From Apostichopus japonicus (Eukaryota; Echinodermata; Holothuroidea; Aspidochirotida; Stichopodidae): a stretch of 64,000 nucleotides of DNA. Under the pieces are notes generated by a model. It was not told the origin of the DNA. It searched no databases and was given only the letters and a program-made list of their open reading frames with translations. Of the stretch, positions 1 through 64,000 are shown in pieces. Position 1 is the stretch's first letter. Every line of letters starts with the position of its first letter. Where the stretch lies: positions 45,237,111-45,301,110 of the forward strand of contig NC_092576.1 in assembly GCF_037975245.1 (NCBI RefSeq), given 5' to 3'. Position numbers and translations under genes: made by a program.

Positions 1-599
1 AGAGATTTCAAAGTAGTCTGAAAAGAGAGACAGCCATACCCACCTAATGAGATTATTTAACTTATATGTTTGCAATTTGTTCACCAATAGCAGCCAGGCA
101 ACTATAAAGCAGGCACTAACTCCATCTGTCTATAGAGAGCCTTAAAGAGGGAAAGGCCGGCCATGCAAATTCTGGAGGGTCATTCTAGCCTTAACAAACA
201 GGTTTTGATTATAAATAAGCACGCATTGTGTTTTATTGTTAGCTGCGAGCAACCCTCACAGTCATGAATTCACCGACTGAGTAAGAATTAGGTCATCAAA
301 TGGAGATGAGAGCTAAAAAATAATTATTTGATTTAGCAAGACTGTGAGGTTGATAGGCGAGAAATGGGGGACCTGGAGTTAACAGGCCACCTGACCTTGT
401 TCTAGTGGTTGATGAGCCAGCTGACAAGATTTTCATGGATTCGTCACAATTTCTATTTTTGTTATAACAAATACCCACTGAATTGCTCACATAAAGCAGC
501 ACCCCAACATACATTCTGCCATTATTTTGGGTTTCGATGATAATTGTAACCTTTGCATTTAGGATGGCGTATGTGTTTTTGCGAGTGTGTGTGTTTGGG
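1..599. other. No gene seen
   Basis: AT-rich sequence. A 129-codon minus-strand opening spans 296-685 but has no splice signals or protein-like composition, and part of it lies in the adjacent repeat. Confidence 0.5.
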
Positions 600-1050
600 A
601 AGCCCATCTTGTAAACATGATATCTCAAGAAGGTAAGGTCAGAGCACTTCATATTTGGTGTGTAGAAGGACCACATTAAGTACAAGAAGCCTATTGTATT
701 TGGTAGAGATAAAGGTCATTTAGTGTCAACATGGGTTAAATTGTGGAAACCTTGTATACAATATATCTCAAGAAGGGAAGCATAGGCAGACCTCATATTT
801 GTGTGTAGAAAAACCACATTGAGTGCAACAGGCCTATTGTTTTTGGAGGTCAAAGGTCATTTGAATTCATCAGAGGTCAATTGTGAAAACCTTGTTAACA
901 TGATATCTTAATATTGGAACCTAGGGTAGATTTCATACTTGGTATGAAGGTGTATAATATTGAGTAAAAGAAGCCTATCGATTTTGGTGGGGACCAAAGG
1001 TGGTTTTGGGACAACAGGTCAAATTGTGAAAGCCTTGTAAACATGACATT
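600..1050. repeat. Diverged tandem repeat, ~141-bp period, three units
   Basis: Phrases like GTAAACATGATATCTCAAG begin near 612, 754, 894 and 1037 (about 141 bp apart), each followed by CCACATT...AAGCCTATT...AAAGGTCATTT. The style resembles the repeat at the right edge of the window (63340-64000). Confidence 0.7.
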
Positions 1051-1439
1051 GCAGTTCATCTGATTCATGAAAATTTACATCATCGAAATTATGTATTTTT
1101 TTCATTCTGGTTTAAATAAACTATGGAACAGAATTACTCATACTGTACCTTGTGATGTGTCTTATGTAGACTTTAGATGGACATCCAACTTTCCGGCTTT
1201 TCTGTACATAGAATCTGTTTCGGCTTGGTTGGCCATAATTGTGATCTGAGATCTGTTGAAAGTAAAAGAAATAAAAAATATATAGTAAAAGGAGTCATTG
1301 AAGTGGTGGGAGGAGGGGGGGGGGGGGGGATAGAGGTTTATACTTTCAAACATAACGTAGGGGTAAATAATTCATATGATATATTATGATAGGTAACTCC
1401 TGAGATATACATGAGCTTATGATATGTTCCTCACATGGA

Positions 1440-1790
1440 ACACATTACCTTACCAAACATGAATGCATTCATTAAGGCTTCATTAAAGCTTCAAATGCTT
1501 ATAAATGATGGCTTATATTTGCCCCAAGAATGCCTTCGCTAAGGCTTTGCTAAGGCTGCACCAGAGCCGAAAAATTTAAATTAGCTAAGGCTTCGATGGC
1601 TTAAATTTGCATATAAGTATTCACTTTGAAGCTTTAAATAGGCATTCGCTCTGCAGCCTTAATGCTAGCATAAATTTGCTCTGAAGCCTAAAATGAAGGC
1701 TTCATTAAAGCTTTGAATGCTTACAAATGATGGCTTATATTTGCCCCAAGAATGCCTTCGCTAAGGCTGCACCAGAATACCTTTTTAGAT
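1440..1790. repeat. Clustered AAGGCTT/AAGCTT-type short repeats with a local duplication
   Basis: Many variants of AAGGCTTC, AAAGCTTC and TAAGGCT occur. A block of about 80 bp starting GGCTTCATTAAAGCTT (near 1472) recurs near 1697 and includes GCCCCAAGAATGCCTTCGC. No coding region. Confidence 0.75.
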
Positions 1791-3724
1791 GAGTAAGTGC
1801 TTTGTTAGGTAGCAAGTTGATAAAAATGATACTTGACAAAACTGGCTGTTATTTTATTTGTGAGGCAACAAAACACACTGCATGGTTATGTTGGTGCTCA
1901 ACGTTTATTGCAGAACTTATTTTTTTTTTATGATGTTGTTGCTTACTTGCTGAGGGCAGGCAATCAAATGTCGCTCTCGTTTGATTTTGATCAAAATTGG
2001 TATGATGAAACAAACAACTGTTTGGTTTAATTTAATGTCAAGAAAGTGCAACTGCAGATCAGCAGGATGTAAAATATTATGCCTGCTTTATTATATATCT
2101 GAATGTGGTGATAATGTCTAGCTGATTGACTTCTCTTTTCTGGTCTCAATCAGTATGCACAATGTGCACTGTACCTTGTGCACTCTGGTGCTAATAAGTT
2201 TCACTTTAACCTTAATATGCAATTGTGCATTCTACTAAATTTTCAGAGAGCTATAGCTGACATATATTTTACATTATTAGTTTGTATGACTGCAACAGCC
2301 AGGACCTGTATGTTTAGCTGCCAATTAAATCGTCGTTAGTGCAATCTCTACCCCACCACCTATTGCAAATTTTGGTTGTATTACTTTGTCAAACATATTC
2401 TTGCTTTTCTTGCAAGACAATATATTCCATATATTACCTGGTTTTCATTTGATCTTAATTTTGTTTTTGTTTTTTAGGGAGGTTCTTTTATCTTCGATCT
2501 CAATGTCCAAGAACCAATGAAAGAATGGAAACTGTTGACAAACTACCTTCTTATAATTTAACAGTCCTTGCATGTTTTAGTTTGGGCTTCTTTCTTTACT
2601 ATAAATAGCAACTTAACAACATACTGATATTGTTTGATATTTAAAGTCAAAGATTGCAGTTTTTGGGAAAACTTTCATAACTTTACTGTACATTATAATG
2701 GTAACAGTTTCCAGACCAACATTCACTATTGGATTTTTCTTTGGTTTTGGTGGTTTTCCATACTGGCAGTTCAATATTTCCCTGCTTGTTACTTGCAGTG
2801 GTATGTTTTCATCAATCTCTTCAATTTTCCACAGGATTCGGTTCCTGGCAGCTTTCTTTCTTTTGCTGTCATCTGCCCTGTATTAGGAAAGTGAATGTGG
2901 GTAAATGCTTAGTATGGCATAAAGGGATGTATGTGGTGAATTATGGACCAATGCAGGATTTCTAAGAAGATTAATTGTCCAGGGGCCCCTGCCAGAAAGG
3001 ATCACCTCATTGGAGACTTGGCTGAAATTTACTTGAACTTTTCAATGCAATAACAACATGCTACTAATTTGATGTGACTGCATTTGAAAATATCATGGTC
3101 GATCTGTGGCATGTGTATATATGTGAGTTTGAATCGAGTGTGTGAGGTCAGCCAAAACTGTATTTGAAAGGTTAATTGTTTCAAGTTTGAAGTTTATTAA
3201 AAATTCCAGCATATTTATAAATAGGATATGAAAACAGTTAAGAGTTATAAAGCTTGAAATAGCATGTACTATATGTACAAATAATAAATCAAAAGTTAAT
3301 CAATGTCACTGGCTGCAGACATATCATTCATGATCAAACCACACTGTATTACAGTAGTTCAAACCAACATAATTTTTTAGGTTCCCCATGCTTTGCTAAG
3401 AATAGTCTGTACAACGAAAACCCCTGTATATGAGGGAGCAGCAGATACATGTCAAGGTCAGATGACATTTTCTAACTGAGAAGATCGATTGTATGTAATC
3501 ACAATCATTTTCTCAATGATAGCATGCTGTGCATATATAGTTGGACTAATAAAGTTACAGTGGGGGATCTTAAAGAGCCATAAATGATGATTTTGTTTTT
3601 AAGAATTAAGAACAGCTATTGGGTGGCAATAAGATGTGCCTACATATGGTTTATGGGACAGATCAACTCTATTATGCATAATATAGCATAATTATGTAGG
3701 CCTATGAGGTCCATCTAAACAAGA
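1791..3724. other. Non-coding stretch, nothing recognised
   Basis: AT-rich, intron-like. Overlapping short open frames at 2634-2965 run through the pyrimidine-rich 2720-2880 region in three frames, a sign of low stop density rather than a gene. Confidence 0.5.
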
Positions 3725-4955
3725 GCACCAATGGTGCAGAGCTCATACCTTTTCGAGCTCAAAAATGTAGGGCCCACAAAACTTTATGGCCCACCAAATT
3801 TCAGACCATTTTTCAGATTCCACCAATTTTGGGCCCATGAGGCCAAACATTTTAGGTTCAAAGACAAATTTATACCCCTAGCTCAAAACGGCGAACCCCT
3901 CCCCCTCCGTTAGCAGGATCCTGGCCACACCACTGGCTATAATTCCTATTTTCCCCCTTTAAATCCTACTTTACCCACTCTTTCAAACAATACCACTGAC
4001 CTACCCTATTAAACTTTCTCCCCTCTACCTAACTTCAGACATACTTCACAAGCACACCTTCCCAAAATTTTGGCTGGCTGCCTACATACCTCAGGCTCAA
4101 AGGCTTCTAAGAATCGGCAAGTGCTGATTGGCTATAGGGCTCTCATGCTTACAGTTCAACAGCTAATAACAACTCCAAATCCTGCTTTAATTCCACTAAC
4201 AGCCTCTGCAGAGCTTAACCACAAATGTAAACAAACACTGCAGAGACTGGGAGACAAATTAAAGGAGCTTTGGCAAAAAGGTGAAGGCTCAGATTTTTTT
4301 AAACAATGGGGATCAATTGTAATTAATTAACTTTTGACCAAAAATTATTAGGCATTACCTAATTCATACACAATCCAACAATCATCAGTTCAACTTTGAA
4401 TGTGATCCATCAAAATCTTGAGGAGATTGAGATATTTGAAAATATTACAAAGAATGACCCCTGATGACCCCCTAAATGACATTTGACCTCATTTTTCCGA
4501 ACACCCCTCGTAACCCTCATCCCGAGGAACGTTGTGACTAAGTTTCATTATAACTGGCCAAACACTGTAAACGGAAGCAATTTGAAAATATAGGGCCCGG
4601 GCCCGGGCCACAAAAGACCCCTAGTTGATCTTTGATCTCAAATTCATGAACATCCTGAAGGTGAAACTTCCATAATACTATCGTGACAAACCCTCAACAT
4701 TGTACCATGGAATCTGTAGAAGAAGCATTTTGCGTATTTCCACAAACTGGCCCATTACGGCCCACAGGTGACCTTTGAACCCAAATTTCGGACCATTTCT
4801 GATGGCCCTATACCCAATGGTCCTTGTGTCTAAGTTTCATGAAATTCCATTAAACACTGTGCGAGTGGGAGCGGTTTTACCAATTGTTGACGGATAAAGT
4901 GGTAGACGCCGCACTGTAACAATAGCTCACACCAGCATGCTGGTATGAGCTAAAA
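3725..4955. mobile_element. Non-autonomous repeat with AGCTCATACC/GGTATGAGCT ends
   Basis: Short inverted termini AGCTCATACC (near 3742) and GGTATGAGCT (near 4942), each beside a small hairpin (GCACCAATGGTGC at the left, CAGCATGCTG at the right). The interior has recurring phrases such as CTAAGTTTCAT and GACCTTTGA and no coding region. Near 3916-3936 a GGATCCTGGCCACACCACTG end suggests a truncated hAT insertion within it. Exact boundaries and a target duplication were not determined. Confidence 0.5.
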
Positions 4956-7900
4956 AGGTATATATTTTATAAAACTATTATGCCAATTTAATACTTGAAG
5001 GTGACTTAAATACCAAATCATTTTGACTATATGTGATTGCTTAAATGTCAGTATAATTGTAGAAACATGTAATTGCTGTCCATCCAGCTACAAAATCATT
5101 GATTGATTGAGCAATCATGAGAGGCCTTTACTTCAATTTCAAACACATTTTCTTAGTCATTGTAGAAAATCTAGTTTTCATGACAGGAAGATTAGGTACG
5201 GCACAATTTTACAGCTCGGACAATATAGGTAATAGAAAACTTACCTTTACGGTAGTGGTGTTAGTCTTAATATCAAATTGTTTTCTTACCATTTTGCATA
5301 TGATGTCAATGTTACTCGACTATGACATTCCAGTAGTTGTTGCAACTCATATTTGGAATTCACAAGACCACTCACAAAATCATCGCCCATAGTCGTCATT
5401 TGTGGGGTAGTTTGGGTGCAGAATTTATCCTTGGTACTTTTTATAATGCCAGTTAAAATGTGGATGTGTAAATTTGATCGAACGTGGGAGGAGACTATGT
5501 TGGAATGCCTTTCATCCATGCAACCCCCTCTACATGTGCTCTTCCACCTTAAATTATACATGTCCTTCCCTGATCTACATATTTTACACCCATAATGCTA
5601 CTCATTCTGTATTAAAAATATATTGGTGCATGCCAGTGCTGGGCAGCCAAGTAGCAGACTCCAGCCCCCATACATGCCATGACAACATAAGTACCCAGTC
5701 TAATTGATCAGGGTTTTTTATTCTTTAAAGTTTAAGTATGCCCAATTATAGCTACCTCATGACTTAGAATAGTTAGATTAACTTACTCAACACAAATCAT
5801 TGCTTTCTTTCAATTCTGTAACATACTCAGCGTTATTTACCTATATGTTGGTAGCTTGTTAGCAATAAATAGCCTATTTTACAGTGGTTTTCAGCAAGGG
5901 CCGCGGGCTACAATGTCATGTACAAATTGATAAAATACTGGGCTCTTTGGTGCCCTGTTTTTCAAGTACTGTATATTGAACATAGCCCTAAAGAAGTTAA
6001 CCTAAATTTCTTCGATCTTTACCAGGAGGAAAAGTTCTGTCGCAGTTCACTTCCACCATTTTGTGTCCAGTAAATTTTGGTTCAGAATCAAAAAATATTA
6101 TCCCGTCCAAATATAGCTTAACTTCGAATGTATCATGAACGTAGTGTGTAATACACACCGGACAAACCCAAAATTTCCCGCGCTACCCAAGTTTGATAGA
6201 TTGTCGTATTAGGAACTGTTGGCATGTGACGTCACCATGTACATGACGTCACATGCAATGCTATGTCACCCTTTCACGTTATGTCAACGAAACCCTGAAG
6301 ATTGAGTGAGAACCATTGTTCAGTTCGATCGATTTCATGACTGAACCAGAAAAAATATTTGGGAAGTTTTATAAGCCATACAATGAGGAAGAAAAAACAT
6401 TTTATTGAAAAGGGTTCTAGTATGTAAACTCGGAACTCTACTCGCTGAAAAATGCAAGTGCCTTAAATTTCCCTTGTTGAGTTACCATGCATACAAACTG
6501 TTCATACCGAAAAATTGCTAAGCTGGCACACACTCACTTGCCGTCTTCATGGCAACTGCATATTTGACTAGGCCTATCATGATTCATTGACAGAATACAT
6601 TTTGAATTTATGATTATAAAACTAAAAGTATCGCAACTCTGAATGTACACAAACACCTCGTACATATGTACATCGGCTACATGTATACAATTACAAATAC
6701 AATGTGTATTATTGTGTTGTATGCTATACACAGTGCAATAGGCTACATTACATGTGTTGTGTAGAGCGGAGTCAAGCGAGTAAACAAACGATCTAGGACT
6801 GCCTATAATGGGCGCAGTAGTTGGGAATAGTTGCTTCATTGTGTTAAGAACAGTATATACTTTCGTTCATATATACCTACCAAAAGTTTTGGAAAGTTGC
6901 TAATGTGAATATCTTGAATATGTTCGTGTTGATCATACTGATTGTAGTGACATTGACATTGACATGACATTCAATTACCCTAACTCAAGCAGCATTGAAT
7001 GCACTCTCACCCACTCTTAAGTGACTGCATGCTCCAGCGACCAAGATCAATAAAAATCCCTGGAATTCTGTGTGCAAGTTCCTTGTACAACACTGTTGTG
7101 TGAGAACAGCATGATTGACTACCAGAGACTACATCAAGTAAGTTGTGATAACCACCGCTCTATTCTACAGTACTAACCTCAATTGAAGATTGTGACACAA
7201 CCTCAATCTTCAACACTGATATCGACAGAGTATGGAGGGATCCATGTTGAATACTAAAGTATATCACGTGCTCGCTGAGAGCCAATCAGAATCGAGGACA
7301 TTTTTTTCAGTGTCAGTTCAATTTGGGAAAAAAATATTTGCAGCCTGCCCATCATTAATATGCATGATATCAATTGCAACACACATCAGTGTGTGAAGAC
7401 TATCTACCAATATCATAATACCAAGTTTGACGAAATTCCGACTTATAGTAGCCAAGTTATTGCAATTTGGAGTTTTTCAGGTTTGACCCGGTGACCTCAT
7501 TAATATTCATGATATAAGCACCAAAATCAATAGGGTTCATCTAGTTACAATGGGCCACCCACCCACCAAGTGTGGTAATGATCGGTCATTCCCTTGTTGA
7601 GTTATCGTGCATACAAGCTAAAGCGTCACACACACATTCACCTACACATGTTTGTATTACATTCAGACCGAGGACCCCATTGTATTTTCAATTGTTCAAA
7701 TCCACGTACCACTAACCTTAACAATACCCCATACAATAGAATTCTTCTGAGGACGTGGTCATTCTTTTGAAATCACAACATTCTTTACTCCTTTGACTCC
7801 CATATTAAGAATCTCCTCTTTAAGTATCTAATTAATAAATCATATGCTCAGAATGATTTAACATCCTCCTTAGATAGGCTCAATTTTTTTTTAACTGGAA

Positions 7901-8086
7901 GAAGGCTTTGGCTCTGGTAGAAGGGATGGGGTTAGTTTAGGAACTTGGTGGCTAGAGGTCTTGTGAGTAAAACTCCAGAAGTTTACTTCTGGGATCTTTT
8001 TTTCTTGGCTAAGTTCTCCTCCCGGGAGGGTGGTATTGCCCGGCCTGCCTTGTCATCATGAAGATATTCTCACAGTACCTGTCTAG
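4956..8086. other. Mostly unique non-coding DNA
   Basis: No gene recognised. It contains the paired TGACGTCA palindrome at 6222-6256 and a short duplicated phrase about gating to TTGAGTTA(C/T)C(A/G)TGCATACAA near 6477 and 7598, suggesting old dispersed repeats. If ATG101 continues to the left, this is part of its third intron. Confidence 0.5.
6222..6256. promoter_or_regulatory. Palindrome with paired TGACGTCA sites
   Basis: GCATGTGACGTCA (6222-6234), a 9-bp spacer, then TGACGTCACATGC (6244-6256) form perfect 13-bp arms. Each arm contains TGACGTCA, the consensus bound by CREB/ATF factors. No adjacent gene was identified, so a regulatory role is inference; a decayed inverted-repeat element is the alternative. 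Confidence 0.4.
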
Positions 8087-8258
8087 TCAATGAAGCTGTT
8101 GAATGATCTTTTCTTTCAAGAAATTCACACTGACCCATGGTGTCTTCTTGACGATTGTACCATCTTCCTCATCTTGGTTCAGAAGAGATATCCACTCTGC
8201 TCTGACATTGTTACTGACAATGTCCTGCATTGATCCGATCACATTCATTTTCAGCAAC
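8087..8258 (-). CDS. Candidate terminal exon, unidentified
   Basis: TTTTTGTTACAG precedes a frame ending in TGA at 8087. Reading G|TTG gives 57 codons containing SNNVRAEWISLLNQDEEDG and PWVSVNFLKEKIIQQLH, acidic then amphipathic, with protein-like composition. It is the only exon-like stretch I noticed downstream of ATG101 exon 3. However, exon 3 ends in phase 0, and phase 0 here gives only about 15 residues (VAENECDRI...) before TAA. The longer frame also does not resemble the rest of ATG101. It may be the last exon of another gene, an alternative ATG101 3' exon, or an exon reached through an unseen intermediate exon. Confidence 0.4.
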
Positions 8259-10636
8259 CTGTAACAAAAACACAAGCTCCATGAGTGTTAATCTTTACAG
8301 GTGAATTAACCGAGTTTTGCGACTGTTGTTGCAGTTATATATCCAGTAGTAGGTATTAAGGCAGAAGGCATATTAACTGTAATTTTATGCTCAAGTAGAT
8401 TTGCCGGTTACTTTATTTTGATGATCTTGTTTATTGCCTTTAACATTTAATCGAGGGTTTTTTGCAAGTATTTTCACTTAACATAAAGGAGGTGACAAAT
8501 ATGTTATGCCATCCAAGAGTTATAACAGGATATGGTTGCTATGGAAACCAGACTTGTCAATCAGTAGTTCAAGTTAAACTATTGTATTTTGTTGTTCAAT
8601 TTATGGTTTTGGTTCTTTGTTGATTTTATTAAAGAGGACACTTGCATTACAGTTAGTAGTACAATTCTGAGATTTGTGCAAGTATCTTTTTGAGTAAATT
8701 GTTTTATATTAATCGTTGCACCTGGCATGTTACTTTACAGAACCTCCAGACTATCAAGATACTTCAGATTCTCCAGACTTACCAGATTTTTATCTGAGGT
8801 AAACAATCTCCAGATTCTACCAGTGAATGAGGTTTATTCCAGACGAATACTAGCCCATCACTGAAAATTCTCTACAAGCTAAAAGTACAGGTTCCCCGGC
8901 CAGTTTAGCTTAAAGGGTACGTCAATTTCCAACAGATAGGTCCATCTCTGAAGAACAGTTTGCCCTCAGATGGGCCTAGAGGTGCAGATTATCTCCTGAG
9001 GAACTCTTGTCCACAGAGGTATGGTTTATTTAGGCATAAGGCGATACCAGCTGTGTGATGAATTTTCTGAAGTTGCGTTCATGGGGGACATTTTGTCTAC
9101 TATTGATGAATATAGCGTGACGAACTTACCAACTGCCGGCACTTAACGTTGTATTTAAGTATTAATAGTCACCGTGCCTTTAAGATTCCATTTACATTAA
9201 TAACTGTTTGTAATTAGGTCTCAGGGGATACCGGTATCTCTAACCTTTCTTCCCTTTATTTGGAAATGTTTGTGAATCATGACATCGACACAAGATTATT
9301 TTTCTGTGATTGTGAAATATGCTATACTGGACTCCTCACAGTTAACTGTTTAGTTTTATTCTTAGAGTCCTCTTGTTTCAGGATTGCAGGATTGTGTGTT
9401 TTTACATTAAAACCTGGGTTACACTCGTATTCATGCTCATCCTAACACCAACGTGAATTCTCCATCTACACATGTACCATGTAAATTGGATGTGTGGGTG
9501 TGACAAATTACTAATGACCAGCGGTTAACTGTTATAAAGTCATGTGAGAAGGTCTTGCCAAGACTGGTCATTATGTTGTGTCCTTGGGCAAGGCACTTTA
9601 TCTCCATTGATTGAGACTTTTACCTTTAACTTTTAATTCATATTGCTTTTTACATTTGATGGAGTTTCACCGCCAATGCCAACATCACTGAGTCGAGTCC
9701 TACAGCTGGAAAACTTTAAAACAGTCGTCATAGCAACAGAGAAACCCACCTGTCCACTTTGGAGACCTGCGTTGACATCTGTGGATCGTAAGGCATCTTT
9801 AAATGCTGAGACTTCTCGTCGGAGGTTTTTGTCTAAAGTTGGGGAGTTGCATCTGACCTATGAGTGGGAAATTTGAGGGATTTTTTAATTTTATGTCATA
9901 TAAATACATTTGATTTTTGTGGTTTTCAATCAGACTTGGGGTATAAATACAAACAGAATCAATATGACTATTAGTACATATTTGACACAAGAGTTTCTTT
10001 ATGTTTTTGTTCTAAAAGAAGGAACTTACAAAAATTCATGTTGATGAGTATGTGTAAGGTAAATTTGCTAACATAACATTACCAGAATAGACCAACCACA
10101 AATCAGGTTTTAATTCTGCCATCTTGGATAACAGTTTACATTAATGCACTGATTGCATGTTTGGTTCATAATGTATTAATCTATAAGTCTTAACACTACT
10201 GCATGCAGTTAAACTGCAGCCTGACTGTGGATCCAAGATTTAGTTCAACAGGAGAATGTGACTGTGAGGTCGTTAAAGTGGACTATCGATATCTATATGT
10301 AGGGGGATCTGGAGATCATCCGCTAAACAGAATTAACTTTTTAGTTTTGCAAATTGTGCATTATGAGGGATATTTAGGCTGTAAATTAGGTCTTAAGATT
10401 AGATATACACAAGGGCTGTGACAATATCTACTTTTCATTAGTCTGTGGTGTTGAAAAGTGGAGATGGAATACACCCCTACCACCCTACCACCACCCCCCG
10501 CCTCTGGATATATGCTGTACCCAATCGTATAGAGGTTGCAAAGGACAGCTGGATGATCTATTTGTGTTCAACTACATAGCTCTTTTACACACATGTATAC
10601 CAAAGATAATGAAACATGTATGAATGTTTTACTTAC
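8259..10636. other. Non-coding stretch downstream of ATG101 exon 3
   Basis: No exon recognised besides the candidates listed. A TTGGGCAAGGCACTTTA phrase near 9584 is of a kind often found in invertebrate SINE tails. A C-rich tract lies near 10474-10503. Confidence 0.45.
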
Positions 10637-10720
10637 ATAAGTCATATCAACAAAGTCACAATCAGTCTCCACCACACAAACCGTACCAATGACGAAAGCA
10701 CCTTCCTGTTTGTAGTGAAT
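10637..10720 (-). CDS. atg101: ATG101 exon 3
   Basis: The sequence TTGTTCTTGCAG precedes 28 codons beginning IHYKQEGAFVIGTV and ending DCDFVDMTY, followed by a consensus GTAAGT donor. This corresponds to human ATG101 HYKKEGTYSIGTV...DCDFIDFTY, a beta-strand region of the HORMA domain. Phase is 0 at both ends; the other two frames contain stops. Joining exon 2 (TTGK) to exon 3 (IHYK) reproduces the family order without a gap, although the two exons are 21.2 kb apart. The conserved remainder of the protein, including the WF finger that recruits downstream factors, was not found on the minus strand between 1 and 10636. It presumably lies beyond the left edge, or has been lost or has diverged. 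Confidence 0.92.
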
Positions 10721-10756
10721 CTGCAAGAACAATTTAAAGGATATGTACGGATGTAA

Positions 10757-13700
10757 TATTTACAAAGTGTATAAATCAGTACAGGAAACATTGCTGTAAT
10801 ATGAGTACATGTACAGACATCTCACTACATGTCTACAGTACAGTAATACCAAGTTACACACAGAAATGGAGAATTGGAAGTGTTCCTGTACCTTTCCTGT
10901 GGTTCTGTATTATTTACAAAGTGTGTAACTCAGTACAGGCAACATTGCTGTAATATGAGTACATGTACAGACATCTCACTACACGTCTACAGTACAGTAA
11001 TACCAAGTTACACACAGAAATGGAAAATTGGAAGTGTTCCTGTACCTTTCCTGTGGTTCTGTATTATTTACAAAGTGTGTAACTCAGTACAGGAAACATT
11101 GCTGTAATATGAGTACGTGTACAGACATCTCACTACACGTCTACAGTACAATAATAACATGTTACACACAGAAATGGAAATTGGAAGTGTTCATGTACCT
11201 TTCCTGTGGTTCTGTATCATTTAAAAAGTGTGTAACTCAGTACAGGCAACATTGATGTAACATGAGTACATGTACAGACATCTCACTACACGTCTACGGT
11301 ACAGTAAGAACAAATTACACACAAAAATGGAAATTGGAAGTGTTCATGTACCTTTCCTGTGGTTCTGTGTTATTTACAAAGTGTGTAACTCAGTACAGGA
11401 AACATTGCTGTAATATGAGTACATGTACAGACATCTCACTACACGTCTACAGTACAGTAAGAACAAGTTACACACAGAAATGGAAATTGGAAGTGTTGAT
11501 GTACCATTCCTGTGGTTCTGTGTTATTTACAAAGTGTGTAACTCAGTACAGGCAACATTGCTGTAATATGAGTACATGTACAGACATCTCACTACACGTC
11601 TACAGTACAGTAATGACATGTTACACACAGAAATGGAAATTGGAAGTGTTCCTGTACCTTTCCTGTGGTTCTGTGTTATTTACAAAGTGTGTAACTCATT
11701 ACAGGAAACATTGCTGTAATATGAGTACATGTACAGACATCTCACTACACGTCTACAGTACAGTAAGAACAAGTTACACACAGAAATGGAAATTGGAAGT
11801 GTTGATGTACCATTCCTGTGGTTCTGTGTTATTTACAAAGTGTGTTACTAAGTACAGGCAACATTGCTGTAATATGAGTACATGTACAGACATCTCACTA
11901 CATGTCTACGGTACAGTAAGAACATGTTACTGTACACACAGAAATGGAAATTGGAAGTGTTCCTGTACCTCTCCTGTGGTTCTGTGTTATTTACAAAGTG
12001 TGTAACTCAGTACAGGAAACATTGCTGTAATATGAGTACATGTACAGACATCTCACTACATGTCTACAGTACAGTAATGACATGTTACACACAGAAATGG
12101 AAATTGGAAGTGTTCCTGTACCTTTCCTGTGGTTCTGTGTTATTTACAAAGTGTGTAACTCAGTACAGGAAACATTGCTGTAATATGAGTACGTGTACAG
12201 ACATCTCACTACACGTCTACAGTACAGTAATAACATGTTACACACAGAAATGGAAATTGGAAGTGTTCATGTACCTTTCCTGTGGTTCTGTATTATTTAA
12301 AAAGTGTGTAACTCAGTACAGGCAACATTGATGTAACATGAGTACATGTACAGACATCTCACTACACGTCTACGGTACAGTAAGAACAAGTTACACACAG
12401 AAATGGAAATTGGAAGTGTTCATGTACCTTTCCTGTGGTTCTGTGTTATTTACAAAGTGTGTAACTCAGTACAGGAAACATTGCTGTAATATGAGTACAT
12501 GTACAGACATCTCACTACACGTCTACAGTACAGTAAGAACAAGTTACACACAGAAATGGAAATTGGAAGTGTTGATGTACCATTCCTGTGGTTCTGTGTT
12601 ATTTACAAAGTGTGTAACTCAGTACAGGCAACATTGCTGTAATATGAGTACATGTACAGACATCTCACTACACGTCTACAGTACAGTAATGACATGTTAC
12701 ACACAGAAATGGAAATTGGAAGTGTTCCTGTACCTTTCCTGTGGTTCTGTGTTATTTACAAAGTGTGTAACTCATTACAGGAAACATTGCTGTAATATGA
12801 GTACATGTACAGACATCTCACTACACGTCTACAGTACAGTAAGAACAAGTTACACACAGAAATGGAAATTGGAAGTGTTGATGTACCATTCCTGTGGTTC
12901 TGTGTTATTTACAAAGTGTGTTACTAAGTACAGGCAACATTGCTGTAATATGAGTACATGTACAGACATCTCACTACATGTCTACGGTACAGTAAGAACA
13001 TGTAACTGTACACACAGAAATGGAAATTGGAAGTGTTCCTGTACCTCTCCTGTGGTTCTGTGTTATTTACAAAGTGTGTAACTCAGTACAGGAAACATTG
13101 CTGTAATATGAGTACATGTACAGACATCTCACTACACGTCTACAGTACAGTAATGACATGTTACACACAGAAATGGAAATTGGAAGTGTTCCTGTACCTT
13201 TCCTGTGGTTCTGTGTTATTTACAAAGTGTGTAACTCAGTACAGGAAACATTGCTGTAATATGAGTACATGTACAGACATCTCACTACACGTCTACAGTA
13301 CAGTAAGAACAAGTTACACACAGAAATGGAAATTGGAAGTGTTGATGTACCATTCCTGTGGTTCTGTGTTATTTACAAAGTGTGTTACTAAGTACAGGCA
13401 ACATTGCTGTAACATGAGTACATGTACAGACATCTCACTACATGTCTACGGTACAGTAAGAACATGTTACTGTACACACAGAAATGGAAATTGGAAGTGT
13501 TCCTGTACCTCTCCTGTGGTTCTGTGTTATTTACAAAGTGTGTAACTCAGTACAGGAAACATTGCTGTAATATGAGTACATGTACAGACATCTCACTACA
13601 TGTCTACAGTACAGTAATGACATGTTACACACAGAAATGGAAATTGGAAGTGTTCCTGTACCTTTCCTGTGGTTCTGTGTTATTTACAAAGTGTGTAACT

Positions 13701-16700
13701 CAGTACAGGAAACATTGCTGTAATATGAGTACGTGTACAGACATCTCACTACACGTCTACAGTACAGTAATAACATGTTACACACAGAAATGGAAATTGG
13801 AAGTGTTCATGTACCTTTCCTGTGGTTCTGTATTATTTAAAAAGTGTGTAACTCAGTACAGGCAACATTGATGTAACATGAGTACATGTACAGACATCTC
13901 ACTACACGTCTACGGTACAGTAAGAACAAGTTACACACAGAAATGGAAATTGGAAGTGTTCATGTACCTTTCCTGTGGTTCTGTGTTATTTACAAAGTGT
14001 GTAACTCAGTACAGGAAACATTGCTGTAATATGAGTACATGTACAGACATCTCACTACACGTCTACAGTACAGTAAGAACAAGTTACACACAGAAATGGA
14101 AATTGGAAGTGTTGATGTACCATTCCTGTGGTTCTGTGTTATTTACAAAGTGTGTAACTCAGTACAGGCAACATTGCTGTAATATGAGTACATGTACAGA
14201 CATCTCACTACACGTCTACAGTACAGTAATGACATGTTACACACAGAAATGGAAATTGGAAGTGTTCCTGTACCTTTCCTGTGGTTCTGTGTTATTTACA
14301 AAGTGTGTAACTCATTACAGGAAACATTGCTGTAATATGAGTACATGTACAGACATCTCACTACACGTCTACAGTACAGTAAGAACAAGTTACACACAGA
14401 AATGGAAATTGGAAGTGTTGATGTACCATTCCTGTGGTTCTGTGTTATTTACAAAGTGTGTTACTAAGTACAGGCAACATTGCTGTAATATGAGTACATG
14501 TACAGACATCTCACTACATGTCTACGGTACAGTAAGAACATGTAACTGTACACACAGAAATGGAAATTGGAAGTGTTCCTGTACCTCTCCTGTGGTTCTG
14601 TGTTATTTACAAAGTGTGTAACTCAGTACAGGAAACATTGCTGTAATATGAGTACATGTACAGACATCTCACTACACGTCTACAGTACAGTAATGACATG
14701 TTACACACAGAAATGGAAATTGGAAGTGTTCCTGTACCTTTCCTGTGGTTCTGTGTTATTTACAAAGTGTGTAACTCAGTACAGGAAACATTGCTGTAAT
14801 ATGAGTACATGTACAGACATCTCACTACACGTCTACAGTACAGTAAGAACAAGTTACACACAGAAATGGAAATTGGAAGTGTTGATGTACCATTCCTGTG
14901 GTTCTGTGTTATTTACAAAGTGTGTTACTAAGTACAGGCAACATTGCTGTAATATGAGTACATGTACAGACATCTCACTACATGTCTACGGTACAGTAAG
15001 AACATGTTACTGTACACACAGAAATGGAAATTGGAAGTGTTCCTGTACCTCTCCTGTGGTTCTGTGTTATTTACAAAGTGTGTAACTCAGTACAGGAAAC
15101 ATTGCTGTAATATGAGTACATGTACAGACATCTCACTACATGTCTACAGTACAGTAATGACATGTTACACACAGAAATGGAAATTGGAAGTGTTCCTGTA
15201 CCTTTCCTGTGGTTCTGTGTTATTTACAAAGTGTGTAACTCAGTACAGGAAACATTGCTGTAATATGAGTACGTGTACAGACATCTCACTACACGTCTAC
15301 AGTACAGTAATAACATGTTACACACAGAAATGGAAATTGGAAGTGTTCATGTACCTTTCCTGTGGTTCTGTATTATTTAAAAAGTGTGTAACTCAGTACA
15401 GGCAACATTGATGTAACATGAGTACATGTACAGACATCTCACTACACGTCTACGGTACAGTAAGAACAAGTTACACACAGAAATGGAAATTGGAAGTGTT
15501 CATGTACCTTTCCTGTGGTTCTGTGTTATTTACAAAGTGTGTAACTCAGTACAGGAAACATTGCTGTAATATGAGTACATGTACAGACATCTCACTACAC
15601 GTCTACAGTACAGTAAGAACAAGTTACACACAGAAATGGAAATTGGAAGTGTTGATGTACCATTCCTGTGGTTCTGTGTTATTTACAAAGTGTGTAACTC
15701 AGTACAGGCAACATTGCTGTAATATGAGTACATGTACAGACATCTCACTACACGTCTACAGTACAGTAATGACATGTTACACACAGAAATGGAAATTGGA
15801 AGTGTTCCTGTACCTTTCCTGTGGTTCTGTGTTATTTACAAAGTGTGTAACTCATTACAGGAAACATTGCTGTAATATGAGTACATGTACAGACATCTCA
15901 CTACACGTCTACAGTACAGTAAGAACAAGTTACACACAGAAATGGAAATTGGAAGTGTTCAATGTACCATTCCTGTGGTTCTGTGTTATTTACAAAGTGT
16001 GTTACTAAGTACAGGCAACATTGCTGTAATATGAGTACATGTACAGACATCTCACTACATGTCTACGGTACAGTAAGAACATGTAACTGTACACACAGAA
16101 ATGGAAATTGGAAGTGTTCCTGTACCTCTCCTGTGGTTCTGTGTTATTTACAAAGTGTGTAACTCAGTACAGGAAACATTGCTGTAATATGAGTACATGT
16201 ACAGACATCTCACTACATGTCTACAGTACAGTAATGACATGTTACACACAGAAATGGAAATTGGAAGTGTTCCTGTACCTTTCCTGTGGTTCTGTGTTAT
16301 TTACAAAGTGTGTAACTCAGTACAGGAAACATTGCTGTAATATGAGTACATGTACAGACATCTCACTACACGTCTACAGTACAGTAAGAACAAGTTACAC
16401 ACAGAAATGGAAATTGGAAGTGTTGATGTACCTTTCCTGTGGTTCTGTGTTATTTACAAAGTGTGTAACTCAGTACACGCAACATTGCTGTAATATGAGT
16501 ACATGTACAGACATCTCACTACACGTCTACAGTACAGTTATGACATGTTACACACAGAAATGGAAATTGGAAGTGTTCCTGTACCTTTCCTGTGGTTCTG
16601 TGTTATTTACAAAGTGTGTAACTCAGTACAGGAAACATTGCTGTAATATGAGTACATGTACAGACATCTCACTACACGTCTACAGTACAGTAAGAACAAG

Positions 16701-17869
16701 TTACACACAGAAATGGAAATTGGAAGTGTTGATGTACCATTCCTGTGGTTCTGTGTTATTTACAAAGTGTGTAACTCAGTACAGGCAACATTGCTGTAAT
16801 ATGAGTACATGTACAGACATCTCACTACATGTCTACAGTACAGTAAGAACATGTTACTGTACACACAGAAATGGAAATTGGAAGTGTTCCTGTACCTCTC
16901 CTGTGGTTCTGTGTTATTTACAAAGTGTGTACTGTAACTCAGTACAGGAAACATTGCTGTAATATGAGTACATGTACAGACATCTCACTACGGGTCTACA
17001 GTACAGTAATGACATGTTACACACAGAAATGGAAATTGGAAGTGTTCCTGTACCTTTCCTGTGGTTCTGTGTTATTTACAAAGTGTGTAACTCATTACAG
17101 GAAACATTGCTGTAATATGAGTACATGTACAGACATCTCACTACACGTCTACAGTACAGTAAGAACAAGTTACACACAGAAATGGAAATTGGAAGTGTTG
17201 ATGTACCATTCCTGTGGTTCTGTGTTATTTACAAAGTGTGTTACTAAGTACAGGCAACATTGCTGTAATATGAGTACATGTACAGACATCTCACTACATG
17301 TCTACGGTACAGTAAGAACATGTTACTGTACACACAGAAATGGAAATTGGAAGTGTTCCTGTACCTCTCCTGTGGTTCTGTGTTATTTACAAAGTGTGTA
17401 ACTCAGTACAGGAAACATTGCTGTAATATGAGTACATGTACAGACATCTCACTACATGTCTACAGTACAGTAATGACATGTTACACACAGAAATGGAAAT
17501 TGGAAGTGTTCCTGTACCTTTCCTGTGGTTCTGTGTTATTTACAAAGTGTGTAACTCAGTACAGGAAACATTGCTGTAATATGAGTACGTGTACAGACAT
17601 CTCACTACACGTCTACAGTACAGTAATAACATGTTACACACAGAAATGGAAATTGGAAGTGTTCATGTACCTTTCCTGTGGTTCTGTATTATTTAAAAAG
17701 TGTGTAACTCAGTACAGGCAACATTGATGTAACATGAGTACATGTACAGACATCTCACTACACGTCTACGGTACAGTAAGAACAAGTTACACACAGAAAT
17801 GGAAATTGGAAGTGTTCATGTACCTTTCCTGTGGTTCTGTGTTATTTACAAAGTGTGTAACTCAGTACA
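10757..17869. repeat. ATG101-intron satellite, first array (about 46 monomers of ~153 bp)
   Basis: Head-to-tail monomers of 153 bp, with some of 158 bp carrying an extra TGTAC. On the gene's sense (minus) strand each begins CACAGAACCACAGGAAAG, the last 18 nt of ATG101 exon 2, followed by GT. Monomer subtypes recur in a fixed order, giving higher-order units of 1540 bp (starts near 12338, 13878, 15418). Because 153 is divisible by 3, the plus strand shows open frames up to 284 codons with a 51-residue repeating peptide (MSTCTDISLH...). I regard these as arithmetic artefacts. The array is cut at 17869 by element A. Confidence 0.95.
12338..15417. repeat. Two adjacent 1540-bp higher-order repeat units
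   Basis: Units 12338-13877 and 13878-15417 each contain ten monomers, eight of 153 bp and two of 158 bp (10 x 153 + 2 x 5 = 1540). They are almost the same; one C/T difference was seen (13413 versus 14953). A third unit starts at 15418 but diverges after a 1-bp insertion near 15960. This implies recent unequal exchange or amplification of ten-monomer blocks. Confidence 0.85.
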
Positions 17870-20800
17870 GGGCAGGTCCAAGCTATTTGCACTGTGACGT
17901 ACGGGACATTTCAGAGACTTAAATGTGTCTAAAAGTTATAAAAAATCTATTTTCCAGAAACTTTTTCAGGTTTTCATATTTGTTATTGCTGCTACTTTAT
18001 TACAAACTTATGAAGATTTCCTACACTTGCTTTAATTAGGTCCCATCTTAATTAATGTACAGTGTGACGTACGGGACCAGAGAATTTTGTGTTTTTTTTG
18101 CTAAAGAGCAAAGCTGAAATCGCTCTGAAATTAGGAGGGCAGTGATCAAGCTGTTATAACTAGTGAATAGCCTAACCTTCCAAGAGCTAAGCTGTAACAT
18201 ATTAGAAAAAAATATGAAGCCATTCCAGTTCAGTGATTACACAAATGAAAATTGTCCTGTGACGTACGGGACATGTGACGTACGGGACAATTTGTCCAAA
18301 TAAAAATTGACTATGAAAACTCATATTTTTATTCCTGAATATACCATAACAAGCTGATTTCTACATAAAAACATTAATTTGGATATGTCAGAACAATGTC
18401 ATTGGTAATTTCATGCCATATTTCCTTCTTTCGGGGATCGAAAAGAGCAGTGACTGTACTTGTGAGATCATTCCACTACATAAAACATGGAATGTGTAAA
18501 GTATACTGTAAATCTACTCTACACATTCATCAAATACTCATAACATCAATTCTAGCTTTGTTAGACAACAAATCATCCAAGATGCAAAGTTTTGGTGCAA
18601 AACTGTCTCGGTATATACTGTACAACACTGTATCATACTCCCCACTATTGACCCTGAAGTTGAAATATGATCCATCCCATTCAAAACATACCAAAATGTC
18701 CACAGTAACATCCACATAATGTCCATCTATGAAACTAGTACAACAAAGAAAACTCTATAGACCTAATAATGGTTACCAGACCAAATGCTCATAACATCAA
18801 TTCTAGCTTTGTTAGACCACAAATGATTCAAGATGCAAGTTTTGGTGCAAAACTGTTTCCGTTGTATACTGTACAGCACTGTATCATACTCCCCACTATT
18901 GACCCTGAAGTTGAAATATGATCCATCATATTCTACCAAAATGTCCACAGTAACGTCCACATAATGTCCATCTATGAAACTAGTACAACAAAGAAAACTC
19001 TATAGACCTGATACTGGTTACCAGACCAAATACTCATAACATCAATTCTAGCTTTGTTAGACCACAAATGATTCAAGATGCAAGTTTTGGTGCAAAACTG
19101 TTTCCGTTGTATACTGTACAGCACTGTATCATACTCCCCACTATTGACCCTGAAGTTGAAATATGATCCATCATATTCTACCAAAATGTCCACAGTAATG
19201 TCCACATAATGTCCATCTATGAAACTAGTACAACAAAGAAAACTATAGACCTAATACTGGTTACCAGACCAAATACTCATAACATCAATTCTAGCTTTGT
19301 TAGACCACAAATGATTCAAGATGAAAAGTTTTGGTGCAAAACTGTTTTGGTATATACTGTACAACACTGTATCATACTCCCCACTATTGACCCTGAAGTT
19401 GAAATATGATCCATCCCATTCAAAACATATCAAAATGTCCACAGTAACGTCCACATAATGTCCATCTATGAAACTAGTACAACAAAGAAAACTATAGACC
19501 TAATACTGGTTACCAGACCAAATAGTCATAACATCAATTCTAGCTTTGTTAGACCACAAATGATTCAAGATGCAAAGTTTTGGTGCAAAACTGTTTTGGT
19601 ATATACTGTACAACACTGTATCATACTCCCCACTATTGACCCTGAAGTTGAAATATGATCCATCCCATTCAAAACATATCAAAATGTCCACAGTAACGTC
19701 CACATAATGTCCATCTATGAAACTAGTACAACAAAGAAAACTCTATAGACGTGATACTGGTTACAAGACCAAATAGTCATAACATCAATTCTAGCTTTGT
19801 TAGACCACAAATGATTCAAGATGCAAAGTTTTGGTGCAAAACTGTTTTGGTATATACTGTACAACACTGTATCATACTCCCCACTATTGACCCTCAAGTT
19901 GAAATATGATCCATCCCATTCAAAACATATCAAAATGTCCACAGTGACGTCCACATAATGTCCATCTATGAAACTAGTACAACAAAGGAAACTCTATAGA
20001 CCTGATACTGGTTACCAGACCAAATAGTCATAACATCAATTCTAGCTTTGTTAGACCACAAATGATTCAAGATGCAAAGTTTTGGTGCAAAACTGTTTCC
20101 GGTATATACTGTACTACACTGTATCATATTCCCCACTATTAAACCCTCATGTTGAAATATGATCCATCCCATTCAAAACATATCAAAATGTCCACACTAC
20201 AGTAACGTCAATGTAATGTCCATCTATGAAACTAGTACAACAAAGAAAACTCTATAGATCTAATACTGATTATTGAACAAACTCATGAGTGTTTGTCCTC
20301 TGCAAAAATTGGGCGAGCAAAACTCTACACTTGTAACTAAAAATCTCAATGTCTACTATCTAAGTCTGGACACAAGAACATTGTTGCACAGTCATGATAG
20401 TCACACTTCACAATAGGCCTACGAAATGTGGAAATGCAAACTCAACATTCTTGAAGTTGTTCTCATTCAATGTCAATGTTGAATAGCATTGTAGATGATT
20501 CTGTATCCCACACACACACACAATTGACTTCCCGATAGTATATTGAACAACACCTGGGCTGTTGGTGGTCATCAGTCAATGGTTTATTTGAAGCCATGTT
20601 GTGCTCTTCAGGCATGCAGGGATTATAAGTTGCAACTACCATCTTTCAACAAAATAGATTTGCAAGCATTGAAAGGTTTCCAGTAGAGGTCCCCATTGGA
20701 GCCCATGCATGTTTATTATGTATAAATACAGGGTTTCCCCCACACTATGTCCCGTACGTCACATTTTGTCCCGTACGTCACATTTTTAATTTTGATAATT

Positions 20801-21294
20801 AGATTTGCTGTGAATATTTTTTCAATTTTTTGGGGATGGATTTTGTTGAACAATGTTCTTAATTAGAACTTTACAGAATATCACCAAAAAAAAATTGATC
20901 TTCCATATCAAAACTTGAAAAAAAGTGCTGAAAATTGTGACGTACGGGACATCAGTATTTGGACACTAGCTAATTAGCATATTTAATTGATGAACCCCCA
21001 AACATCATATGTTAAAATTATTGGAAGGAAGGGTGTATCATGTCCCACATAACTAATATTCAATAAGTTCATATTGCTGGCAGGGAAATAGGATTCCAAA
21101 TGTCCCGTACGTCACGCTGCAATTTGAATTTATGCAAATTAGCCGGCTGTAATTGTTCGAATAGGCAAAACAATTAAAAAAAATTATGAAAATCTGAAAC
21201 TTCAATAATTCAGCTTTAACATGACACCACATTTAGGGAGCTTCAGTAAAGTTTGAAATTTGGCTTCTAGGGATACAATAGCTTGGACCTGCCC
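17870..21294. mobile_element. DNA transposon A, 3425 bp, TIR GGGCAGGTCCAAGCTATT, TSD TACA
   Basis: Perfect 18-bp terminal inverted repeats (GGGCAGGTCCAAGCTATT and its reverse complement) are flanked by TACA at 17866-17869 and 21295-21298. Removing the element and one TACA restores a normal satellite monomer (CAGTACAGGAAAC). Both ends carry the motif TGTGACGTACGGGACA: left copies at 17893, 18063, 18258 and 18274; right copies at 20748 and 20767 (inverted), 20936 (direct) and 21101 (inverted). The centre is a tandem array of ~250-bp units. No long open frame is present, so the copy is probably non-autonomous. I do not assign a superfamily: 4-bp duplications with GGG termini do not by themselves identify one. 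Confidence 0.93.
18520..20280. repeat. Tandem repeat of ~243-251-bp units inside element A (7 copies)
   Basis: The phrase TAACATCAATTCTAGCTTTG recurs with minor changes at 18541, 18792, 19037, 19280, 19529, 19780 and 20031, spaced 243-251 bp. Each unit contains a minus-strand open stretch of about 60-80 codons with the phrase DGSYFNFRVNSGEYDTVLYS. The period is not a multiple of three and the frames do not connect. I do not recognise the peptide; it may be a fossil of transposase or chance openness. Confidence 0.9.
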
Positions 21295-21355
21295 TACAGG
21301 AAACATTGCTGTAATATGAGTACATGTACAGACATCTCACTACACGTCTACAGTA
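21295..21355. repeat. Satellite remnant between elements A and B
   Basis: Sixty-one bases of monomer sequence (TACAGGAAACATTGCTG... to ...CGTCTACAGTA) lie between the right TIR of A and the left TIR of B. They include the duplicated target sites of both, TACA and AGTA. The two transposons are therefore independent insertions into one monomer, 57 bp apart. Confidence 0.95.
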
Positions 21356-22274
21356 GGGTCAGATCCAAAACCTCTGCCAATGTTATGGACGGAATTCACA
21401 GAGATAAAGTCCCATCAAAAATAGTGTGAGAGTTAGTATTTGGTAAGGTATGCATGATTGATCCAAGTTGGGATACCTCTACCATATAACGGAAAAAAAT
21501 TAATTGGGTAGTGCAATATTAGTCTGAATATGCAAATTAGGTGTTCGTTATGGACGGAATCAGAAAAATGATCGATATCCACCAACCTTCATAGTGGGTC
21601 AAAACTCTGTGAAGTGTTCAGGATTTCAAAGTATCAGGTACTTTTCATCACAGGCCTGGTACCTTAGCTTTATCATACTCCCACTCATAATCTTCAATGT
21701 ACCTCTATTAACCCACTACCCCAAACCAAAATTCTGTGTTATGGACGGAATGTACAACGTTATGGACGGAAGGTTTTGTCCTGATTTAGGATCAACTCTT
21801 GAATTGTGAAGTGTGTGTTATAAGTTAATACTTATGGCCAATATGTGTAATAATATCGAATAAAATTGAATTTATTATAAGAAGGGAAAGAGCTAGTCCT
21901 GAAATAGGAATTGTTATGGATGGAATGTTATGGACGGAAAGTATTGAATTAGCCTGAAATGAATTGCTACAGCACATGAAAAGTTTCACTCTTGCTGAAG
22001 GTACTCATCAGGTGGCTTTCAGCACTATAAGCAGAGGCTGTCAGTACTTTTCCCATTTGTTTTTTTCACTTTTGTGGCTTCACCTCCTTCAAACAATGCC
22101 AATGCAATCAAAGTTTCACCAGTCTGCAAAGCTTGTATGAAAGAAAACAACACATGCAAATAAAACTGTGGACATGGGAGGCCTGTATGGTTGAACAGTC
22201 ATGAAAATTTGAAATAGACTTTTCAATCTCAACAAAATACATCGATTCATATTTGTCAAAATTTTTCGTCACCA

Positions 22275-22640
22275 TCACGGCTCACAATCTCTTTGAAACT
22301 TGTCCCTAATATATTCAACCACCTTTGTTGCAATTCCCACTTTGCTACTTGAAATTAGGAGGACAGGCTGTTCTAGTTTCCCCATGATCATTCCTAGTGG
22401 GATATTTGTCTCAGGTGATGGCCAGAAGAAAGTATTGGTAGGGCCCTTAGGGTGTAGGAAGGAGACATAGACATCATTACTGTCAACTGATATTTGGTCC
22501 ACGTTTTCCAACCACCAGTCTCCTTCATACACAAAAACCACGTTGCATAAGGATGACAACTTGGATTTATAAGGGTCATTCCGTGTCAAATCAAGAATGG
22601 CTGTTGCTGCACCCTCTCCAAAAATTCCCAAATTTTTTGT
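22275..22640 (-). pseudogene. Coding remnant in element B (C-terminal beta-rich module of a transposon protein?)
   Basis: A minus-strand frame of about 120 codons ends at a stop near 22275 and contains YEGDWWLENVDQISVD, VYVSFLHPKGPTNTFFWPS and IPLGMIMGKLEQP. Alternating hydrophobic residues around conserved W, G and P positions suggest a small SH3/Tudor-like beta barrel. From general familiarity, such tails occur in uncharacterised transposon-associated proteins of marine invertebrates. There is no ATG in a good position: the frame opens after a TGA upstream, and an adjacent frame at 22586-22780 may hold an earlier, frameshifted part. A catalytic domain was not seen. The frame could be the last exon of a transposase or a decayed copy. 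Confidence 0.45.
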
Positions 22641-24150
22641 ATGATTGGACCATCATGAAATAAGCATATTCTGAAAATTTCAGTTGCATTGCTTTCCAGC
22701 CGATTTATCACACTTTGAAATTCCGCAATTTGTCGCCACCATGGCATTTTCTTGACTTTTGAGGTCTCATTTCTCAGCAATTAACCATTCTACTACCTTT
22801 CTATTACAGATGCCTATAGAGTCTATCCCATAGAATAGGAAAATAAAAAATTAGGCTACAAAAATATTGTCTTGTGGAGTTAGGTCCACTTAAAAGTGTC
22901 AAAATATACAATTTTTGTACTTTTCACTAAAAAATGTGCTATTTTTAGTGATGAATTGCTCCTAAACCATTGCTTCAGGGTACTTGATTCTTTCAGAGGT
23001 TATTATGTCTGGTACAATCATTACAAAATAATGATTACAATGCTTTCCTATGATATGTTTGCAAGTTGTGCAACTCTAAAGTTGCTATTTCATGCTGCGA
23101 TTCAGCATGAGGTAGGAGTTTTGATGCCAATTTTTTACCAAAGTAACCATGTTAGAGCTGTCAGGGTTTTATACTTCAACTATAAGTATAAAGTTCTTAC
23201 CCCTAAACAAATTTCAGGGTTCTAGCTGTTCTCAATAATAATTTAAGAAGTTGTTAAGCTGCTCCGATGTACAAAAGAGGTCATCTTTGACGGCCAACAC
23301 CTCAAAATGCGTAATGTTGAAAAAATCTGATAATTTTTTCTGGAAGAGATATAGTACCACCCTGTTTGTACAAACAATTTCAGGAGGGTGTTTTGCCTTA
23401 TTTTGAAATGAAAAATCCTCAAAGTTTGGGATTTTTACAGAAATTTCTTCTTTTCTTTTTTTTTTTAAATTAGGGAAAACATCACCTGAAAGCCTAGAAA
23501 AATACTGTAATGTACATGTAAAAAAAGGTTTTCCATCCTAAATAACATTCATTCACATTTGATTGCTTTGATTTAACTTAATAAAAAACATTCTGCATAG
23601 TTTTTCCAAAGAAAGTAATTTCAATCAATAACATACACATTCCGTCCATAACGTTTTCCTAATTCCATCCATAACACAAATGTTTCATTGAACCCCAGCT
23701 TATCAATATGCAGGAATCTGGTAATTTTTCACTTCATCCTTAATGGCATTGATAACCTTCAGAAGATTACATGCAAATTTTATCACTGAAGTGAACTTTA
23801 AAATTGCCAGGAGATTAATGACATCAGGTAGCGTTATGGACGGAATTAATGATTTTCTTCTCGATTAGCATCTTAATTAGGGATGCCCTACTTAATTTTT
23901 TCAAAAACTATTTTGGAGAGATCAGTACCATAAACAATTATTCAGGTGCAGATTCCTGTGAATTCCATCATTCCTTGCAGTTCAGTGGCACAAATTGCTG
24001 TTTCCGTCCATAACGCTGGTTTAAGTGCATTGTTGATATAATTAAGCAGTACTCGTTAACAAAGAAACATACAAATTTAATTTTTTGGCCAAGCAAGCTT
24101 AAATTGTTCTTCTTTTGGACAAAACTATCAAAATTGGTAACTATGATCAT

Positions 24151-26324
24151 GGGCAATTCCATGGTAACGGAAGGACATTGGGACTAATTTTCTGACATTT
24201 GAACAAGTATATCATGAATATCCCCATTAATTACAACAAATAATTGTCATCATTGACTAGCTATAACTACATACTTCAATTTCCACATATTTTTTTTTAC
24301 ACAAACCCTTCCCATTTTTGAAATATGAATATTAATGAGGTCGGTAACGGAAGGACAGCAAACGGACAAGGGTTTTCACACGTCTTGAGTTTATTGTAAA
24401 ACTCTGTGAATTCTATGGAGTAATCTTATTTTAGAGGTGAGAAATGTTATCCCAATACTGTTTCCTATACTGTACCACTTTCAATTCTGAAATTGTTGCT
24501 TTGGTTTTCTAGAAATATAGTGCTAATTAAAGTTAAATTTGGTAACGGAAGGACGGTAACGGAAGGAAAATATGTCCACTCAGTTACAAAGAAGAGTATA
24601 TCACATGTTGACACAATAATAAAATTGTCAGAACCAACATTCCAATGTGAACTATAACAATGTATTGACCATCCAAAGCAAAAATATGGAAGTTATTTCT
24701 AATTATCAACTAACCACATTATGTTAATTAACTGTATGTCAATAACTGAAAAAGCAAAACTGAAAAAGTTGAAGCAACTATCACTATATTCAACTGAATT
24801 TATTCTAAAATGATAATCAACTGAAGCTAAAGTCCTACTACTTAAGGAATAATCACCTGCTAATTAATGGGAAGTGATTGTATCTGAAAGTACAAACAAA
24901 TTATAACGTTAATTAACGGTATCAATACCTGAATTTTGAAAAAGTGAATCCGAAAAAGTCGAGGCAACTACAGTGTATTAATATACTCAACAAAATTTAA
25001 TCTAAAATATTAGTCAACTGAAGCTGAAATCCTACTACTTTTGGAATAATTAATGAGAAGTAATTACTGTATATCTAAAGGAACAAACAATCACACAATC
25101 TTCATGCATAAGCATGCAACGTTACTCAGTGATACTGTACTCTGGACAACCTAATTCCCCTCTGGGATAGCGTCACTGAAAATGTATCTCTCCCTGTTGT
25201 CCATGAATGGTGACGGTAGCAGCTTCACAATTTGATCCTCCGTGACCACTCCATATTTGTCTGTGAGATCCCTTGCAACAAACACTTTGCCTTCCTTATC
25301 ACCCTTGTGGAGATGGGTCCCACACACTTCATTTTCATGAACTTCTGTGACAAGTGCTACAAACTTGTATGATTTGATGACTTCATTTCCCCCCACATGT
25401 TCTACAAGAATGAAGTCCCCACACTGTGTTGGTCATTGAACTGTAGGGGATTCAGGGGCACTACAAAGCTTGGACCCCATCAGTCTATGTGAAGAAGTGG
25501 ATAAACTGTGGCAAGTTGAACGCTAAACTGTACACATTTAGCATTGAGACATGAAATGAATTGTTGGCTGCCCTAGTCCAGACAGTCAACAATAGAGTAT
25601 ACAATCACACCGCCTTAGTAGATATAAACATCATTCTCAGAGTCAACAACTCCCACAGGATGCTGTATACAATATATATGTATGCATGCAATGATATTTA
25701 CTTTTAATCATAGGCAAATGACTCAATTATCTGACTGGAAAAAAAAATTGTCCTTCCGTTACTGTCCTTCCGTTACCAAAATGGTAACGGAAAGACAGGT
25801 TTTAATCAATCATAATGAACAAACGAAGAGGACCAGGGTGAAACTAATTATTTCATTTTGTTGGCCAATCTAAACTTGCTTTGAAGATGAACTTTCATTT
25901 TAATCATGCTGCAACTTTTCCTGAAAAACTAAAAAAAGTTATATTTTCGGTAACGGAAGGACATTTCAAATGGCAAAAATACCGAAGGCCACTGAAGCGG
26001 AACCAATGAAGAAAAGGGGCAAAAATATTATCCATTCAGTTTTCCATTATCTATACTCTGACATGGTAGTGGCTGATATCATTTATATACTTGCTATCAA
26101 TTAGCAGTGACGAAATAGTTTTTACTACCAATCATCCAATTTTCTGTATCAACTGATGAATATTCAATTACCCATATATTTTCATTCCAAAATGCATGAA
26201 AATTGCATTTCTGAACCTGATTCTGGAAAATATGGACTCTTAGCTTTCATTTGACACCAAATTTACTATTGTCACACACTTTTAATTTTTTGGGTATCAT
26301 GTCCACTTTCTCATGGAATTGCCC
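24151..26324. mobile_element. DNA transposon C, 2174 bp, nested in B, TIR GGGCAATTCCATG, TSD TCAT
   Basis: TIRs GGGCAATTCCATG / CATGGAATTGCCC are flanked by TCAT at 24147-24150 and 26325-26328. The motif GGTAACGGAAGGACA occurs about eight times: 24163 (directly after the TIR), 24343, 24541, 24555; 25749 and 25763 (inverted); 25783 and 25949 (direct). It inserted close to the right end of B, so it is younger than B. A short minus-strand coding remnant lies at 25151-25429. Confidence 0.92.
25151..25429 (-). pseudogene. Coding remnant in element C (GDFILV module)
   Basis: The minus-strand frame reads QCGDFILVEHVGGNEVIKSY, then FVALVTEVHENEVCG and IVKLLPSPFMDNRERYIF, ending at a stop near 25151. 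The pattern GDF-hydrophobic-V, a central V/A-V-x-E-V strand and a closing I-V-x-L-L-P-x-P is the same kind of C-terminal module seen in element B. A stop codon (TGA) lies a few codons upstream in frame, so this is either a terminal exon with an acceptor just upstream (CCCCTACAG) or a decayed remnant. No catalytic residues are visible. The function is inferred only from its position inside a transposon. Confidence 0.45.
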
Positions 26325-26370
26325 TCATCTAAATTTTAGCCCTGAGGTTGACAGGTTTTGGATCTGACCC

Positions 26371-29300
26371 AGTACAGTAAGAACAAGTTACACACAGAAA
26401 TGGAAATTGGAAGTGTTGATGTACCATTCCTGTGGTTCTGTGTTATTTACAAAGTGTGTAACTCAGTACAGGCAACATTGCTGTAATATGAGTACATGTA
26501 CAGACATCTCACTACACGTCTACAGTACAGTAATGACATGTTACACACAGAAATGGAAATTGGAAGTGTTCCTGTACCTTTCCTGTGGTTCTGTGTTATT
26601 TACAAAGTGTGTAACTCATTACAGGCAACATTGCTGTAATATGAGTACATGTACAGACATCTCACTACACGTCTACAGTACAGTAAGAACAAGTTACACA
26701 CAGAAATGGAAATTGGAAGTGTTGATGTACCATTCCTGTGGTTCTGTGTTATTTACAAAGTGTGTTACTAAGTACAGGCAACATTGCTGTAATATGAGTA
26801 CATGTACAGACATCTCACTACATGTCTACGGTACAGTAAGAACATGTAACTGTACACACAGAAATGGAAATTGGAAGTGTTGATGTACCTCTCCTGTGGT
26901 TCTGTGTTATTTACAAAGTGTGTAACTCAGTACAGGAAACATTGCTGTAATATGAGTACATGTACAGACATCTCACTACACGTCTACAGTACAGTAATGA
27001 CATGTTACACACAGAAATGGAAATTGGAAGTGTTCCTGTACCTTTCCTGTGGTTCTGTGTTATTTACAAAGTGTGTAACTCAGTACAGGAAACATTGCTG
27101 TAATATGAGTACATGTACAGACATCTCACTACACGTCTACAGTACAGTAAGAACAAGTTACACACAGAAATGGAAATTGGAAGTGTTGATGTACCATTCC
27201 TGTGGTTCTGTGTTATTTACAAAGTGTGTTACTAAGTACAGGCAACATTGCTGTAATATGAGTACATGTACAGACATCTCACTACATGTCTACGGTACAG
27301 TAAGAACATGTTACTGTACACACAGAAATGGAAATTGGAAGTGTTCCTGTACCTCTCCTGTGGTTCTGTGTTATTTACAAAGTGTGTAACTCAGTACAGG
27401 AAACATTGCTGTAATATGAGTACATGTACAGACATCTCACTACATGTCTACAGTACAGTAATGACATGTTACACACAGAAATGGAAATTGGAAGTGTTCC
27501 TGTACCTTTCCTGTGGTTCTGTGTTATTTACAAAGTGTGTAACTCAGTACAGGAAACATTGCTGTAATATGAGTACGTGTACAGACATCTCACTACACGT
27601 CTACAGTACAGTAATAACATGTTACACACAGAAATGGAAATTGGAAGTGTTCATGTACCTTTCCTGTGGTTCTGTATTATTTAAAAAGTGTGTAACTCAG
27701 TACAGGCAACATTGATGTAACATGAGTACATGTACAGACATCTCACTACACGTCTACGGTACAGTAAGAACAAGTTACACACAGAAATGGAAATTGGAAG
27801 TGTTCATGTACCTTTCCTGTGGTTCTGTGTTATTTACAAAGTGTGTAACTCAGTACAGGAAACATTGCTGTAATATGAGTACATGTACAGACATCTCACT
27901 ACACGTCTACAGTACAGTAAGAACAAGTTACACACAGAAATGGAAATTGGAAGTGTTGATGTACCATTCCTGTGGTTCTGTGTTATTTACAAAGTGTGTA
28001 ACTCAGTACAGGCAACATTGCTGTAATATGAGTACATGTACAGACATCTCACTACACGTCTACAGTACAGTTATGACATGTTACACACAGAAATGGAAAT
28101 TGGAAGTGTTCCTGTACCTTTCCTGTGGTTCTGTGTTATTTACAAAGTGTGTAACTCAGTACAGGAAACATTGCTGTAATATGAGTACATGTACAGACAT
28201 CTCACTACACGTCTACAGTACAGTAAGAACAAGTTACACACAGAAATGGAAATTGGAAGTGTTGATGTACCATTCCTGTGGTTCTGTGTTATTTACAAAG
28301 TGTGTTACTAAGTACAGGCAACATTGCTGTAATATGAGTACATGTACAGACATCTCACTACATGTCTACGGTACAGTAAGAACATGTTACTGTACACACA
28401 GAAATGGAAATTGGAAGTGTTCCTGTACCTCTCCTGTGGTTCTGTGTTATTTACAAAGTGTGTAACTCAGTACAGGAAACATTGCTGTAATATGAGTACA
28501 TGTACAGACATCTCACTACATGTCTACAGTACAGTAATGACATGTTACACACAGAAATGGAAATTGGAAGTGTTCCTGTACCTTTCCTGTGGTTCTGTGT
28601 TATTTACAAAGTGTGTAACTCAGTACAGGAAACATTGCTGTAATATGAGTACGTGTACAGACATCTCACTACACGTCTACAGTACAGTAATAACATGTTA
28701 CACACAGAAATGGAAATTGGAAGTGTTCATGTACCTTTCCTGTGGTTCTGTATTATTTAAAAAGTGTGTAACTCAGTACAGGCAACATTGATGTAACATG
28801 AGTACATGTACAGACATCTCACTACACGTCTACGGTACAGTAAGAACAAGTTACACACAGAAATGGAAATTGGAAGTGTTCATGTACCTTTCCTGTGGTT
28901 CTGTGTTATTTACAAAGTGTGTAACTCAGTACAGGAAACATTGCTGTAATATGAGTACATGTACAGACATCTCACTACACGTCTACAGTACAGTAAGAAC
29001 AAGTTACACACAGAAATGGAAATTGGAAGTGTTGATGTACCATTCCTGTGGTTCTGTGTTATTTACAAAGTGTGTAACTCAGTACAGGCAACATTGCTGT
29101 AATATGAGTACATGTACAGACATCTCACTACACGTCTACAGTACAGTTATGACATGTTACACACAGAAATGGAAATTGGAAGTGTTCCTGTACCTTTCCT
29201 GTGGTTCTGTGTTATTTACAAAGTGTGTAACTCAGTACAGGAAACATTGCTGTAATATGAGTACATGTACAGACATCTCACTACACGTCTACAGTACAGT

Positions 29301-29421
29301 AAGAACAAGTTACACACAGAAATGGAAATTGGAAGTGTTGATGTACTGTACCATTCCTGTGGTTCTGTGTTATTTACAAAGTGTGTAACTCAGTACAGGC
29401 AACATTGCTGTAATATGAGTA
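26371..29421. repeat. ATG101-intron satellite, second array (about 20 monomers)
   Basis: The same 153-bp monomer in the same orientation resumes after element B with AGTACAGTAAGAAC, completing the monomer interrupted at 21355. A seven-monomer higher-order unit of 1076 bp (7 x 153 + 5) is visible from 27722 to 28797 and repeats from 28798. Subtypes are the same as in the first array, so the block structure probably predates the A and B insertions. It is interrupted at 29421 by element D. Confidence 0.95.
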
Positions 29422-30618
29422 TAGTAAGACGGGGTAAAAAAAAAACGTTTCCTTAAAGTTTAACATAAAACTCGTTAGGTAGATGCTTAGGTAGATATTT
29501 TAGCATTGTCAGTTGACAAGTGGGAATACCTTCCTAAATAGCCATAATAAAAATTTCAATCACAATGAGTAAAGGAGAAATTCCAGAAAAGGGGTGGTTT
29601 TTTTTTACCCCGGCTGTTTGTCATTTTTGGGGTAAAAAAAAACCCTGCTGGGGTAAAAAAAGTCCACACTGTTAAAACAACATACTACCAAAGAAAATGT
29701 GCAAAACCACCAGAAATATTTTCAGCACACTTTAGAAAAGCTTTATTTGGGCATTTTCAATCAAGTTCTGCATGAATTAACCTATTGCCAAACGATAAAC
29801 TCCGGGAAACAAACCCCACCTTCCGAGACTAAGCAAGATTCTATCAAGACTGTTTAATACCCCCTAAAACATAATTGACCATGTTTTATGAGTTTTATTC
29901 TATATATTAGTATCACATCCAGCTGTGGGGTTGGGACTTAGGGTAGAGAATAATTTAGGACTCTAAAAATAACAAGATAACCATATACAGCAGACATATA
30001 TTGTGTTAGGCTATAACACTAGGCTAACATAGAAATAACTTAGGTTAAGAACAGGCAACAGTTAGTTATAAAAAGGTAAATTATTATAATGGTAGAAATT
30101 AGAGGAGCATAGATGTACTCCCTGTGTCAATCATATAGCAATTCTAACATTCTGTGATAAATATAAACCATTTTGGGAGGAAATTAGGACTGGTCTTTTT
30201 TTACCCCAAACGGACACTAAACCCTGGGGTAAAAAAAAATCACGTCATTCGAGAAAACTGGCAGATCGTGCGGGTAATTACATTACTGATTCATGTAGGT
30301 ACGCCTCTTGTTATCATAACCAAGAAACAAAAACCTCTATATCAGTTCTAATATTTTTGCAGGATAAAGTTAAAGGACAGTGTTCAGAACTTAAATATTT
30401 GCTATTTTTAGAGTATGGGAAAAGTCGGCGCTAAAAGTATCGGTACGCCGATGGAAAAGAATAGTAACAATCAATAAAGTATGTCAGAATTGACTTGGGC
30501 ACCATGGTTTTCAAAAACACCATACAAAAATGTGCTTCTATTTCTCACGACTTGTAGTTGGGGGGTGGTTTTTTTTTACCCCAACTACCCTGTGGTTTTT
30601 TTTTACCCCGTCTTACTA
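29422..30618. mobile_element. DNA transposon D, 1197 bp, TIR TAGTAAGACGGGGTAAAAAA, TSD TA
   Basis: TIRs of at least 20 bp (TAGTAAGACGGGGTAAAAAA and its reverse complement) are flanked by TA at 29420-29421 and 30619-30620. Removing the element restores GAGTACATG of the monomer. The motif GGGGTAAAAAAA occurs about eight times: at both tips and near 29597, 29630, 29650, 30190, 30222 and 30570, in both orientations. No coding capacity was seen. The TA duplication is typical of Tc1/mariner-like and some other superfamilies. Assignment is open. Confidence 0.88.
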
Positions 30619-31958
30619 TACATGTACAGACATCTCACTACATGTCTACAGTACAGTAAGAACATGTTACTGTACACACAGAAATGGAAATTGGAAGTGT
30701 TCCTGTACCTCTCCTGTGGTTCTGTGTTATTTACAAAGTGTGTACTGTAACTCAGTACAGGAAACATTGCTGTAATATGAGTACATGTACAGACATCTCA
30801 CTACGGGTCTACAGTACAGTAATGACATGTTACACACAGAAATGGAAATTGGAAGTGTTCCTGTACCTTTCCTGTGGTTCTGTGTTATTTACAAAGTGTG
30901 TAACTCAGTACAGGAAACATTGCTGTAATATGAGTACATGTACAGACATCTCACTACACGTCTACAGTACAGTAAGAACAAGTTACACACAGAAATGGAA
31001 AATTGGAAGTGTTCCTGTACCTTTCCTGTGTTTCTGTGTTATTTACAAAGTTTGTAACTCAGTACAGGCAACATTGCTGTAATATGAGTACATGTACAGA
31101 CATCTCACTACGCGTCTACAGTACAGTAAGAACAAGTTACACACAGAAATGGAAATTGGAAGTGTTCATGTACCTTTCCTGTGGTTCTGTGTTATTTACA
31201 AAGTGTGTAACTCAGTACACGCAACATTGCTGTAATATGAGTACATGTACAGACATCTCACTACGCGTCTACAGTACAGTAAGAACAAGTTACACACAGA
31301 AATGGAATTTGGAAGTGTTCCTGTACCTTTCCTGTGGTTCTGTGTTATTTACAAAGTGTGTAACTCAGTACAGGCAACATTGCTGTAATATGAGTACATG
31401 TACAGACATCTCACTACACGTCTACAGTACAGTAAGAACAAGTTACACACAGAAATGGAAATTGGAAGTGTTCATGTACCTTTCCTGTGGTTCTGTGTTA
31501 TTTACAAAGTGTGTAACTCAGTACACGCAACATTGCTGTAATATGAGTACGTGTACAGACATCTCACTACACGTCTACAGTACAGTAAGAACAAGTTACA
31601 CACAGAAATGGAATTTGGAAGTGTTCCTGTACCTTTCCTGTGGTTCTGTGTTATTTACAAAGTGTGTAACTCAGTACAGGCAACATTGCTGTAATATGAG
31701 TACATGTACAGACATCTCACTACACATCTACAGTACAGCAAGAACAAGTTACACACAGAAATGGATAATTGGAAAGTGTTCCTGTACCTTTCCTGTGGTT
31801 CTGTGTTATTTACAAAGTGTGTAACTCAGTACAGGAAACATTGCTGTAACATGAGTACATGTACAGACACTTCACTACATGCATACAGTACAGTAATAAC
31901 ATGTTACACACAGAAATGGAAATTGGAAGTGTTCCTGTACCTTTCCTGTGGTTCTGTG
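30619..31958. repeat. ATG101-intron satellite, third array, ending inside exon 2
   Basis: About nine monomers lie between element D and ATG101 exon 2. They show more sequence variety than the central blocks (for example CGCGTCTAC, TACACGCAAC and GGAATTTGGAAG variants), as expected at an array edge. The final monomer stops within exon 2: bases 31941-31958 are at once satellite and coding sequence. This is the only monomer boundary that runs into non-satellite coding DNA. Confidence 0.92.
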
Positions 31959-32018
31959 GAAAAGTATGGTATGAAATATGCTGTTGACAACCTCCTCTAG
32001 CTGCTTGCTCTCAACAGT
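31941..32018 (-). CDS. atg101: ATG101 exon 2
   Basis: A polypyrimidine tract ending in CAG precedes 26 codons starting TVESKQLEEV and ending IFHTILFHRTTGK, then AAG followed by GTACAG as 5' splice site. The peptide aligns closely with human ATG101 residues of the form SVEGRQVEEA...LHTVLLHRSTGK, the first helix of the HORMA fold. Both ends are phase 0, consistent with exons 1 and 3. The last 18 nt (31941-31958) and the donor are shared with every monomer of the satellite that fills the following intron. The true exon is recognised because only here does the sequence continue upstream into the conserved coding region. If the intron were retained, translation would continue a few dozen codons into satellite DNA and stop. 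Confidence 0.92.
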
Positions 32019-33130
32019 CTGAAAAAAAGAGGAGAAATGAATGAGAAAAAGATCCACAATAAAATGGAAACCAATGCAAAACAAGAAATTGTTGGACAAA
32101 TTATCAGCTCGATTAAGATGAGAAGGATTGGCTAACAAATTACCGACAATGTGTCTTTTGGACCAGTACGGTGTCTCACACTGACAGAAAGGAACATACA
32201 GTACAGTACAACCATTGGTTCAATGTGATGATCATACAGAACTCCCACTGTTACCTCATTAACAGTATTACATGACAGTATAGAATGACTGCATTCCCAT
32301 TGAGGTAGTTTCCCCTATCACCCCTCCCCCCTCACCCATAGGTACTGTATTGTTTTTATTTAAATATAAACTAAAGAATAACATGTGATGAGCCTCCAGT
32401 CCCGATGCACCCTCCAAAGCTAACAACTACAGTACCCAATCGCAGTGAACCCTTTTATTGCACAAATAAGCACCAGCCCAGTTTGTTCAATAAATAAGCA
32501 CAAGCTAACCTAACATAGCATTATTCATATAGGCCCTTCTGTTACGTGTATGGCAATACTTCAAATAAGCACAAGCTAACCTAACATAGCCTAGACCAAA
32601 GGTTATTCAAATAGGCCCACCTGTTATAAAAGTACAGCAAAACTGTACACGCGATACAACATTAGTCAGATTAAATATGGTTGCAAATAAAGGTGGCCGA
32701 AAACATAATTTCATGGTCTATCGATATTTGCTGAAACTTACAGAACTGTAAAGCAACATTCAAGGTGCTTCTTGTACATCACGTTCACATACATGTTAAT
32801 TGAGGGCAGTGTAACTTACTGCAGGGAGGTATTAAAAAGGAAAAGTCAGTTCCAGGGAGGAAGGGCCTAAACAATTGCAGGTGGTGTATGTCAGTATTTT
32901 TCTAAAAGTGTACATTCAGAAGGGAATAATTTGTACTTTAAGCAATTAAATACTCTGCACATATTTAAACTTATTGATGTCAACATGTTAACTCTCATAC
33001 CTGCAATGCTTTGAAATGACTTACAGTTAACAGTATCATGGTACTGGATATTGTGTAATTTATATCACCAAGTAGTAACTCCTAAGTAGGTTTCATAACA
33101 ACCAATTAAATCAATGTATTGTTCTCTTAC
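32019..33130 (-). other. ATG101 intron 1
   Basis: About 1.1 kb between exon 1 (donor GTAAGAG) and exon 2 (acceptor TTTTTTTCAG). It is AT-rich and contains short duplicated tracts, for example two copies of the phrase ACAAGCTAACCTAACATAGC near 32500 and 32571. No satellite monomer and no transposon with clear ends was seen. Confidence 0.7.
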
Positions 33131-33160
33131 TAGTTCAAAGACTTGAGATCTGGCATTCAT
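33131..33160 (-). CDS. atg101: ATG101 exon 1 (coding part)
   Basis: Thirty coding bases from an ATG in acceptable context (A at -3) read MNARSQVFEL, followed directly by a GTAAGAG 5' splice site in phase 0. This matches the N-terminus of ATG101 as remembered from insects and resembles the human MNCRSEVLEV. ATG101 is a HORMA-domain protein that binds and stabilises ATG13 in the ULK1 kinase complex, which starts autophagosome formation in the cytosol. The next exon, 1.1 kb downstream on the same strand, continues the family in phase 0. The start is chosen because it is the conserved family start. The tiny exon has no weight alone; the call rests on the three exons together. I see no clear promoter element, and the transcription start is not determined. 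Confidence 0.85.
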
Positions 33161-33997
33161 CCTTCTATTAAGTTTTCTTCTCAACTACTCGCCATGTAAG
33201 TCTAAGTTAGCTGTGCTGCAATACAATAGTGCAAATATAAAATACTTGCAGACATAAACATGGTAGAACACATCTAGGAATTATATAACAGTACATCAAA
33301 ACCGGGTTCTCAAAGAAGATAATCCATCTATAACATATAATATATCTAGAGTCATCAAACCAGTGCCCTACAGCTTACCCTATGGGTCATTATGATCATA
33401 TAGACCTATACCCTACACATCTATACTAAAAACACCCTTCTACTTCTCATAAAGATACAGGTACATATATATTGTCATCCCACCAGTGGCCTACATCATA
33501 CCTTGTGAGCCATTATGATCCTTTACACATCTATACTAAACAAAACAATACACTTCTACTGTACTTCTCATAAAGATACAAGCTGATGAGAAAGCCAGCC
33601 ATATTACAGTGCAGTATATACGTGTACATTAATTTCTTTTGAAGCCTTTCTCCCAACCACTTTCTCCCATTATGAGAGCTGAACACATCTGCAGTATACA
33701 CATTAATCAATCGCAAAGTATAAATATTCTAGTTCTAGCACGGGATAGGCCTATCCTGTAACTGTGCTAGACCTAACTTAGGCCAACCAATATTTGACAT
33801 TTGATTTTGAATGTTTCTACTTGGACCTGAAACGGTAGACTTCCTTACTATAAACACTAGCCAAGTGTCAACTTAACTTAACGCTACAGATGCTATGCTA
33901 ATTCAGCCTGTTTTTTCGTACTGTAAATGCACTACCCGTTACCGTTACTCTTGTGCGAAGCGTAGCTGCTCGCTGAACTAGTATCTGTACACAGCCT
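33161..33997. other. ATG101 upstream region and 5' leader
   Basis: Upstream of the start codon in gene sense. A very short upstream frame (ATG GCG AGT AGT TGA) lies about 33 nt before the start codon, if that segment is in the mRNA. No clear TATA box. Promoter position undetermined. Confidence 0.4.
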
Positions 33998-34005
33998 ACT
34001 ATCAC

Positions 34006-34036
34006 CAACGAGGTAAATGAATCATTTACCTCGTTG
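34006..34036. mobile_element. 31-bp perfect palindrome with 8-bp target duplication
   Basis: CAACGAGGTAAATGA, one A, then its exact reverse complement. The palindrome is flanked on both sides by ACTATCAC (33998-34005, 34037-34044). Two abutted TIRs with a hAT-sized duplication would be the minimal product of an internal deletion. It lies 0.85 kb upstream of the ATG101 start codon. Confidence 0.75.
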
Positions 34037-34554
34037 ACTATCACCGTATCGGCCTAGTCTAGATGTAGGCTAGGCCTGGTTTGTATACACTAAGCAGTCG
34101 CATTGTACAGGAATGCATTGAACACGCCGACTTTATGTTAATTACCCCACAACCATCCTGGGGAAAAAAATCACGCGGCCAGGCATACCGAGTGAAAGAG
34201 CTAACGTTAGTTTTTAGTAACTGTTAGGTTAACATATCCTCTGCAAAAGCGAATATGTTTTAAGTGAAAGTGAAGCTTAATGGTTACTTACATATATTAC
34301 AAGCTTCACAAATCACTAATCAAAGCGCTATCGAGGGGTATCTTCCATAGTACCGAGATAAAGTACAATTGCACCATACAGACAAACATAAACATTGGCC
34401 TATGACGTAAAAAACAATAATTTTTGTTCGTTCGAAGTTGTTCGTTATAGAACGCCGAAAGGGTAACAAATTATGGGAACACAAACTTGCTGTAATTATA
34501 TGTATACAACTGGTTGTAGCTGCATGCTGCAGTTTAGTTACATTGATATATACA

Positions 34555-36083
34555 CAGTGGCGGCGGAACCGGGGGGGGGGGGGGGGGCTTGGGGGGGGGG
34601 GGGGGGCTCAGCCCCCCCAATAAAAAAGTTGAGGGGGAAAATGCATGATAAGCCCCCCAATATTTACCAAGGCTCCGAAACGTGCATCTGCCCATTTTTC
34701 AATGCATACTTGTCGATCTGTCCGATGCACACGTAAACTATATAGGTGTAATCATTTTAGTAAATGCTGGGGGACCCTCGGCCCGTCCCCTGGCTATAGA
34801 CCACATTGTCACCCCAACCGCGTCTTCACGCCCCGTGAAAAGTGGAAGCAGTGAGTGTGAGTACCGGTACACTACGAGTACACGCAAGGCGTGGAACATG
34901 GCTCTTTGTTTAAACGCAATCAATTATTAAACGAACAAACTCACAATATTAGCATTTCACCTGTACTGTATAGGGTACTAAATCGCGACAGTGCGTGGTT
35001 CATAGAAATTTGTTGGCAACTGCACATAGTTTTGGACTTACCCATTTGTTGACATTAAGAAATGCTTTCTGTTTTTTCTTATGACATTTATTTAATTATT
35101 GCATTTAATTGCAAGTAGTAATTTACTACACTCAAAAACGTCTTTGCGAGTACACTACGAGTAATAGCTACTCTCTTAAAACACCATCGAATATACAAAT
35201 TACAATGTTTTTTACAGATTTTTACGTGCAATCTGAGAAATTTCAGGCTTGAGACCAGGGGCGTAGCGAGCGGGGGGGGGGGGGGGGAAGGGGGGTGGGG
35301 GTGTCACACCCCCCAATAATTTGGTCGCTGTCGGCAAATTTTGGGTCTGTCGGCAAAAGAAGAATAGGTGAAGAGAGCGGAAGGGGAAGAAAGAAGGAAA
35401 GCTGAATAGAGAAAGGAGAACGGGAGCTTCTTCCGTGCTAAATTTGACTTAAAATGTGCACCAGATTGCATCTAAGAACGTTTCAAAACTAAAAATTTTC
35501 CAAAGGGGAGATGTAGACCCCCTACCCTTAGACCCCTCCCCCATTTCAGTCACCACTTCCAGATCCGTCGGCAAATCAAATTTGACTCAAAATATGCACA
35601 GATTGCATCTAAGGACGTTTCAAAACTAAAAATTTTCCAAAGGGGAGGGGTAGACCCCCTACCCTTAGACCCCTCCCCCATTTCAGTCACCACTTCCAGA
35701 TCCGTCGGCAAATCAAATTTGACTTAAAATATACACCAGATTGCATCTAAGGACGTTTCAAAACTGAAAATTTTCCAAAGGGGAGGGGTAGACCCCCTCC
35801 CCTTAGAACCCTCCCCCATTTCAGTCACCACTTCCAGATCCGTCGGCAAATCAAATTCTCCACACCCACCAACAAAAACCCCTTCGCTACGCCACTGCTT
35901 GAGACCCATATTTTAGGGCTAGGTATTCACAGCATAAAACACACGGGAAGTGCCGTTTCCGGCCACCTGGGGATTTGAAAAACCCTTGTACGCTCTGCCC
36001 CAACCGATGGTGGCGCTCCTTTTAGATTGTCTCCACACATTAGCCCCCCCCCCCCCAATAATTTTCCCGTTCCGCCGCGCCTG
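34555..36083. mobile_element. hAT-like element, 1529 bp, TSD TATATACA, containing a nested hAT-like element
   Basis: Ends CAGTGGCGGCGGAACCGGG and CCCGTTCCGCCGCGCCTG are imperfect inverted repeats, flanked by perfect 8-bp duplications TATATACA (34547-34554 and 36084-36091). CAG-type ends with 8-bp duplications are the hAT pattern. Long G and C homopolymers lie just inside the ends. There is no transposase. The interior includes a fragment, GATGGTGGCGCTCC near 36005, shared with other elements in the window. Confidence 0.9.
35256..35897. mobile_element. Nested hAT-like element, 642 bp, TSD CTTGAGAC
   Basis: Ends CAGGGGCGTAGCGA and TCGCTACGCCACTG are flanked by perfect CTTGAGAC duplications (35248-35255, 35898-35905) inside the element at 34555-36083. 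Its body is mostly a ~137-bp tandem repeat in three copies, each with CAGATTGCATCTAAG at 35462, 35599 and 35737. Confidence 0.92.
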
Positions 36084-36529
36084 TATATACATAATGATCC
36101 TCACGTGATACAAGTTACGTCTTCAAATAACGGCCAACAGAATGTTTTATAAAGCGTGCAGTCTTTAACACGAATTATGTATTTGCATTTATGTTAAAGC
36201 CGGGGAAATGGATTGTCCTTTACATGCAAAATTTCACGTCCCACGTACAGAAGCTCATACAACCATCGCATCACCAAAAAAAAAAAAAAAAAAAAACATA
36301 CATTTCTAGACTCTAAGAATAACATTTCGATTTCTACGCAATATGAAATTATAACGTTTGCAAAACGATATGTTGCCACGTTGTATCAATTACTCTGCGA
36401 AGTGTTCAACGTTATATAGCAACCTTCATCTAATGAAACTTCGCGAATTGGTAAATAGAGGTGATCAGACGGTCCACATCATTACCATACTTCATCAAAA
36501 TAAATACTGTCGACATAATTTAGGGATTT

Positions 36530-37160
36530 AGCAAGGCCGTAGAGTGCGGGTGGGGCGGGGGAGGGGGGGGGGCAACAGCCCCTTAGATTTTCACTTCCAC
36601 AAAGAAAGAAGGCATATGATTATGTGAACACTTGGACAGTATGCGCTTTTTCAGTTAGTATATAGCGAAATGTTCAGATCATTTATTCCGATTTCATTAG
36701 TAAGTAGAGTGCAATTTCAAGAATCTAGTCACGTTTTTTCAGGAATGTCGTTCGAAAAGAACACAAGATTAATTTTAACCGCTCATCACATATATTCAAA
36801 ATTGTGCTTGTTTTGTAAATTTCTAAAGGTGAGATCTCAAAATAACTTGACGAGTTTTAAGATGCAACTTACAGGGCCTGGGAAGTGGGGCATTTCTGGT
36901 AATCTGGGAGGCTTTTTTTATTGGCAAAATTGTCCTTGCTAAGCTACGCGCCAGCTAACGCGATGTTGGCGCTCCGGTTAGATAGTGTCATCATTGTCCC
37001 TTTTCGGAAATGCCACTCCCAACCTTCTATCCCCCCCCCCCGCACTAAAGTATTCTTTAAAAAGGCTCTGTTATATGCGCACATCAAAAAACATATGAAA
37101 CATTGTATGTTTCTCGATGTTCCTCAACTGCCCACCCCTCCCCCTAGGGTGTTCTCCCCA
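36530..37160. mobile_element. Degraded hAT-like fragment
   Basis: G-rich tract near 36540-36572, the phrase CTACGCGCCAGCTAACG near 36942 and TTGGCGCTCCGGTTAGATAG near 36965 match the interior phrases of the hAT-like elements at 34555 and 48871. Clean ends and a duplication were not found. Confidence 0.4.
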
Positions 37161-37412
37161 AACAACATTTATTGAGCAGTTCGACCAATGAGATCACGTC
37201 TTCAAACTGTGTACCGCTGTTTTTTAATTGAGTGATGTCAGATATAAAACACGTTCTAGCATTATGCGGTTTAAGTTATCTTTTGTTCAGTAATACCTAA
37301 TTGGATGTAATACAATCAGATTTGATTTTCTTCATTTTCATTTTCCACTTGTTTTCATTGTGTCTCTATGGCTACGATGAACAGTTTAATAACTTCCCAG
37401 TGTCCTCTGTAT

Positions 37413-37970
37413 TGTAACGCTAACTCAGTCTAAGATTCTGGGGCGTCCAAATATTCCCTGCTGAGGACTGGTGGTGGTATGGAAACAAATGCGGCTTGGA
37501 TGGTTGTATGTTAGTAAACGACGAGCCTTAAATCTCGCTATTACATGCAAAAGATATAACACATAGATAAACGAGTAAAGAACAAGCGCTGTGTAGATTT
37601 CGCAATCTATTACTATAAACAGCCACGGTACAAACAATACATCGGCACGAAGCCCTCAAAAATAGATAGAAAAACATGCACTTAACGATAATGGTCACAA
37701 ACGAGGTCTCAATACCGAAGTAGAGTCCTATAACGATACGTACAAAAGTGTATAAAAGACGAATACAAGACAGATACAAGTACGACCACAATGGTCGGAG
37801 CCAGGGCTACTACCGAACCGAACGATTCAGATCGGGAGCGAAGACTGGTCACAATTCTTGAGGTCTGCTTCAGCTGAGCTGGTGAGCAGACATCACGTGA
37901 CCTGTAACAATTACGTAATGTAGCCTACGACAAATAGAGGGCGACATATATGATGACCAACGGCATCACA
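37413..37970 (-). repeat. 3' LTR (in element sense) of the Gypsy element
   Basis: 558 bp, same sequence as 45151-45708 as far as compared, flanked outside by GTAT (37409-37412). Short open frames seen within both LTRs have identical translations, as expected for duplicated non-coding DNA. Confidence 0.95.
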
Positions 37971-37984
37971 CTATCCCCTTCTCA
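37971..37984 (-). promoter_or_regulatory. Polypurine tract of the Gypsy element
   Basis: The sense strand reads TGAGAAGGGGATAG directly before the 3' LTR, the expected place and composition for the primer of plus-strand DNA synthesis. Confidence 0.75.
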
Positions 37985-38738
37985 GTCCTTAACTTGTCCC
38001 CAAGTTATGAAAACAAAATAGTATAAGGATCGCTAATTAGACACAAATCTAAAATCATACACATACTAATACAAAAGAAATCCAAAATACATGAATACGT
38101 TTAAAAGCAAAGTATAGCTAATAGTGCCTGCCATGCACGAGAGCCTATACACACAATAACATTTGATATGAACTCTTAATATGGGTTCAGAACTAAAAAC
38201 GTATCACATTTCAATCTGTACCGACTAAAAAAAATATGTCCTAGCTCGACTGCGAAAGAAGAAAGTTACGCAATACGAAGAGTAATAGAAGAGTAATATG
38301 ACCTTACATGCACGTGTTCATACCCTAAAGGAATAACGCGGCTCGCGCGAAAGTGCAATTTGGACTCATGTGAGGTCACATTCCAGATACAACTGATAAA
38401 AGTAAAAACAACTTACGGTGCCGTACATAGATATAAATACATGAAAACAATCCAAGTGAATCAAACCATAACACTCATGATGTAACACAGAGATCCAAAC
38501 CACAAAATAACTTGATTGAAAGTCCGCATCAAAATATGAAATGTCCACAAGATTTCCAAAGTAAATAGATATAATAACGAAACCGGGAGTCCATATCAAA
38601 ATGTGAACTGTCCATAGTAATAAGGTGAAATGTCCATAGTAATAAGGTGAAATGTCCATAATAATTCCACAGTAAAAATATATAATAAAGAATCACGTTA
38701 TTTAACACAAAAGTCCTGATCGAGGGCATCTCTATGGA
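37985..38738 (-). other. Untranslated 3' region of the Gypsy element
   Basis: Between the third frame and the purine tract, about 750 bp without a convincing gene. It holds a small tandem repeat near 38608-38661 in which the phrase GTCCATAGTAATAAGGTGAA recurs with a 21-bp period. Confidence 0.7.
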
Positions 38739-39221
38739 TTAACGGTAAGTCAACAGTTCCCTGGTCTGTGGGGGTAATTCGAATCCCTCCTTCTCCGTGG
38801 TAAGGACTGTACCATCTGGGTATTGGACCGTATGTTTTTCCTTCCTGTAAATAACTCCAAGACCAAGGTTTTTTACTTCCGCGTTGATGATGAGTGGAAT
38901 CCTTGAAGTAACCATCAGGTTCCGCAGACGGGTCAGTTCTTTATCATCCAGAGTTGAATCCGACGATGCTGTTGAAGGGGTTGATGTTGAAGTGGTTGGG
39001 GAAGGTGTAGAGCTATCCTCAATGGGTGATGTCAGGGGGGTTGGCGCTCGTCTATCACTGGGTCCAAACGAAAGGTCGATAGGTCCACACGAAAAACAAT
39101 CTATATACTTGTGGTCTACCAATACAACGCCCGAAAGGAAGGTTTGCGGACATTGCTCTATCTTTACAATAAAAACAATAAAGTAACTACGAGGCCTCAC
39201 CAACCCTGTTGGTCTCAACAT
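38739..39221 (-). CDS. Third open frame of the Gypsy element, function unknown
   Basis: A 160-codon frame begins with ATG inside the last 35 nt of pol, in the +1 frame, and runs past the pol stop. The N-terminal 35 residues include a short hydrophobic stretch (YFIVFIVKI, FLSGVVLV). A Ser/Thr/Pro-rich linker follows, then a compact region with VKNLGLGVIYRKEKHTVQYP and GFELPPQTRELL. It is too short and lacks the cysteines for an envelope protein. It may be an accessory product or a C-terminal pol extension reached by a second shift or splicing. I do not recognise it. Confidence 0.5.
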   Translation of the reverse strand: MLRPTGLVRPRSYFIVFIVKIEQCPQTFLSGVVLVDHKYIDCFSCGPIDLSFGPSDRRAPTPLTSPIEDSSTPSPTTSTSTPSTASSDSTLDDKELTRLRNLMVTSRIPLIINAEVKNLGLGVIYRKEKHTVQYPDGTVLTTEKEGFELPPQTRELLTYR

Positions 39222-42200
39222 TCTCTCCAGATGCTAAGCACAGTTTAAGACGATCGTGGTGAACGACCTTCGGCCTCGATCGTTCCGACTGTTTTATGCG
39301 ATAAGTTACATCGGATAACTTATTAACTATTAAATATGGGCCTTCCCAATATCTTTGCAACTTAGGAGACAGTCCCTTTTTCTTACTGGGGTTATACAGC
39401 CAAACTTTATCCCCGACGTTATAATTTTTGGCATTGCTAAGCCTATCATAGGACTTCTTCTGCCTTTCAACTGACGTATTTGTTTCGATTCTAGCCATTT
39501 CATGAACTGTCCTAAGTTTTTCTTCCAATTTACTTACATAACAAATACTTGAACTAATTTCAACATGGGGAGGGGGTACTAGGAGATCAACTGGGAGATT
39601 CATCTCCCTTCCTAACATCATTACACTGGGTGTCTCTCCCGTGGTCTCGTGAACAGAGGAGCGGTACGCCATGGTAACATGGGGCAACCATTCATCCCAA
39701 TCACGTTGGTTTTCCGAAACAACGGCCGATAACATTGCCTCTAAGGTTCTGTTAAAACGCTCCACCATGCCATCAGATTGGGGGTGAAAGGCTGTGGTAC
39801 GAGTTTTATCAATACCAAGGAGCTGTGCTAATTCTTTAAACAAATTTGACTCGAAATTTCGGCCCTGGTCAGTATGCAACTGTAGGGGAACACCGAACCT
39901 CAACACAAACTGTTCTACAAAGACTCTGGCCACAGTAACTGCCTCCTGGTTTGGGATCGCATAAGCCTCGGTCCACTTAGTAAAGTAGTCCGCTACACAC
40001 AAAATATATCTATTTCCCGTGTCGGTAACTGGTAAGGGTCCCAATATATCCATGGCCACTCTTTCCATGGGGGCTCCTACCACGTACTTTTGCATACGTG
40101 CTCTATGAGATTTAATTGGACCCTTCCTTGAAGAGCATTTTTCACATTGCCGACACCATCTCTCTATATCCTTATGATATCCAGCCCAGTAAAATCTAGA
40201 TTGGACTCTCCTCATAGTTTTCTTAACACCTAGGTGACCAGCTGTGGCATTACTATGTAACAAAGACATTACCTCATTACGCATGCTTCTAGCCACCACT
40301 AATTTCAAGGAGATCTCATTCCCCGACTCAGATTCCCATTTTCGATAAAGAATACCGTTTCTGAGACATAAGACCTTCCACATACCCCAGTAAGTTTTGA
40401 AAGTCTTGTTCTCAGCTGAAATCAGCGACCATTGTGGCCTTTCTTTGGAAATAACCATCCAGTCTATGATTCGACTGATGTCGTTATCACCCTGCTGTGC
40501 CTTCTTAATGTCTTCTACAGACCACTGGTCCACCCAAGCACCATCTAGCTCTAGCCTGGGAGCAACTATCTCTGGCACAACCTGTCCATTATCTTTTCCA
40601 CTTTGAGTTGGACTTTCTACTGATGTAGCGGGGTCCATCCCCTTCTCAGCATCTGTCCTAATTTCGCCCAGCCTATCAGTTTGACTCCCACCCTGTTTAG
40701 TTTTACTACGGGTTACAACCGTACATACGTGGGTGTCAAGGGTACCCTCACTTTCACTGAGTTGTTGTCCAGTAAGATTTCCCCCAGTATCCTCTACTGT
40801 AATTAATTCCGTTTCCTCTAAACGGAGGCAATACCTACAGTCTACGCACGGGCGTCGGGAAAGCGCATCTGCATTCCCGTGTTTACTTCCTGGACGGTGC
40901 TGAATTTCGTAGTTATAAGTGCCCAGCATTTCAAGCCATCGCGCAATCTGCCCCTCGGGTTGTTTAAAATTAAGTAACCACCTCAAAGCACCATGGTCAG
41001 TTCGCACAAGAAATTCAGCACCGTACAGATAATGGTGGAAGTGTTTAATTGATGCTACTATAGCGTACAACTCTTTTCTTGTTACGCAATACCTTCGTTC
41101 AGCCTTACTAAACGATTTACTAAAATATGCGATTACTCTTTCTTCTCCTCCCTGGATTTGAGAGAGAACACTACCCAAGCTTTCATTGCTTGCATCTGTG
41201 TCAAGAATATACTTGTCACTGGGGGTGGGGAAGGCTAATATAGGAGTAGAGGTTAGGGCTACCTTCAAGGCGTTAAATGCTTCTTCGCATTCCTCATTCC
41301 ACAGAAATCTTTTCCCCTTTTCTGTCAAAAGATGTAAAGGACGTGCAATAAGAGTGAAGTTTTTAACAAACTTCCTGTAATAAGAGCATAAACCTACAAA
41401 TCCTCTCACGTCACGAACACAATTTGGCCTTGGCCAATTTTTAACAACAGCCACCTTTGACGGATCAGTCGAGACTCCGTCCTTGCTAACTATGTGTCCG
41501 AGAAACTCCACTTTTTGTTTGAAAAGAAAACATTTCTTAGGCGACAGTTTCAGTCCCGCTAATTTGAACCTCGTAAAAACATCATCTATGGCAGCAATGT
41601 GTTCCTCGAAATTCTTTCCAAAAATAATTACATCGTCTAGATAGACTAAACATGTTTGCCACTGCAAACCAGATAAAATTTTCTCCATCAATCTTTCAAA
41701 GGTGGCTGGTGCATTGCAAAGCCCGAACGGCATGACACAAAATTGATATAGACCACTGTGGGTGATAAAAGCGGTCTTTTCCCTATCAGACTCGTCCATT
41801 TCGACCTGCCAGTAGCCACTCGCTAGGTCGAGGGTCGTAAACCAGGTGGAGCCATTAAGACTATCTAAGGAGTCATCGATTCTAGGGATAGGGTAGCTAT
41901 CTTTAGTGGTAATATCGTTAAGCCTACGATAATCTACACAAAAACGAGTTGATCCATCTTTCTTTTTAACTAAAACAACTGGAGACGCCCATGGGCTAGA
42001 TGAAGGTTCAATCACCCCCCGCTTTAACATATCTGAAACCTCGTTAGCCGCATCCTCTCTTTTATTCAGAGGCAGTCTTCTAGCATGTTGTTTAATAGGG
42101 GCCACCTCTTTAGTTGGAATTTTGTGTTTCACAATACCAGTCCTTCCTAAATCCTCCTTACATTTTGCAAAAATACTCTCATGCTTCAGAAGAAGCCTCC

Positions 42201-43080
42201 TAACTAAAGCTTTTTGATTTTCATCAAGTGATCCCTCCAAAGAGTTGTACAGCCCTAAAATGTGATGTGGTAAGTCAGTGACTCCCCCACCCTCATTGGA
42301 AGTGTCACCCTCCGTGTTTTGTACCGATAAAACTTCTTCTACAGGCTCACACGTGGCCGCCGTAACTCCTTCATACACCGTGACCGGCCCTGAATCTACA
42401 TTAATCATGCGGATTGGTACCACGTGACTCTGGGGATTAACCACAGCTTTAGCTACCATAATCGAGTGTTTCTTTACAAAATTTTCACAAGGCTCTACAA
42501 TAAACTCTGTTCCGTCTAATTTATTGGCAAGTTTACCTGGTACTACAATTTCCTGGCCTGGACTTATGCAGACTGTCTCAGCTACCGTGATTCTATTCAC
42601 TACGTTACTAGGGGCATTCAATCTCTCGTTGCCGAAACATTGAACCACAATATTCCCAATTTTTATCTGACCAAGGCCTAGATCTATTTGGCACTTGTAT
42701 TTTGATAGGAAATCACACCCTAATATGAAATCAGAAGATATGTCTGCAACCCACACCGGGTGGTTCGCCGAAAAATCTCCCATCTTCAATGAAAAATTAC
42801 CACAACCGAACAACGGTATACTTCGATCATCGGCCATAACCAAGTCCTCTCCAGTTCTCTCTAACTTTGGCCGTGCAGTCTGAACAATTTCCTGATACAT
42901 ACTACGTTTCACCACACAAATATTTGCTCCCGTATCAATCAAGCTATCTAAAGTCCTACCATGGATTTGTATTCTTGCGTACAATCCATCTCTATTATTC
43001 TTTTCACTAAGTGACGTAACAAAGGGCCTTTTGTGACCACTAGCCGACTCATGGCCCGCTGAACCGGCTTTTACTAGTTT
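39187..43080 (-). CDS. pol: Pol polyprotein (protease, RT, RNase H, integrase)
   Basis: The frame is open from the frameshift site to TAG at 39187, about 1,300 codons, in -1 relative to gag and with no ATG of its own near the start. Landmarks, counted from codon 42984: aspartic protease DTGAN at about 17; reverse transcriptase YLDD at about 448; RNase H DTDAS and RTDHG regions near 595-690; integrase HHCC zinc region (GHLGV...CRQCEKC) at about 915-945; catalytic D (MDILGP), D (HTDQG) and E (DGMVERFN) near 978, 1035 and 1073; a GPY/F module (WEGPYLIV) near 1213. All key residues seen are present and there is no internal stop, so the enzyme set looks functional. Expression is presumably as a Gag-Pol fusion. 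Confidence 0.95.
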   Translation of the reverse strand, partial: KLVKAGSAGHESASGHKRPFVTSLSEKNNRDGLYARIQIHGRTLDSLIDTGANICVVKRSMYQEIVQTARPKLERTGEDLVMADDRSIPLFGCGNFSLKMGDFSANHPVWVADISSDFILGCDFLSKYKCQIDLGLGQIKIGNIVVQCFGNERLNAPSNVVNRITVAETVCISPGQEIVVPGKLANKLDGTEFIVEPCENFVKKHSIMVAKAVVNPQSHVVPIRMINVDSGPVTVYEGVTAATCEPVEEVLSVQNTEGDTSNEGGGVTDLPHHILGLYNSLEGSLDENQKALVRRLLLKHESIFAKCKEDLGRTGIVKHKIPTKEVAPIKQHARRLPLNKREDAANEVSDMLKRGVIEPSSSPWASPVVLVKKKDGSTRFCVDYRRLNDITTKDSYPIPRIDDSLDSLNGSTWFTTLDLASGYWQVEMDESDREKTAFITHSGLYQFCVMPFGLCNAPATFERLMEKILSGLQWQTCLVYLDDVIIFGKNFEEHIAAIDDVFTRFKLAGLKLSPKKCFLFKQKVEFLGHIVSKDGVSTDPSKVAVVKNWPRPNCVRDVRGFVGLCSYYRKFVKNFTLIARPLHLLTEKGKRFLWNEECEEAFNALKVALTSTPILAFPTPSDKYILDTDASNESLGSVLSQIQGGEERVIAYFSKSFSKAERRYCVTRKELYAIVASIKHFHHYLYGAEFLVRTDHGALRWLLNFKQPEGQIARWLEMLGTYNYEIQHRPGSKHGNADALSRRPCVDCRYCLRLEETELITVEDTGGNLTGQQLSESEGTLDTHVCTVVTRSKTKQGGSQTDRLGEIRTDAEKGMDPATSVESPTQSGKDNGQVVPEIVAPRLELDGAWVDQWSVEDIKKAQQGDNDISRIIDWMVISKERPQWSLISAENKTFKTYWGMWKVLCLRNGILYRKWESESGNEISLKLVVARSMRNEVMSLLHSNATAGHLGVKKTMRRVQSRFYWAGYHKDIERWCRQCEKCSSRKGPIKSHRARMQKYVVGAPMERVAMDILGPLPVTDTGNRYILCVADYFTKWTEAYAIPNQEAVTVARVFVEQFVLRFGVPLQLHTDQGRNFESNLFKELAQLLGIDKTRTTAFHPQSDGMVERFNRTLEAMLSAVVSENQRDWDEWLPHVTMAYRSSVHETTGETPSVMMLGREMNLPVDLLVPPPHVEISSSICYVSKLEEKLRTVHEMARIETNTSVERQKKSYDRLSNAKNYNVGDKVWLYNPSKKKGLSPKLQRYWEGPYLIVNKLSDVTYRIKQSERSRPKVVHHDRLKLCLASGENVETNRVGEAS

Positions 43081-43083
43081 CCC
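43024..43083 (-). promoter_or_regulatory. -1 programmed frameshift signal between gag and pol
   Basis: Sense-strand heptamer G GGA AAC (43083-43077) fits the X XXY YYZ rule in the gag frame and is followed at once by the gag stop. After 7 nt comes a stem AGCCGG (43069-43064) pairing with TCGGCT (43047-43042). Its loop contains GGGCC (43057-43053), complementary to GGCCC at 43028-43024, which allows an H-type pseudoknot. The pol frame is -1 relative to gag and open across this site. Confidence 0.85.
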
Positions 43084-45113
43084 GAGTTATGACTTGTCCC
43101 ATTGTTATCAGATACTTTAGGTTTTGGACAATTACGAGCAAAATGCCCAACTTCTTTGCAGTTGTAACATTTGTTGTCCTTGATCATATTCTTACCCTCT
43201 CTTTTATGAGGCTTTTCCGAATTCCCGTGGCTCTTCTCTAGCGATTTAAAACATTCCTGAATTTTAGCTACCATTTTCTCTACAACTTGGTCTAAATTAC
43301 TCTGTACCTCTTTCGCCGGTTTCTGGTCAGTATCAGGGGGGCCTGACACAGCTCTAACTAACCTTCTGCTATTTCTCTGATTTTCAGCCTGTTGAAACGT
43401 TTCAAATTCAATTGCTGTTTTTACAGCGCTGTCCAAACACTTTGGGCGAGACTGATATATTCCCCATCGCATGTCAGTATCAGACAGCGCATCAATAAAA
43501 TGATCTTTTGCCAAGGTCTCTTGTAGATCATACTTAGCTTCAGGGTAGGCTAATTTAACCAATCTCCGGACTGACTGCGCTAATTCTGGAAGGTTTTCAC
43601 CTTTCTTTCTTTGTTTATTCTTTAACTGAGCACGGAATAATTCCGTTTGATTTTGTGACCCAAAACGTTTGGACAGGGCGGCAACAAGCGAATCGTAATT
43701 ACGACGCATCGAGGTATCAAGGTCGCCTAATACTGACAGCGCTTCACCTCTTAAGGAAGTGGCAAGATGCATTCCTTTAGAAAGGGGATCCCATCTATTC
43801 ATTTCTGCTATCAATTCAAACTGTACAATGTAATCATTCCACTCACTACTCCCGTCAAATGCTACGGGGCGTACTTCCGTTCTCTTTGGGTATATACGGG
43901 AATCTGAGGGAGGTACAGGCAAATCATTAGAATGGTATCTAACGGGCGGGGAATATTCCCCCAACTGCACATTTCTATCCGAGTTGTTGACAACTTTTCT
44001 ATCATTAAGTTGATCATCTTCAATTCTCCTATAACTTCTACCAGCCTCCCTATTCACATAATGGCCAGCTCCATGGCGACTTACGGAGGGACGGTGGTCC
44101 AAGTCGTAACCATAATTATTACATTTACGCCATTCGCCTACACTAGGATAACGTTTCTTATCGTCTGCTCTATCTAACCCCTCTAGAACTGACCTAGAAT
44201 TACCTGCACCACTGATCAAATATTTATCTCTATACACTGTATCCTCACTAGGGTAACGGATCCTAGAGAGGGAATCACCCCTCGAAATTCCACTTGGCCC
44301 CGGGCCAGTTACACCACCCCATGGCATACTGTCAGTCCCAGACTGACGAATTTCGTAACGCGCAGCCCTTGGCTGCAAGTCCTCCACCCCATATTGGGTC
44401 GCATTTCTTGTATCAATTTCCCTGGAACCTCGTCCAGGTACGCCCCCTAATGGCATATGATCAGCCCTAGACTGATATAAATTGTACCCTGCAGTCCCTG
44501 ACTGCGAATGCCTGACCCCCATATGGGCGGGACTTGACGTGTCCCTTTCTCTATCCGATAAGCCATCACCAAAATTGATCAACGGTGCATTCTCCCTATT
44601 AGACACAGTTCTACTGAAACCATTTCCCAGATCAAGTTTAACTACACTATTTGAAATAAAATTACGAGGGCATTCAGTAGGGGGCACATTTGCCCTCCTC
44701 TCACTCACACCATCGTCCACATGTCGGGGCTGCTGGTTTCGTTCTCTCTCCTCAAAATCACTAGAAACCCTCATACGTATGTCACCCGTCACAGACGGAG
44801 ACCTAGCAGCCCCGAAGTTTGGTTCGCTATAACGCATAGGCCCATTTAAGTAATGATTACGAGAATTTGAAAAATACTCACGTGGTAGCGTACTGCCATC
44901 CAAGCCGCCGTCACTAGGGACGCACTCATCTACCACCATCCAATCCTGATTACACAAAACATTCCCATTCTGAATCTCACTAAGTGTGGGTTCTTCGCGA
45001 ACTCTGTTTTCAAACTGTGAGCCCGAACAGGGTGCAACACTCTGTTCCCTACAGGAAACCAGTTCCTGCCTTGACACACAGGTGTCCGAATCAAAGCTAA
45101 TTAAATCATTCAT
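43074..45113 (-). CDS. gag: Gag polyprotein
   Basis: An open frame of about 680 codons. I start it at the ATG 45113 (MNDLISFDSD), since the frame upstream opens only with TTG, two codons earlier. The first ~400 residues are polar, Arg/Ser/Pro-rich and repetitive. A retrotransposon gag core follows (RPVAFDGSSEWNDYIVQFE..., LRGEALSVLG). Near residue 650 is one CCHC zinc knuckle, CYNCKEVGHFARNC, for binding element RNA. Gag builds the cytoplasmic particle in which reverse transcription occurs. The stop TAG at 43074-43076 follows GGGAAAC directly, a -1 ribosomal slip site joining gag to pol. The leader between primer-binding site and ATG is only about 20 nt. Confidence 0.93.
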   Translation of the reverse strand: MNDLISFDSDTCVSRQELVSCREQSVAPCSGSQFENRVREEPTLSEIQNGNVLCNQDWMVVDECVPSDGGLDGSTLPREYFSNSRNHYLNGPMRYSEPNFGAARSPSVTGDIRMRVSSDFEERERNQQPRHVDDGVSERRANVPPTECPRNFISNSVVKLDLGNGFSRTVSNRENAPLINFGDGLSDRERDTSSPAHMGVRHSQSGTAGYNLYQSRADHMPLGGVPGRGSREIDTRNATQYGVEDLQPRAARYEIRQSGTDSMPWGGVTGPGPSGISRGDSLSRIRYPSEDTVYRDKYLISGAGNSRSVLEGLDRADDKKRYPSVGEWRKCNNYGYDLDHRPSVSRHGAGHYVNREAGRSYRRIEDDQLNDRKVVNNSDRNVQLGEYSPPVRYHSNDLPVPPSDSRIYPKRTEVRPVAFDGSSEWNDYIVQFELIAEMNRWDPLSKGMHLATSLRGEALSVLGDLDTSMRRNYDSLVAALSKRFGSQNQTELFRAQLKNKQRKKGENLPELAQSVRRLVKLAYPEAKYDLQETLAKDHFIDALSDTDMRWGIYQSRPKCLDSAVKTAIEFETFQQAENQRNSRRLVRAVSGPPDTDQKPAKEVQSNLDQVVEKMVAKIQECFKSLEKSHGNSEKPHKREGKNMIKDNKCYNCKEVGHFARNCPKPKVSDNNGTSHNSGN

Positions 45114-45132
45114 GCTCAACAGAAAACAGAAT

Positions 45133-45149
45133 CCGATCGCTTGCCACCA
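45133..45149 (-). promoter_or_regulatory. Primer-binding site of the Gypsy element
   Basis: Directly inside the 5' LTR, after one T, the sense strand reads TGGTGGCAAGCGATCGG. TGG is the complement of the tRNA CCA tail. The GCCACCA 3' end implied resembles some leucine tRNAs, but one base does not fit the leucine tRNA I compared, so the tRNA is not assigned. Confidence 0.7.
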
Positions 45150-45150
45150 A

Positions 45151-45708
45151 TGTAACGCTAACTCAGTCTAAGATTCTGGGGCGTCCAAATATTCCCTGCT
45201 GAGGACTGGTGGTGGTATGGAAACAAATGCGGCTTGGATGGTTGTATGTTAGTAAACGACGAGCCTTAAATCTCGCTATTACATGCAAAAGATATAACAC
45301 ATAGATAAACGAGTAAAGAACAAGCGCTGTGTAGATTTCGCAATCTATTACTATAAACAGCCACGGTACAAACAATACATCGGCACGAAGCCCTCAAAAA
45401 TAGATAGAAAAACATGCACTTAACGATAATGGTCACAAACGAGGTCTCAATACCGAAGTAGAGTCCTATAACGATACGTACAAAAGTGTATAAAAGACGA
45501 ATACAAGACAGATACAAGTACGACCACAATGGTCGGAGCCAGGGCTACTACCGAACCGAACGATTCAGATCGGGAGCGAAGACTGGTCACAATTCTTGAG
45601 GTCTGCTTCAGCTGAGCTGGTGAGCAGACATCACGTGACCTGTAACAATTACGTAATGTAGCCTACGACAAATAGAGGGCGACATATATGATGACCAACG
45701 GCATCACA
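45151..45708 (-). repeat. 5' LTR (in element sense) of the Gypsy element
   Basis: 558 bp, read on the minus strand from TGTGATGCC to GTTACA. By eye it is identical to the copy at 37413-37970. It carries the transcription start and U3 control region by analogy with the family; no confident TATA box or polyadenylation signal was assigned. It is flanked on the outside by GTAT (45709-45712). Confidence 0.95.
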
Positions 45709-45712
45709 GTAT

Positions 45713-47370
45713 ATAGCCAATGTATATATGAATGTTTGTCACGTATGTACATGTTATGTATGTAGTCTGTGTATTTATGTGCATCATGATATGTACATAT
45801 ATGTATTAGAAATATTGGAGTCATCAATGACAAATAGTGGGTCTACAAGACATCCGGGGTTGTAGTATTTTCTGAGGACGTTTCTTGGCTTTATTACCAA
45901 TCTATGTACGTTGTATAAGTAGGCCTACAATCAATATTGTCGGGTGGGGTGGAGGAGGGGACGGGGAGGGGGAGGAGGGAACGACGAAGAAATGGATTAG
46001 AAGGATATACGTTGCAAAACGGTAAGACCCCGCCTTCACTCCCCCGAATGCTACACCTGTGAAACTATACAAAATGCTTTCATTGCATGACGTAAGAGTC
46101 AAGTTATTGTGTTTTGACACGTGGTTTAGCTAGTTAAATGAATTTACTGTCCCTCAAACAGTCACACATCTTAGTAACACCATTTTTAGCAACATACTGT
46201 TTGTCTGAACGACACGACATTTACAACCAGTTATGAAGCACATATGAGCATGGGTGGGGCAAATTCAAAATCTCTTCCTTCCGAATGTTTTTTTTTTCTT
46301 TCAATGGGTATGAACCTTTACGGGAGTTGAAGTACGGCTAGTGACAAACTAATGACTTTATACAGGAGGGGTGCAACCTTTGCATCTTTAAAGCCTACTC
46401 ATTATGTAAGGGCTATAGTGACCCTTCCCCAACCCCATCCAGCAGAAATTCAAAGTTTAGACGTGCAATGGTGCATTTAATCAAAGAAGTTAGTTCTAAA
46501 TTAATATATTTATTAACCCAATGTTATGATAATTAATTTTCTGTGTGAGGTTGAAAAGGGGTGGGTAGGTGGAAGGGGTGCACCCGGAGTTGGGAACTAA
46601 TTTTCCCTGGCTGAATGTTTAAATACCCGACTGCAAAAAAAAACTTCCCAGACGTACGATATGTGGCGATGGAATTTCCCATGTGCTCCTTTGCGCACGG
46701 CACTGAAAGAGTGTAAAAGTGTCACGTGATAACACAATGAGGAAGCCGCGCATCACATTATCAATGTTGCCCATGTATCTCTTCGCTACAACGACGGTGT
46801 CCGCCACACCACGAATTCACGAGATCCGTTATCTCGTCAAAACGTCAATTTTCTGAATTTTGTCACGTTAGCATCTCGTCAACTCGTCAATTTGCAGATA
46901 ATTGTCGTTTTGTCAAGTCGGTAACTCGTCAATGCAATGTCCCTTCTACGCTTCCGTATATATGAAGTCGGGTGAATTTGCTTAATACATTTTATCTCTT
47001 TGAATTTCAGGACAAATTTGATACAGCACCATTTAATTTGTTTCTAATCCCCGGCCTATCCAAAAGGAAAACTTTCACAAAGGAGGGGGGGGGGACCCCT
47101 TCCACTAAAACCTCTCCCCACGACGACCGTCCAGTAACGCTACATCAGTGATAAATATTGGATACGTCAATGCTCTCTCCTTCACAATATTGATACAACT
47201 TTACGTTTTGCACGAATTCACTAGTTCGTATACCTCCACGTGCGATTATGGAAGGCAAGTTACCATGATTGTTATTATTATGTGTAAGATATATGTAGTC
47301 AGCTACGTCATAAGAGTGAATCATTATTCATGACTTATTAATATATCTCACAACGCCTACCCAAGAATGC
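45713..47370. other. Non-coding stretch between Gypsy and hAT-like elements
   Basis: GA-rich tracts near 45944-45980. A cluster of CTCGTCAA/ACGTCAA short repeats lies at about 46820-46940. No gene recognised. Confidence 0.5.
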
Positions 47371-47378
47371 CTTGAAAG

Positions 47379-48058
47379 TAGGGTTACCATTTTTCTTTGC
47401 GCTGAAAGTGGGACTGATCTGGGGGAGCGGTCTAATGGGAGGGGGTGTCCCCCTCCCCTTTGAAAAAAATTTGATTTTGGGAACTACCTAGAAGCCAAAT
47501 GGTGCAATATTTAAGGCTGATTTCCACTAGTTTTGTTTGCCTAATATGTAGCCTATTTCAGAAATGTAATTCATGCTATTTCTGGTTTGCACCACATTTA
47601 CTCCATGCGGACTGGTGATAAAATTAATACCATGGTTGCACAACTACATCATCATGAAAAATAGCCAAAAATGAACAGCACAACTCAAACTCAGTTCAGT
47701 CATGAATATTTGTCCCCTCCACTAATCTGCTTGAGGAATCCCGGATTCTTCAACAGGTATGAGTGAAGAACATTGAACGTCCAACGTCAGTAACGATACT
47801 CAATTCTATCGCAACGACGCACGTGGATTCGTATTCCCGCACACTACAGGGTTACCATACCGAGTCGTCGTCTGCTACAGCAGCTAACGAGCTGTTTATG
47901 TACACATAACTTGGCGATTGCGAGTCTGATCTGAAAAACTTGTACTGCGTATATTCGTTTCCGGGAAAATCGGGACAATTTGTCTTACCGGCCGGACCGC
48001 TCACTTTTCATTTCAAAAACGGGACAATCCCGATTAATCGGGACGGATGGTAACCCTA
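47379..48058. mobile_element. hAT-like element, 680 bp, TIR TAGGGTTACCAT, TSD CTTGAAAG
   Basis: Perfect 12-bp TIRs TAGGGTTACCAT / ATGGTAACCCTA are flanked by perfect 8-bp duplications CTTGAAAG (47371-47378, 48059-48066). No coding region; non-autonomous. Confidence 0.94.
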
Positions 48059-48369
48059 CTTGAAAGCTCCCTCACGCAGGTCCCTCCTGGCACTATGCGA
48101 TTTGCTGAGGCCTTCAATCTCAGACTGGCGAGTAGTCATGGAGGGGGGAGGGGGTCAAATTTGGACGGAATTTTAATATAATAGATAAACTGAAGTAAAA
48201 TATTACTCAACAGTTAGAACAATGTTACTTTCTCAGCGCATCGCGAGCACCCATCGTAGCTAGAATTGTCTAATAATTACTTCCTGTAGGACAGCTTGTG
48301 TGGAACCAAGTCCCTTGCAACCCCCTAACATTATATAACAAATCGACCGGCCGTTAATCTGAATTTGGC

Positions 48370-48370
<1 letters not shown>

Positions 48371-48401
<31 letters not shown>

Positions 48402-48428
48402 TAACAGTTTAACAGTTTTTCCGTTATT

Positions 48429-48487
<59 letters not shown>
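48371..48487. repeat. TA microsatellites
   Basis: Two (TA)n tracts, about 48371-48398 and 48431-48487, separated by a short spacer with GTTTAACAGTTTAACAG. Confidence 0.9.
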
Positions 48488-48490
<3 letters not shown>

Positions 48491-48870
48491 AAAAAAAAAC
48501 TCAACTTGTGAGTTTTATGGTCTGTTTAGAGCGCATGCAATGCCATTTGAAGATAGAACAAACCTTCATTATAATTCACACATCTCTTTAAATTCCCTAG
48601 AACTTCCGGTGCTTTGCCCCCTGGTCCCCCATCGAGCGTTTTCCCTTGACCTCAGGCCCTCGGAGGTACGCTTCGCGCTCCCGAGGCTCCGTTGGGTTAA
48701 TCCGACCTGAAAACAAACTTCTGGCTGCACACACCTGATACCAGCCCCCTCCCCCAACAATGTTTAAAATGTTCCTAAGCGTATATGCATAGAGTATTTT
48801 TGCTGTCCAATATGGCTATTGACGCTGCGCACCAAGTCATTTTCTCCCATACCTCGTCAGGACATATGTG

Positions 48871-50009
48871 CAGTGGCGTAGCCAGGGGGGGGGGCGTGGG
48901 GGCGACAGCTCCCCATGAAAGCTTGTCGCCCCCAGTCGCCCCCCACTGGGATTTTGGGTGTCGAAAAAAAATTACATGTGTGAAAAATATATCATTGGTC
49001 TGAATGGTTTCGAATCTCCATGATGACCACTCATGAACGCCCCTTCGACCGCGGACCGGCAGTAGGCTATAGTTGCTGATAAACCGGATGTGACATTTTT
49101 TTCACTTCTGGGACATACCCCGATGCTCTTATAACCGCTAAAAAACCTAATTTTCAAGAAAGGAGACAATACTATTGCTGAGAATCAGTCTATCACCCTA
49201 ATGTTTCAGTCTTTCAATCTTTGATCATGTCAGTTCGACATATAGTTCGGTCATTCAGTATGTTACTTGGCTGAAAGCCCACTCAATCTTTCCTTATTTT
49301 CCACGCGCAATTTGCAGATTTGTCGAAAAATGTCAATGCCGGTGTCAAACTCACAATTTTGTGGTATTACTCCCAGGACGGCAAGTCGAGAAACTCAAAT
49401 GCAGTCGCGGCGGATAGCTTCCTTCGCCTATAGTATGTCCGGGGACATTTTGGGGCATCGTGTCCTATAGGCCTATATCTGAGGCACTGGGGTCATTCCT
49501 TGACCTACTTGGTGCAATATAATGTGCCCATTTCGAAGTAAATGAATTCACAGATTGTTAGTTGCCATGGTTTTGAACAAATGAGGGGTATTCTTTCCTG
49601 AAACATAGGGCAAAATGGGGCTGGGGTTTCCAGTTCCCTGCATCATTTGTCAACTTTATTGCAGATTTCCTGAGTGACGAATTTGTAATTTTCTCCCAAA
49701 ATCACGCAACTAGATGGCTGCGCGCCAACTGATGGTGGCGCTCCGCTTAGATAGTACCTGCGACCGGAAAACTCGAATCGATTACGTCCCGCCCCCCCCC
49801 CCCCGAACGTTTAAAATCGGATTGACGCACCTGCTTACTGGTCTTGGGAAGTGTCATTTCCAACGATCTAGGCCTTTTTAGCTTAAAATTTCGGTACGCT
49901 GCGCGCCAACCTATGGTGGCGCTCCGCTTGATAGTAACAAGACGCCCTCCCAGGAAATGGTCAAGCCCCCACCGCCGCCCCCACTGAAAAAATCCTGGCT
50001 ACGCCACTG
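48871..50009. mobile_element. hAT-like element, 1139 bp, TIR CAGTGGCGTAGCCAGG, TSD CATATGTG/CATATGCG
   Basis: Ends CAGTGGCGTAGCCAGG and CCTGGCTACGCCACTG (the latter with a short loss next to TCC) are flanked by 8-bp duplications with one mismatch (48863-48870, 50010-50017). Internally, the phrase ATGGTGGCGCTCCGCTT occurs twice (near 49733 and 49911). No transposase. Confidence 0.9.
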
Positions 50010-50017
50010 CATATGCG

Positions 50018-52139
50018 AGTCCCCACCATGCCGTGTAACCTGAATTGTCCATTACCCTCATCGACTGTTCCGTATAGTTAGGCATCCCTGCTCATGTACA
50101 CACTTACAATCATCCTTAGAGAACAATTCTAAACGGGTCTATTAAGGGCGTTTGTAGCTTCAACTCCGGTTCAGTAAGGCCTTGGTTTTATGTTTGGTGA
50201 TATCGTGTCAATGAAGTGTTAATAAAAAAACAACAACTTCACTGATGATTTACTTTACTTTTATAAAAAGTTATGGTTTTACGTACAATGAATGATCGTC
50301 GTTGGTGAAATAAAGTTTGCATATATATTCATCACATGTTCACTTCCCACCAATCACAGTAGCATCATACTGAATTTGGTTATCTCTAAATATGACAACA
50401 GATCATATAATATCCTAACAAGTGGTTCTAGAAAACCAGTCAAAGCCAAAGGTAAGTAAAATCTACAGGTAAGGCTATAGTACAAATCACATGCAATCAC
50501 ATATTAATATATGTATTCATTGCTGTAAAATGTTTCTACGCAACAAAGACTGGATATGTTACAGAAGCGTTGAGGTTCCGATAAACCCTCATAATAGTTG
50601 CACTTCTTAATATTAAGTATGTACTATGCACAATACATAAAAAAATAAAAACAAAACTTTATGTTAAATTAAAGTCTCAATACCTGACTTGATGATGAGT
50701 TGAGGAAAACAAACTTCAGAAGTAGATTCAATGTTGTTATTCTACATGCACTCTGACCAGATGGGTTCATAGAGAAAGGCTGTCGCAATCGAAAGAAAGA
50801 AATTTATTTTCTGTTACCCTTATGGCGCGAACGATACACCGTAAAATCACTGCAACCGCCCATGCCAGCATGTTCATTACACTAGGCTTAACGGTCGTAA
50901 ACAAAACAGAGAGGTTTCAATGGCGCATGATCTGGTGGGCGGGGCTTGCACATTTTGATTGAAGTTTGTTTAACCTACGGACTCGTTATAAAAGCTGGCT
51001 AATTTTTTTCAGCTCAAATTTTTTAACGACATTTAACTAACAACGTTCATTAAATTCGCCCTCTTTAAAAGAAATATCACGAAGAGCAAAATAATGGACT
51101 TGATACTCCATATTATTAATTATTAATTCATAATTGTACAGAAACTGACTTAATTGCTTATTATAATACAAAAAAAAAATACATATCTCACCATTCACAT
51201 CCTCTGATATCCATATGTCACTATTAATCTTTTCTACAATTTTGTTTCCAAATTTCGCGTCAAGTTTAGTTATTCTATTTGCGTTAAATTATAACATACT
51301 TCTAATTGACCAAGAGATAAGAAGACATGCATCAGTCTGGACATTTTGATGACGTAATTAAATCTCCATATCCTCCCCACCATATGCATTATCTCCATTC
51401 ACTTACTGACACTATCCATAACCACTCACGCATATATTGTCATTATAGAATTACTATATTTACCATGACAACATATGTACCTCTAAATTAATTACCACGG
51501 AGGTAAACTCCATAAATACTGCTAGGTCAGTGTTCTTTCTTGCAAGATTCCTGGTTTTATGATGGGTGGTGTTTGTTCTAATGTGACACCCACATTTACA
51601 CCTCGGAAATGTGAAACTACCGTCTTTCTAATACTATCACGAACCTTAGCATTATCTACAGTGTTGCGTAACCTTCTTTCAAACTATATCTATGTCACAA
51701 TGTGAAATCTCAAAACCGAGGCATCCAAACTCATCAATATTCCATGTCTTTGTAATTACTCCATCAAGTACAATTTGATGAAAATGTTTTTTTTTCAAAT
51801 AATATTTTCATCTTTCGGGGATAACTTATTGATAAGCATAAATGGTTCCTTCTTTATAATTGGCAGAAGACATATTCATGAAGTGATACAAGAAGAAATT
51901 GCGTAACAAAATAAATAAATTTGAAAATCTCAGCATAAAATCGAGTGAGTTAAAAACAAGTGTGAAGATTTAAACTGAACTACATAACTAAAAGTCCCCT
52001 AAGCGAGAAATGCAAACAAATATGGACACATAGTATATGAAAACAGCGATGGTGTTTAAAGCAAAGTGAAAGATTTAAAGAGGACGATGGCCAATGTTGT
52101 AACAACGTCACAATTATATAGAGAGACTCGTATTCCCTT
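50018..52139. other. Non-coding AT-rich stretch
   Basis: No exon with good splice signals and no transposon ends were recognised. It lies downstream of the terminal-exon candidate at 52140-52294 on the minus strand. Confidence 0.45.
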
Positions 52140-52294
52140 TTAAGTTTCCCAGTACACTCCCAAGTTGTTTTGTGTAAACCTCGGGCAAGCAAATTTTGAT
52201 GAACTGAGTGGTGTATAACTATAACCAGCGGGATCAGAACAGGTTGTCTTCAGGAACATGTACTTGCATAATTCATCTACCAGGATCCAGCCTT
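52140..52294 (-). CDS. Candidate terminal exon, unidentified
   Basis: A strong acceptor (TTCTTCTTTGTCCTGTAG) precedes a frame starting GWILVDELCKYMFLKTTC and ending NNLGVYWET before TAA. There are three cysteines and many aromatics. The frame needs one nucleotide from the previous exon, whereas the exon candidate at 54792-54862 ends in phase 0. Either another exon lies between them or they belong to different transcripts. I do not recognise the family. Confidence rests on the splice signal and composition only. Confidence 0.4.
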
Positions 52295-53099
52295 CTACAG
52301 GACAAAGAAGAATAAAAACCATACAAACAGATTGCTTGGGTATTAGGCCTAGTCATTTACATTACTATTATTTTATTGTTCAGGGCAGGGGTAATGATCA
52401 TTTTCAGTTTCTTTTTTCCTAATATTATCATAATTTTTAAATATGTGTATGTATAAGAGTGGATTATAATATAACGGAAAATGTTTAATATTAAGTTACT
52501 GCTTTTTCCTCTAAACATTAAACCTTATTCAATGCGTGGATAAAAAGCCTAATCATTTTACATGTGTTTTTTTATTGGTGGTAGGGGGGCGGGGGGAATA
52601 ATCATAACTTTTAGATATTTGGATGTATAACAGTGTATATCATAATTGAAATATTTAATCCTTACCCATCAATTAAATGTAGTTTATTTAGTAGTGAATA
52701 CATTAATATGACATTTCTACATTAATATGACATTTCAGTTGCTCATTAGATATGTAAATATATGTGTGTGTGTGCGTTTTTTTTTTTTAAATGTACCTTT
52801 AGTTACCAAGTGCTTGATTGGTTTGTTATAGATATATGGTTGATTGCTATCACTTTACCCTACTCATTGGATGATGAGAAGTTTGTGTTCACTTCATCAT
52901 TTAAACCAATATTTTAATGATTGTTTAGTTATAAGTGTTCTCTACATGAATTTATACCTCTTACTGTTAGATGTGTAATATATTATACTAATACGTCATC
53001 ACGTTACCACGGTGACTGTTACTAGTACACTTTATACTATACCTATTATGGAATGAGTTACATTTTGATGTTCAATAATGTTTATAAATTTTACATCGA
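52295..53099. other. Intron-like AT-rich stretch
   Basis: Only low-complexity features: a T tract near 52781-52789 and a short duplicated phrase ACATTAATATGACATTTC near 52700-52736. Confidence 0.5.
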
Positions 53100-54530
53100 C
53101 CCAATATTTAGCAATGATTGGTACTACATCATTTTAAACCAACCATTCAATGTTAAGTAATATATGTTAAGGTTTATGTTAATCAACCCACTGCCATATA
53201 TCTTTCTTTCTTTATTACAACATAAATTTATCAATTCAGTGTAAATTTTGAAATATTTGTTGACTACATCACTCTCATCCAAGAAGGGTATGTTTAGTAA
53301 TATTTGTTGTCTACAACCCTTCAATCCACCCATTGTATGTTTTGTAACACTTTTTGACTACATCCCTTTTATCAACAAAGTGTTTGTTAGAAATATTTGT
53401 TAACTACATTACTCTAATCCACCCATGTATGTTTAGAAATATGTGTTGAATACATCCCTCCACTAAGTGTATGTTAGTAACATCTGTTGACTGCATCCCT
53501 CCACTAAGTGTATGTTAGTAACATATGTTGACTACATCCCTTTAATCCACTATCTGTTTGTTTACTAATATGAGTTGACTACACCCCTTTAATCCACCCA
53601 TCGCTTGTTTACTGATAATTGTTGACTTCATCCCTTTAATCCTGTGTATGTTAGTAATATTTGTTGACTACATCCTTCTAATCCACCCAATGCTTGTTTA
53701 CTAATATTTGTTGACTACACCCCTTTAATCCATTCAGTGTCTGTTCAGTAATATTTGCTAATTACTAAATCCCTTTAATCCACTCAGTGTTTGTTTACTA
53801 ATATTTGTTGACTACATCACTCTAATTCACCCATTGCATGTTAACTAATATTTGTTGACTACATCCCTTTAATCCACTGTGTTTGTTTACTAATATTTGT
53901 TGACTACATCACTCTAATTCACTCAGTGTTTGTTTACTAATATTTGTTGACTACATCCCTTTAATCCATCCATCGCTTCTTTACTAATATTTGTTGACCA
54001 CATCCCTTTAATCCTGTGTATGTTAGTAATATTTGTTGACTACATCCCTTTAATCCATTCAGTGTTTGTTTACTAATATTTGTTACTACATCCCTTTAAT
54101 CCACTCAGCGTATGTTTAGTCATATTTGTTGAATACATCCCTTATCATCCACTTATTGTATGTTTAGTAATATTTGTTGAATACAATACTCTCATTCACC
54201 CATCACTTGTTTAGTAATATTTTTTGACTACATCACTCTAATTCACCTCTAGCTTGTTTACTGATATTTGTTGACTACATCCCTCTAATCCAATCAGTGT
54301 ATGTTTAGTCATATTTGTTGACTACGTCCCTTTAATTCAATCAGTGCATGTATGCTAATATTTTTTTTAATACATCGCTTTAATACCTTCATTGCATTTT
54401 AAAGTAATATGTGCTTACTGTTTAACAATTTTATCCACCCATTGCATTTTCAGTAATATTTGCTGACTACATCACTTAAGTGCTACTTCAATCCACCTAT
54501 TGTATGTATAGTAAATTAGTAATATCAGAC
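53100..54530. repeat. Diverged tandem repeat, ~47-bp period, about 28 copies
   Basis: The phrase TAATATTTGTTGACTACATC followed by CCTTTAATCCAC and (T)GTTTA recurs throughout; for example TTGTTGAC starts at 53661 and 53708. Copies vary by substitutions and small indels. No open frame is maintained. It probably lies in an intron between exon candidates 52140-52294 and 54792-54862. Confidence 0.85.
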
Positions 54531-54791
54531 TTGTAGTACTAAGTACTACTATTTATTTTCTCCATTTTAACATGTAATCCACCACAGAATGTTTTTAAAA
54601 AAAAATTGTTTTGCAATCCATCCCATGAATCTCTCGCACAAACGGTGACTCTAGAAAAGTTTGTAATAAATTGAGAAAAGGGTTTCAGGACGCCATTGTG
54701 AACTATTCATTTTACTGTGTTTCTATAGCAACAACTAATACTCGTTAACACTGCTAATACAGAAAGTTAACAGGAATGACACAGTACTTAC

Positions 54792-54862
54792 CTTCCAACG
54801 ACCAGTGTCAAGGTTCAGCAGATATTTTTGATTCCACTTAGTATTATCAGGTACCCAGGCGA
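54792..54862 (-). CDS. Candidate internal exon, unidentified
   Basis: Flanked by TTTGTTGTTTTCAG and a consensus GTAAGT, 71 nt encode 23 full codons (AWVPDNTKWNQKYLLNLD...TGRWK) in the only frame without stops. The phase is 1 on entry and 0 on exit. Both splice sites are strong, which makes this one of the more convincing unidentified exons. The motif with two Trp and the LNLDTGRW phrase resembles a beta-propeller or lectin-like strand pair, but I cannot name a family. Confidence 0.5.
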
Positions 54863-56826
54863 CTGAAAACAACAAAACAAAGCCGTGTGTTTATGAAACA
54901 GTATACTGAAATAATATGAGTATACAACCAGAGGCGTAGGTTGGTATGGTCGATTTCGGTTGAGGATAGGGCGTAAATGTGGGTGCGATAGTCACACTGT
55001 TATTGGTTGGACTGCATGTATGTTCGGGTATTGTCATCAGGAGATCGAACAAACTCAAAGGCTTTTCAAAATACGAAAATGTTTTCGAATTTAGGGGAAA
55101 TTTTGTCGTAATTTCATTATTGCATAGTTATGTGTTTTGTTATTACATCTAACAAAGAACTACTTTTATACACGGTAAAGGATATCATGTATATTGAGTA
55201 AGATAGTTTTACGATGCATACTGAACTAATACTGGAATAATTCGCTACCTCAACTCGTTATAGATTATATTCCTTAATTTGACTGCATTCTATGTTTTGT
55301 TTATTTGAGTTGTCTGACATCATATTCGATACTAAATTTCCATTTTGTTTTAATCAATTGATTCTCTCCCTTGTCGCACAGTCACATACCATACGTAATG
55401 TGTATTATGTAGACTGCTAGAGGGAGAGCCATCTTTAATGAACAATTAGCAAATTAAAAAGGTTGATTAAATGTGTAATATACTGCACCTTTAACACCTC
55501 GAGATTTCAAAGCAGATAAAGATGGGTCGATTGGAATAGATGAGGGCAGCAGACACTGACTTAGACTGAAATCTCAGAAAAGGCAGAGAATCATGAATAC
55601 ATTGCGGCATTATATTGCAGCGTTCTTATAGACACAATCAAACTTCTACTAAAAAATCCAAAATAATCTTCAAATTGTAATAAATAAAGGGAAACATGAA
55701 ACGCAGGTCGATGGCCATAAGTCAATGGAAACTTTAGCTAGGTCATTCAAATAGCTCATGTAAAGGGTGAATGTCATTTCTCCTGGACGAAGGACAAAGC
55801 TTAGAATATTCATGATTAAATATTTGCAATCAAAAATAATATTATAAGAACTTTATAAAAAATTGCAATAACCATTAATACTTTGTCATGACAACGTAAT
55901 CATTTATAATACCAACTTAATAATTCATGATAACAAATTGATAATTTTTATTCGCATGAACCTAATAGGCGCTCATACCTTTGATATTTATTTCCATTAT
56001 AAAAAAAACAAATTGGCGATGTCTAGTTTAATATTTAAAATATTAAAGCAGTCAAATTAATTTAAGCGAAGTAAAAAAGCAAGTCATCGTAGGCCTTCAT
56101 GCAATTCAAAGTAACACTTAATCAAATTTTAGTCAAATCACAAGCTAAAATAAATATGACTCGAGTCTTACTTCAGTCCAAGTTATTGACTGGAGTCAAC
56201 AACACTGACAACCAGTTATATTGCTGTTACCAGAGCACCCCTCCCCAACCCCACCCTCTACACACACATTCTATTGAGTAGACATGATTACTTTCGAATT
56301 ATGCTGAGTAAGATACCGTAACGCCTACAACGTCTGCGAGGCGTAAACCGGAAGCTTACAACATTTTTAAATGCGATATCGAGGTAAAATAGTATAGTAA
56401 GCCACACCCATTTTTAAATTTTTACTTAGCAAATCCAGTCATAATCAGCGATCCCCGAAACAAAAGGTGAATGATAATTAGGTCAACTATGTCTGGTTGT
56501 GTTTTAATGATCGTCAGTTTAAAAAAAGAAACACATATTCATATTGCTAACATTATGTAACAGAGACGCAGGTTGACCGATTGTGAAAATGACCTTCAGC
56601 ACTACATATCATGCATGTATCCATGGTAACCAACATTTGTATATTAATAGGTACTGAAGCTGCTGTCACATGACACATTACATGTTGATTTACTGATCAT
56701 ATATAAAGGATGCAATGAATTTGAGGATTTTTTTTTTATTGATTCAGGTTATGAAAGGAAAGTTAACATTGTTAGTAGGTCTGTGTACAGAGACGTTATA
56801 CATGTCAGGCGTATACACAACGTAAG
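54863..56826. other. Intron-like stretch upstream of exon candidate 54792-54862
   Basis: No further exon recognised. AT-rich with scattered poly-A/T tracts. Confidence 0.45.
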
Positions 56827-56834
56827 GTGTACAG

Positions 56835-59136
56835 CAGGCCTGTAAAAAGAGGGCAAAACGGGAAGCTCATTGCCGGGAAATCTTGAAAACTAGCGGGAAA
56901 TCTCACACGCAGCAACAGCAAAAAAGGGTTAGAGAAAGAGCCAAAGAGGAAATAAAATTTAAAAAAATTATAAATAAAAAATCAGAAACACTAACTTTAG
57001 TGTCTGGGTGTCTTTATTTTTCACTTGAAATAACCCAAAGTAGCATCATAATTATTTAATACACTTAATGGCATCGCCGCCGCAAGCCCGCTGAATCTCT
57101 CAAGCCAATGTTGGAAAACCTTGTTCAATTTCCCGCGAACACACTGCCGATTTCCCGTCGGTGTTCGCGCAGTACCTGGGAATTTTCCCAGGTACTGTAC
57201 ATTGCCAAACAACTGTGAGCGCTTCCCCTGTCTAACACCGGTTGGTTAACCTTTTTTTTTTTTTTGGCACGTTTCCAAGGAACGTTTTATGTAGTACACG
57301 AGGCACAGCCCATGCGTTGATACACGCATATCACGATATCAAGGCCCCTATAGCCATTGCCATCTTTATTATGAAAGTGAACCTTGTAATAACTTATGTT
57401 TTAGGCCACTTGGCATGATTAACTAAATGCTAAATATTGTTTTCATGTTCTTGTAAAAAACGTCAACTTCGCAAAATACAGTTAGTTGTGTTTTTGTAGT
57501 TACGTGAGATCCGTAACCGACAAGGTGGTTAGGCTATTTGATATGCACTTAACTATGGTAGGATATTATTTTTTCCGTATTTTTGGAAATTCTAGAAAAT
57601 ACTTTCTTTTTCCCCCGCTTAACACCAGATGTGGTCTTACGGTTTATTCATAAATGGGTGTACTAGAGCCTTTTTTACATGACATTAGTTGCATTTAAGA
57701 CGATATGCCAGTTTCGCGTGAATTTTTCGAAAGTGTTTTGCTCGATCTTTCGTAAAATTTGAAAGGTGTACCAACTTACTTTTCGTACACAATTGGTAAT
57801 TTCTCTACTGATTTTCAGAGTTTTTATCTCCATACAGTCAAGTATATACGTTGTGTATTGAGTATAAACTAATCGAGAATGCAACTTATGCAAGAAAACA
57901 ATGCGGGGATTTCCAGCAGACCATTTTTTTCTTTGCGGGATTACTGAGTCAGTTGAAGGGATTCCCGCACCTTAGAGGGAACACTGAGCTGAAGTCAAAT
58001 TCATACGACAGAAAACGTTTACTTTCTAACATACAATATAAATTTTTTTAAATGTGGAATGGCAATATTGTTGTTCAAAACATTTCCCGCCAGGCTAATT
58101 TGTTACAGCAACCTTCCCGCGCTGTGCCGTGGGTGTCAGTGTGACATTGACATTGCCCTTGTGAGTGGTTTGGGGACACATCATTACTCGTTATATTGTG
58201 ACAATGATTGCGCGCACGCAGAACTTTTCGTAGGTAGTGTGATGCACTGATTGTCAACATGTGATTGTCATTTAAAAAAGTTTCGATATTATTTGTACGT
58301 GAATGAGAGTGAAGTGAGGAGTGGTTTTTTCCTTCTCGTGCGCTTTGATAAATTGATAGGGGTAGTCGGGTAGGCCCACACGTCAACAAAAATACAAAAT
58401 GGCTTCGTTTATTTAGTCTTTATCAGAAATATTTGAAGAAGTGTAAAGTCTGCTCAGTTTGATCGATCCAACACAATATAATAATAAAGGCTTACTGGGC
58501 GTCCTCTTTGAAGGATTTTTATTTCATTTGTTCGATTTTTATCGTGAACCATATCCAATTTATCTCTCTGCTCCAAGCCATGCGGCACACTGTACATAAA
58601 AACTGATGGGATGCATCGCGCACTCCATTGCTAAAATACACGTGCTCGCTCCAGCTCCACTGATGTGTAGAGTTCAGTGGCTCACTTGCATCTCATGTAA
58701 CTTTACGATGTTTATTTACATTACATATTAATAATTGATGTGGTACAATGTGACAGCCGGGTTATAGATGTATAATAAATTATTATCAGACTGGAGTGAT
58801 TGCTTGAGATGAGACTACTTTGAGTTTTGTCAAGGTAAGAACTCAAGAAACTGACACACTAAACCAGTTTGTTTTAAAAATTATATTTATTACCTTTTTA
58901 AGTTCAAATTAGCACTGGTCTCAACGATTGCAAGTTGTTTTAAATCGCCAAAAAGGTGCACCAAATGGCGCCAATTGCATCCTCATTTTTCAAAAATCTG
59001 TACCTTGTGAGGGGGGCACATCCCCCCTCACACACCCCCCTGCGCCGCTTGTGCGGCGCAATGGCTGCTCTGCAGCCATATGGTTCTAGGGTTATTATAC
59101 CTTCCTTGCAGGGAATTTTTTTTTTTTACAGCCCTG
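56835..59136. mobile_element. hAT-like element, 2302 bp, TSD GTGTACAG
   Basis: Ends CAGGCCTGTAAAA and TTTACAGCCCTG are imperfect inverted repeats, flanked by perfect GTGTACAG (56827-56834, 59137-59144). Inside, several frames of 60-100 codons exist but none resembles a hAT transposase. The phrases GCGGGAAATC and TTCCCGC recur near the left and right thirds. Near 59045 is a GC-rich hairpin, TGCGCCGC/GCGGCGCA. Confidence 0.9.
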
Positions 59137-59144
59137 GTGTACAG

Positions 59145-60206
59145 TATAGTAGCTAATAAGACATAAAAAAGAACTGAATTTCAACTATAAACTAGATGAA
59201 TCAGTAGTACCTGGATTAATTTTAATCGACAGTGGTAGTGAGCGTGTTATGGAGAAAACAGAAGGGTAACTGTAGGTCGCTGGGGATTTCTAACTGGCCT
59301 TTCCTATTTCAACATGTTTGTTTCCTCGACAGTTTAGGTCATAGTGAGAAAGGGATGATGAGGTGAAGGGAATAAATAGATGTGTTTGTGAGGGAGGGAT
59401 GTTTACATTTCATATTTAAATCATACATATATATAGAATCAGATAATATTACCACGTACAGTTTTCATGAACATATATCAAGCGGGACTTGACGAGGAAG
59501 AGAGGATTGTAGGTTGAACCAGGATGAGGGGCACAAGGGTGATATTCAATGATTTATACTATTAAATACACTGGGTCGGGGGTCTAGCCGTGAAAACACA
59601 TTCATTAACAAATTGAGATTTAAACAGGTCTTAAGGATAAAGTAGTGAGTGTTTTTCCTATGTTAACATCAGCGCTTGGGTCCGTTGTTGTAAGTTTGTG
59701 GGGGGATGTTCATTGTTACTATGCGTTCGTAAAGATCGATTTCCGTCTTGAATAAATCAATTATTATCCCCATATAAAGACACTACAGGACTTAACTGAT
59801 GATTTTAAGACTCCCCGCCCATCACTTCCCCCCCCCCCCCAAAAAAAAGCCAGGTTAGAGATAGTTTTCAAATAGAGCAATACATTTTGATTACACCAAT
59901 ATATTGTTAGATTTTTTAATTGTATTTCCATAACATTTATATTCCACTGATTTAATTGAATGTTATTTAAGAGTTGTCTCCATTGCTCTTCAATTTATCT
60001 CGTTTTGAGCGGGTTTATGTTGTTTTCATTATTTTCTTAGTAATTCAAATTGTACATACATTTTTTTTTTTCAATTAATCCTTAGTTTTATATCCTTTTA
60101 TTCGTATTTCTATAAAAATAATATAAATAATCTAAAACATTTCACCTTCAGTTGTAATTGTTTTCTTCATTCATATCTGTTATATATTATAATAGATTAT
60201 CTTTGT
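59145..60206. other. Non-coding stretch
   Basis: AT-rich, with a C homopolymer followed by A near 59828-59847. No gene or complete mobile element seen. Confidence 0.5.
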
Positions 60207-60217
60207 TTTATTTATTA

Positions 60218-60440
60218 TTATCTCATCGTTCCCATACGGAGATAAGATAGTGTAGGTCCTTTGCCAGATGGGCCATAGGCAGCTATGTCAGTTGTCATAG
60301 CAACATTTGCCATGGTATTAGTTAATTTTCTCTGAGGTGCCTCTCTCATGTCACCCATGGTACCCTGGGGTAACCGGAAGTCCATGACTGAGAGGGTTTC
60401 AAACGTGTTGGTGTGTGTCTTATGTTGTATGTATATCAAA
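60218..60440 (-). CDS. Candidate terminal exon with polyadenylation signal, unidentified
   Basis: The frame contains MDFRLPQGTMGDMREAPQ, TNTMANVAMTTDIAAYG and SYLRMGTMR, ending in TAA at 60218. It is followed immediately by overlapping AATAAA signals (60207-60216, read on the minus strand). Plausible acceptors are CCCTCTCAG before TCATGGAC, or ACATAAG further upstream; the exact start is uncertain. Methionine-rich, protein-like composition with a polyadenylation signal right after the stop supports a gene end on the minus strand. It may be the 3' end of the gene containing exon 62427-62635, but the phases do not join directly. Confidence 0.45.
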
Positions 60441-62426
60441 TTTTGTGTAAAAAACACCCCCGCCCCCCCCCCCCCCCATTGCGAGATTGCTTAGCTAATA
60501 ATAAATATGTTCGTTTGAAAGCTGTGTTGTTGGCTGGCGACTAGAAATGCAGTTCTCTGGCTTGCCCTGTTCATTTATTATCTTTTTGATATACATATTG
60601 CCTACATTTTCTCTCTCCTCTATTCTATAACTTTTACTCTCCAAAAGGAAAACAATAAACATTAAACAAATTCTACTTCAAAAAGACAGAAATTTAATCA
60701 GTAAGGACTAGCCTACCAACGATTTAAAACCAGACAGTGTCTAGACGTGACGTATCTATTGTAATCTCCAGGTACTTGTTTGTCAGTAAATTCCAGGTGT
60801 TTCTAAAAAGGACGCGCGCGTCTATTCTGTTATATTGAAACAACTTCTTTTCATTGGAAGGCGCGCGTCTATTCCATTGTGTTGAACAAAAGAAAATGTT
60901 AAACTATTGAACTTGTCAGTACAGTCAGTGTACATCTTTAGCAAGAAAAAAATATGATGAAATAAGTTCAACAGACTTTTAGTATAACAAATATCTGTCT
61001 GAGTAGAAAAGAGTGGAATTTTTTTAACGTACAAATGTATGATATAAGTGTGTACAGTATTGTGTATATATGACAGGTTAGATTTTACAAATGGGAATAT
61101 GGTGACAACAACACACTGTAGAGTATATAGAGATAACATAAGGGCTATTGGCCTTGTAGGTTTGGGAGGGAGGGTGCATTGGGGAGTGGGGTGGGGGAGG
61201 CTGTGGGGGTGGTAGACAGGAGAATACTGTAATGTTAGTAAGGATCTACTTAAAATCTTAGAGATTATTCTTACACAGATGTACTGTGTTTGTTTATAAA
61301 AAAAGTATACACGTGATATTGAGTGTTATTTACATATATACTGATGTTGTATTGGTCTCTACTGTGTGGGGATTGACTGTAATGTTATGTGAGTTAATAA
61401 TACGCATATATCTAGAGTTGTTTGTCGCATGGTGGCGGGGGGGGGGTGGTGCAAAGTTGGAGGGGAGGAGGTGACGACAGGTTGATCAGAAGAGGCGAAC
61501 AATAATCGTATGACAGGAGACTTTGCTGAGTAGTCGTGTGTGCGTGTGTGTGTGTGTGGGGGGGGGGGGTTAGTGTGTGTGGGGGTAGTGTGGCGGGTTG
61601 GGGGGCAGGGGTGTTGTTAACAAGGTAAGTTAACAAGTGTTATAAACATAGATTAACGAAATGGGGTGGGTAGGTGGTCTGGCATAGTTTGGTTGTGGGG
61701 GTGGGGGCTGGGGAGGGGGAGGGGCCAATTACAATATTTAATTTATACCACTGTCTTGTTTTTACGTTAATATAAATGTTCATTAATTATCCGTTCATTT
61801 ATAAACTAATTAAATAAAATTTTCTCCCGATAAAAAAAAGGGGAAAGTATTTACCTTAAGTATGATATTTTTTTTTTCTTTCTAGTTTATCTCCTTATCA
61901 TTTTTCTGTTAATCTAACTCATCAAAGTTTGTGTTTATTTACTTTGGGTAGATTTTGTCAAAGCGTCTATTTTCATACTCTAAGATGATGATAACTTGCC
62001 TTATTTATTCCTTATATCTTGGTCTAATTACATCCTACTGTTTTGTTATTGTTTCAATGAGATATATTATTTGTTTACATTTAAGCTAGGTACTCCTATA
62101 TCCTGATTTCAATGCATTTCATTTTGTGGAAGAATTAATTGTTAACAATTATGTTTTTCTGTCTCATTTTGTCTCTATTTTACTATCCCATTAATCACAT
62201 TCCTTACCTGATGACTGTTTCTTTCATTGTTAGTTTACTTCTTTATTCAATTTCTTCTTCATTTGTTTTTGCTTTACTAATACAAGTATCTAAACCTATC
62301 AACAAACCTACAGTAATTATCAAATATAACTATATTAATAATTCCTATCTTGTTTACATCATTAATATTAACTTATTTATATTATTAATTACTAATATTA
62401 TTTGCATAATTATTAATTATACTTAC
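60441..62426. other. Intron-like stretch with G-rich and GT-rich tracts
   Basis: It holds a short duplication around GCGCGCGTCTATTC (60815 and 60861), GT/G-rich simple sequence at 61540-61610 and very AT-rich DNA at 61740-62420. No exon recognised. Confidence 0.5.
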
Positions 62427-62635
62427 CTCAGTTGCTTGAATCTTTGAGAGTGTTGTAGATAGTTTAATATTCCATTAACTTCATGTTTATTCATTTCTCT
62501 CCCTTTCTCTGTCTGTATGTCCATCCTCTCTATTGATGTTATGATTGGTAGAGAGAGACCAGAGGAGAGGATAATGTTCCCATCTTCATCAATCTTACTA
62601 AAGGACCTGGCTAGAGTCACCCTGTTTATGGGAAT
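62427..62635 (-). CDS. Candidate internal exon, unidentified
   Basis: TTTTCCTTCCTTCAG and GTAAGTATAATT flank 209 nt encoding IPINRVTLARSFSKIDEDGN, then LSSGLSLPIITSIERMD and GILNYLQHSQRFKQL, with two bases left over (phase 2 exit). Both splice sites are excellent and the frame is open throughout. The DEDGNI phrase is reminiscent of half an EF-hand loop but lacks the remaining ligands. The family is not recognised. It lies on the same strand as the terminal-exon candidate at 60218. Confidence 0.6.
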
Positions 62636-63339
62636 CTGAAGGAAGGAAAATATTAAATATAATTAATATCATCATGTTTGTTTACAGGATAAATACTTGA
62701 AAATAATAACATCATAATTAATATAGGAATATTTACTTGATTTTTGTTCTAATTTCATATTAATAAAATAATATTTGTTTAATTTAATTTAATATTATAT
62801 TGTTTTGTTAATTATTTAATAATTAGTGGTTTGAATTTGTAAAAAGAGTAAATTATATATTTAACGTTTGTTTTATCTTCGTTTTATCTTTGTTTTTATT
62901 TCAAGATGTTAAAGGGTAAACAAGAAGGTTAGGTTTATTACAGAGATCAGTCATTGTTATTTCTGTATAATGAATGAAAGGTGTGTAAGAGGGGTGAGGG
63001 ATGGACGGTACAAGGGATGTAAGGGGTGTAGGGAGGGGTGTGTTATGGTAAGGAAGGGTGTGTTAAGGTTTAGTGATATTTGGTCGGGGTATTGGTGTCT
63101 TAGTGTGGGGGAGGGCGTGGATATGGTTTACCCTCGTGAATGTTATGTTGTTATTGTCAAAGTATGTGCGCGGGGTGAGAGATAAAAGGACCGGTGGGTG
63201 TCGTACTAGGTAGGGATGGGTGTGATAGGGGTTAGGAGGGGTGCTTTAGGGTGGGGGAGCATGCAGACGGCATAAACATATCTAATGTAATTTGTGTTTG
63301 AGGGGGGATGAGAGGGGGTGGTTTGAGCCAGAACTAATA
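62636..63339. other. Non-coding stretch, AT-rich then G-rich
   Basis: The G-rich part (62965-63320) shows short repeats of the type AAGGGTGTGT and GGGATGG. Its open frames are low-complexity and not supported as genes. Confidence 0.5.
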
Positions 63340-63389
63340 TGTATTATTGGTTCCTTGCTTTAGCAAAAGGAACCTATGCAGTCAGGTTG

Positions 63390-63427
<38 letters not shown>

Positions 63428-64000
63428 GTGTGTGTGTGTGCGTCTGTGACACTTGCTTGGGTACGCTCTATCTCAATAAGGGAATGTTGGATTGAGGCCA
63501 AACTTGGACTATAGATCCGCCATATGGAGAAGGTGTGCCCTATTGTTTTTGGTGCTCACAAAGGTCACCAAAGGTCAGTTATGGTCCAAAAACCGAAAAT
63601 ATTAAAACTGCAATAACTCCCAGTGCCAATGTGCGACAAGGTTGATATTTTGGGACAAGTTGTGAACTGGTTAGGGGAACATTTTCAACTTAACGGTCAT
63701 GTGATCCGAGGTCACCAAAGGTCAATTAATGATAAAAAACTAGTATTTTTGCGATAACTTGAGAACGAATTGTCCGTTTGGGTTGGGAGTTGCCTCAATG
63801 TCATCCAATTGTCGACCCGCATCTTGGTGACCCTTGACCTCAATTTGACCTCTGGTGACCTTTTCATGTTTTTGGGATTTTTAAAGTTTCGATGCTATTT
63901 TCAGATGTCAAAGGTACCTTCTGATCATAAATGTCAATAGGTTGACCCCGTGTGACCTTTATGTGCGAAGTTATATGAGGTCAAAGTTTTTCGGTCGGAG
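63340..64000. repeat. Dispersed repeat with terminal hairpin and GT microsatellite, truncated by window end
   Basis: It begins with the hairpin GGTTCCTTGCTTTAGCAAAAGGAACC (stem GGTTCC/GGAACC) near 63349, followed by a (GT)n tract at 63391-63440 and then GGTCACCAAAGGTCA-type phrases repeating at irregular intervals. The layout resembles a common marine-invertebrate repeat as I remember it. No coding region is seen and the right end lies outside the window. Confidence 0.55.

What the first reader, a model, noticed from the sequence alone, without database searches (positions are those of the whole stretch)
10721..32018. A satellite born from an exon-intron boundary: ATG101 intron 2 amplified in place with its 5' splice site
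Seen: the 153-bp monomer on the ATG101 sense strand starts with CACAGAACCACAGGAAAG followed by GTACAG, exactly the last 18 nt of exon 2 plus the donor. It then continues to TTTGTAAATA, 36 nt short of the exon 3 acceptor. The array fills the intron between these points, with about 75 copies in the same orientation. Inference: the ancestral intron was about 170 nt, and a block of 18 nt exon plus 135 nt intron was tandemly amplified. Every monomer therefore carries an exon-end/5' splice site copy, giving dozens of decoy donors downstream of the real one in a conserved autophagy gene. How the transcript is spliced correctly is an open question. I know of no described satellite with this origin.
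Basis: partly seen in the sequence, partly recalled or inferred. Interest (0 to 1): 0.88.

Follow-up and report, generated by a model that had tools for sequence, protein, structure and literature searches.

The report
Intron array carrying repeated splice sites
In what looks like a sea cucumber, the second intron of an autophagy gene (ATG101) has multiplied in place together with the last 18 letters of the exon before it, so that one gene copy carries its own splice signal 75 times, apparently since before the gene itself was copied to many places.

Summary
Observation confirmed. Intron 2 of an ATG101 copy (window 10721-31940, minus strand) holds 75 head-to-tail 153-bp units (73 intact, 2 split by transposon-like insertions). 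Each begins with the last 18 nt of exon 2 and its donor; GT is kept in 73 of 73 intact units. In-place origin is well supported: 92 of 92 matches of an array query lie at 17 places on one contig, and 17 of 17 have ATG101 exon 2 and/or 3 beside the array. One copy has a 171-nt, one-unit intron. All ten copies with both exons keep a GT 170-172 nt before the exon-3 acceptor. The gene context needs correction: this is Apostichopus japonicus by protein match; the window copy lacks exons 5-8. Of five longer copies, one was seen whole, with 16 units. Reading on into intron 2 meets a stop within 33-138 nt in 14 of 15 copies, so downstream donors would truncate the protein. Three NCBI models join exon 2 to exon 3; one skips exon 2, although that copy has the strongest donor. 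Best reading: exon definition selects the first donor. No RNA was examined.

The parts
33131..33160 (-). ATG101 exon 1 (MNARSQVFEL), donor GTAAGA
   Evidence: tblastn, blastn
31941..32018 (-). ATG101 exon 2 (TVESKQLEEVVNSIFHTILFHRTTGK), acceptor TTTCAG, donor AAG|GTACAG; its last 18 nt are the start of the first repeat unit
10721..31940 (-). Intron 2, 21,220 nt, GTACAG...TTGCAG
30619..31958 (-). Array block 1: 8 intact units and the first part of unit 9 (its first 18 nt are exon 2)
29422..30618 (.). Insertion of 1,197 bp, 23-bp perfect terminal inverted repeats (TAGTAAGACGGGG...), TA target duplication; splits unit 9
26371..29421 (-). Array block 2: rest of unit 9, 19 intact units, start of unit 29
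21356..26370 (.). Insertion of 5,015 bp, 18-bp perfect inverted ends (GGGTCAGATCC...), TACT target duplication; in unit 29
21295..21355 (-). Middle piece (61 bp) of unit 29 between two insertions
17870..21294 (.). Insertion of 3,425 bp, 18-bp perfect inverted ends (GGGCAGGTCCAAGC...), TGTA target duplication; in the same unit; contains a 251-bp x7 tandem repeat
10757..17869 (-). Array block 3: end of unit 29 and 46 intact units, with recurring blocks of 10 units
10721..10756 (-). 36-nt tail of intron 2 with the exon-3 acceptor (TTGCAG); with the last unit's donor it makes a complete 171-nt intron
10637..10720 (-). ATG101 exon 3 (IHYKQEGAFVIGTVCVVETDCDFVDMTY)
9750..9857 (-). ATG101 exon 4 (VRCNSPTLDKNLRREVSAFKDALRSTDVNAGLQSGQ), donor GTGGGT; no exon 5-8 found in the window
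8979..9029 (-). Stretch encoding INHTSVDKSSSGDNLHL, the C-terminal end of the NCBI model P0176; it is preceded by AG in L023 and L024 but by AA here

Best explanation
A short (about 170 nt) intron 2 of ATG101, in an ancestor of the Apostichopus japonicus copies, suffered a tandem duplication running from 18 nt inside exon 2 to 36 nt before the exon-3 acceptor. Unequal exchange then made an array whose length changes freely (1 to 75 units among the copies seen). The gene with its array was afterwards duplicated to at least 17 places on one contig, most copies losing exons. Because the unit carries the exon end and donor but not the acceptor, the array multiplies 5' splice sites only; the first donor gives the right mRNA, and the last one re-creates a complete 171-nt intron. 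Proposed working: once intron 2 is long, exon 2 is recognised across the exon (its one acceptor pairs with the nearest donor), so the first donor wins; downstream donors would add stop-containing sequence, and such transcripts would be removed. SHOWN here: anatomy, shared junction, donor retention, stops, copy-number range, protein models. INFERRED: order of events, exon definition, decay of mis-spliced RNA. A link between the array and skipping of exon 2 is a guess with evidence against it.
For: Origin: the unit's first 18 nt equal the end of exon 2, a conserved coding block, so the exon is the source. 92 of 92 array matches fall at 17 places on C16, and 17 of 17 have ATG101 exon 2 and/or 3 beside the array. 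The same unit-to-unit junction (TAAATAA|CACAG) is seen in diverged copies including the 31.2-Mb copy. L024 has a 171-nt, one-unit intron. Splicing: GT kept in 178 of 182 full units, 73 of 73 in the window and 15 of 16 in the copy seen whole. From the last unit's GT to the acceptor is 170-172 nt in 10 of 10 copies with both exons, nine arrays and L024. In-frame stop 33-138 nt after the true donor in 14 of 15 copies, exon 2 itself being broken in the fifteenth. The nine arrays have introns of 634 nt or more and intron 1 of the window copy is 1,112 nt, so exon 2 lies between long introns. The only copy seen whole, 36.95 Mb, has 16 units, and no complete copy without an array was found. NCBI models of A. 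japonicus join exon 2 to exon 3 at the true end: P0176, 100% identical to the window's exons 1-4, P0178 (matches L024) and P0126. In human minigenes two identical donors between long introns gave exclusive use of the upstream one; when both were weakened, small and medium exons kept the upstream site (PMC9225289, abstract and section 8).
Against: No RNA read was examined; protein models are predictions. Exon definition in sea cucumbers is assumed from human data. Decoys are neither purged nor consistently weaker than the true donor, so there is no sign of selection on splicing. Skipping: one NCBI model (P0123) joins exon 1 to exon 3, but it matches the 37.21-Mb copy, whose exon-2 donor is the strongest (-10.0 kcal/mol), and the usual exon-2 donor (-5.6) is no weaker than those of exons 1, 3 and 6 of the same gene (-4.5, -4.9, -5.6); a weak donor is therefore a poor explanation of skipping. 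No DNA of another holothurian could be searched, so the single-unit state in relatives is unproved. First-unit and last-unit kinship across copies was too weak to order events. Tree support for the place of L024 is moderate.
Confidence: 0.7

Rival explanations
1. Bystander: the array is an ordinary intronic tandem repeat, largely in dead gene copies; decoy donors have no effect and splicing is never troubled.
For: The window copy lacks exons 5-8; four of the five copies with exons 5-8 show a defect or an exon not seen in what was fetched. Decoys show no sign of selection.
Against: The one copy seen whole has 16 units, and no array-free complete copy was found, so whichever copy works has to splice across an array.
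Confidence: 0.42
2. Intron definition: the last donor, which with the acceptor makes a 171-nt intron, is used, so exon 2 is extended by the upstream units and most array-bearing transcripts are wasted; array length would set ATG101 output.
For: All 10 copies with both exons keep GT 170-172 nt from the acceptor; human sites in short introns pair across the intron (PMC9225289 abstract).
Against: Reading on into intron 2 meets a stop in 14 of 15 copies; NCBI models P0176, P0178 and P0126 use the exon-2 end; a complete protein must come from some copy.
Confidence: 0.12
3. A pre-existing satellite or transposon repeat inserted into intron 2 and came to match the exon end by conversion or chance.
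For: Three other elements have inserted in this intron.
Against: The 18 nt are conserved coding sequence; no monomer was found away from ATG101 (92 of 92 matches; all rows shown of the 196 matches, the rest not listed); one unit plus 36 nt is a full intron.
Confidence: 0.03
4. Assembly artefact: exons and array wrongly joined or copies falsely duplicated.
For: Tandem arrays are hard to assemble; array length was not checked against reads.
Against: 17 places with different flanks and unit numbers; insertions with clean target duplications inside the array; NCBI proteins from a contig of another length (46,042,199 against 46,036,110) match the window, 37.21-Mb and L024 copies.
Confidence: 0.04

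Closest known systems
Human IFI6 (6-16, G1P3) minisatellite providing multiple splice donors (Turri, Cuin and Porter 1995; paper not held; seen as a cited title and one sentence in PMC4526556, and as a reference in PMC2572611)
   Same: Tandem units that are themselves 5' splice sites; by that sentence two downstream units are used as donors.
   Different: The unit there is 12 bp at an exon-2 border (both recalled) against 153 bp; here the unit is an intron minus its acceptor plus an exon end, reaches 75 units, and is present in 17 gene copies.
Intronic minisatellites, e.g. the myoglobin-intron probes of DNA fingerprinting (one passage of PMC3909909)
   Same: Tandem repeats inside an intron.
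   Different: Cores and units of about 16 to 37 bp in that passage, with no splice site mentioned.
Intron gain by tandem duplication of an exon with an AG/GY proto-splice site (passages of PMC2891723)
   Same: Tandem duplication spanning a splice motif changes splice-site choice.
   Different: There a new intron is made; here an existing intron is multiplied without its acceptor.
Tandem dual-specific splice sites of polyubiquitin UBC (abstract of PMC10809524)
   Same: AGGT at every repeat boundary.
   Different: UBC units are coding and the sites act as donor and acceptor; here the 20 nt before the AG have 30% pyrimidine, so they are unlikely acceptors.
Proximity rules of 5' splice-site choice (PMC9225289: abstract, section 8 and passages)
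   Same: Identical competing donors; the upstream one chosen under exon definition.
   Different: Two designed sites in a minigene against up to 75 natural ones.

Membership tests
ATG101 gene family (PF07855) | ATG101 domain | tested here: met
   Window exons 1-4: PF07855, 75.9 bits, cut-off 26.5
ATG101 gene family (PF07855) | Complete protein (exons 1-8, about 220 aa) | tested here: not met
   No exon 5-8 found in the window; profile positions 1-73 of 158 only
Classical satellite DNA | High-copy arrays at many loci, not tied to one gene | tested here: not met
   182 full units at 17 places, all ATG101 copies; that search scores only best candidates
Intronic minisatellite / VNTR | Head-to-tail units whose number varies between copies | tested here: met
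   1 to 73 intact units per place; one orientation checked in the window
Intronic minisatellite / VNTR | Number varies between individuals | not testable with these tools
   One genome only
IFI6-type splice-donor repeat | Repeat unit contains the 5' splice site of the exon it abuts | tested here: met
IFI6-type splice-donor repeat | More than one repeat donor used in mRNA | not testable with these tools
   No RNA data; the NCBI models seen use the exon-2 end or skip exon 2
Dual-specific (AGGT) splice-site array | Sites also have the pyrimidine tract of a 3' splice site | tested here: not met
   Pyrimidine fraction 0.30 before the AG against 0.70 at the true acceptor; use itself not tested
Intron gain by tandem duplication | New intron created from exon sequence | tested here: not met
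   A complete 171-nt intron exists as a single unit in L024

The most novel reading that the evidence does not exclude
The ATG101 copies form a natural titration of splice-site competition: 1 to 75 near-identical donors against one acceptor, the first donor favoured by exon definition and the last by intron definition. Array length would then set the share of correct, exon-2-skipped and stop-containing mRNA, so that array expansion and contraction tune or silence ATG101 copies in the sea cucumber.
Probability: 0.15. Interest if true: 0.82.

Novelty: new variant of a known kind. Interest (0 to 1): 0.6.

Why it matters
The birth of a long tandem repeat can here be traced to a named exon-intron boundary, with a one-unit intron, arrays of intermediate length and a 75-unit array in one genome. 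It also sets the two proximity rules of splice-site choice against each other in natural genes: the first donor is right for the protein, the last donor keeps the short intron. RNA-seq of the animal should be able to settle which wins, copy by copy.

Tried and rejected
Pre-existing satellite or transposon origin: rejected, no monomer found away from ATG101 (all 92 rows, the rows shown of 196). Reading the window gene as the functional ATG101: rejected, exons 5-8 not found. L024 as the surviving ancestral intron: judged less likely than contraction from trees and the DMTY residue; not excluded, since the trees are unrooted and support is moderate. Positional kinship of first and last units across eight copies: differences of about 1%, inconclusive. 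Microhomology at the duplication junction: no clean overlap, an imperfect TACA/CACA only (read; the T variant is confined to the window, L022 and L023). Units as dual-specific sites: poor pyrimidine tract. Weak donor as the cause of exon-2 skipping: not borne out, see evidence against. Automatic test for inverted ends of the 5-kb insertion found none with the first borders; with borders read from the flanks it has 18-bp perfect ends. Rfam at gathering thresholds: no match in the window. Paper searches: in what was listed (one listed nothing; two showed 20 of 57 and 10 of 232) no title or abstract opening told of a long repeat born from an exon-intron boundary, and one paper held both ATG101 and this species (listing only). 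The library lacks most subscription journals.
Full report
WHAT IS THERE. On the minus strand of the window lies a copy of ATG101. Exon 1 is at 33160-33131, exon 2 at 32018-31941, exon 3 at 10720-10637 and exon 4 at 9857-9750. Exon 2 ends CACAGAACCACAGGAAAG, the codons of HRTTGK, and is followed by GTACAG. Intron 2 is 21,220 nt. A profile of the repeat gives 78 hits in the gene's direction and none in the other. Of these, 73 are full units; the other five are pieces of two units, one broken by an insertion of 1,197 bp, the other by two insertions of 5,015 and 3,425 bp. Each insertion has perfect inverted ends (23, 18 and 18 bp) and a target duplication (TA, TACT, TGTA). That gives 75 units: 11,547 nt of the intron are array, 9,637 nt insertions and 36 nt the tail, so the array does not fill the intron. 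The 73 units have a mean pairwise identity of 0.9455 and only 30 different sequences; units ten apart in block 3 (0.972) and seven apart in block 2 (0.983) are most alike, so I infer recent growth in blocks.

WHERE IT COMES FROM. The animal is, by protein match, the sea cucumber Apostichopus japonicus: an NCBI protein of that species (P0176) is 100% identical over the 100 residues of the window's exons 1-4, and others match sister copies. A 461-base stretch of the array has 92 matches in the genome, all listed, all at 17 places on this contig: 31.25 Mb, twelve between 36.2 and 37.2 Mb, and four between 45.25 and 45.70 Mb counting the window. I fetched the 16 others. All 17 carry ATG101 exon 2 and/or exon 3 in the stretch held: ten both, five exon 2 only, two exon 3 only (in L014 exon 2 is partly replaced). 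A second search with the 171-nt single-unit intron gave 196 matches; every row shown is on the same contig, and some were not listed. These searches score only their best candidates, so distant relatives of the unit could be missed.

The 17 places hold 182 full units: 73 in the window, then 17, 16, 11, 9, 9, 7, 7, 7, 6, 5, 5, 4, 3, 1, 1 and 1. L024 at 45.70 Mb has an exon 2, a 171-nt intron of one unit plus tail, and exon 3; the other 16 places show at least part of a second unit. L024 need not be the ancestor: in trees of the flanks it falls with the window, L022 and (3' side) L023, with support 86/95 and 93/95, below the program's mark of 95/80, and it shares DMTY in exon 3 with the window and L022, where eight of the 36-37 Mb copies and two unnamed, related transcripts (P0121, P0122) have DLTY. 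I favour contraction, but the trees are unrooted. Unit-to-unit junctions read TAAATAA|CACAG in copies as distant as L021, so I infer that the duplication came before the copies spread.

THE GENE COPIES. Five copies have exons 5-8. With what was fetched, one of the five, at 36.95 Mb, has all eight exons open with AG and GT at the borders (with a one-base shift at the exon 5/6 border); its intron 2 is 2,481 nt with 16 units. In the others I saw a lost acceptor and a frameshift (36.42), a broken exon 2 (36.67), ACG for the start and no exon 4 in the stretch held (36.80), and a codon deletion with exon 1 outside the stretch held (37.21). No complete copy without an array was found by the search with human ATG101. 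Four truncated copies (L009, L011, L016, L019) all end at position 63 of a unit.

WHAT IT MEANS FOR SPLICING. GT at the donor is kept in 73 of 73 window units and 178 of 182 overall, and in 15 of 16 in the copy seen whole. Estimated pairing with U1 is -5.6 kcal/mol for the true donor and -4.1 to -5.7 for the three commonest other window types; the perfect site gives -11.6, and other donors of this gene -4.5 to -10.9. In all ten copies with both exons a GT lies 170-172 nt before the acceptor, so the 3' end of each of these arrays is a complete short intron. Reading exon 2 onward meets an in-frame stop 33-138 nt past the donor in 14 of 15 copies; in the fifteenth exon 2 is itself broken. So only the first donor gives an open product. 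In human data equal donors are chosen by proximity: across the intron when introns are short, across the exon when they are long; in minigenes with 365-nt introns the upstream of two equal donors was used exclusively, and with both weakened small and medium exons kept it while larger exons were skipped (PMC9225289: abstract, section 8, passages). Exon 2 is 78 nt, intron 1 is 1,112 nt and the nine array-bearing introns measured are 634 nt or more. The array thus sets the two rules against each other, and I favour the first donor by exon definition.

NCBI models fit but do not prove this: P0176, P0178 and P0126 join exon 2 to exon 3 at the true end. P0123 joins exon 1 to exon 3, an in-frame loss of 78 nt. 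I first thought of skipping as the price of a weak, repeated donor; but P0123 matches the 37.21-Mb copy, the one copy of 15 with a strong donor (GTAAGG, -10.0), so that link is not supported. The base pair before the last exon of P0176 is AG in L023 and L024 but AA in the window, so the window allele may not make that product.

KNOWN KINDS. Intronic minisatellites are old knowledge. The nearest relative in working is the human IFI6 repeat that provides several splice donors; I saw its title and one sentence in a later paper. Nine paper searches were answered; none of what they listed told of a long repeat born from an exon end plus intron. I class it as a new variant of a known kind.

Noticed in passing
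P0123 (NCBI, A. japonicus), 37.21-Mb copy: A protein model joins exon 1 to exon 3, skipping exon 2 in frame; whether this is real is open.
   Followed up: partly
L020 3171-3176 (37.21-Mb copy): The true donor reads GTAAGG, one base shorter than GTACAGG and much stronger for U1 than its decoys; the only such copy of 15.
   Followed up: partly
L009, L011, L016, L019: Four copies break off at the same position (63) of a unit and go on into similar flanks, as if a truncated copy was itself duplicated.
   Followed up: partly
L017 438-1248; window about 33342-33580: A second tandem repeat (115 bp, 7 copies in L017) lies upstream of exon 1 in sister copies; the window has about two copies.
   Followed up: no
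window 17870-26370: Two different inverted-end elements inserted in the same 153-bp unit; one carries a 251-bp x7 tandem repeat (18531-20272).
   Followed up: partly
window 38739-45167 (-): Long ORFs (697 and 1299 aa) that look like gag and pol of an LTR retrotransposon; observed only.
   Followed up: no
window 53236-54384: Tandem repeat of 47 bp, about 25 copies, 76% matches.
   Followed up: no
window 9030-9033 (-): CTAA where sister copies L023 and L024 have an AG before the last exon of the NCBI model.
   Followed up: partly
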